Origin: a virus
IMG/VR virus record: IMGVR_UViG_3300028423_000997
Span: 1 to 34,646 of that record
Strand: one strand, 5' to 3'
DNA: 34,646 bases
Shown: positions 1 to 34,646 of the stretch, piece after piece
Layout of the letters: every line of letters begins with the position of its first letter
Position numbering within the stretch: the first letter of the stretch is position 1
Translations under genes and position numbers: made by a program
Notes under the pieces: model-generated
The model's database searches: none
Seen by the model: only the letters and a program-made list of their open reading frames with translations
What the model was told of the DNA's origin: nothing

Positions 1-242
1 TCAAAATTGTCTTGGGAAATCTCTGCATTTAGCCCATAGAAAACTTTGTATTTGTTTTTACCCAACAGATTAAGATTATAACTGTTAGCTTTGTAAAAAT
101 AATCATCATCCTGGATGTATTCTTTTATTTTTCCAGTTATTCTTTCAACGGTATGTAATGTGAAACGGTTTATGCTTACTTGGTTAACATCACGACACAA
201 ATAAACCAAATAGTCATAAATTTGCTTTTCGGTATGATTCAT
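1..242 (-). CDS. Hypothetical protein, C-terminus cut off by window edge
   Basis: An open frame runs on the minus strand from an ATG at 242-240 to the window edge, giving 80 codons with no stop. The protein starts MNHTEKQIYDYLVYLC and is rich in Tyr, Asn and Lys, with no signal peptide or membrane segment. The ATG overlaps the stop of the upstream methyltransferase gene (ATGA, 239-242), which points to translational coupling in the same operon. I do not recognise the family. The coding call rests on the uninterrupted frame and the typical operon overlap. Confidence 0.6.
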   Translation of the reverse strand, partial: MNHTEKQIYDYLVYLCRDVNQVSINRFTLHTVERITGKIKEYIQDDDYFYKANSYNLNLLGKNKYKVFYGLNAEISQDNF

Positions 243-1504
243 GATGAAGTAAAAGGTGGACCCTTTCCTACAAGTTGCATGTTTGGAAAACGTTGTTGCA
301 AATAATTTTTCCAGTTCGCATGATGATTCTCATTGAATCTAAACTGGTGCCAGTCAAAAACATTACTGTACCAAAACCAGGACTTTTCTTCCTGATCTAC
401 TGTTTTGTCCAAGAATTTTTTCAACATTTTAACATTGTTTACAATGTCCAATCTGAAATAATATTTAGGCACTTGGCTATACAGATTGATAAATTTCTCC
501 CAATCAGAATCACTGATGCCCAAAGAGTCTCTCTGTTTCTTGAGCATATAATTGATCTTGGGAATTCCAGAACCGTATATCGGAAGTATACGATGATTTA
601 TTCCATCAGTGTATATATCATAAATCTGATCGAAATCATCATGTATACCACGTTCGCACACCCACCTGTCAGATACCATTTTCCAGTCAATTGCTGTTAA
701 CGAAATATCAAGATAAACAAATTTAAAATCTGGTTTTGTATGACCGTCCAATGCCGCTTTGAGTAAGCTTTTGTATCCGGCTGCAACACTTATATATGTT
801 TTTATTTCTGGATCAGCAGGGTCAAGTCTCCCATCAACATCATTATTAATATTTTCTGTATTGGTTATATATACTCCGTGTTTGAGGATATTTGAGTCAA
901 AATCATCCTGCTTCTGATGATCTTTTTCTGAATTGAATTGTGCTTTAATTTTTCTTTCTGGGCGCTTTTTGTCTGTATACAGACAGTATACATTTCTATC
1001 ACCCATTCTTATATCCAAAATAAAAGGAACAGCCTCATAAGCATATCTATCAAACAAATTGGAAAAGTCAGGACTCTTGTATGCGTCTGACGGATGGGGT
1101 TCTGCAATAATGACAATACGTGGCTTTACGGTTTCGATTAATCCTTCAATATATTCGTCTAATTCTGGATTTCCATGCTTTCCACAGTAATACATAAAAC
1201 CACTTAAAATTAAACAATCATATTCTTTACTGTCGCGGCCATACCAATGCTTATAATCCCACCCACACAGCCTTGCAAAATCATGTTGGGGATAGTTTTC
1301 TTCACAATAGTCTATGCATTCATCATCATTGTCGACACCGAAAAGTCTATAATCATAATCCTTTAAATGTTCATTTACCCTACTAACACCACAGCCAATA
1401 TCTACAATACTATGACAATCATTTTCTTGAATAAAATCTGCAATTTTTTCGAACATTGGATTTGCTTCTGGTGAAAGCAAATAACTCCACTGGTATGAAT
1501 CCAT
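239..1504 (-). CDS. SAM-dependent methyltransferase with an unknown C-terminal domain
   Basis: About 421 residues. The N-terminal half is a class I Rossmann methyltransferase: motif I VDIGCG near residues 34-39, an acidic residue closing strand 2 (FGVDN near 56-60), a motif-IV-like stretch (YDCLILSGF) and an AEPHP segment near 135. After about residue 185 comes a charged linker and then a second region of about 200 residues containing YLDISLTAIDW and WFWYSNVFDW, which I cannot assign. The substrate is unknown. An upstream in-frame ATG at 1510 overlaps the previous stop, but a GAGGA sequence sits 7 nt before the second ATG (1504-1502) and directly abuts the first, so I chose 1504. It is the second-last gene of the accessory operon seen here; the downstream gene overlaps it by 4 nt. 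Confidence 0.75.
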   Translation of the reverse strand: MDSYQWSYLLSPEANPMFEKIADFIQENDCHSIVDIGCGVSRVNEHLKDYDYRLFGVDNDDECIDYCEENYPQHDFARLCGWDYKHWYGRDSKEYDCLILSGFMYYCGKHGNPELDEYIEGLIETVKPRIVIIAEPHPSDAYKSPDFSNLFDRYAYEAVPFILDIRMGDRNVYCLYTDKKRPERKIKAQFNSEKDHQKQDDFDSNILKHGVYITNTENINNDVDGRLDPADPEIKTYISVAAGYKSLLKAALDGHTKPDFKFVYLDISLTAIDWKMVSDRWVCERGIHDDFDQIYDIYTDGINHRILPIYGSGIPKINYMLKKQRDSLGISDSDWEKFINLYSQVPKYYFRLDIVNNVKMLKKFLDKTVDQEEKSWFWYSNVFDWHQFRFNENHHANWKNYLQQRFPNMQLVGKGPPFTSS

Positions 1505-1506
1505 TT

Positions 1507-2007
1507 TCATTCCTCGATATAAACTCCCCAGATATATGGGTAGTTATTTTTAATATTTATAATGTGTTCAAAACCAATGTTGTCAGATATTTCACCCAAT
1601 TTTATTCTCCCTGTATTGTATTTGGGAAGTTTATAGTCAATATATTTTTCTAATTTGTTGTTCGTTATCCATAATTCCAAATCTTTCATGTATGCTCGTT
1701 TCCAGTTTTCATAGTATTGATTATTTTGTTTTCCTGCCTTGCTAAAAGTATACCTAATATAAGGCATTACATATTCTTGAGGCTTTACTTTTTTATTTTT
1801 TACTAATTCCACATCGTTTGAATAAAGGCAATTCATAAGATCTTTTCCAACTGTAGCAAAATCTAAATAAAGAACATCAGGACGTGTGGGTTCAAAAAGA
1901 TTATAATCAGAATTAACCAATTGATATATGCTTTTCATTGTTTCATTATCAACTGCGTTTCTTATTACAGTAAGAAGATATGGATTAGAATTACTAGTGT
2001 CTTCCAT
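1507..2007 (-). CDS. Hypothetical protein, accessory operon
   Basis: About 166 residues starting MEDTSNSNPY; an in-frame TTG lies 12 nt further upstream at 2019, but neither start has a clear Shine-Dalgarno sequence, so the ATG is preferred. The protein looks soluble and globular (LYLDFATVGKDL, YIWGVYIEE at the C-terminus), Tyr/Asn/Lys-rich, with no transmembrane segment and no motif I recognise. Its stop overlaps the ATGA before the methyltransferase gene. It sits between the first radical SAM gene and the methyltransferase, so it may be a partner or substrate of those enzymes; that is inference from position only. Confidence 0.6.
   Translation of the reverse strand: MEDTSNSNPYLLTVIRNAVDNETMKSIYQLVNSDYNLFEPTRPDVLYLDFATVGKDLMNCLYSNDVELVKNKKVKPQEYVMPYIRYTFSKAGKQNNQYYENWKRAYMKDLELWITNNKLEKYIDYKLPKYNTGRIKLGEISDNIGFEHIINIKNNYPYIWGVYIEE
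1554..1561 (-). promoter_or_regulatory. Possible late promoter box TATAAATA
   Basis: The minus strand reads TATAAATA, the exact T4 late consensus, about 50 nt upstream of the methyltransferase start. It lies inside the end of the upstream gene in an AT-rich stretch, so a chance match is quite possible. Confidence 0.25.
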
Positions 2008-2033
2008 ACGATGAACCAATTGATTTATTTTTT

Positions 2034-2345
2034 CTAATAAATTATAAAAATCTTTAATTGAAGTAACAGCCTGGTTTGATTATCAATAGCTTCATATTCG
2101 TTATAGTCAAATCTTTTTACCGGTTCATTTATTTCAGAAATATAATGTTTTGTAGATTTCCAAGATTCAAGAAATGTTTTTGTAATGTAATGATTTTCTA
2201 AATTAAAAACAATACTTTTATGATTTTCGCTATCTTCTTGATATATTTCATTTAATGGAACATAAAATGTGTTGGTTCCATTTTCATTATATTTTTCGTT
2301 TTCGTTACGTAGGTTTTTACTGTAAACAATCCTAAGTTTTGTCAT
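2034..2345 (-). CDS. Small hypothetical protein downstream of a radical SAM gene
   Basis: About 103 residues starting MTKLRIVYSK. A longer start at 2363 exists, but GGTGGA lies 6 nt before the ATG at 2345, so the shorter form is preferred; it overlaps the end of the radical SAM gene by 14 nt. The protein is rich in Asn, Tyr, Glu and Lys, has no Cys, and ends with a hydrophobic stretch (LLLQLKIFIIY). No family recognised. Small genes directly coupled to twitch radical SAM enzymes are sometimes their peptide substrates, but the absence of Cys and of a leader/core layout gives no positive support here. Confidence 0.55.
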   Translation of the reverse strand: MTKLRIVYSKNLRNENEKYNENGTNTFYVPLNEIYQEDSENHKSIVFNLENHYITKTFLESWKSTKHYISEINEPVKRFDYNEYEAIDNQTRLLLQLKIFIIY

Positions 2346-3729
2346 ATCGTGTCCACCATTCATAAAGTTCAGGATCTCGTTTGTAGATGTCTTCCAGTCG
2401 TAGCTTTTCCTGGCGTATTCTATCTAATTTATCCTGGTATCCTTTACCATTACGAAATTCCTGTTCTGCACGTTCTGGCCATTGCTCTTCAAATGTCGGC
2501 CTATTTTTCATTTCACGCAGCGTGTTGACCAGAGTCATTTGTTTTTGTGATGCCCGTGGCTCCATGTATTCTAGAAGCTGATCAACATGTTTATCTAAAA
2601 TATAACGAGGCCACGCGAAGGGACTGAATACAATATCAGGATGAAATGCAAACATGATTTTTGTTTCAATCCTAACATCGAGTTCACGGCTTAAATCAAA
2701 GAGATCTTTTAGTGAAAACATTCCTGGTCCTGTAATTGTAAGATCGAACAACATACGATCCTGACCTCCAGGAAGTTCCAATCCTCTTTTGAAATTTTCT
2801 AACCAGTCTTCCCAAACAATTCCTTTTCGAATAAATTCGACAATTTCACCAGTGCCATCAATACTAGCACACATTAACCAGTCTTTAAATTCAGGTAGAT
2901 AATCATATAGATTTTGGCCTTTAAAATCAACACGACTGAGATTGCTGTTATAACGCAAGTAACAGTTTTTTGCACTTCCGTTATTAACCATTTCTTCAAG
3001 TGCCCACCAATGTATATCATACATAAGAGGTTCGCCGCCGACCCAGTAGATTTCTTCCACGATACCGTCGCTGATGGCTTTACGAAATTCTGGCTCAACA
3101 ACATTAATCTGAAAATCTTGCATTTTATGTTTAACTTCTGGAATCATAAATGGCTGATTTTCAGGAGTCCACATATCATGTTTTTTCTTTTCAGCTTCCC
3201 AGCTTGAACTCAATTGTTCTCCACACATACGGCACTTGAAGTTACAAAGGTTGCTGTAACGATAATCAAAGCTAATGACCGGCATATCTGTACGCCCATC
3301 GTCATCTGTTTTGTCAAAAGCTTCTTGAATTTTATCACGAAACATCACACCTGTAAACCATTTACGATAGCTGCTCATACTGAGGATATCTTCATTACAA
3401 ACATCACATTGAGGAATTCGTTCTCCTGCCATGAGCTTTTTGCGAATATCTCGCATGTATTCCGAATTCCAATGTTCTTCAAGGCTTGTTGGATTGAATT
3501 CATCTGCATGTGTTTTGGATTCTTTTATATCTCCATAACGTTCATCATTGCTTGCATCGATATATTGTTTCTGGAAACTGTGTTCTTCTCTACTCGCACA
3601 GCACAAACGGCGCTCGCCTTGAGGACTGATATATGTGTGTGCCCAGGGCGCCATACAGAAAGTTTTATTTTCGCTGTCTGGGCTACAACTTCCATCAGGA
3701 AGCCATTTGGGTATTTTTCTTTCAGTCAT
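2332..3729 (-). CDS. Twitch-domain radical SAM protein 1
   Basis: 465 residues. The radical SAM motif CxxxCxxC is CNFKCRMC (C162, C166, C169), which binds the 4Fe-4S cluster that cleaves S-adenosylmethionine. It is followed by a GGEPL motif (WVGGEPLMYD), the usual SAM-amine-binding element, and by a YNSN segment typical of the SPASM/twitch group. Upstream of the core is an N-terminal cysteine region: C25 in FCMAPWAHTYISPQGERRLCC, C43/C44, and C108/C111 in QCDVC. This matches the N-terminal twitch layout, where an auxiliary Fe-S cluster precedes the core. Proteins of this group often modify peptides or proteins; the substrate here is unknown. It is clearly more diverged from the two radical SAM proteins upstream than those are from each other. 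One base separates it from the preceding gene, so it is co-transcribed. Confidence 0.88.
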   Translation of the reverse strand: MTERKIPKWLPDGSCSPDSENKTFCMAPWAHTYISPQGERRLCCASREEHSFQKQYIDASNDERYGDIKESKTHADEFNPTSLEEHWNSEYMRDIRKKLMAGERIPQCDVCNEDILSMSSYRKWFTGVMFRDKIQEAFDKTDDDGRTDMPVISFDYRYSNLCNFKCRMCGEQLSSSWEAEKKKHDMWTPENQPFMIPEVKHKMQDFQINVVEPEFRKAISDGIVEEIYWVGGEPLMYDIHWWALEEMVNNGSAKNCYLRYNSNLSRVDFKGQNLYDYLPEFKDWLMCASIDGTGEIVEFIRKGIVWEDWLENFKRGLELPGGQDRMLFDLTITGPGMFSLKDLFDLSRELDVRIETKIMFAFHPDIVFSPFAWPRYILDKHVDQLLEYMEPRASQKQMTLVNTLREMKNRPTFEEQWPERAEQEFRNGKGYQDKLDRIRQEKLRLEDIYKRDPELYEWWTRYDKT

Positions 3730-3730
3730 T

Positions 3731-4288
3731 CTACCTCACATACAAGGCACCTTTACCAGTGCCTGAAAAACTTTGCACAAATCCATTCCTGTTATGATCC
3801 CCATATGCAAGAAACGTGTCTCCTGCATCAATACCAAAGCCTATATTTTCACTAGGCTGTTGCCAGACACGTATTGGACTTGAATTCGGATCGATACTCA
3901 AAAGGTTGCTATTTTTTATATCCATAGCAGGTGTTATACTGCTAAATTTTTCGATACTGTTATGAACATACATTTTGAATGGAAATTCTAGCCATTCATT
4001 GAATGGCCATTTAAAGCAATCAACTTTAGCCATTATATTATATTCATTGTTTTTTGTCATGAGCTGATTAATTTGAGCGTCAGATAGCTTTACATCTTTT
4101 ACTTTTTGATCATTCAAATGATTATTATTATCCCAATCAACTTCTGCTACACGTATCCAACCCGATCCATCAGAAAATACAGTTTGCAGATTTACATGTT
4201 CTCCGCCTACAAAATATTCGTAATATCCATCCTTTAAGTAATGATAATCACAAAGATAATCATATGACGATGAGTATTTTTTATCCAT
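3731..4288 (-). CDS. Hypothetical protein between oxygenase and radical SAM genes
   Basis: 185 residues, beta-rich in appearance, rich in aromatic residues and Asn/Asp (DGYYEYFVGGEHVNL, GSGWIRVAEVDWD), with a Gly-rich C-terminus (GIDAGDTFLAYGDHNRNG). No signal peptide, membrane segment or family motif that I recognise. It starts with ATG inside the last 8 nt of the 2OG-oxygenase gene and stops 1 nt before radical SAM gene 1, so translation is very likely coupled to both. It could be a partner or a protein substrate of those enzymes; this is positional inference only. Confidence 0.65.
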   Translation of the reverse strand: MDKKYSSSYDYLCDYHYLKDGYYEYFVGGEHVNLQTVFSDGSGWIRVAEVDWDNNNHLNDQKVKDVKLSDAQINQLMTKNNEYNIMAKVDCFKWPFNEWLEFPFKMYVHNSIEKFSSITPAMDIKNSNLLSIDPNSSPIRVWQQPSENIGFGIDAGDTFLAYGDHNRNGFVQSFSGTGKGALYVR

Positions 4289-4895
4289 GGTATTTTACTG
4301 TCCTTCCTGGTTTCCAGGTTGCATAATGCAACTGGTTTTCGTCCCATTCCTGGTCACTAAAAACAGTTACAACACTTTTCCTGTCGACTGGTTCTTTAAT
4401 AAGATTGACACCGTGCCAGGTAAGATTGTCATATGGTGCGATAATTTTACAACTGTTTCTCACAAATGGCGCAACTGCTAATGTCTCGTATTTCTTTGTA
4501 AATTTATCAACCGAATAAATTGCAGTGCCAGCTTCAGGGCTACTATCATCGTCAGCAAGATAGACAGTCATTGTGAATACCCTAGGATAACTATCACAAT
4601 GTGGTTTCAAACTATACCCTGCACCAGCCCTTTGCCAAAACGTGTAGATACTAGAAATTAGGTCACTGCGTAATGGACTATCACGGAATTTTTCAAAGAG
4701 TAACTTGACAAAATTAGGGTTATCAAAAATTTCAAGTATGTGCTCGCTTGCTGTTTGCAAATTACAACCCATGAGTTCCTGATAAACATCATCAGGAAAT
4801 AGATTTTGTATTGCAACCCATTCAAATCCGTCTTTTTCAATCCGAGAACGCCGTAGCGCATCGACTGTATGCTGCTGTGCTCGTTCTAAATCCAT
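4281..4895 (-). CDS. 2-oxoglutarate/Fe(II)-dependent oxygenase
   Basis: 204 residues with the double-stranded beta-helix signature of the prolyl-hydroxylase-like family: iron ligands H99 and D101 in PHCDSYPR, distal H161 in LTWHGV, and R172 with S174 in the DRKS segment, placed to bind the 2-oxoglutarate carboxylate. GTAIY near 123 and the spacing of about 60 residues between HxD and H are also typical. The enzyme would hydroxylate or otherwise oxidise a substrate using O2, 2-oxoglutarate and Fe(II). T4-like phages of marine bacteria commonly carry such genes, mostly with unknown targets. It starts 3 nt after radical SAM gene 2 and overlaps the next gene by 8 nt. Confidence 0.85.
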   Translation of the reverse strand: MDLERAQQHTVDALRRSRIEKDGFEWVAIQNLFPDDVYQELMGCNLQTASEHILEIFDNPNFVKLLFEKFRDSPLRSDLISSIYTFWQRAGAGYSLKPHCDSYPRVFTMTVYLADDDSSPEAGTAIYSVDKFTKKYETLAVAPFVRNSCKIIAPYDNLTWHGVNLIKEPVDRKSVVTVFSDQEWDENQLHYATWKPGRTVKYHG

Positions 4896-4898
4896 TGC

Positions 4899-6377
4899 TT
4901 ATCCTAGCTTGTCTTCCTGTGTGTTCCAGCCGTGTTTCAAGTCATCATTTACATACACATCGGTTGTTGCAGGGTCTCCTGCTCTCTCTGCTCGTCTCGC
5001 GCTGTAGACAAGCTCTGGACTATATTCCAGGCTGTTGTACCAGTCAGAGAATGTTGGAAACGTCTCTGAGAAGTTTTTTCCACGGCGGCGGTCATACTGC
5101 TCATAAAAATATTTGAAGTCGTTATACAAGCGATCTTCTTCTGCCGTGTGGCGATGTGGAGTTTTGACAACGTCAAGATAATCAATCAATCGCTGAACAT
5201 GATCAACTTCATGATCCCAGAGCTCACTGCGATTTTCAGCAAACCAATTCTCTAGTTTCTCCTTGAAAACATTCTTGAGCTCAACTGGAATAATTGCAGG
5301 ACTCTGAAAACTCGGGAAGCGCAAAATATTAAGTGTCATGCTTGGTGCACGTCCACCATATTCTCTTCTCAACTCAAGCATATCATCCATGAATTCCGTG
5401 ATGCTTTCTAGACATAGTGAATTGATAGTCATCATCATATGAATTTTATGAATATTTCCGTCTCGGATCAATCGATGAATATTTTTAAGCCATACATCAT
5501 AATCCATGCCATCACGGATATATTCACTTTGTGCACCAACACTCTCGTTGCTTGTGTAAATTTCTAATTTCTTGACGCTATGACTGGCTTCTAATAGGCG
5601 CTGTAATAGCTTGTCTTTTTCAGGAACAAGATTTGAATTGATAGCAAAACGCATTTCGCTATCAGGATTATCTTTGAACCAGTCAAACAACTTCCAAACT
5701 GATTTGTGCATCATGGGTTCTCCCCCTGTAACACGAATCTCTTCTAAATTTTGACTCAGACTAGAATCCCACCATTTCCAGAAAGCTTGGATATACGGAT
5801 TATCTTCTTCGTGCTTGGTTTTTCTGCCTGCCCAAGGCGCTGTATCTACAAAATGACCACGACCATCACTCTGGATATTCTTATAGGCACCATTTTCTTT
5901 TATATCCTTAACCCAGGTTGAACTAAACGCAGGGTTACAGTATGAGCAAGCAAAATTACAAGCACGGTCAAATGCAATTTCAAGCGTTTTTAGATCTACA
6001 TCCTCATCCCAAGGCAGTTCTGCTAGACGTTGAACATCTTGGTCTTTGTAAATTTCTGTTTTGTAAACACGATCACTCACATTGTTTCGTCCAATGTCCT
6101 CGACTTTCCAGCAATACTCACATTCTTGCGGGCGTTCACCTTTAAGCATCATTTCACGCATTTTTTTCTTGTGTTGCGTATTATGAATTGCGCTGGGATT
6201 TTTCTTGATCTCTTCTTCGTCAATCCAATGCGCAGGAGGGTGGTGACAACTGGCTGTTTGTCCATGCCCTAACCAAATCGTAGCATTATACCATTTTGCT
6301 GCACAGAAGCTATCTGATACTGGATCAATCATTCGCTTCTTGTATTCTAGATGTGTTTCTTTTCCAGCCTTAGCCAT
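4899..6377 (-). CDS. Twitch-domain radical SAM protein 2
   Basis: 492 residues. The radical SAM motif is CNFACSYC (C140, C144, C147), followed by the SAM-binding motif RVTGGEPMMHK and an INSN segment. The N-terminal region carries C25 (FCAAKWY), C44 (ASCHHPPAH) and C86/C89 (ECEYCW), fitting an auxiliary-cluster twitch domain before the core. It shares with protein 3 the HPP element after the second cysteine, the HNT segment, the CxYCW pair, the SDR segment and the overall order, so the two are tandem paralogues. It differs from protein 1, which lacks the HPP element. The reaction and substrate cannot be read from the sequence. A start at the ATG 6377 is supported by AGGACA 9 nt upstream. Confidence 0.88.
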   Translation of the reverse strand: MAKAGKETHLEYKKRMIDPVSDSFCAAKWYNATIWLGHGQTASCHHPPAHWIDEEEIKKNPSAIHNTQHKKKMREMMLKGERPQECEYCWKVEDIGRNNVSDRVYKTEIYKDQDVQRLAELPWDEDVDLKTLEIAFDRACNFACSYCNPAFSSTWVKDIKENGAYKNIQSDGRGHFVDTAPWAGRKTKHEEDNPYIQAFWKWWDSSLSQNLEEIRVTGGEPMMHKSVWKLFDWFKDNPDSEMRFAINSNLVPEKDKLLQRLLEASHSVKKLEIYTSNESVGAQSEYIRDGMDYDVWLKNIHRLIRDGNIHKIHMMMTINSLCLESITEFMDDMLELRREYGGRAPSMTLNILRFPSFQSPAIIPVELKNVFKEKLENWFAENRSELWDHEVDHVQRLIDYLDVVKTPHRHTAEEDRLYNDFKYFYEQYDRRRGKNFSETFPTFSDWYNSLEYSPELVYSARRAERAGDPATTDVYVNDDLKHGWNTQEDKLG

Positions 6378-6413
6378 TAATTTGTCCTATTCTTTCTATT
6401 TCTGAATATTTTT

Positions 6414-7859
6414 TTATCTAACACGCTCATTGAATTCTTTCTTGCACTCATTCCACCATCCAGATAACTCTGGAAATGTTTTTACAAAATCGACATCGCG
6501 TCTGTCGTTAATTTGATTGAAATATTTCCAGAATGTTGCTTTGCGATTTTTTAAATCCTGATTACTTATTTGATCTGAACCAGCTTGAATCCAGGCACGG
6601 TTTCTTTTATGCACATTTTGTGCACTCATCCAATCTGGAAACTGCAAGAATGGAATATCAAACCAGATACGTTGGCGCCGTTTTCTCACAAATTCAGGAT
6701 GTTCATGCCCGCCATGATCAGGAGGCTTGATTCTTACTTCTTCCTGATTTTCATATCCGAACTCTTCACGCAAATCCAAAATCATCTGTAAGAATCCACG
6801 CAAATTGGGAATACTCATCAGATTAAAAGTATTAATAAAAGTAATTTCTGTTCCGTGCGTTTCTTGCAATACTCGGCGAACATTGTCCAGCATGACTCGA
6901 TAATCAAGTCCTGTCCTAATATACTCAGCTTGCTCTCCAACAGAATCAACACTTACAAACAATGAAAAATGTTTACATGCAGGCGCAACATACCAATGAT
7001 TTCCAGAATCCGGATTTATCCTGTCTGGATCTTCCCATACCCGAATCTCTTCAATAGATTTCAATTGTTCTATAAATTTATCAAACAACTTCTGATTTGG
7101 CGGACACATGTTACTTGTAATACTAAGATCCAAATCACCTTTGGGATTTTTGTTTACATAATCTAGAACTTTAAACGTATTTTTGTCCATGAGTGGCTCT
7201 CCACCAGTCATGCGAAATACTTTTAGGTCCGGATATAATTCAGGCCACCATTCCCAGAAAGCTTTGACGTATGGATTGTCTTTGTTAGGGATATCATATG
7301 GCATCAAACCAGATTTAGTGAGACTGTTGATATCGTTATGCCTACCTTTTCCCAGTAATTTGAGAGGACCTTTTTCTTTGACTTCTTTCTCCCATTCAGT
7401 GCTCAGGTGTGGTGAACAATATGTGCACTTAAAATTACATGCTTGATTGAAATTAACTTCAACATAACGTGGGTTGATGTTTTCATCCCAGGAGCCTTCA
7501 ACAACTTCATCCCAAGCATCTTCAACCCACCATTCACTACTGCGATAATGACGGTCACTCAAGTGAGGTCCATCTGGTGCGTCTTCAATATTCCAGCAAT
7601 AATGACAACCAGAAGGACGTTTGCCTTCCCACATCTGCTTACGCTGACGAACTTTCTCATGTGTGTTATGCAATGCGCGAGGAGTAACTTTGAGTTCCTC
7701 AAGTGGCACCTGATGCGTGGGAGGATGGTAGCAACTCTGTGTTTGACCGTTTGGCAAGTGCATACTCACTTGTAGCCATTTGGCCATACACATTGTTGGA
7801 GAAATTTCGTTTAGTTTTTCTTTGGTCTTTTTTGCATTTTCAAAATAGTCTTCAGACAT
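6414..7859 (-). CDS. Twitch-domain radical SAM protein 3
   Basis: 481 residues. The radical SAM motif is CNFKCTYC (C141, C145, C148), followed by RMTGGEPLMDK and ITSNMC. N-terminal cysteines C24 (MCMAKW), C43 (QSCYHPPTH) and C85/C88 (GCHYCW) match those of protein 2 in order and spacing. A 36-nt gap separates the two genes, the longest gap within this stretch of the operon. In the middle it has an insertion around residues 265-290 (KSIEEIRVWEDPDRINPDSG) absent from protein 2, so the pair has diverged and may act on different positions or substrates. Starts with ATG, 9 nt after the glycosyltransferase stop. Confidence 0.88.
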   Translation of the reverse strand: MSEDYFENAKKTKEKLNEISPTMCMAKWLQVSMHLPNGQTQSCYHPPTHQVPLEELKVTPRALHNTHEKVRQRKQMWEGKRPSGCHYCWNIEDAPDGPHLSDRHYRSSEWWVEDAWDEVVEGSWDENINPRYVEVNFNQACNFKCTYCSPHLSTEWEKEVKEKGPLKLLGKGRHNDINSLTKSGLMPYDIPNKDNPYVKAFWEWWPELYPDLKVFRMTGGEPLMDKNTFKVLDYVNKNPKGDLDLSITSNMCPPNQKLFDKFIEQLKSIEEIRVWEDPDRINPDSGNHWYVAPACKHFSLFVSVDSVGEQAEYIRTGLDYRVMLDNVRRVLQETHGTEITFINTFNLMSIPNLRGFLQMILDLREEFGYENQEEVRIKPPDHGGHEHPEFVRKRRQRIWFDIPFLQFPDWMSAQNVHKRNRAWIQAGSDQISNQDLKNRKATFWKYFNQINDRRDVDFVKTFPELSGWWNECKKEFNERVR

Positions 7860-7868
7860 TACGTCCCT

Positions 7869-8849
7869 TTATTCAATATCACTTACTACGTCTGTTTCGC
7901 GAACCATTGGACCCATGCGACTTGGATTTCGATACACACTCTTGAAGAAACGGCTACCACGTTCATCTAGATCAGCAATTTCCAGATCAAGTTCGTCTCG
8001 CAAAATTTGTCCTTTTTCAGTAATAGCTCGTTCTAACTCTTCTCGATCCCATTTATATCCTGTGCGTTCGCAAAGTTCGCCTCCAGGATTTTCAAATTCT
8101 GGTGCTATGGTTTCATTCCAAAATTTATTAAGCCATTCAAAATCTCGAACGTTAGTCCAATCCCATTCGTCCCTGCGTAGATTTGTCATTTCACAGCCTA
8201 AACGAGCGCCGTACATTGCCCATAGTCCATTATCTGAATCCGCACCCACTGTCTGCCAGATTAGTAGTCTCTGGTAATTTTTTCCATGGATATTTTTAAT
8301 CTCTGATGGATCAACAACATCGCCGTTTTCAAGTGTCATCTTGACACCTTCACGGAATCCTGCTCTCCATGCTTGCAACGGGCTTGCATTGTTGAACACC
8401 TGAGAATAGATATTATTCATTTGAATATAATTGATATTCCAACAAAAATCAACCTGTGCCTGGCGATTATTTTCAGGTGCTGCTTCGTGTGTTCTCATGT
8501 TTTCTACTAAGTGTTTAGTCCAACTTTTGATACCACCATTCCCATAAACAAGACCGTTTACTTGATTTTTAGCTGCCCAACTGATAACATCGTTTTTACC
8601 GATTGCACTCATATCAAGCTCTAGATTAAAAAAATCTGGATCAACACGGTTATCTGCATCAACAGTAATAAATCGTGATGTTTCACACAATTTCGCGGCG
8701 GCTTTGTGTGCTGCATCTGATCCATATACTCCGTGACTACGAACTGCCCATGGACATTTATCTAGCAGATCTTGCCAATTCTCGTCTGCGTTAGGTTCAT
8801 CATAACTAATGAACACGATATCAAATTCTGTAATAGGAACCAAGCTCAT
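7869..8849 (-). CDS. Glycosyltransferase, GT-A fold (GT2-like)
   Basis: 326 residues. The N-terminus reads as a GT-A nucleotide-sugar-binding domain: FDIVFISYDEPNADENW at the first strand, GSDAAHKAAA near 43-52, and ITVDADNRVDPDF near 61-73, where DAD (64-66) is in the position of the metal-binding DxD. The rest is rich in Trp and Asp and ends in a charged tail. Similar proteins are common in T4-like phages of marine bacteria and are usually called glycosyltransferases, although donor and acceptor are not known. It overlaps the gene before it by 4 nt (ATGA). Next to two further GT-A-like proteins and a methyltransferase, a role in modifying a glycan on the virion or host surface is plausible but unproven. 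Confidence 0.75.
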   Translation of the reverse strand: MSLVPITEFDIVFISYDEPNADENWQDLLDKCPWAVRSHGVYGSDAAHKAAAKLCETSRFITVDADNRVDPDFFNLELDMSAIGKNDVISWAAKNQVNGLVYGNGGIKSWTKHLVENMRTHEAAPENNRQAQVDFCWNINYIQMNNIYSQVFNNASPLQAWRAGFREGVKMTLENGDVVDPSEIKNIHGKNYQRLLIWQTVGADSDNGLWAMYGARLGCEMTNLRRDEWDWTNVRDFEWLNKFWNETIAPEFENPGGELCERTGYKWDREELERAITEKGQILRDELDLEIADLDERGSRFFKSVYRNPSRMGPMVRETDVVSDIE

Positions 8850-9838
8850 TTTACTTTCCTTTTTCCGACCACAAGATTGTGGTTTTTATATAAAATATTG
8901 ACTTTCTCAATGTCAAAATCTATACGATGTCTTTCAACATATCCCAATCTCAAACGACTTAAATCTACCTTCACTGCACCAATAAATTCATCCACTGTAT
9001 CACCAACTAGATAGAAAGGAAATTGTTTACTTACCAGACCAAGATGTTCAAATTGTTCTGGGATTACGCATGAAGATATGATTAATTGGTCGTCTTTTTG
9101 TAAAAACTCTATATGATAATGATTATCATCTTGCGAAATATTTTCAGCAGTTTTTATCTGATTTGTTTCTTTTTTAACTGTTCTTTGGTCTTGACTTATA
9201 TATCTATCTTGAATAATTTCAAATCGATAATTTTCAAAATACCTTAATGTGAGCATACTGATTTCATTTGGGCTGGCAAATGCAGTAATATCGCCAGCGT
9301 CAATAACAACGCGGCGATTCATAATCAAATCTTCTGGATTAACTTCATATGTTTCGATCAAAAAATCAGGATTGTTTTTCTTTATGAGATAAAACTTCAG
9401 ATTGTCGCTATAATCAACCCTTAGCTTTTGTCTCATTTGTAAATTAGCAAGACGTTTGAGACTGACAGGATTAATTTCAAATATCAATTTTTTATTTACG
9501 ACATAATATATAGCCCTGACGTCCCAGTCGGCATCTCGTTTTCTGGAAATTTCATAAAGTTGATTCTCACGAGAACGTAGACGGAGAACATTGCTAATTT
9601 CCATCATTCGATAGTTATGGTCTTTGTCTAGCTCTACCCTAAAATTTGCTTCATCGGCTGTGCCATCAATAATTTTTCTTGCCGATTCATCCCGTGTTAT
9701 GATATACGGAATATTCGTATTTTCATTCAGAGAATGACCAACACTGACAATTTCGCCCGTCCATTCATTAAAATAAACGTAATAATTAGGCTTTTGTCTT
9801 TTTCTTGGCTTTCTTGTAACGGTTACGGATTCTGTCAT
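8846..9838 (-). CDS. Hypothetical protein, accessory operon
   Basis: 330 residues, starting with a basic stretch (TRKPRKRQKPNYY). The body is beta-rich with repeated hydrophobic strands, a YYVYFNEWTGEI segment at the N-terminus and a VVIDAGDITAF segment in the middle; it looks like a soluble multi-domain structural or scaffold protein. No catalytic motif is evident. It overlaps the upstream glycosyltransferase-like gene by about 53 nt, an unusually long overlap for this operon, and the downstream one by 4 nt. If a later start were used the overlap would shrink, but the first in-frame ATG is at 9838. Family unknown. Confidence 0.7.
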   Translation of the reverse strand: MTESVTVTRKPRKRQKPNYYVYFNEWTGEIVSVGHSLNENTNIPYIITRDESARKIIDGTADEANFRVELDKDHNYRMMEISNVLRLRSRENQLYEISRKRDADWDVRAIYYVVNKKLIFEINPVSLKRLANLQMRQKLRVDYSDNLKFYLIKKNNPDFLIETYEVNPEDLIMNRRVVIDAGDITAFASPNEISMLTLRYFENYRFEIIQDRYISQDQRTVKKETNQIKTAENISQDDNHYHIEFLQKDDQLIISSCVIPEQFEHLGLVSKQFPFYLVGDTVDEFIGAVKVDLSRLRLGYVERHRIDFDIEKVNILYKNHNLVVGKRKVK

Positions 9839-10643
9839 GTGTTTCTTTATCTATAATATCACTATCATGATATACAAACAATCCTGTTTGTCTATGATTA
9901 TTCACTTTTATCTGGTTTCCATTGATCCAGACATTGCAAGATTCTTTCCAATCGGCAGAATTGTTTTCTTGATCTTTGATACGTATGGTTTCTGGAATGA
10001 AATCAGTATACTCCATGTAACGAACAGAAAACTCATAATTTTCACCCAGCATGTGAGCAACGATATTTACTGACAAAGTATAATCAAACCAACCTGGACG
10101 ATTTTCCTTGGCATAGATACCATAAACTTCTCGCCAATTCCTAAAAACAGCATCGCACATTTTAAAAAATTCCGATGCTTTGATATCTTTTTTAAAATAG
10201 ATCAACTCAGCGTTAAAAAACGGCAAATTGTTTTTTCTTTGAACCCAGAATCGAGAAGAATCGTCAAGGTTATCGCCACGAAAATCATTAGGTGATCCAA
10301 AAAGCAATTGGTGATCATCAACACCATGCCAGAGCATTTCAAGATTGTCTACTGCTACTGCATATGAATTAATCAGCAGTGTTTCATCAAAAGGAGTGCA
10401 ATAGAACGCCTGCCAGGATTCAACTTGTTGATTTGAATCTTCGTAATCTGTTTTACCGTAAGCTAATTCAACAATGTAATCAAAACAATGTTCGTATTTC
10501 TTAGGGACTTGGTCAATACTTTCAACTACTACAGCAACTTCGCGTTCTTGGTCTAAGTGTTTTATTGTGCTAGCCAACGTGCCAGCCGCACGTATGTTTC
10601 TTGGAACATCGATAGCAAAAATTAAATACCCTTGTGTTGTCAT
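9786..10643 (-). CDS. GT-A-like protein lacking the DxD motif
   Basis: 285 residues, paralogous to the gene just upstream. Alignment by eye anchors on CTPFDETLLINSYAV here and YTPYDRTLLLDIDYLV there: the metal-binding DxD of the neighbour is N92-S93-Y94 here. Other shared features are the opening strand (YLIFAID), the FFNAELIYFKKD segment matching WSTAIYFRKN, and the SVNIVAHMLG segment matching SIAAHIINGMG. The fold is probably retained but metal-dependent transfer looks impaired. It may be a binding or regulatory subunit for its neighbour, or use a different chemistry. The C-terminus is Lys-rich (RNRYKKAKKKTKA). It overlaps the upstream gene by 4 nt. Confidence 0.7.
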   Translation of the reverse strand: MTTQGYLIFAIDVPRNIRAAGTLASTIKHLDQEREVAVVVESIDQVPKKYEHCFDYIVELAYGKTDYEDSNQQVESWQAFYCTPFDETLLINSYAVAVDNLEMLWHGVDDHQLLFGSPNDFRGDNLDDSSRFWVQRKNNLPFFNAELIYFKKDIKASEFFKMCDAVFRNWREVYGIYAKENRPGWFDYTLSVNIVAHMLGENYEFSVRYMEYTDFIPETIRIKDQENNSADWKESCNVWINGNQIKVNNHRQTGLFVYHDSDIIDKETHDRIRNRYKKAKKKTKA

Positions 10644-11542
10644 GATTCTTCCTTGTCAAATAGCTCAATAAGTTTTTCATATGAACGATCAAGAGCACGT
10701 TTATTCATGACATGAATATTTTCATTCCTAATATTAATCAATGTGTCTTTCCAGTTTTCTTCTCGGTTGTTTACCAAGTAAATCCAGTCATCAAGGTCGT
10801 TAATTTTTGCAATACCATCACGCTGGCTCATATTTACAAGCTTTCCTGGAAATGATCCAATCAATTCACCAGAACCCATTCCATTAATAATATGTGCTGC
10901 AATACTCACACAAAAATCAGTTCGATACATTCCTGCAGAAAACCCATACAAAAAGCTATAAAATTCATAATTTTTTGTAACATGTGCCCAAGTATCAAAA
11001 AACAACTTGGAAACATCATTATTTTTTCTAAAATAAATTGCTGTGCTCCAGAACATTGGAATTCCGTTAGGATTTAGATTTCGTTCAGACTCGGCTGGAG
11101 GTAGACGATTGAGTGTTTCTGCTTCATGAAACATCGCAACTTCTTGGTCTGAATCAAAAATATAATCTAATGAATCATTTTGAACTAGATAATCAATATC
11201 TAGCAATAATGTGCGATCATAAGGTGTATATTTATTTACACGATGTTTATTGGTATTTTTGAACTGCGTCACAAAACGTGTCCAGGGTGAATCATAATGA
11301 ACACGTTTGTTTGTAGTGTGGACTTCGTCAGTTAAAACCACATCATCAAAAATGATCTTCGCTTGGTCTTTTCCTTGACTTGAACAAAAATAATCCCACG
11401 TGCCCTTGTCTGTAATCAGACATGTATTGTTATTTTTCATATATCTTTTGATATATCTAGCAGCCAAACCTGCCAATTTTACATAATCAATTTCAGGTGT
11501 ATTATAGGCAAAAAACACAACACCACGAGTTTCTTTACTCAT
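10640..11542 (-). CDS. Glycosyltransferase-like protein, GT-A fold with DxD
   Basis: 300 residues from the ATG at 11542; an in-frame TTG 6 nt upstream is less likely because the ATG forms a TAATG junction with the preceding gene. The N-terminal strand GVVFFAYNTPEIDYVKLA and the LLLDIDYLVQND segment, with DxD at about residues 115-117, fit a GT-A glycosyltransferase of the GT8-like type. Donor and acceptor are unknown. It is followed by a paralogue without the DxD motif. Both lie in the accessory operon with a third glycosyltransferase. Confidence 0.7.
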   Translation of the reverse strand: MSKETRGVVFFAYNTPEIDYVKLAGLAARYIKRYMKNNNTCLITDKGTWDYFCSSQGKDQAKIIFDDVVLTDEVHTTNKRVHYDSPWTRFVTQFKNTNKHRVNKYTPYDRTLLLDIDYLVQNDSLDYIFDSDQEVAMFHEAETLNRLPPAESERNLNPNGIPMFWSTAIYFRKNNDVSKLFFDTWAHVTKNYEFYSFLYGFSAGMYRTDFCVSIAAHIINGMGSGELIGSFPGKLVNMSQRDGIAKINDLDDWIYLVNNREENWKDTLINIRNENIHVMNKRALDRSYEKLIELFDKEES

Positions 11543-11889
11543 TACCAATTCATTGCCTTTTTTACATTTCTAGCTTTTGCTAGTTTTTTGTATTCGGTTG
11601 AATACTCGTTTACTGCTTCAAAATATTTTGTTGTAAGTGTTTTTAGAAAGTCCTCTAGATTGGTAATATCAACTGGAATATTTTTTTGGTCTAAAACAAT
11701 TGCGTCCTTATTTCCAGAACGCAACAAGGCTTCGACAAAAGCAATTGTTTCTTTATCAGCTAGAAACATTCCATTCTGGTAATGCACTACCAACATTGTT
11801 TCAAAACGTCGCATAATTGCGCGTCTCTGATTTTCAATCGTAATACGATAGTTGGAAAAGGCGAGCGCCTTTTCTAGACGTTCATCCAT
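11542..11889 (-). CDS. Small conserved phage protein, first gene of accessory operon
   Basis: 115 residues, mostly alpha-helical and charged (MDERLEKALAFSNYR at the N-terminus, KKLAKARNVKKAMNW at the C-terminus). It resembles small conserved proteins of unknown function in T4-like marine phages, by general recollection of sequence pattern only. It is the first gene after the sigma70-like promoter at 11914-11941, and AGGAGA at 11895-11900 gives a strong ribosome binding site 5 nt before the ATG. The stop overlaps the next start (TAATG). Confidence 0.75.
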   Translation of the reverse strand: MDERLEKALAFSNYRITIENQRRAIMRRFETMLVVHYQNGMFLADKETIAFVEALLRSGNKDAIVLDQKNIPVDITNLEDFLKTLTTKYFEAVNEYSTEYKKLAKARNVKKAMNW

Positions 11890-11913
11890 AGAAATCTCCT
11901 CTGAATAATTTTA

Positions 11914-11941
11914 ATATTAGCAAACTTTTGAATTTTGTCAA
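11914..11941 (-). promoter_or_regulatory. Sigma70-like promoter of the accessory operon
   Basis: On the minus strand TTGACA (11941-11936) is followed after 16 nt by TAATAT (11919-11914), about 25 nt before the ATG of the first accessory gene, with AGGAGA between. This is a near-consensus bacterial sigma70 promoter and no NATAAATA late box is present in the same gap. It should drive the whole minus-strand run from 11889 down to the window start, because no later gap is large enough for a clear terminator. Confidence 0.7.
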
Positions 11942-11950
11942 GAAATTCAA

Positions 11951-13861
11951 TTAGGTAGTTGGAGTCCAGTCATACTGAACATCACTTACCCAAACAGTAT
12001 GTGTGCCACCTGTATCAAATGTTGTGCCGTAGTCATTCCAAACGACAAATTCCACTTGTGCTACTGGACCAGCAACTTCAATAAGAAGACTGTTGCTTGC
12101 ATTTGCTGCACTTGAATTGCTTGGATCAGCTGATGCTTCATTTCCGCTCACTGTTAGGTTACTACCGCCAGTTAATGTGACAGGAACAGGATTACTTCCA
12201 GAATCGTATGCGTTCACAACAATACGTTCATCGCGAGATCCGTCGTCATCAATATCACTGATACGGAATGAAAGGTTAGTAACTTCGGTTGATGCGCTTA
12301 CACCTGTATCAGGAGCGAACGTGAATGTTGTTTTGGATGTATTACTACTGTCAGTTCCTCTAATACGCAAACTTCCTGTTGTGTTGTAATTTTCTCCAGT
12401 TGCCACATAAATTGTAGTATCACCATCATATGAGAAGTCTAGAACATTTCCGTTCAACTCATTAACAAGAACGGTCATTATCATGCTTCCGCCGTCAATG
12501 TCGAATGATGTATTCTTGGTAATAATATCACCGTCTGAATATCCGGCGTTGGCAAATCTTGCAATTTCAGTGTATGATTCTGGTTCGGGCTCAGGTCCTG
12601 AACCTGGATCACCCTGAACATCGTCAGTGAAATCATTGATCGCAGTGATTGCAGGAATTGAATTTCCAATGCTAAACACAGCTGAGTTATCAGTGATGTC
12701 ATCGGCTGCTTTGTATCCTGCATTCAATGTAGTTGTTCCTGCGATATCTTGATTGGTAAAAGAACTATCATCCATTGTAACACGAATATCCATACTGATA
12801 TTACCAGCAGCAGGTGCGTTTTCAACAATTTTTGCTTCAAAAAGAACAACTAGATCGCTGTAAAGACTGTATTCTGCATATTCACCATATTCACCGTAAT
12901 CACCATCACCAGAATACGGAGCATATGGTGAAGCACTTGTATATATAGTCTGATATTCAGTTGATAGTTCATACGCACCAAGATTTTCACTTATACCACC
13001 GGTTCCTGATTGTCTTGCGGTATCATAGTCAACAATCAATGATCCCATTTGTCCAACTACTTGGTTCCAGTTAAGGTATCCAGCATCAGCAACATCTCCT
13101 GTCATTTCAATGTTACAACGAACTTCGCCACCTGAATTAAAGAAATACCGAAAGTCGTCATATGTATCCCAGGTCCAACGAAATACACCGACCAACTTTG
13201 TATCCCAGGGATCAGTTCTGGTAAAACTTTCGACTGAACTTGAAACAGTTGCAACAACATTGTTCCAATAATTTGTTCCAGTTAGGATATCATCATCAAT
13301 AGCAGTTTGAATCGTGTTAACATCGGTTGCAAAGATCTTGTTGCCCTGTGCAACCCTAGTTAATTCTGAAGGGCCGCCCGTACGTTCCTCCATGATATTA
13401 ACTTTATCGATAAGGTTGTTGGTATTAGCTTCAAGATATGCTTGCAATGTCGCTTCATCTGCAAGAATAGGATCACCTTCGCTAATTGGATACACACTTG
13501 CTTGTTGTCCCCAACCATAACGATGTGTTGTTCTATTATAAACCTTGAGAGCAGCATTTCCAGCTAGCTCTCCTACAAATGTAATGACACCTGTGGTATA
13601 ATTGATGTTATAATCAGCGGATTCATGCAACGTGACGTCGTCGACCATCACGACTAAAAAATCATCTGATTCTGGTATTGGCGATAAATTCCGTGTCGCT
13701 CCTGCACTTTCACCACTTGCGTTTGCAACATCATTTAAAATTAAATCTGAAGTAGCCCAGGCCAGAGAAACAGTATTATCACTGAAAAGTCTGTTAACTT
13801 CCAGTGCAAGATCATTGTAGTTCTGGACTACTATCAGGTCGCCTATACTTACATTAACCAC
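11951..13861 (-). CDS. Virion structural protein (tail fibre or decoration type)
   Basis: 636 residues with a composition typical of extracellular virion proteins: rich in Ser, Thr, Gly, Asn and Asp, low in Cys and Lys. The N-terminal 110 residues contain YNDLALEVNRLF and a YNINYTTGVITF beta strand motif seen in phage fibre proteins. A Tyr-rich block near residues 312-338 (YGEYGEYAEYSLYSDL) and an acidic PEPEPES linker near 430 divide it. The last 200 residues look like a beta-sandwich (adhesin-like) domain ending in a Trp-containing strand. The start is GTG at 13861, directly after the TAA of the upstream fibre gene. It may form a fibre or adhesin tip; no specific T4 homologue can be named. 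Confidence 0.7.
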   Translation of the reverse strand: MVNVSIGDLIVVQNYNDLALEVNRLFSDNTVSLAWATSDLILNDVANASGESAGATRNLSPIPESDDFLVVMVDDVTLHESADYNINYTTGVITFVGELAGNAALKVYNRTTHRYGWGQQASVYPISEGDPILADEATLQAYLEANTNNLIDKVNIMEERTGGPSELTRVAQGNKIFATDVNTIQTAIDDDILTGTNYWNNVVATVSSSVESFTRTDPWDTKLVGVFRWTWDTYDDFRYFFNSGGEVRCNIEMTGDVADAGYLNWNQVVGQMGSLIVDYDTARQSGTGGISENLGAYELSTEYQTIYTSASPYAPYSGDGDYGEYGEYAEYSLYSDLVVLFEAKIVENAPAAGNISMDIRVTMDDSSFTNQDIAGTTTLNAGYKAADDITDNSAVFSIGNSIPAITAINDFTDDVQGDPGSGPEPEPESYTEIARFANAGYSDGDIITKNTSFDIDGGSMIMTVLVNELNGNVLDFSYDGDTTIYVATGENYNTTGSLRIRGTDSSNTSKTTFTFAPDTGVSASTEVTNLSFRISDIDDDGSRDERIVVNAYDSGSNPVPVTLTGGSNLTVSGNEASADPSNSSAANASNSLLIEVAGPVAQVEFVVWNDYGTTFDTGGTHTVWVSDVQYDWTPTT

Positions 13862-14920
13862 TTACTTGGTTCCCACTACTGCCTCGATAATTCCTGCTTC
13901 TTCGTTGACTTTATCTTCAAGAGCGCGCCCAATAACATTTTGCCAATCATGTGATTCAGATCCAACTGCCATGGCATGACCAGGTGTATCTGAAGTTATT
14001 AAGCGATCTCCTTTTTTAACAGTTCCCACAACACGAACAGGAATACGCCCCGAAAGTGCAATGAACGGATGAGTTTCTTGTGAACCAGCGCCGCTGTTCA
14101 TCATAAATGCTGGACTATCTGAAACAACTCCAAAAACATCGGAAGATTTTTTCTTGGTCGTCTGTGTTACTTCATATTTGCCACCAATTTCAACCACGGT
14201 TCCATATTCATATACTGCGTCAGCATGATAACGTTCTGCAAGGTCAGCGTATAGTGCGCTGGTTGCAGTTCCCTGGAAATAGTATCCAGTTGTTTCATTC
14301 AAATTGACACCTTTACTAATATTTGAAAACTGTGTGTCAAGAAGAGTAACACCATCTTCAAGATATTCCGTGTTTGATCCTGAATTTTGTGGAGCCCATG
14401 AACTATCACTTGAGGAGATAGAAACAATCTCGCCGTCCACGATAACTTCTATCGTGCGGTGCGAGTTATCATCCGTATCAAAACGTGTTCTTGACTCAAT
14501 ACGAGTATTGCCAGTAACGTCACTGACAGTAATCCAGCTACCATTATAGTAAATATACAGGATTCCAGTATCTTCATCAAGCCAAAAATGACCATCTTGT
14601 TCACCAAAACTAGTTGGTGCACTAGATTGAACTGTCATGCTTGCAATTGATTTCCAGTTTCCTGAATTTGAAACGGTATTATCGAAATACTTTAATTCAT
14701 TATGATTTGAGTCATACCACAATTGGCCTTCAACTGGCTTTGATGGTGGTGATGAGCTAGCAAAATTTTCTAGTAGATGAAGGAAATTTTCGGCTGTTAT
14801 TTCACCATAACCAGTGTATCCTCGTCCTGTGAGTCCGAGATTGGTTGTGGTGTCAACAAGTCCGTTAGCAACTGTAATTGCAGTTTTCGTTCCATCTGAA
14901 TAATTAACTGTATATGCCAT
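13862..14920 (-). CDS. Tail-fibre-type structural protein with G2-peptidase-like C-terminal region
   Basis: 352 residues. The N-terminus has the GRGYTGYGEITAENFLHLLENF block and then GQLWYDSNHNELKYFD and GHFWLDEDTGILYIY, repeated short motifs characteristic of fibre proteins of T4-like marine phages. From about residue 225 the sequence (DLAERYHAD, YEYGTVVEIGG, VFGVVSDSPAFMMN, SGRIPVRVVG, VKKGDRLITS) resembles the peptidase-G2-like or intramolecular-chaperone domains found at fibre ends, which help trimer folding and may be cleaved off. Whether it cleaves itself is not known here. It sits between two other fibre-class genes on the late strand. Confidence 0.78.
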   Translation of the reverse strand: MAYTVNYSDGTKTAITVANGLVDTTTNLGLTGRGYTGYGEITAENFLHLLENFASSSPPSKPVEGQLWYDSNHNELKYFDNTVSNSGNWKSIASMTVQSSAPTSFGEQDGHFWLDEDTGILYIYYNGSWITVSDVTGNTRIESRTRFDTDDNSHRTIEVIVDGEIVSISSSDSSWAPQNSGSNTEYLEDGVTLLDTQFSNISKGVNLNETTGYYFQGTATSALYADLAERYHADAVYEYGTVVEIGGKYEVTQTTKKKSSDVFGVVSDSPAFMMNSGAGSQETHPFIALSGRIPVRVVGTVKKGDRLITSDTPGHAMAVGSESHDWQNVIGRALEDKVNEEAGIIEAVVGTK

Positions 14921-14923
14921 GGA

Positions 14924-15499
14924 TTATCCTGTCGAGAATCTTACGGTGTAAACTACTTGGATCTTCCTGTTAACAGATTTCTGTACGGGATGAAAGATCA
15001 AGTGAGTTAGTAATCTACCCTGTTGTGACACTAGGCCGATCTCATCAAATACAAAATTGCCCTCTTGGTCACTTGTATCGTCGAGCGGGTCTTGCCCTTC
15101 CGGCTCGGTATAGTCTAGTGTGCATGTAATGATGACATCACTAAAGGTGGTGCCACCTGTATGGACCACGGTAGTGTTATTATCCGGATCCTCGTCGATT
15201 GTGTAATCAACTTCTTTTTCATATGTTTGGTTGTGTAAACTCGCGGTTGTTTCGCTTGTATTGGCTGTGCGGTATGTGACATTTCCACTTCCATCAATAA
15301 CAACACCGCCATTTCCGAACGCCAGTTTGTTGATAAAACCTTCGTCACTGTTTACATCGAAAGTATTAGATAGTGCACTTGCTATTGCAAAGCTCATGTT
15401 TTCATAATGAATCGCATTGCGGCGATTTAAAATAATTTCACCACTGTCTGCGTCTTTAATCAAAACATGACCTTCTACATTTATCTTTGCGTGATCCAC
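14924..15499 (-). CDS. Conserved virion structural protein
   Basis: 191 residues. The opening VEGHVLIKDADSGEIIL, RRNAIHYENMSFAIASAL and INKLAFGNGG segments form a pattern that I recognise from structural proteins of T4-like cyanophages and relatives, where it is found beside tail-fibre genes. The middle is Asp/Thr-rich; the end is beta-stranded (RKIQVVYTVRFSTG). Start is GTG at 15499, with AGG about 9 nt upstream. A late box (AATAAATA, 15529-15522) lies just upstream, matching expression late in infection. Confidence 0.72.
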   Translation of the reverse strand: MDHAKINVEGHVLIKDADSGEIILNRRNAIHYENMSFAIASALSNTFDVNSDEGFINKLAFGNGGVVIDGSGNVTYRTANTSETTASLHNQTYEKEVDYTIDEDPDNNTTVVHTGGTTFSDVIITCTLDYTEPEGQDPLDDTSDQEGNFVFDEIGLVSQQGRLLTHLIFHPVQKSVNRKIQVVYTVRFSTG

Positions 15500-15521
15500 A
15501 ATAATAACCTATCTATTCTTG

Positions 15522-15529
15522 TATTTATT
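15522..15529 (-). promoter_or_regulatory. Late promoter box AATAAATA
   Basis: The minus strand reads AATAAATA in the 53-nt gap between two fibre-class genes, about 23 nt before the GTG start at 15499. It matches the NATAAATA pattern seen at several other structural genes in this window and the T4 late consensus TATAAATA at 7 of 8 positions. Confidence 0.55.
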
Positions 15530-15552
15530 TGTTCGAAATTCTTGGTTTTTCA

Positions 15553-16857
15553 TTATGACACGGTTCCGATTCCGCCTACTGCATACCATTCATCAGACGC
15601 TTTTTTATAAAGTCGAACTTCGTCCCATTGTCCAGTCATAGCGCCTGATCCTGATGAAACCCCGTTAAGTGTTACACCTGTGTCACCTTGGATTGTGGTT
15701 GTTCCTGCACCAACCTGTAGAACTCTAATTTCTGTTCCAACAGGAAATTCAATAGCGGCGTTAGTGGGTATAGTAACAGTGTTCGCACTTGCATTATCAA
15801 CTGTAACAATTTTTGAACGGTCACTAAGTGAAAGTGTGTATGTTAGACCGGTTTGCTCATTGAATGACCAATCAAGTTGATTACTTTCATACAAATAATA
15901 TGTCTGAGGTATTCCTGAAAATACAAGAACAGCAAATCCATTATACGGGGTAGGGCAAATGACATTTAGTGATTCCTCACCACCATTTTCAGTAACACCA
16001 TTAATAGTGACATTGTTGTCGCCGATAATTTCCATCTGGTAATCTGCAGACTTGAAAAATGTGGTAACCAAACGAGGTGTTCCTGTTTGCAAATCACTAT
16101 CATCAGGAACGGTCCAACGCACAGTTGATGTTGCTCCAGCGTTTGTAACATGTGCAAAGTTATCTGTTTCGTCTAGTGTCCTATCAGATGTATCAGCTGT
16201 GATGTTATTATTATCAAGCCTAATATTAACTTCACCACTTGTTGGGTTGCTTACTGTAATTCCATCACCAGTTTCAACAGTGATAGTTGTAGCACCCCAA
16301 CTAGTCCCAGAAGTTCCATCAACTGGATTGGTTCCAACAGTAATTTCATCAATAGCATTATCAGCAATACCATCCAGTTTTGTTCCATCAGTAGCAATAT
16401 CACGTCCGTCAACAGTTCCTGAAACTGTTACATCGCCTGTGACTCCAAACGTGCTACCATCCCAAGTAAGATTGCTATCACCTTCTAGATTAGTTGCGCT
16501 TGTCCAAACAGCGAGTTCGTTATCAGCTGGTCCGCCTGATGCTGTTAAAACACCTGAATTTGTGAATGTAATCTGAACCCAGGCAGCGACACCAGTTGAT
16601 GCATCAATACATACAAATGCTTCTTCTGATGACTGATTTAACCAAATATCACCAGCTTTAAAAGTTCCGTTTCCGGCGGTATTTGAGTCATCATCATTTA
16701 TTGAAGGATTAGTTAGTTGTTCTGAAATAAACGCAGAAGAATCTGCAATATTATCCATTTGTGTTCTTAAGTCATTAGCACCAATATCACCCGTGGTGTT
16801 GTCCGCATATAATGATGCGGTTATTGTCTTAAACTCTTGTGTATCGACTTTTGTCAT
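15553..16857 (-). CDS. Tail-fibre-type structural protein, paralogue A
   Basis: 434 residues. The N-terminus (FKTITASLYADNTTGDIGANDLRTQMDNIADSSAF) and the C-terminus (VTIPTNAAIEFPVGTEIRVLQ, VTLNGV, VRLYKKASDEWYAVGGIG) align well with the next gene upstream, so the two are duplicates with exchanged middles. The centre has the DSNLTWDGSTFGVTGDVTVSGTVDGRDI block, a motif common in phage tail fibres. The C-terminal beta domain probably carries trimerisation or receptor contact. No catalytic residues are seen. Confidence 0.75.
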   Translation of the reverse strand: MTKVDTQEFKTITASLYADNTTGDIGANDLRTQMDNIADSSAFISEQLTNPSINDDDSNTAGNGTFKAGDIWLNQSSEEAFVCIDASTGVAAWVQITFTNSGVLTASGGPADNELAVWTSATNLEGDSNLTWDGSTFGVTGDVTVSGTVDGRDIATDGTKLDGIADNAIDEITVGTNPVDGTSGTSWGATTITVETGDGITVSNPTSGEVNIRLDNNNITADTSDRTLDETDNFAHVTNAGATSTVRWTVPDDSDLQTGTPRLVTTFFKSADYQMEIIGDNNVTINGVTENGGEESLNVICPTPYNGFAVLVFSGIPQTYYLYESNQLDWSFNEQTGLTYTLSLSDRSKIVTVDNASANTVTIPTNAAIEFPVGTEIRVLQVGAGTTTIQGDTGVTLNGVSSGSGAMTGQWDEVRLYKKASDEWYAVGGIGTVS

Positions 16858-16877
16858 GGATGTTCCTCGTTATTGAA

Positions 16878-16884
16878 TATTTAG
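16878..16884 (-). promoter_or_regulatory. Possible weak late promoter box CTAAATA
   Basis: The minus strand reads CTAAATA about 21 nt before the ATG of paralogue A, in the 28-nt gap after paralogue B. It keeps the TAAATA core but not the full NATAAATA pattern, so confidence is low. Confidence 0.3.
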
Positions 16885-16885
16885 T

Positions 16886-18238
16886 TTAGGCGACGGCGCC
16901 TATATCTCCGCTTACGACCCAAGCGTCAGTAGCTCTCTTATAAAGTCTGACAGTAGAATACGCTGTTCCTGTAATTGTTCCGCTGCCAGATCCGACGCCG
17001 TTAAGTGTAACACCTACACTTGCAGACAGTGTTGCAGAATTTGAAACAGTGAGAAGAGTAATATAAATTACGGTTCCTACTGGAAATGCAACGCTTGCAT
17101 TTGTTGGAATTGAAACGTCGATTGTTCCTGTTGTCGTATCAATTTCAAGAATATCTTTAGCATCAGTTAACGCAAGAGCACGACTGGATGTAATTGATGT
17201 GATAGCTGGATCAAACAAAAGTTCTCCGCTAACGGACAAGTCACCTGTCAAAGTAAGTGTGGATCCATCAAATTCTAGATTAGCGTTATCATCAAGTGAA
17301 CCGTCTGTTCCAGAAATTACAACCCTGCCACTTGTTAAATCGCTCACCTTGGCACTTGGCATGGTCAAGTGATTTCCATCATATGTTAATTGTGAATCAT
17401 CTTGTAATGCGCCACTGGCTCCGGCAAATGTAATTCTTCCGTCAGTTAAGTCACTGACTTCAACGGTGCTAAGAACTACTTCACCTAAACCATTTGGTGT
17501 TATGTTAATGTCACCATCTGTATCTGTGCTGGTAATCGTGTTGCCATCAATATCAATATTGTCTACAGCTAGATTTCCTGTGAGTGTTAATGCAGATCCA
17601 TCAAATGCAAGATTTGCATTATCTTCAATTGCGCCACTTGTTCCTGAAAGAAGAACCCTGCCACTAACAAGATCGCTAACTTGGACAGTGCTAAGAACTA
17701 CTTCACCAGCACCGTCTGGAGTAATATTAACGTCACCATCTGTATCTGTGCTGGAAATTGTATTTCCATTGATTTGAATGTTATCGATATCTAATTGTCC
17801 GACAACAAATAATTCACCAGTAATATCAAATGTAGTCCCGTCCCATGTAAGATTACTATCACCTTCAACTTCTGTTCCGCTCGACCACAATGCTACCTGG
17901 TTGGCGACTGGTGTTCCAGAGATTGATATTGCAAAAGGACCGCCAGCCGCTGCTTCCCAAACGGCAGCACTAGTGGTATTATCAAGACAAATGTAAACCA
18001 CATCGTTTGTTTCATCAATCCAAAAATCACCCGGATCAAATGTTCCGCTTCCACTGGTTCCAATGCCATCGTCGGTAGCACCAGGTGCGGCTGTGCGGTT
18101 TGTTATTTTAAATGCTGCTGAATCAGCAATATTATTCATTTGAGCACGAAGATCGGCTGGTGAAATTTCGCCACTCGTGTTATCTGGATAAAGAGTTAGT
18201 GTATCTGACTTAAATTGTGTTCTGCCTACTTCCGACAT
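16886..18238 (-). CDS. Tail-fibre-type structural protein, paralogue B with repeated modules
   Basis: 450 residues. N- and C-termini match paralogue A (LYPDNTSGEISPADLRAQMNNIADSAAF; VSIPTNASVAFPVGTVIYI; VRLYKRATDAWVVSG). The middle is a chain of repeats: a block of the type VSDLxxGRVxxSGxxGxLxDNANLxFDGSxLTLTG occurs three times, plus a diverged copy near residue 110, and a DNIxIxGNTIxSTDTDGDxNITPxG block occurs twice with a 74-residue period. Such repeats form long beta shafts in phage fibres, with the conserved C-terminal domain as the tip or trimerisation element. Two late-type boxes lie upstream. This is the first gene of the fibre run after the terminator behind gp23. Confidence 0.78.
   Translation of the reverse strand: MSEVGRTQFKSDTLTLYPDNTSGEISPADLRAQMNNIADSAAFKITNRTAAPGATDDGIGTSGSGTFDPGDFWIDETNDVVYICLDNTTSAAVWEAAAGGPFAISISGTPVANQVALWSSGTEVEGDSNLTWDGTTFDITGELFVVGQLDIDNIQINGNTISSTDTDGDVNITPDGAGEVVLSTVQVSDLVSGRVLLSGTSGAIEDNANLAFDGSALTLTGNLAVDNIDIDGNTITSTDTDGDINITPNGLGEVVLSTVEVSDLTDGRITFAGASGALQDDSQLTYDGNHLTMPSAKVSDLTSGRVVISGTDGSLDDNANLEFDGSTLTLTGDLSVSGELLFDPAITSITSSRALALTDAKDILEIDTTTGTIDVSIPTNASVAFPVGTVIYITLLTVSNSATLSASVGVTLNGVGSGSGTITGTAYSTVRLYKRATDAWVVSGDIGAVA
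17466..17782 (-). repeat. Tandem 222-bp module repeat inside fibre gene
   Basis: Segments starting at 17466 and 17688 repeat with a period of 222 bp (74 codons). The blocks 17466-17485 and 17688-17707 are identical, as are 17511-17532 and 17733-17754; the rest is diverged but in register. Near-identical DNA of this type can expand or contract by recombination and change fibre length. Confidence 0.75.
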
Positions 18239-18267
18239 TTTTATAGGTCTCCGTGCATATTATATAA

Positions 18268-18275
18268 TATTTATA
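18268..18275 (-). promoter_or_regulatory. Late promoter box TATAAATA (fibre operon)
   Basis: The minus strand reads TATAAATA, the exact T4 late consensus, 30 nt upstream of the fibre paralogue B start at 18238 and downstream of the gp23 terminator. This placement strongly suggests that the fibre genes are transcribed late under gp55. Confidence 0.72.
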
Positions 18276-18288
18276 GTTGACTTCATGA

Positions 18289-18296
18289 TATTTATC
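18289..18296 (-). promoter_or_regulatory. Second late promoter box GATAAATA
   Basis: The minus strand reads GATAAATA 21 nt upstream of the TATAAATA box at 18268-18275. GATAAATA is the same variant found at the 26.6 kb and 33.1 kb divergent regions, so this may be a tandem late promoter. Confidence 0.5.
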
Positions 18297-18365
18297 GCTT
18301 ATATTGAAGGCATATTAAGACGCTTCAGCTTCAAATTCTCCTAGCGTCTGCCATTATTTTAATCA

Positions 18366-18397
18366 CGAAAAAGCCCGGGCAAATGTTGCCCGGGCTA
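18366..18397 (-). terminator. Intrinsic terminator after gp23
   Basis: A perfect 11-bp stem (18372-18382 with 18386-18396, core GCCCGGGC) closes a 3-nt loop. On the minus strand it is followed by a run of five T (18372-18368, partly in the stem foot). It lies about 25 nt after the gp23 stop, the classic place for a terminator of a highly expressed capsid gene, and separates the head genes from the fibre genes. Confidence 0.88.
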
Positions 18398-18419
18398 ATT
18401 CTTTTCCCTTTGTCACTTA

Positions 18420-19580
18420 TTAGGTGAAGCTTAGGTTTGCAGTTGTAACGTCGATACGGTTTAGGTAGTCTGCAGCGTTACCAAGTGATGAAGCCTGGTT
18501 GCTGAGTTCAACGTAACCGTAACGTGTCATGAAGCTGACAACTGGCTCGAAGGTGCTTGGATCAAGCACTGTGCCTGAGCTCATGAGTGGGATGTATGGG
18601 CAGTAGAATGCCGCAGCATCTGTCTCGTTTGAGCCTTTGTAACCAATAAGGATGTTGTCATCTGTTGCATACTGGTTAACGTAGACACGCATTGAGCCGT
18701 TGAGTGTACCAACGAACTTGGTGTTTGTTGGTGCTTCAAATGGGCCTTCGGTTGTGCGCGCAAACGCTGATGTGGTTGCAGCCTGAAGAACAGTTAGAAC
18801 ACTTGGTGAAATAACCATCCAGTTACCAGCGCCACGACGTGTGCGAGCAGCAATGTCGTTTGCTGCCTTGTTGATGAGCACTGCTAGTGCAGCATGTTCG
18901 TCACCAACAAAGGTTGCTGTGCCGCTTACAGCTGACTGATCGTAAGTAGCTGTTGCTGCGCCTGCAAGTGAACGTAGGCTTGCTAGGATCTCCTGGTCGA
19001 TTTCTGCAGTGATTTCCTGAGCAAGTGCTGCCATGATCTCTGCTTCGACGTCAAGACCGTGCATTGCCTGTGCGTCCTGTGCTGCTTCGAAAGTCCAGCG
19101 AGCGCTGAGCTTACGTGTCTTAGCTTCAACGGTCTGCTTTAGGACCTGGATGTTGAGCTTACGACCAGCCTGACCTTCAAGAACTGAAGTTGCTTCAGCA
19201 CGGTCAGTTGTTGCGTTACCTGAGTAACCGTTAGCAATCTGGAACGGGCTTAGTGCCTCGTCGCCAGCAGTTGCACTGTCGAATGTTTCTGCGTAACGAA
19301 CGCGGAGGGTGTGGATCTGACCAACCGGTCCTGTCATTGGCTGAACACCAACAAGTTCGTTTGCAATAACAGTTGGCATAACACGGCGGATAACTGGAAG
19401 GATCACTTTGTTAAGTGTCGCAATGTTACCTGCTGATGTTGAGCCGACTGTTGCAGCCTCTGAAAGCTGTTGCTTGGTATTTTCAAGCACAGTTTCCATA
19501 ACTGTCTTTTTGTTACCGGTCAGACCGTCAACAAGTGCATCCTTTGTTGCTGACCAGTTTTCAAATAGAACGTCTGCCAT
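18420..19580 (-). CDS. 23: Major capsid protein gp23
   Basis: 386 residues. The family block GVQPMTGPVGQIHTLRVRY near residues 78-96 and the C-terminal LIGYKGSNETDAAAFYCPYIPL and FEPVVSFMTRYGYV segments are diagnostic of T4 gp23, the HK97-fold shell protein. It is much shorter than T4 gp23 (521 residues), with the loss mainly from the middle, where T4 carries its insertion domain. In T4 the gp21 protease removes an N-terminal peptide; the same is likely here but I cannot fix the site. AGGAGA stands before the ATG. It directly follows gp22 and ends in a strong terminator. Confidence 0.95.
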   Translation of the reverse strand: MADVLFENWSATKDALVDGLTGNKKTVMETVLENTKQQLSEAATVGSTSAGNIATLNKVILPVIRRVMPTVIANELVGVQPMTGPVGQIHTLRVRYAETFDSATAGDEALSPFQIANGYSGNATTDRAEATSVLEGQAGRKLNIQVLKQTVEAKTRKLSARWTFEAAQDAQAMHGLDVEAEIMAALAQEITAEIDQEILASLRSLAGAATATYDQSAVSGTATFVGDEHAALAVLINKAANDIAARTRRGAGNWMVISPSVLTVLQAATTSAFARTTEGPFEAPTNTKFVGTLNGSMRVYVNQYATDDNILIGYKGSNETDAAAFYCPYIPLMSSGTVLDPSTFEPVVSFMTRYGYVELSNQASSLGNAADYLNRIDVTTANLSFT

Positions 19581-19593
19581 TTTAATTTCTCCT

Positions 19594-20712
19594 TTAGCTT
19601 AGTCCTGCTAATTTCTTTAATTCAATAATATCAGCTGAGCTACCAGTCTCTGCCTGATTGCTCTTGACTTTGTTACCACTCAACTCACGCTTGTTTTCGT
19701 GCTTGTTTTCGGTAAGTTTAGCCTTTTTTGCTTGAGTCTTAACTTGGGTATCTTCAGCTAGAACGCTTGGTAGATACTTCTTGTAAGCCTGCTTCAACTG
19801 TGAAGTCTTAACGGACTCAAGTAGTGTTCCCATTAGTTCTTTCTGACCCTTGTTTAGAGGACCAAGCATCTCGCTCATGATTTGTTTACGCTGACTCATG
19901 TCTTCTGCGACACGAGCATTACGCTTTGCTTCATTGAGCTGTTTGTCTTTAGCTTCGATTGCTTTGTTTGACTCGGCAATCTTGTGCTTCAGACCCATGA
20001 TTTCTTTAGCAAGTTTTGCAACCTGTGTGCTTTCGCTCAAGGTGCTTGTCATAAACTCGCTTGCGAAAGATTCAAAGATCTTGCGACCAAAATCGTTTTC
20101 CTTGGCAGTCTGGATGTCTTCACGTAGGTCTGTAAGTTCCTTACGCATAACACCTTCAACCATGGTCTCGAGCTTGGCTGCGCTCTTCTTAATGAAGTTA
20201 CGCTTCGCTTCTTCAATGACCTTTTGACCTTCGCGAACCATTTTGACTTTCTGTTCTGCAAGAGAACGCTTGTCTTCATGGAATTCGTTTAGTTCTTTGG
20301 TTAGCTGCTTGAGCACAAACTCTTCTAGCTTGCCAAAGTTAGCCTTTTGTGTGTGTCGATCCTCGCGCAGTTCTTTAATTTCTTTTGTAAGAACTTCGTT
20401 GACAAAACTATCAAGCATCTTAGCATGTTCTTTCATCGCCTTCTTGTAACGAACGCGATCCTCTGCTACCTTGGATTTGTCCTGAGCGAACTCTTCCAAT
20501 TCAGTCTTGATAGCTTCCTTCAACATTGCATCCATTGCTTCAACAATCTGCGCTTTGTCATTTTCATAACGTGACGCAAATTCTTCACGCAATTCCGCAG
20601 TGACTTCCTCGCGCTGTTCGGCAATACGATTTTCGAACGCTTCTGCAAGTTCAGTCTTGATGTCCTCTGTAAGAACGTCGCTGCTGAGGATTTCATTAAT
20701 TGACTTAGGCAT
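19594..20712 (-). CDS. 22: Prohead scaffold protein gp22
   Basis: 372 residues, almost entirely charged alpha-helix and coiled coil (long Glu/Lys/Arg/Gln heptad-like runs from about 20 to 290), with no Cys and few aromatics. The C-terminal part has a compact segment (MLGPLNKGQKELMGTLLESV) and then a polar tail ending in LKKLAGLS. Together with its place between gp21 and gp23 this identifies the T4 gp22 scaffold core, which shapes the prohead and is degraded by gp21 on maturation. It starts 2 nt after the gp21 stop. Confidence 0.92.
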   Translation of the reverse strand: MPKSINEILSSDVLTEDIKTELAEAFENRIAEQREEVTAELREEFASRYENDKAQIVEAMDAMLKEAIKTELEEFAQDKSKVAEDRVRYKKAMKEHAKMLDSFVNEVLTKEIKELREDRHTQKANFGKLEEFVLKQLTKELNEFHEDKRSLAEQKVKMVREGQKVIEEAKRNFIKKSAAKLETMVEGVMRKELTDLREDIQTAKENDFGRKIFESFASEFMTSTLSESTQVAKLAKEIMGLKHKIAESNKAIEAKDKQLNEAKRNARVAEDMSQRKQIMSEMLGPLNKGQKELMGTLLESVKTSQLKQAYKKYLPSVLAEDTQVKTQAKKAKLTENKHENKRELSGNKVKSNQAETGSSADIIELKKLAGLS

Positions 20713-20714
20713 GT

Positions 20715-21350
20715 TTACTTTCTCCCTAGGTCTTGGATAAATCGAATCATCTCTTCTTTGAGATACTTCTGTGCTTTTGAATCGTGCTGAACGTTAGATG
20801 CGACGTCCCAAATGGCATTTGATCTACGATGATTCATGATCTGTTCGTAAATCGGATCCGGATAGGCTTCCGGTGCGCTTGGGTTTGCAACGATATCAAC
20901 CGTTACAATTTCGAACTCTGATACATTACCAGAGCCGTCAACGTTACCGCTACCGCGTGAGCTGACTCCAAGTTTTACACCACTTTCCAGTAGTGTTTTA
21001 CAGATGTTGCCCATTGGAGTGGGCAACATTTTTAGTTTACCGATACCGTCATTACCTTTCATGTCCATATCGACAATCTGATGTGAAACACGGTCTAGGT
21101 TAATATTGAGATCATCAGGATGATCTGCCTCACCAAGGACGGAATATCCTCCAGCAATCTTCTCTTTAAGTGACTTAACAGCACTTGTGATTTCATTGAC
21201 TGGATAAACTCTTTGATTCTGATTTTTAACCCCACCCTGGATAAAGATACCATGCATATACAGATCCTTACCACCCTGAGCGTTTTCTTGACTCTCAGTG
21301 GTAATGTGAGCTGCATCTGGCGTAATAACTTCTCTTAGTGGCTTAAACAT
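20715..21350 (-). CDS. 21: Prohead maturation protease gp21
   Basis: 211 residues, peptidase S77 (T4 gp21) family with the herpesvirus-assemblin-like fold. Conserved blocks are YMHGIFIQGGVKNQNQRVYP near 31-50, GEADHP with the catalytic His (H77), and GVSSRGSG with the catalytic Ser at 130 or 131, followed by VDIVANPSAP. It cleaves scaffold, core and capsid proteins in the prohead. It lies between the core protein and gp22, as in T4. Confidence 0.93.
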   Translation of the reverse strand: MFKPLREVITPDAAHITTESQENAQGGKDLYMHGIFIQGGVKNQNQRVYPVNEITSAVKSLKEKIAGGYSVLGEADHPDDLNINLDRVSHQIVDMDMKGNDGIGKLKMLPTPMGNICKTLLESGVKLGVSSRGSGNVDGSGNVSEFEIVTVDIVANPSAPEAYPDPIYEQIMNHRRSNAIWDVASNVQHDSKAQKYLKEEMIRFIQDLGRK

Positions 21351-21362
21351 CAGTTAATTTCC

Positions 21363-22214
21363 TTAGCTTCCAAGATGTGACTTGGATTTTTCACTTGAGT
21401 TTGAAGGATGTGAGACTTTTTTGTCGAACTTACCCTTTTGCTCTTGTGGTCCGGTGACATTCATTTTCTTAGCTGAATCGCCCTTGCCACCCTTTTCGTC
21501 ACCACCTGCAAAGTCAACTGCCTTTGCATGGCCGTCACTCATGTCTGGCTTGTTCTGATTCAACGGTGATGGCTTGCCATCTTCGTCACCTGACATTGAA
21601 ACTGAATGCTTGGAAAGGGTTGCTGACTCGTCAAGGTCATCATCTTCAATGTCCTCGTCGTCTTCGTCGTCAGTCTCAATGTCCATGTCGTCGAATTCAT
21701 CAGCAACTTCGTCGCCTTCTTCTTCGCTTTCTTCATCGCCCATTAGATCAGCAAATGCTGCGCGAAGCTCATCCATGGCATCATCAACGTTTACCATAGC
21801 GTCTTCAACTTCGCCGCTTTCGCCTTCGTCGTCCATGTCGTCGTCCATGTCCATTTCCATGTCGTCGTCCATGTCCATGTCGTCGTTATCTAGGTCCATC
21901 TCACCTTCGAGATCGTCCATAGCTTCGTCTTCATCTTCCTCTTCACCAAAATATTCTTCGGTTTCGAGTTCGTCTTCCATTGTTTCTAGATCATCCTCAA
22001 AGTCACCTGACTCATCGTCATCATGCATTGATTCATCTAGATCTTCATCTTCGTCAAGATCAAGCTCTTCTTCAACTGACTCATCTTCTTCAGCGAGGTC
22101 AGCATAAATGTCGCGAGCAGTCTCGATCAAGTGCTCATGAAGCATTTCACTGGCAAGTTCACTCTCGCCATTGACCATGTATTCAAGCACTTTTTCTAGT
22201 TTGGATTTTGTCAT
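21363..22214 (-). CDS. Acidic prohead core protein, gp67/gp68-like position
   Basis: 283 residues from the ATG at 22214. An in-frame GTG lies 6 nt upstream, but AGGAG sits 7 nt before the ATG and only 1 nt before the GTG. The first 40 residues (KLEKVLEYMVNGESELASEMLHEHLIETARDIYADL) look like the conserved N-terminus of the small prohead core proteins encoded between gp20 and gp21 in T4-like phages. Residues 40-205 are extremely acidic, with runs of Asp/Glu/Met (MDMDDDMEMDMDDD). The last 80 residues are basic and polar (KGKFDKKVSHPSN). It probably forms part of the internal core and is processed by gp21. A possible internal or DNA-mimic role is speculative. Confidence 0.7.
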   Translation of the reverse strand: MTKSKLEKVLEYMVNGESELASEMLHEHLIETARDIYADLAEEDESVEEELDLDEDEDLDESMHDDDESGDFEDDLETMEDELETEEYFGEEEDEDEAMDDLEGEMDLDNDDMDMDDDMEMDMDDDMDDEGESGEVEDAMVNVDDAMDELRAAFADLMGDEESEEEGDEVADEFDDMDIETDDEDDEDIEDDDLDESATLSKHSVSMSGDEDGKPSPLNQNKPDMSDGHAKAVDFAGGDEKGGKGDSAKKMNVTGPQEQKGKFDKKVSHPSNSSEKSKSHLGS

Positions 22215-22358
22215 TATCACACTCCTTGCCCCTTCGTGGGACCTTTGTTTGCATTACTTCAAGAGTATTTACAAAACAAAACGTCTTACCTTAGAAAAAG
22301 GCATGAAAAAGGGCAAAAAGTGTAATTTAATTCAGTATCATGGCAATATAAGTAAAAA

Positions 22359-22565
22359 CTATCCTTCTTCGCCTGAAGGACCATAGATATGAGCCACATC
22401 TTTGATACGTTGTTTCTGCTCAAGATCTTCGATACTGCGTGTTTTTCGCAATTTTTGCAAATGGCGAAGTGTAATACGTGGACGACGACGATGGTCGATA
22501 TTTACAACCGTGTAGTCATCTTCTTGCTCATCATAAAGTTCGGTTAAAAATTCTCGACTCTTCAT
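22359..22565 (-). CDS. Small conserved protein between portal and prohead core genes
   Basis: 68 residues; basic centre (HRRRPRITLRHLQKLRKTR) between an acidic N-terminus and a Gly/Glu end. The RRPRITLRHLxKLRK block recurs in T4-like marine phages at this position, by my recollection of the pattern. It starts inside the last 4 nt of gp20 (ATGA), so it is coupled to the portal gene. In T4 the same place holds gp67, a prohead core component; it may be the counterpart, but it is basic where T4 gp67 is acidic. Confidence 0.7.
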   Translation of the reverse strand: MKSREFLTELYDEQEDDYTVVNIDHRRRPRITLRHLQKLRKTRSIEDLEQKQRIKDVAHIYGPSGEEG

Positions 22566-24271
22566 GTTTCTTCCTCTCCCTCTTCACCAGCGATTGGACT
22601 GACCTCATCGCCGCCTTCTTCAGCATCAAAATCTTCATCCGCTTCAAAATCTTCATCCGCTTCAAAATCTTCAAGTCCAGAATCCATACCACCCTGAACA
22701 CCCACGTTTCCGAGATCGCTAAATTCATCATCATCAACTGCATCTTCGCCGTCTTTAATTGGACGTTCCTGCTTTATGAGTTTTTCATTTTCAAGAATTT
22801 CATCTTCACTGAGTTGTAGATATTTCTTAAGCATGAAACGCTTGCTAAGATAATCAATTCCTTCAAGCTGACCAAATACTCCAGCTCTTGCGCTATTAAT
22901 TTCAATCTCACGATAATCACTAAAGCTTTGGGGCTCGGTAAATCCAATTTCAAATTGGCTAGAATCTATTTCATATCCACGATGCTTGAGAAACATCTTG
23001 AATTCTTTGTCAAAGTTTGGTTGAACCATCCTCTGTAATCTTTGACAATACTGTGTAAAACGATATTCTTGAATAAATGCAGTCCCGACACGACCATCGT
23101 TATATGTTGCGGTTCCATCATCTGGTCCTGTAGGCAAATAGCTCGATGGAATACCAAGACCACGTGCCAACTTGTTATTAAAAAACTTAAGGTCGTCAAT
23201 TTCGCCTAGATTTTCGCCACCTGCTAGTGTGTCTACTTTACTTCCTCGTCCTTCAGCGGTCTGAGCAAAGAAATAATCCTCCATGATTGAAAGTGGATTA
23301 TACTGGGCATCCATCATATTGCTGCCACCACCTGTCCGTGTTGGAATTCTTCTCTGGTGAATTTCATTCTTTACTCGTTCAACATGGGCCATGGCCTGGT
23401 GTGCTGGCATATCACCAACATCAATATAGAAAATACGACGCTCTGGTGCGCGTTGCACACGATAGATAATAATACTATCTTCTAGCAATTCTTTTTGCTT
23501 GTATGTTTTGAACACCGCGTCTAGAATACTGTTACCAAAAGGCCAGCTAAGATCCATACCAACAGTCAATGCCAAATGAATAATATGTTTCGCATCAACT
23601 TGATATTCAATTTCACTACCAATTCCGCTTGCTGAATTTGTATTAATTGGATTACGATTATTGGTCGTCTGATTCATACTGTTTGGAGTGATAGAACTAG
23701 ACGCATAATTTGTTGTGCCTTGTGGCGTTGTTGCAGTAAGGGTTTGGAAATTTGGATCCAAATTTTTGATAATATACTGTGCTGGTTCTTTACCACGTGC
23801 TTCATCAACAATAACACGAGAAACATCTGCCGGACTGACATAATACAATTTATAAGTTTCTGGATCACGAATGAACGGCTGGTCACCATATTTGATCGTG
23901 TTACGGAATGTAGTGAACAGTCTACGATTCCAGTCATTGACACGACACCATTGTTTAAGAACAGTCGAGAGAACATCACTCTCTGTTTCTGTTGGGCTAT
24001 CATGCCAGTTGATAATAAATGGAAGATCTGTATCTTCGTCTCGCTGAGTTGAAAATTCAGCAATGGTATCCAGAGCAGTGTTAATTTCACTATCCATATC
24101 CATTTGGTCATATTGCATATAACGCTCAAGGCGATTGGGCTGACCAACATATACTTCTGGTAGCCAACTTTGGAATCTTGATGCGTCTGTTTTGCTAGCA
24201 CCACGACCCTTACCACCACTCAATGGGCTCTGGGTTCCATGATACGTTTGGAAGTGTTTTTTCCAGCTCAT
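22562..24271 (-). CDS. 20: Portal vertex protein gp20
   Basis: 569 residues, T4 gp20 family. Diagnostic blocks include SRFQSWLPEVYVGQPNRLERY, MDMDSEINTALDTIAEFSTQ, DWNRRLFTTFRNTIKYGDQPF, and the LGIPSSYLPTGPDDG segment near residue 370. Twelve copies would form the DNA portal, nucleating the prohead and docking terminase and neck. Compared with T4 (524 residues) it carries an additional acidic tail of about 50 residues made of repeats (EDFEADED). A late box overlaps the stop of the upstream gene 29 nt before its ATG. Confidence 0.94.
   Translation of the reverse strand: MSWKKHFQTYHGTQSPLSGGKGRGASKTDASRFQSWLPEVYVGQPNRLERYMQYDQMDMDSEINTALDTIAEFSTQRDEDTDLPFIINWHDSPTETESDVLSTVLKQWCRVNDWNRRLFTTFRNTIKYGDQPFIRDPETYKLYYVSPADVSRVIVDEARGKEPAQYIIKNLDPNFQTLTATTPQGTTNYASSSITPNSMNQTTNNRNPINTNSASGIGSEIEYQVDAKHIIHLALTVGMDLSWPFGNSILDAVFKTYKQKELLEDSIIIYRVQRAPERRIFYIDVGDMPAHQAMAHVERVKNEIHQRRIPTRTGGGSNMMDAQYNPLSIMEDYFFAQTAEGRGSKVDTLAGGENLGEIDDLKFFNNKLARGLGIPSSYLPTGPDDGTATYNDGRVGTAFIQEYRFTQYCQRLQRMVQPNFDKEFKMFLKHRGYEIDSSQFEIGFTEPQSFSDYREIEINSARAGVFGQLEGIDYLSKRFMLKKYLQLSEDEILENEKLIKQERPIKDGEDAVDDDEFSDLGNVGVQGGMDSGLEDFEADEDFEADEDFDAEEGGDEVSPIAGEEGEEET
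22627..22673 (-). repeat. 18-bp tandem repeat encoding acidic tail of gp20
   Basis: An 18-bp unit is repeated 2.6 times (22627-22644, 22645-22662, then 11 bases), giving a six-residue acidic repeat (FEADED) in the portal C-terminus. The copies are exact, so the repeat is recent or prone to slippage. Confidence 0.85.
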
Positions 24272-24299
24272 ATTGTTAGATTATCCTCTGTATTGTGGG

Positions 24300-24307
24300 T
24301 ATTTATT
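24300..24307 (-). promoter_or_regulatory. Late promoter box AATAAATA (gp20 operon)
   Basis: The minus strand reads AATAAATA 29 nt before the gp20 ATG. It overlaps the TAA stop (24305-24303) of the upstream gene, so the stop codon is part of the box. It is well placed to give separate late expression of the head genes. Confidence 0.65.
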
Positions 24308-26555
24308 GGTTCTCGATTGCGTCCAACATTTTGCGCAAGTTTCGATTTGCTTCATGGAATTCACTATAAAGCTTGTTCATTGTTTCCGCTGCGTCTACTT
24401 GCGCCTTTTCTGCAGGTGAAAGCACGGGCGATCTTGCAGGAGTTAATGCACCTTGACGTCGCATTTCATCTTCGGACATTTGCGGAGCAACAAACTGGCT
24501 CATTACTTGTTCTTCACGACGCATTTGTCCTATGTCAGGCGAATACGTTTGTGGCACTACAGCTGGTGTTTGATTGTTGTTGTTGCCTTCATTGTTTTCG
24601 CCTTCAGCTAGTCTCCACCTTTTTCTTATGAATTCTTCACGTTGTCGCTGCCATTCTTCTTGTTCGGCTTCTGTTCCATCATCTGGAAAAGGATTTTTAT
24701 TCTGAAATGCTGCATCAAGTGTTTGCTGACCTGGATCAACATCAGCAAATAAACCAGTAGTAAATGCAGCAACCGGCGCACTTAAAACCTTACCAATAAT
24801 ACGTCCAAAAAATCCTCTTGCAGCCTGGCGGCCAGCTTGTTTTGTGGTTTCTTTGGTGATTTTCTTGGCAGTTTCTGCCATGGCTTTCTTACCAAAAACC
24901 GTATCAAACAATGATTTAACGCCGGTTACAGCCTTTTTGCCTAATCCAAATCCTAGCTTACCCACGCCTTTCATAAGTTTAAATCCGCCAAAACCCAGAG
25001 CAAGAGCACCGGCAGCTAACCCAAATCCCTTGCCTGTCGGCCCAACTCCAATACTATCAGCGAGCTTGTTAATTTTTTCAACCATACCAGCCATTGATGA
25101 AACAATTTCACCCATAGCGGTTCCAAAATCGCGAGTTTTCTTGGCCATGTCACGGAAATCAACATTGTTGATACCCATCAAGCCATTTTCAATACCAAAA
25201 ATACTCAATGTTGCGGCTTGAACAGAACTGATAAATTCTTCTAGATCTGTTTTGAGTTTAAGCATGTTTGCTGTTGTTTCATTCATAGCATCGTTGAATG
25301 GGTCTGTTCCTTCCGTTGCTGCATCGGCTGATTCAGCAAGAGCAGTTCTACTCTCAACAACCATTTTAAGAAGTTGTTCACTCAATTGACCAACAGGGTC
25401 ACCAGCATAAAGTTTGGACTGTCTACGTAGGGTTTCCTCTTGTGCTGCTAACAGTGAACCAATGCGCTCAACATTTTCTCTCATTTGTTCGCTGCTTGCG
25501 GCTGGATCGTTTGCTAGATTTATAAAATTATTTGCAGCATCCCTGAGTGCTGGGCCTAATCCTGGTATTGCATTGATTGCACCCATTTGTTCAGTTGTTA
25601 GGACCGGAAATCCTTCAAGTTGTCCTGCGATTTCGCCCTTTAACAATTCAATAATATCTTCTGAACCTTCACCAAAATATGCAGTGAAAGCATCGGTCAT
25701 ATTTTGTGCACTGGTTAATGCGCTATCACCCAGTTTGTTCATTGCGCTCAAGAAATATGTATCTTGGTCAACAGCGGCACGGTTCCTTACAATTTCACGG
25801 CGCTGCCTACCTGTTAGACGTGCATATCCGAGAACTTCACGGTTGAGTATATCAAAACTTTTTGCTGCTTCAGCTGCTATATTTTCCTGACCAACACCTG
25901 CTTTGCGAAGTGTATCCAGTTTGTCTGCCATGATGCCAGCCATTTCTTGGCCGGTCATACCAAAATAACCAAAATCAGCCGTGGCATCACGAACTTTTAC
26001 AACAAGGTCTGAAAATCTTCTTGCCGCCTGTCCGCCTGTATCACCCAATGCACGAATCGAGCTACCATTCTCACCAAGAATATTAGCAAATTGTGTCAAA
26101 TTCATACCCATACGTGATAGTGCACCACGTGATTCCATCAATTCACCACTAAATGTAAAACCACTTTGCGCTGCCGCAGTTTGAGCATCAATATACTCGT
26201 CCAAAACTTTTGCAGCTATTCCAAATCCAGCACCCAATGTTCCGGTAACACCAACAATACCAAGAACATGTTTGCTGAAAGAACTAATAGAAGTTTCTGC
26301 TTCTGAAAATGCCTTAATTGCACTTTCACCACTGTCTTTGATCTGGTCCTTGGCTTTTCCTGACGCTTTTGAAAGTCCTTCAAGTGCCTTACTGGTTTTC
26401 TTACGATTCTGATTTTCTTCACGACGGTTTCTTTGCGTTTGTGAGTCTTCGCCTTTGGCTTTTTTATCAAGTGCTCGCAACACTAATTGCAGAGTTTCCT
26501 CAGTCGCCCAATTGAGTTCTACTTGTTCTTCACCAAAGAGTATCTTTTTAGCCAT
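24303..26555 (-). CDS. Tape-measure-like tail or virion protein
   Basis: 750 residues. N-terminal 30 residues (ILFGEEQVELNWATEETLQLVLRALDKK) are followed by a long helical, Ala/Gly/Glu-rich region with Lys/Arg-rich start, a Gly-rich hydrophobic stretch near 515-560 (GFGLAAGALALGFGGFKLM, VGKLGFGLGKKAV) and a polar, Gln/Asn/Pro-rich tail ending in a short coiled coil. Size, helicity and a membrane-like Gly-rich segment fit a tail tape measure or an internal ejected virion protein; position beside tail hub genes supports this. I cannot show homology to T4 gp29 by eye. It faces gp26 across a divergent late promoter pair. Confidence 0.6.
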   Translation of the reverse strand: MAKKILFGEEQVELNWATEETLQLVLRALDKKAKGEDSQTQRNRREENQNRKKTSKALEGLSKASGKAKDQIKDSGESAIKAFSEAETSISSFSKHVLGIVGVTGTLGAGFGIAAKVLDEYIDAQTAAAQSGFTFSGELMESRGALSRMGMNLTQFANILGENGSSIRALGDTGGQAARRFSDLVVKVRDATADFGYFGMTGQEMAGIMADKLDTLRKAGVGQENIAAEAAKSFDILNREVLGYARLTGRQRREIVRNRAAVDQDTYFLSAMNKLGDSALTSAQNMTDAFTAYFGEGSEDIIELLKGEIAGQLEGFPVLTTEQMGAINAIPGLGPALRDAANNFINLANDPAASSEQMRENVERIGSLLAAQEETLRRQSKLYAGDPVGQLSEQLLKMVVESRTALAESADAATEGTDPFNDAMNETTANMLKLKTDLEEFISSVQAATLSIFGIENGLMGINNVDFRDMAKKTRDFGTAMGEIVSSMAGMVEKINKLADSIGVGPTGKGFGLAAGALALGFGGFKLMKGVGKLGFGLGKKAVTGVKSLFDTVFGKKAMAETAKKITKETTKQAGRQAARGFFGRIIGKVLSAPVAAFTTGLFADVDPGQQTLDAAFQNKNPFPDDGTEAEQEEWQRQREEFIRKRWRLAEGENNEGNNNNQTPAVVPQTYSPDIGQMRREEQVMSQFVAPQMSEDEMRRQGALTPARSPVLSPAEKAQVDAAETMNKLYSEFHEANRNLRKMLDAIENQ

Positions 26556-26578
26556 GAATTATCTACTACTTTTACCTG

Positions 26579-26586
26579 GATAAATA
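26579..26586 (+). promoter_or_regulatory. Late promoter box GATAAATA (gp26)
   Basis: The plus strand reads GATAAATA about 42 nt before the gp26 ATG, with AAGGAG as ribosome binding site in between. It is paired with an identical box on the other strand 14 nt downstream. Confidence 0.65.
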
Positions 26587-26599
26587 GGTTTATACTGGA

Positions 26600-26607
26600 T
26601 ATTTATC
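26600..26607 (-). promoter_or_regulatory. Late promoter box GATAAATA (tape-measure-like gene)
   Basis: The minus strand reads GATAAATA about 45 nt before the ATG at 26555. With the plus-strand copy at 26579-26586 it forms a symmetric divergent pair, with predicted start points only a few bases apart. Confidence 0.65.
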
Positions 26608-26627
26608 TCTAGTCTTAAGGAGCAGAA

Positions 26628-27305
26628 ATGACCGAGAATCCGCTAAAAAGCTATTATACCAATCCTGGAACATATGCGTTCTTGCCTTCACAAGGCAAAT
26701 ACTACAGTGAATCACCCCTGCTTTCAGCAGATGGCGAAATTGAAGTATTGCCACTTACCGCTGTGGATGAATTGCATTTGCAAAGCCCTGATGGTTTGCT
26801 AAACAATGACTCACTTTACAAAGTGATCTCTCATATTGTTCCTGGAATCAAAGATCCAGCAGAGGTTGTGAAACCAGACCTGGATATTATTTTTATCGCA
26901 ATGCGAATCGTGACATACGGCGAAGATATGGGCGTTGACGTTCGCTGCCCCAAGTGCAATGCTGATAATCATTTTTCTGTTAATTTGCCCACTGTTCTTG
27001 CTACAGCAAAACCAATGGTTGCACCTGATCAGATCGAAATCAACAAGTTAAAAATCAAGTTTCGACCATACACCATTTATAGCCAAAATAAATTTAATGA
27101 ATATATGATCGAAATTCAAAGAACAGCCACATTGCTAGATCGATATAACAACGACGAAAACATGGCTGATGATCAACGTGAACAATTGAGAAACGGAATC
27201 AAAGAAAAAATCAACAAAAGTTCTGAAGAACTTTTCGATATTGTTACAGACAGTATTGTTTCTATCGAAACACCAGATGAGGAAGTTGTCATGCGAAAAA
27301 TGTGA
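26628..27305 (+). CDS. 26: Baseplate hub assembly protein, gp26 type
   Basis: 225 residues of the T4 baseplate-hub chaperone family (T4 gp26/gp51 group). Signature stretches are VLPLTAVDELHLQSPDGLLNNDSL, VVKPDLDIIFIAMRIVTYGEDMGVDVRCPKCNADNHF with a CxxC zinc-ribbon-like pair (CPKC), and IKFRPYT. It helps assemble the central hub of the baseplate. T4 gp26 has 208 residues. An AAGGAG site precedes the ATG. The 3' end overlaps the ATG of the gp51-like gene at 27277. Confidence 0.85.
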   Translation: MTENPLKSYYTNPGTYAFLPSQGKYYSESPLLSADGEIEVLPLTAVDELHLQSPDGLLNNDSLYKVISHIVPGIKDPAEVVKPDLDIIFIAMRIVTYGEDMGVDVRCPKCNADNHFSVNLPTVLATAKPMVAPDQIEINKLKIKFRPYTIYSQNKFNEYMIEIQRTATLLDRYNNDENMADDQREQLRNGIKEKINKSSEELFDIVTDSIVSIETPDEEVVMRKM

Positions 27306-27581
27306 ACACCAGGGAAGCGTGGAGGTTGATTTTGATCCTGCAAATTTTTTCGAAAGCAACTAGCTCAGGCCGCAACTAGTAAAGAAGTTCGAGAGCTAGT
27401 CGCAAAATACGAAACCACAAGAAAAGAAATACTCAAAACACTGATGCAAATTACCATTTATAGCGGAATAGGGTATCAGGATGTAAAAAATATGACTAAT
27501 TCTGAAAGAGAGATATTAGTAGAAGCTATTAAGGAGAAACGAGATGCGGAAACCCCAGGAAAATCTACGCAATATCTCTAA
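27277..27581 (+). CDS. 51: gp51-like baseplate hub protein read through a -1 frameshift
   Basis: From ATG 27277 the frame encodes MRKLSCEKCEHQGSVEV, with a CxxC pair, then DFDPANFF and stops at 27361-27363 after 28 codons. The frame one base back continues from 27351 as RKQLAQAATSKEVRELVAKYE and runs to TAA at 27579-27581. Joined at the TTTTTTC stretch (27345-27351) it gives 101 residues, which reads like the gp51-type small proteins that follow gp26 in T4-like marine phages. A -1 shift, or one T lost from a seven-T run by mutation or sequencing error, would explain it. The downstream part has no start codon in a good position and no other explanation. The first part overlaps the gp26 end by 29 nt. 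Confidence 0.6.
27345..27403 (+). promoter_or_regulatory. Candidate -1 frameshift signal: slippery heptamer plus stem
   Basis: T-TTT-TTC at 27345-27351 is an X-XXY-YYZ heptamer in the right phase for a -1 shift; A-AAT-TTT at 27342-27348 overlaps it and also fits the pattern. Seven bases downstream an 8-bp perfect stem begins: 27359-27366 pairs with 27393-27400, extended after one mismatch by two more pairs (27356-27357 with 27402-27403), with a 26-nt loop. Heptamer, spacer and stem are those of known frameshift sites, but homopolymer error is the main alternative. Confidence 0.5.
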
Positions 27582-28143
27582 AATGGTCAGAACTTGGTCA
27601 ACCGTATTTGACTATTAAAGTCAGGTCTGGTAATGACGCTTCGCGTCATTAGATGATTCGCAAATTCATTTCGCTCACTTCGTTCCGCTCAATTCATTTG
27701 CTCTCATCTTCTTTAGAATTTCGAAGAATATCTTATTTTGTCGGTAATCGTGACGCTTCTAATCGGAATGATTGATCATTTTCCAGAACCAATAACCACA
27801 CTTTGCCCGATAACAGGCAAAGTGTGGTAGAAACGGGTATTTTCCGTCACCAACCCTGCAAGCAGGGCCACATCGTAACAAAACAACCTTGTATAGCCAG
27901 GAAAGGGCGGTTGAGCGATACCCTTTTATGTTTAGCTTTATCAACGCAGGACCACACAACACTGCTACGACTGTGTTATGCTGCCCGTAGGTTCCAAGTG
28001 GTCAGGAGAGCCTACTCATTTCTTGGGCGTCACCCCAAGTGCTATCTGACGGCGGCACACTAGATCTGTCAGTTTGAAAAAAATCAAACAAACTCAAAGT
28101 GAGTAGAAAGCACTACCATTTTTGCCGCTATGGCCGGGTTCTG
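27582..28143. ncRNA. Gene-free, hairpin-rich convergent intergenic region
   Basis: 562 bases between the plus-strand gp51-like gene and the minus-strand nuclease gene. It holds no credible gene but many stems: a 9-bp stem 27631-27639/27643-27651 with a TTC loop; a two-part stem 27652-27665/27696-27708; a perfect 13-bp stem 27795-27807/27816-27828 with 8-nt loop; 27854-27858/27863-27867; 27902-27907/27921-27926; 28022-28027/28034-28039; and 28072-28077/28084-28089 with a six-A loop. Base composition in 27790-28060 is more GC-rich than the neighbouring genes. I cannot match it to tmRNA, RNase P, tRNA or group I intron cores. It may be a structured non-coding RNA, a bidirectional termination zone, or both; the strand is unclear. 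Confidence 0.45.
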
Positions 28144-28671
28144 TTAAGGGTTCTGTGTTGAGCCTATATTAGCCTGTTCAAAAGCATCTTTATTCAAATT
28201 AAAAAAGCTTTCAAACTCAGTGATTCTCCATGTATTTCCTTCACGATCCGTGTAATCTACATGACGTTGTGTTTGGAATGGACGGCTCACATCAAAAGCC
28301 GTGAATTTTCCTATCCTGGTGATTTTGAAAAATAAAATGTTTACGTCCCCAGGATCAGCTGCTTCCATTATTTGTTCTAGCCATTCCTCAAGAAGAGGAA
28401 TTTCAACATTATAAAGCAAACGATGGAATGGGAAACTACTATAATTCTTGCATTCACAATTTAGGTATTTCCAATCGTCAGGAGGAACAATGTCCCCCTT
28501 CATGTGCCTTATTTGTCCTTCAGTCATAACAATTTTGCGGCCAGCGTTGCTGCCGCCTGTATAAGCACCTGAATTTGGGACCCTCATAAAATGGTCCCCG
28601 TATAGCTTGGTTAAGTAGGCCGCGACGTCTCTCTCCCAGCCGCTGCCTTTTGCTTTACTACGGTTTGTCAC
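28144..28671 (-). CDS. PD-(D/E)XK-type nuclease, Holliday-junction-resolvase-like
   Basis: 175 residues. The layout fits a small PD-(D/E)XK endonuclease: GSGWERDVAAYL with an early Glu, RVPNSGAYTGG, then GDIVPPDDW with the metal-binding Asp, and NCECKNY with the ExK pair. Similar small proteins near recombination genes in T4-like marine phages are taken to be resolvases or repair nucleases. It may resolve recombination intermediates created by gp46/gp47 and related enzymes. Start is GTG at 28671, overlapping the upstream gene by 14 nt. Confidence 0.72.
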   Translation of the reverse strand: MTNRSKAKGSGWERDVAAYLTKLYGDHFMRVPNSGAYTGGSNAGRKIVMTEGQIRHMKGDIVPPDDWKYLNCECKNYSSFPFHRLLYNVEIPLLEEWLEQIMEAADPGDVNILFFKITRIGKFTAFDVSRPFQTQRHVDYTDREGNTWRITEFESFFNLNKDAFEQANIGSTQNP

Positions 28672-28918
28672 TGTTAATTATTTCGGCCAAACTTGCACCA
28701 GTATCTTTACTGTTTTTTCTTAGTTTTCTTCTTTTTGTTGGGTCATGATCATCTAAGACGTCTAGGTCAATTTCAAAATAACCATCATAAATGGAATATG
28801 TGTTGTCAGTTGTGATATTTTTGACTTCATCCGAAATTCCATCAAGGACAATGTCATCTAAATCCCACAAATTATCTGATATAGATACATGGTTGGTTGT
28901 AGTAGAATTATAAGCCAT
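28658..28918 (-). CDS. Small acidic protein with C-terminal LAEII motif
   Basis: 86 residues, Asp-rich (DNLWDLDDIVLDGISDEV, YFEIDLDVLDDHD), with a short basic patch KRRKLRKNSKD before the end. The last 15 residues (KDTGASLAEIINSDKP) match the end of the upstream gene (SDVGPGLAEIIDGL). It overlaps both neighbours by 11-14 nt. No family recognised; it may bind or regulate gp46/gp47 or the nuclease. Confidence 0.6.
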   Translation of the reverse strand: MAYNSTTTNHVSISDNLWDLDDIVLDGISDEVKNITTDNTYSIYDGYFEIDLDVLDDHDPTKRRKLRKNSKDTGASLAEIINSDKP

Positions 28919-29225
28919 CGATAATCTCTGCTAACCCTGGTCCAACATCACTACTCTTTTTGTTCATTCTTTTGCGAGCAGTATCAGAAATATCTCCGGA
29001 TGAATTCTGTTCTGATTTTTCGCTAGCTATTAGCTGTTTGTAAAACTCATTAAGAATCTTATTATAATCATACTGGTCTTTATCCTGGGGTAGAATATTA
29101 TGATCATAAGTCCATTCATGACCGTTCGTGTAAATGTCCCTCACAGGAAAATCTCCTACCTGATATGTTCCTGAATGTATAGATGTAGAAGTAAAATCTC
29201 CGTATGGAGATGAGCTTGTGCTCAT
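28908..29225 (-). CDS. Small hypothetical protein with C-terminal LAEII motif
   Basis: 105 residues from the ATG at 29225. A longer frame begins at 29300, overlapping gp46 by 62 nt, so the shorter start just after the gp46 stop is preferred; neither has a strong ribosome binding site. The protein is Ser/Thr/Tyr-rich at the start (STSSSPYGDFTSTSIHSG) and ends KKSSDVGPGLAEIIDGL, echoing the next gene. No known domain. Confidence 0.55.
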   Translation of the reverse strand: MSTSSSPYGDFTSTSIHSGTYQVGDFPVRDIYTNGHEWTYDHNILPQDKDQYDYNKILNEFYKQLIASEKSEQNSSGDISDTARKRMNKKSSDVGPGLAEIIDGL

Positions 29226-29238
29226 TGTAGATGAAATA

Positions 29239-31011
29239 TTACTCAATGTCAAATTCCTTGTCTGGGCTGAAACTGGTAAATCCGTTTTCTTTAACAACAT
29301 AAAGAATATTATTTACTCTGCCAATCAGCTCTTCGCGGTGTGAAATCAAGAAAATATTCTTGTTACGGTCGCGATTCATTTTCTTGAGAACACCAAGTGC
29401 ATTTTCTACACCATTTGAATCCATGCCGCTATCAATAAGTTCATCAATAGCCATGAAGTCAATAGGTGTATTGGTGCTTTCATGCACGTCTCTAAATGCC
29501 CAACTTAGGCCTAGAATAAGGCGATTTCGTTCACCACGACTCAAATTATCAAAATCCAATTCTCGGCCTAGTTCTGTGATCTCTACGCTAAGATCACTTT
29601 TAAATGAAACTTCATGCGGAAGTCCAAGTTTATTCAAATAATAGTTGAGGCGTGAATTAAGATACTGAAGATTTTGCTCGATAATACGCTTGCGAATAAA
29701 ACTGTCTTTATTTGTTAACAGTTTTAATAGAAACTCCTGGTGCTCGCGTAGATTATGTAAATTGTTCATCGTATCCCATTCGATAGTTTGCAAGCCGCTT
29801 TCTTCTAGGCTTTTTATTTGTTCAGCATAGGGGTCTTCAGCATTATGTGCCGAGTCAAGCTTTGTTTGAATTTTATTGAGCTTGTTCTGGTGTTCATATG
29901 CTTCTTGTGCTGTTGCATATTTAGTCTCGGGGATGCGTTCAGGAAGCTTGATATTTTCAATTTCTTGATTTATTTCATCAATTGCTTTCGCATTTTCATC
30001 CAAGGCTTCCCGACATTCTCTAATTGTTTCCATTTTGTCCTGTATGATCCTTTCATTAGAATCGTCGTGAAGCTTTTGCCCACACGCATAGCACTTATGA
30101 TTTCTTGCCTCATCAAGGTCTCTTTCAGCTTTCTCCAGATTTCTGGTCTCCTTTTGAGAAGAGGCCCTAAGATTCGAAATTGCTTTCTTATAATCGTCGA
30201 GTTCTGACGACTGACGTCGATATTTGTCAAGTGCCACATGCTGCTCAAGTTCGTCCTCAATATCCACTGAGCTGAGATCATCGATGGCTGTTTTATATTC
30301 AAGTATTTCTTCTTCATTCTTTTTCCGCCAAACACGCTGTCTACGTTTGAGATCTTCAATAGATTTCTTGATCTGTTCATTTGCGTTTTCGATACCTTTG
30401 ATGCGATATTCTTCTTCTTTAATTTTGTCTTTTGTTGTTTTGAGTAACTCTTTAAGGACAACTGACTTTTCACTTAGCAATGTGATTCCAAGAAGATTTT
30501 CAATAATTTCTCTCTGATCATTGGCGCGAAGCGCAAGAAAGGGTTCGTTGTAGGTATTCAAAGCAATCAAATGCTTAAACATGAGGTGATTCATGCCTAT
30601 AACTTTTTCAATTTCTTCTTGAGTTAAACGCATTTCTCCCTGGCCTTCGTCAGTTTCTGCAACTGCATCAACTTCGTTGACCAGGAATTTTAGGATATTA
30701 GGACCGCGCCCTCTTTCAATTCTGTATTTGTCACCGTTTTTTTCAAATTCAACGGTAACTATCATTCCCTTATTGTTAGTTTTGTTAATCAGATTGCCTT
30801 TTTTAATATTACTAATAGCATTACCATATAGTGCATAGCTTAATGCATTAATAACAGTTGTTTTTCCAACTCCGTTTCGAGAACCATCGCCACCTAGATC
30901 AAGATTGTTTCCTAGAACAAGAGTGAGACCAGAATCCTGAAAATTGATAGCTTGGGTAACATTTCCAACACTCATAAAGTTTTTGATAGTGATATTTTTA
31001 AGACGAAGCAT
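29239..31011 (-). CDS. 46: Recombination endonuclease subunit gp46 (SbcC/Rad50-like)
   Basis: 590 residues, an SMC/Rad50-type ATPase. Walker A GDGSRNGVGKTT (41-52, K50), two long coiled-coil arms (about 185-305 and 320-400) joined by the zinc hook CYAC (C307, C310), ABC signature LSRGERNRLILG (490-501), Walker B MAIDEL with D523 and E524, and the H-loop SHRE (H558). With gp47 it forms the Mre11-Rad50-type complex that processes DNA ends for recombination-dependent replication and host DNA breakdown. It starts directly after gp47. Confidence 0.95.
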   Translation of the reverse strand: MLRLKNITIKNFMSVGNVTQAINFQDSGLTLVLGNNLDLGGDGSRNGVGKTTVINALSYALYGNAISNIKKGNLINKTNNKGMIVTVEFEKNGDKYRIERGRGPNILKFLVNEVDAVAETDEGQGEMRLTQEEIEKVIGMNHLMFKHLIALNTYNEPFLALRANDQREIIENLLGITLLSEKSVVLKELLKTTKDKIKEEEYRIKGIENANEQIKKSIEDLKRRQRVWRKKNEEEILEYKTAIDDLSSVDIEDELEQHVALDKYRRQSSELDDYKKAISNLRASSQKETRNLEKAERDLDEARNHKCYACGQKLHDDSNERIIQDKMETIRECREALDENAKAIDEINQEIENIKLPERIPETKYATAQEAYEHQNKLNKIQTKLDSAHNAEDPYAEQIKSLEESGLQTIEWDTMNNLHNLREHQEFLLKLLTNKDSFIRKRIIEQNLQYLNSRLNYYLNKLGLPHEVSFKSDLSVEITELGRELDFDNLSRGERNRLILGLSWAFRDVHESTNTPIDFMAIDELIDSGMDSNGVENALGVLKKMNRDRNKNIFLISHREELIGRVNNILYVVKENGFTSFSPDKEFDIE

Positions 31012-32040
31012 TTATAAATCCTTGTATATATCCATGAGGAGTTTTTGGTTGATCATTTCACTTTCAACTTTTTGAAGTTGATTGTAAACAATTTGATCAA
31101 CACTTTCAACAACAAGGTCGCCATCTTCTGATGGATTTGAACCAAGTTCGTCCTTTTTTACAGGTAGCAAGCTTAACTCACGTGGTTCGAATTGAACCAT
31201 GAATGTTTCTTTGATAAAGTTAGCTTCTTCATAACTGATAGGAACATCAAGCATTGCACGACAATATGTCTTGTTATTAAGGTAGTCCTCTGGCGCATCG
31301 ATAAGATCACTCAAATTGAGTCTAATATAACGTGGTCCGTCGTAGTTAACATATACAGGCTCACCTCCCCATTCTAAAAACATGCAACCACGTTGATCAT
31401 CCCATGCATCTGCATAGTTGTGCGCAAAAGGACTACCAATGTAATGAATTTTTTCTCTGAATTGTCTTTTATGGAAATGTCCTGAAAAAACATACTCAGC
31501 TGCTTTGAAATCATCAACTTGTAGCTCACCATGATCAGGCATTTCAACAATCGCATTCATCATAAAATGCGGCAATTCAAAATGTCCAAAAACATATTTG
31601 CTTTTGAGTTTTTTGATCTTTTTCCATTCATCCTCAACCAACCAAGGAACAAAGGCTACGTCACCAACTTCCCATATATCGTCATTAACAATATGAATGT
31701 TTTCAAACATCTCACCATACGGAAAACTATTAATTTCTCTTTTTTCTCTATAAAAGAGATCGTGATTACCCACGATAATATAAACGTCGTCAAATGCCTC
31801 ACTGAGCATTTTGAAGTTGCTCACTGAATAGTTTAGTGTTGAAACATTTACACTTGCACGGTGATGATGCCAATCACCACAAAAAATACAAGTTTCGCAA
31901 CCTCTTTTTTTGGATTCCTCGATAAACCAGATTACAAACTCTTCGCAGTCAATGTTATGACGGCGGCTGTTGTTCTTGTTTCCAAAGTGTATGTCAGAGA
32001 AGACGGCTGCTTTTTCAAAAAGTTGGTCTTTGTTGATCAA
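31012..32040 (-). CDS. 47: Recombination endonuclease subunit gp47 (SbcD/Mre11-like), TTG start
   Basis: 342 residues, a calcineurin-like metallophosphoesterase. Motifs SDIHFG (D16, H18), GDWHHHR (D56), GNHDLF (N92, H93) and FSGHFHKRQF carry the two-metal ligands. It is the nuclease partner of gp46. The start is TTG at 32040: AAGGA lies 7 nt upstream and the next in-frame ATG is far into the conserved core, so TTG is needed to include the SDIHFG motif. It is preceded by its own sigma70-like promoter. Confidence 0.94.
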   Translation of the reverse strand: MINKDQLFEKAAVFSDIHFGNKNNSRRHNIDCEEFVIWFIEESKKRGCETCIFCGDWHHHRASVNVSTLNYSVSNFKMLSEAFDDVYIIVGNHDLFYREKREINSFPYGEMFENIHIVNDDIWEVGDVAFVPWLVEDEWKKIKKLKSKYVFGHFELPHFMMNAIVEMPDHGELQVDDFKAAEYVFSGHFHKRQFREKIHYIGSPFAHNYADAWDDQRGCMFLEWGGEPVYVNYDGPRYIRLNLSDLIDAPEDYLNNKTYCRAMLDVPISYEEANFIKETFMVQFEPRELSLLPVKKDELGSNPSEDGDLVVESVDQIVYNQLQKVESEMINQKLLMDIYKDL

Positions 32041-32065
32041 AATAGAGTCCTTGGGTTGTCTAATA

Positions 32066-32093
32066 ATATTAACAATTTATGATTAAAAGTCAA
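32066..32093 (-). promoter_or_regulatory. Sigma70-like promoter for gp47-gp46
   Basis: On the minus strand TTGACT (32093-32088) and TAATAT (32071-32066) are 16 nt apart, in the 65-nt gap between the late sigma gene and gp47. The position and consensus match suit early or middle expression by host RNA polymerase. Confidence 0.65.
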
Positions 32094-32105
32094 ATGTCTC
32101 AAGAG

Positions 32106-32999
32106 TTACAATAGGTTATACCCTCTATCTTTGAGTTCCTGTTGTGATTTTTCATCACTCTCTTCCCGTGCTCTTTTTTGTGCCTCTTCGTCTTCAATTT
32201 GACGATTGAAACTGGGCATATAACCACCATCTTGCAGTATATCATCACGTATATTCTGATTTTTCTTTTCTAGGTTAAGCACTCTGGTAAAACTATTTGT
32301 AATAGTTGCGGTATAATATGCGAACGGATTGCTTGAACGAGCTTCATTAAACTTGAGCCCCACTTCGCTAAGTTGAAGTAGCGCAGCACTCTGCATTTCA
32401 TCATTATATGTATAATTCCTCCAATTGCTTCGCATCGCATAGCGTTCAACAAGTTTCATCATCATTTTAGCGAGTTCAGGAGTAAGTGAACCATGATCTT
32501 GACTGAAGTGTCCGTTGCCTAAACCACCTTCCCAGTGACTTCGCAGAACTTCCTGCCATTCACCATCGATAAGTGCATGGTGTTTGAATGGCGGAAAGTT
32601 AACTCTGGTATGCAGGTCAGCTTCTGTTTTGGGATTCTTTTTTCTATTGGGTGTTTCTGGGATATGATCATAAGTCATCACTCTGATAACAATATCTTCG
32701 TCTGGTATTGTGTTGGGATCTACGCGGAAATCAGCTTGTTTAGGCTTGCTTGATCTTGAACCGCCTTCATCATGCCACTGATCAATTCCCAATTCGTATG
32801 CTTGTGATGACAAACGGTGAGCACGATTTTCTTTCGCTTGTTGGACGATTTCATCATTGATGTCATCAAACGAGTCAACAATGATATCAAAATCGCTATA
32901 GTGTTCATCCATAATATAGCAAAAGCTCATTTTGCTTTTGTGGATTTCTTTGAGCATGTCTTTGTTGTTCAAGTATTTTGTGGATTTTTTTCTGGCCAT
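32106..32999 (-). CDS. 55: Late transcription sigma factor gp55
   Basis: 297 residues. The sigma region-2-like block is at the C-terminal half: YTYNDEMQSAALLQL (196-210) and SNPFAYYTATITNSFTRVLNLEKK (223-246), the NPFAYxT motif being characteristic of T4 gp55. It directs RNA polymerase to late promoters. It is much longer than T4 gp55 (185 residues); the extra sequence is an N-terminal region of about 150 residues (SFCYIMDEHYSDFDIIVDSFDDI, VNFPPFKHHALIDGEW) of unknown function. AGGA stands 7 nt before the ATG, and a strong sigma70-like promoter lies just upstream. Confidence 0.88.
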   Translation of the reverse strand: MARKKSTKYLNNKDMLKEIHKSKMSFCYIMDEHYSDFDIIVDSFDDINDEIVQQAKENRAHRLSSQAYELGIDQWHDEGGSRSSKPKQADFRVDPNTIPDEDIVIRVMTYDHIPETPNRKKNPKTEADLHTRVNFPPFKHHALIDGEWQEVLRSHWEGGLGNGHFSQDHGSLTPELAKMMMKLVERYAMRSNWRNYTYNDEMQSAALLQLSEVGLKFNEARSSNPFAYYTATITNSFTRVLNLEKKNQNIRDDILQDGGYMPSFNRQIEDEEAQKRAREESDEKSQQELKDRGYNLL

Positions 33000-33020
33000 A
33001 GAGTATTCCTGTTTAATATC

Positions 33021-33049
33021 AATATAGTATATTGAGAAGCTAAAGTCAA
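33021..33049 (-). promoter_or_regulatory. Sigma70-like promoter for gp55
   Basis: On the minus strand TTGACT (33049-33044) is followed after exactly 17 nt by TATATT (33026-33021), about 22 nt upstream of the gp55 ATG. Host-type promoter control of the late sigma factor is the expected logic of a T4-like cascade. Confidence 0.75.
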
Positions 33050-33062
33050 GCAGATCTGCGCT

Positions 33063-33070
33063 GATAAATA
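33063..33070 (+). promoter_or_regulatory. Late promoter box GATAAATA (baseplate operon)
   Basis: The plus strand reads GATAAATA 64 nt before the ATG of the first rightward structural gene. It is the only late-type box in the gap on this strand. Confidence 0.6.
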
Positions 33071-33115
33071 TCAGTTAGAAGACGTGATTAATGTGGGATA
33101 TTCGCATTACACACA

Positions 33116-33123
33116 TATTTATC
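33116..33123 (-). promoter_or_regulatory. Possible late box GATAAATA toward gp55
   Basis: The minus strand reads GATAAATA about 117 nt before the gp55 start, upstream of its sigma70-like promoter. It could give late autoregulated gp55 transcription, or be a chance match. Confidence 0.35.
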
Positions 33124-33133
33124 GGGAATCGTA

Positions 33134-33781
33134 ATGAGCACTAGACAGGATCAGCGAGCAAGACTAACACCACGTGGTCTTGCCCAAACACGAAAACCAG
33201 GTGGTGGTATGAGTTTTGCTTACCGTGTGCCGTTTGAAGGACCTGGCGCTCCGTTGGCAAAAACCAATGGAATTATATTTCCATTTACACCTACTGTGTC
33301 TGTTGCACATCAGGTTGAATACAGTCAATATGATCTTGTGCACACCAATTACCAACAAAACGCTTACAGCAAATCAAGAAACCCAACAATACAGGTTACT
33401 GGTCAATTTGCAGCACAAACACCTGAAGAAGCTAGATACACTGTGGCAGCAATGCATTTTTTACGTGTAACTAGCAAAATGAATTATGGATTTTATGATG
33501 ACGATGCAGGAACGCCACCTCCTGTTCTGGAATTTTCAGCCTACGGCGCCTATAATTTTAATCGCATACCAGTTCTTGTGGGAAGCTTTAATTTTGTATA
33601 TGAAGATGGTGTTGATTATGTCGAAGTTGAAACAGCAGGTGAAACTGTGCAAATTCCAACAATTATGGTAATATCAGTCGATCTGCTACCACAATACAGT
33701 CCACAAATACAAAATAACTTCAGTCTAGACAAACTGGCTAATGGCAGTGGATACAGAAATGCAACTGGAGGATTTATTTAA
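33134..33781 (+). CDS. Baseplate or tail structural protein
   Basis: 215 residues. The core (FPFTPTVSVAHQVEYSQYDLVHTNY, TIQVTGQFAAQTPEEARYTVAAMHFLRV, PVLEFSAYGAYNFNRIPVLVGSFNF) is a pattern I recognise from conserved structural proteins encoded with baseplate genes in T4-like marine phages; it is beta-rich and ends in ISVDLLPQYSP. The first 30 residues are basic and Gly-rich. The stop overlaps the gp53 start (TAATG). A role at the tube-baseplate junction is possible, but I cannot equate it firmly with T4 gp48 or gp54. Confidence 0.7.
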   Translation: MSTRQDQRARLTPRGLAQTRKPGGGMSFAYRVPFEGPGAPLAKTNGIIFPFTPTVSVAHQVEYSQYDLVHTNYQQNAYSKSRNPTIQVTGQFAAQTPEEARYTVAAMHFLRVTSKMNYGFYDDDAGTPPPVLEFSAYGAYNFNRIPVLVGSFNFVYEDGVDYVEVETAGETVQIPTIMVISVDLLPQYSPQIQNNFSLDKLANGSGYRNATGGFI

Positions 33782-34071
33782 TGACTAGATACAAGAAAAC
33801 CAGTCATCTACGTTCAACTCCGGTAAACAATGGATATACAGATCTTTATGTCCCGGCTGTAACACCAGATTTTAACAAGACTGATGAATTCACAATAACA
33901 CAGAAATATGTCAAAAGACCAGACCTGTTGGCATATGATTTATATGGTGAATCAAAGCTTTGGTGGTTATTTGTGATCTATAATAAAAATGATATTGTTG
34001 ATCCAATAAATGATTTCACGCTTGATAAAACCATTTTGGTTCCCAAACGCAACTTTATTTCAGGAATGTAA
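33781..34071 (+). CDS. 53: Baseplate wedge subunit gp53 type
   Basis: 96 residues. The segment RPDLLAYDLYGESKLWWLFVIYNKNDIVDPINDF followed by a short TILVP strand is the hallmark of gp53-type wedge proteins. T4 gp53 has 196 residues, so this is a compact form containing mainly the conserved part. It joins the wedge arms around the hub. Both junctions are overlapping TAATG start-stops, showing coupling. Confidence 0.78.
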   Translation: MTRYKKTSHLRSTPVNNGYTDLYVPAVTPDFNKTDEFTITQKYVKRPDLLAYDLYGESKLWWLFVIYNKNDIVDPINDFTLDKTILVPKRNFISGM

Positions 34072-34646
34072 TGAGCTACTTACCTAACCGACTTAATGCA
34101 TACGATACATATTCTTACAACTTGCGATTGTATATGGTTAGACCTTCACAATTGCAGCAACTCGACCGAGTAATCGGCACGGGAAGTTCAATCTTGCTTA
34201 TTGATAATGCAAGATTTGCAAATTATAACATCAATAGACTTGAACAAGTTTATGCGGTCGGTCATGATACAATGAGAGAATCCTTTGGAAACCAGTTTTC
34301 TCTTACCATTAGTGAGCCAAATGGTGTAACATTATTAGAAACAATAAAAAAATACGCAGCGATGTTAGGCATTCCTAATCATTTGCAAGCAGGTTACTTG
34401 TTGGCAATAGATTTTCACGGAAGAAAACCAGATGGGCAGCCTCATAAGTTCGTGCCTTCATTTTATTATCCGGTAGTTATTCGTAACCTGGATTTTAATG
34501 TTACAGAAGGAGGTGCACAATACAATGTCGAAATGGTTGAAAGTAATAGCACGGCTTTCAGATATCTAACAAGTGATGTCAAAGAACAAATTACAATTGA
34601 AGCCAGAACAGTTGGTGAATTTGTAAAAGAATTTGAAAGAAAATAC
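34071..34646 (+). CDS. Large virion or baseplate structural protein, N-terminal part
   Basis: An open frame of 192 codons runs from the ATG at 34071 (sharing the A of the gp53 TAA stop) to the window edge without a stop. The protein begins MSYLPNRLNAYDTYSYNLRL and contains SILLIDNARFANYNI, FSLTISEPNG, LLAIDFHG and a repeat-like YNVEMVESNSTAFRY strand region. The SYNLRLYMV opening resembles large structural proteins encoded beside gp53 in T4-like marine phages. The rest of the gene lies outside the window, so its function is left open. Confidence 0.7.
   Translation, partial: MSYLPNRLNAYDTYSYNLRLYMVRPSQLQQLDRVIGTGSSILLIDNARFANYNINRLEQVYAVGHDTMRESFGNQFSLTISEPNGVTLLETIKKYAAMLGIPNHLQAGYLLAIDFHGRKPDGQPHKFVPSFYYPVVIRNLDFNVTEGGAQYNVEMVESNSTAFRYLTSDVKEQITIEARTVGEFVKEFERKY

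Follow-up and report, generated by a model that had tools for sequence, protein, structure and literature searches.

A fibre-linked cassette of glycosyltransferase and radical SAM genes in a T4-like jumbo phage, possibly for glycosylation of tail fibres

Gene content and extent of the cassette

The stretch of DNA analysed here (the window, 34,646 nt in full length) comes from a T4-like jumbo phage, of whose genome it is a 34.6-kb fragment. Its capsid protein is 67-71% identical to those of PA5oct-, Phosso- and Kaldavass-like phages, and sequence comparison of the capsid protein and of h191 points to placement in this jumbo group. A capsid tree, with which we asked whether the cassette is ancestral, had a backbone without resolution.

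An earlier note on this DNA described an operon at 239-8849 with three radical SAM (rSAM) enzymes, a 2OG oxygenase, a methyltransferase and a glycosyltransferase. Every gene coordinate that it gave was confirmed (Table 1), and the junctions are as tight as claimed, measuring -32 to +36 nt. The operon limits were drawn too narrowly: on its upstream side the unit also takes in two more GT8-like genes (9786-11548), h115 and fibre genes up to 15499, with gaps of at most 61 nt from h191 to the methyltransferase gene, and it leaves the window at the left end. Since the leftmost ORF is truncated by that end, the cassette extends past the window.

A late-promoter-like ATAAATA lies 23 bp upstream of h191, and the run would thus probably be expressed late. 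Eight of the ten ATAAATA sites in the window fall 15-70 bp upstream of gene starts, which none of 20,000 random placements reached. Exact TATAAATA showed no enrichment across the window overall; the position relative to genes is the sole informative aspect of the motif. A further ATAAATA stands 44 bp before MT423, and therefore the operon may have an internal promoter.

Table 1. Features of the cassette and the adjoining fibre genes, with window coordinates
Feature	Coordinates	Strand	Description	Evidence
ORF	3..242	-	Incomplete at left end of window	Related to 272-aa protein beside the methyltransferase in relative L002
MT423	239..1510	-	Methyltransferase domain with additional C-terminal part	VDIGCG; Methyltransf_25 E 2e-4, below cut-off; in 11 contigs
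h170	1507..2019	-	Protein of variable tail	Related genes in 12 contigs
h109	2034..2363	-	Small protein of variable tail	ORF within run; without family match
RS1	2332..3729	-	Predicted N-terminal twitch radical SAM enzyme	NF033640 E 6.6e-98; present in 98/158 contigs
h185	3731..4288	-	Constant partner of 2OG gene	Adjoins 2OG in 8/8 relatives
2OG	4281..4895	-	Putative 2OG-Fe(II) oxygenase, optional tailoring gene	PF13640 1.8e-4, below cut-off
RS2	4899..6377	-	Predicted N-terminal twitch radical SAM enzyme	NF033640 E 5.2e-98; Cys sets invariant
RS3	6414..7859	-	Predicted N-terminal twitch radical SAM enzyme	NF033640 E 9.6e-87; Cys sets invariant
GT326	7869..8849	-	GT-A-like glycosyltransferase	Invariant DxD, AlphaFold model, Foldseek matches
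h330	8846..9838	-	Variable gene between GT285 and GT326	Position in maps; no Pfam match
GT285	9786..10643	-	Glycogenin-like (GT8) protein	Profile matches glycogenin E 3e-8
GT302	10640..11548	-	GT8-like glycosyltransferase, DxD and HxMNK intact	hhalign to GT285 99.9%; glycogenin only E 0.23
h115	11542..11889	-	Small fibre-associated protein, DUF4376-like fold	AlphaFold pLDDT 91.5; in 125 contigs
tf636	11951..13861	-	Fibre-type protein, Tyr-repeat loop (PYSGDGDYGEYGEYAEYSLY)	Proposed acceptor
tf352	13862..14920	-	Tail-fibre/structural-type protein	PHROG tail and structural matches, weak to moderate; syntenic in relatives
h191	14924..15499	-	Conserved virion-type protein opening the fibre/cassette run	phrog_11259 E 1.9e-63

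Enzymes and fibre-associated proteins

RS1, RS2 and RS3 are predicted radical SAM enzymes. The description of them as full-length twitch enzymes is upheld by NCBIfam NF033640 (N_Twi_rSAM), which all three match nearly end to end at 328, 329 and 292 bits (curated cut-off 170 bits), and the CxxxCxxC, GGE(P) and N-terminal cysteine motifs read in the window show little or no variation in alignments of 25 sequences. They are full-length members of this family of twitch domain-containing radical SAM proteins, whose definition rests on sequence; to our knowledge, no member has a known reaction. A literature search for the term 'N-terminal twitch' turned up no paper that uses it. A profile search with RS1 against the PDB gave no match, and tblastn found no cultured-phage homologues of RS2 or RS3. 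Related contigs carry arrays of up to 19 N-terminal twitch rSAMs.

The gene at 7869-8849 does look like the DxD glycosyltransferase that it was taken for. D64 and D66 of GT326 are invariant across 25 sequences, and its AlphaFold model (pLDDT 88.9) suggests a GT-A-like fold, with Foldseek matching mostly GT-A enzymes, weakly (E ~1e-3, TM ~0.3); Pfam gave no match. The DxD of GT302 is kept in 25 of 25 sequences, and that of GT285 is degenerate in the window (INSY). Pfam searches with the window's GT302 and GT285 yielded no GT8 match, PF01501 likewise matched nothing in relatives G024 and G046, and tblastn for cultured-phage homologues of GT326 and GT302 found none. The oxygenase is intact as reported, its HxD, distal H and following (2OG-binding) R being kept in all nine sequences compared, and the methyltransferase has its VDIGCG motif; the Pfam matches of both are weak.

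The h191 protein occurs in 60 cultured phage records, and the CBB copy is annotated 'structural protein'. The best named BFVD matches of the h115 model are phage DUF4376 proteins; a profile search of h115 against the PDB found nothing convincing. Homology of h115 and GT302 to the similarly sized Phosso genes 286 and 285 was ruled out (hhalign probability 0.1-0.2%).

A fixed fibre and glycosyltransferase core with an exchangeable tail

The order fibre genes, h115, GT302, GT285, variable gene, GT326, RS3, RS2 holds in 113 of the 125 informative contigs, that is, those with h115, and an exchangeable tail follows RS2. The viruses with this arrangement are large phages of marine and freshwater bacteria. 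The distances of GT302, GT285 and GT326 track those of the capsid protein (r 0.79-0.87) and of the fibre-locus protein h191 (0.88-0.90). Distances of the rSAMs correlate among themselves at r 0.79-0.85, versus 0.57-0.79 with the glycosyltransferase core. A search anchored on GT302 found fibre genes and the glycosyltransferase core without any twitch rSAM in 12 of 56 informative loci; the rSAMs therefore depend on the glycosyltransferases.

The earlier note had held that scattered, independently gained genes in related phages would count against it. GT326-RS3-RS2 are not scattered, but the presence of RS1, of the 2OG and methyltransferase genes and of the small genes varies between relatives, and some fibre/glycosyltransferase cores are free of rSAMs. 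The gene set that it named is not a conserved unit, as 2OG, MT and h170 occur in 8, 11 and 12 of 158 contigs, respectively. Nor does its emphasis on two radical chemistries hold: the conserved heart consists of fibre and glycosyltransferase genes, and the oxygenase is one among many optional tailoring genes. The tails of relatives contain further UDP-sugar dehydrogenase (UDP-Glc/GDP-Man dehydrogenase), carbamoyltransferase, SGNH-like and methyltransferase genes; UDP-Glc/GDP-Man dehydrogenase and carbamoyltransferase are also found in second rSAM clusters of relatives.

T4-type phages glucosylate their DNA, and pairs of 2OG enzymes and glycosyltransferases acting on DNA exist, so hypermodification of phage DNA by the oxygenase, a glycosyltransferase and an rSAM has to be considered. 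We hold it to be hardly credible, given that the 2OG gene is optional and that the genes sit in the fibre region, away from nucleotide metabolism. Another reading has the cassette making a diffusible product, a carbamoylated, oxidised sugar metabolite or antibiotic-like compound; for cyanophage clusters in which carbamoyltransferases and 2OG enzymes occur, Iyer et al. 2021 (PMC7824862) made two proposals, a secondary metabolite being one of them. This too seems improbable: neither a scaffold synthase nor an exporter was seen among the ORFs examined, and the constant portion of the cassette consists of glycosyltransferases linked to fibre genes.

Host surface or virion

A simple hydropathy scan of 1,559 cassette ORFs predicted no transmembrane segment in 1,540 and two or more in just one; the flippase/exporter, polymerase and membrane-bound initiating transferase of O-antigen/capsule (Wzx/Wzy or ABC) clusters are lacking among these ORFs. 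This bears on the possibility that the glycosyltransferases and rSAMs change the O-chain or capsule of the infected cell, excluding competing phages. The GT8, UDP-glucose dehydrogenase and radical SAM cassettes of pelagimyophages are read in this way in PMC7029224, as have been comparable cyanophage polysaccharide systems (PMC7824862). GT8s (PF01501), N-twitch rSAMs (5 matches) and a fibre-like gene (VPHK566_0311) also occur together in an independent virus, Vibrio phage K566, which speaks for action on fibres. The K566 island also encodes PagP, a host lipid A enzyme (PMC12028318), a point in favour of the host surface.

Some bacterial homologues can be cited on the same side, being located in Wzm/Wzt-type polysaccharide loci. 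In favour of the reading as fibre glycosylation, one bacterial ORF (L196) is a carbamoyltransferase-SPASM/rSAM fusion adjoining ABC-2 exporter genes. When 120 genes near N-twitch homologues in bacteria were tallied without selection, only 4 GT2 and 2 GT1 genes were among them, and some RS1/RS2 homologues in bacteria have no glycosyltransferase nearby; the rSAMs therefore need not act on sugars. Two selected loci favour action on glycans and the unselected tally does not; we therefore did not accept gene context in bacteria as proof of such a role and gave it little weight. Against action on the host surface stand, first, the near absence of membrane proteins; second, the strict linkage and co-evolution with fibre genes; and third, the sharing of one run with those genes behind a late-promoter-like site, which would be late for surface remodelling. 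We consider this explanation unlikely, if still one to be taken seriously.

Fibre residues as targets

Tyr repeats are enriched in the fibres at the tf636 place, occurring in 38 of 173; among 2,465 background ORFs, 42 have them. They are present in the fibres of 8 of the 12 rSAM-less loci; conversely, 131 of the 173 fibres have no Tyr repeat by the pattern used, yet rSAMs are present. The Tyr-Gly repeats could have a plain receptor-binding or structural role.

Peptides are the substrates of many rSAMs that have auxiliary clusters, and the N-twitch enzymes might accordingly alter fibre residues directly, by cross-linking or epimerising them or by changing backbone or side chains in other ways; glycosyl transfer would then be an additional step. 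The repetitive Tyr/Gly loops do resemble modifiable cores. Moreover, the same slot in the cultured sister phages Phosso and Atu_ph07 holds an analogue of the His-Xaa-Ser (Hxs) radical SAM systems, namely peptide-maturase-like rSAMs and a protein ending CHxSCHxSCHxSRSRR. The window's rSAMs, however, belong to another family, and the window's six frames and the 4,229 ORFs of its relatives contain no CHxS/HxS repeat that could be such a substrate; the Phosso CHxS protein, sought in IMG/VR, was not found. Given also that the Tyr repeats remain where rSAMs are absent and that sugar-tailoring genes lie alongside the rSAMs, we judge direct protein modification distinctly unlikely.

Discussion

The closest known kind of locus is the pelagimyophage 'host recognition cluster', of which we take the cassette to be a variant, not a category of its own. 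Zaragoza-Solas et al. 2020 (PMC7029224) describe in these T4-like aquatic phages a hypervariable structural-region island, placed between VrlC and gp14 in SAR11 myophages, that holds tail fibres and several GT8s along with UDP-glucose dehydrogenase and radical SAM cassettes, read as modifying the host O-chain; the structural region of the window likewise has a variable island, in which tail fibres, GT8-like proteins and radical SAM enzymes are encoded. The co-location that the earlier note took to be without an assigned function had thus been noted in part. The window differs in belonging, by capsid protein and h191, to a jumbo lineage, and in its fixed core order with h115, GT302, GT285 and GT326 and its relatives' large N-twitch rSAM arrays, which excerpts of that paper do not describe for the pelagimyophage cluster.

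Other systems share single aspects. The cyanophage polysaccharide/secondary-metabolite clusters combine paralogous glycosyltransferases with carbamoyltransferases, 2OG dioxygenases and methyltransferases, but 'radical SAM' is absent from the text of PMC7824862, and excerpts of it describe no fibre-h115-glycosyltransferase core. The T4-like marine genome TARA_ERS488813_N000010 has a similarly unusual expansion, with 12 radical SAM genes, which excerpts of PMC5332604 treat only as Fe-S proteins, without fibre or glycosyltransferase context. Phage-encoded glycosyltransferases decorate the virions of mycobacteriophages Che8 and Rita, as we propose for the cassette; there the target is the capsid, and excerpts of PMC11256854, which cites them, mention no radical SAM enzymes.

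We tentatively favour, at somewhat less than an even chance, the reading of the cassette as a cytosolic system that builds and tailors glycans for the tail fibres. The earlier note had proposed a modification pathway acting on a virion protein, a small operon protein or a host surface glycan, and this is partly supported: the tie to the virion stands, through synteny, co-evolution and the run shared with fibre genes. The cassette would be the late, fibre-linked part of such a system, in which the fixed core, made up of the GT8-like GT302 and GT285 and the GT-A-like GT326 and passed on together with h115 and the fibre genes, would move sugars onto a virion protein. The likeliest acceptor would be the product of the fibre-type gene immediately upstream, with attachment to hydroxyl residues in its variable, often Tyr-repeat, loop. 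The rSAMs and optional genes (2OG, methyltransferase) may change these sugars chemically, with oxidation, epimerisation and deoxygenation as examples, as may the carbamoyltransferase, UDP-sugar dehydrogenase and SGNH-like genes of relatives. As the set of tailoring genes is exchangeable, decoration would differ between phages, and the benefit may be altered adsorption or shielding.

A bolder version, possible but rather doubtful, is that N-twitch rSAM arrays work together with oxygenases, carbamoyltransferases and methyltransferases to assemble radical-tailored sugars on the hydroxyls of hypervariable, often Tyr-repeat fibre loops, the chemical diversity of decoration adding to sequence diversity in the phage-host arms race. 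If true, aquatic jumbo phages would edit their adhesion fibres chemically, with up to 19 rSAM paralogues per genome, and much unassigned radical SAM chemistry would reside in them. The long-standing puzzle of glycosyltransferase and radical SAM genes in the fibre regions of T4-like marine phages becomes testable in the cultured Vibrio phages K566/K567, and host range or shielding would have a second, chemical layer of variation.

Gene content and conservation of the cassette

The window, 34.6 kb from IMG/VR, carries T4-like phage genes for portal, prohead protease, major capsid protein, SbcC/SbcD-type exonuclease subunits and a late sigma factor. The capsid protein shares 67-71% identity with those of jumbo phages (e.g. 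Vibrio 2.275.O, Phosso, PA5oct/MIJ3 and Kaldavass) and about 30% with those of T4-type phages. The gene cluster that the earlier note had placed at 239-8849 was borne out: all its genes lie on the minus strand, with junctions measured at -32 to +36 nt. RS1, RS2 and RS3, three N-terminal twitch (N-twitch) radical SAM (rSAM) enzymes, are full members of NCBIfam family NF033640 with conserved cysteine sets and GGE motif, and the 2OG oxygenase motif is intact, its HxD, H and R being kept in nine sequences.

Relatives were gathered by searches anchored on RS2, RS3 and the GT-A-like glycosyltransferase GT326, which yielded 158 different IMG/VR contigs carrying RS2 or RS3. The exact order h115 (a small fibre-associated protein), GT302, GT285 (both GT8-like), a variable gene, GT326, RS3, RS2 was found in 113 of the 125 contigs that reach h115, with fibre-type genes standing ahead of this run. 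After RS2, across the 158 contigs, comes a variable tail, with RS1 in 98 and other N-twitch rSAMs in 112. Co-inheritance, raised in the earlier note for the gene set, thus holds for the GT326-RS3-RS2 order, but the 2OG gene (8/158, h185 adjoining every time), the methyltransferase MT423 (11/158) and h170 (12/158) are only sporadic. Tail genes of relatives include UDP-glucose/GDP-mannose dehydrogenase, carbamoyltransferase and other rSAMs, and, judged by eye, SGNH-like and further methyltransferase-like proteins. The cassette is real, widespread and conserved.

A single contig can hold up to 19 N-twitch rSAMs. Second clusters combine such genes with carbamoyltransferase, UDP-sugar dehydrogenase and GT326 paralogues; several N-twitch rSAMs of G031, G038, G039 and G050 lie in second clusters with the first two of these.

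Because these searches had started mostly from rSAMs, we ran a control anchored on GT302. A twitch rSAM was present in 44 of the 56 loci with enough sequence, and the other 12 had the fibre/glycosyltransferase core without any, mostly holding GT326 paralogues and other genes in place of the rSAMs. The rSAMs therefore supplement a core made up of fibre and glycosyltransferase genes.

Co-evolution was measured by correlating pairwise distances (200 permutations each), using the first copy per locus, so that paralogy adds noise. Correlation with the capsid protein was 0.91 for the virion/fibre-type gene h191, 0.87 for GT302 and GT326, 0.79 for GT285, and 0.78, 0.72 and 0.70 for RS3, RS2 and RS1; the rSAMs correlated with one another at 0.79-0.85 and with the glycosyltransferase core at 0.57-0.79. 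For each pair, none of the 200 permutations reached the observed value. This pattern fits vertical descent of the fibre/glycosyltransferase block together with partial exchange of the rSAM block. The capsid-protein tree is without a resolved backbone.

Glycosyltransferases and a candidate acceptor

GT285 has a profile match to glycogenin (E 3e-8) and is homologous to GT302 (hhalign 99.9%), which keeps DxD and a C-terminal HxMNK. The DxD is lost in the window's GT285 and altered in the close relatives L162, L167 and L123, so that in this sub-lineage GT285 may be a partner without catalytic activity. In GT326 DxD is invariant; its predicted model is confident, and the structures nearest to it are for the most part GT-A enzymes, though the matches are weak. 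h115 has a DUF4376-like fold, and in phage CBB a DUF4376 protein annotated as structural adjoins a long tail fibre gene.

A Tyr-repeat loop, (YG)n, (YSG)n or (YGG)n (GEYGEYAEY in the window), is frequent in the fibre-type protein encoded immediately upstream of h115. Such repeats occur in 38 of the 173 fibres found there, versus 42 of 2,465 ORFs overall, and are kept in 8 of the 12 rSAM-less loci; this enrichment and persistence suggest that the glycogenin-like enzymes may use fibre Tyr in some lineages. Tyr repeats are missing from most fibres at this position. In those, Ser/Thr may serve instead, or else the repeats, where present, may have a structural role alone.

Expression and place of action

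Behind h191 and the fibre genes the gene run has gaps of at most 61 nt, and 23 bp upstream of h191 stands ATAAATA, the core of T4-type late promoters. Eight of the window's 10 ATAAATA sites precede a gene start by 15-70 bp, a number reached by 0 of 20,000 random placements, and the same genome encodes a late sigma factor. The cassette is thus probably expressed late; since one site precedes MT423, an internal promoter there is possible.

In a hydropathy scan, 1,540 of 1,559 cassette ORFs had no membrane segment and only one had two or more, whereas a bacterial ABC-exporter locus, the control, showed several. This near absence speaks against a surface polysaccharide pathway that is complete in itself. 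Our tentative preference, at somewhat under even odds, is that the cassette tailors glycans on the fibre or virion. Direct modification of protein is a good deal less probable, a metabolite product improbable, and DNA as the target very improbable indeed.

Related systems

For some bacterial homologues the setting is a polysaccharide locus, where 2OG/PhyH oxygenases, a Wzt-type ATPase and carbamoyltransferase are encoded as well. Locus L196 encodes a carbamoyltransferase fused to a SPASM/radical SAM domain, alongside ABC-2 exporter and DegT aminotransferase genes. An unselected gene tally around bacterial homologues (21 loci) was mixed, and Bdellovibrio-type genomes have RS1/RS2 homologues without glycosyltransferases.

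Among published systems, the pelagimyophage host recognition cluster combines fibres, GT8s, UDP-glucose dehydrogenase and radical SAM cassettes, and was read as modifying the host O-chain (Zaragoza-Solas et al., PMC7029224); the window's system resembles it in gene content. Of the same sort are the cyanophage clusters of Iyer et al., with glycosyltransferases, carbamoyltransferases and 2OG enzymes (PMC7824862), and a T4-like genome with 12 radical SAM genes from a marine viral genome survey (PMC5332604). In the excerpts of the published accounts of related clusters we found no description of the fixed fibre-h115-glycosyltransferase core, the large N-twitch arrays or the soluble make-up, which appear new here.

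In four cultured jumbo phages, a cassette next to structural genes encodes a cupin, rSAMs resembling peptide maturases, and a protein whose C-terminus reads CHxSCHxSCHxSRxRR or nearly so (YCHTSCHASCHSSRSRR, FCHSSCHASCHNSRSRR, VCHSSCHTSCHGSRGRR, ICHTSCHTSCHSARGRR). This set has the look of a phage counterpart of His-Xaa-Ser radical SAM systems, and in Phosso and Atu_ph07 it occupies the slot of the window's cassette.

Features of the window and of compared loci
Feature	Location	Size or distance	Content
ATAAATA sites	window 1554-1560, 15522-15528, 18268-18295, 24300-24306, 26580-26606, 33064-33070	23-64 bp upstream	ahead of structural and other genes
GT285	window 9786-10643		
Large N-twitch arrays	L117, L136, L138, L169 (contigs G031, G038, G039, G050)	contigs 198-342 kb	17-19 N-twitch rSAM genes each
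Bacterial fusion ORF	L196:16072-18876	934 aa	carbamoyltransferase, SPASM/radical SAM
CHxS cassette	L288:16638-24381		Sinorhizobium phage Phosso
CHxS cassette	L289:17451-25100		Agrobacterium phage Atu_ph07
CHxS cassette	L322:4451-10996		Burkholderia phage SURPRISE13
CHxS cassette	L323:4480-10823		Pseudomonas phage pPa_SNUABM_DT01
Island of Vibrio phage K566 (cultured, receptor-mapped)	L324:5198-17167		N-twitch rSAMs, two GT8s, GT1-like gene, fibre-like gene, PagP

Over the part that matches, the K566 capsid shares only about 40% identity with the window's. The K566 genome has five N-twitch rSAM matches, several of them inside an island whose glycosyltransferases are two PF01501 GT8s and, by eye, a GT1-like gene. 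According to the paper on these phages (PMC12028318), this rSAM/GT8 island took the place of another when K566/K567 arose. The combination is an independent recurrence of the N-twitch rSAM, GT8 and fibre-like set. PagP in the island favours a surface role there, and for that reason we keep host-surface modification, the main rival, as an unlikely but serious reading of the cassette, against which stands the scarcity of membrane segments among cassette ORFs. K566 is a good laboratory model for islands of this N-twitch rSAM/GT8/fibre-like kind.
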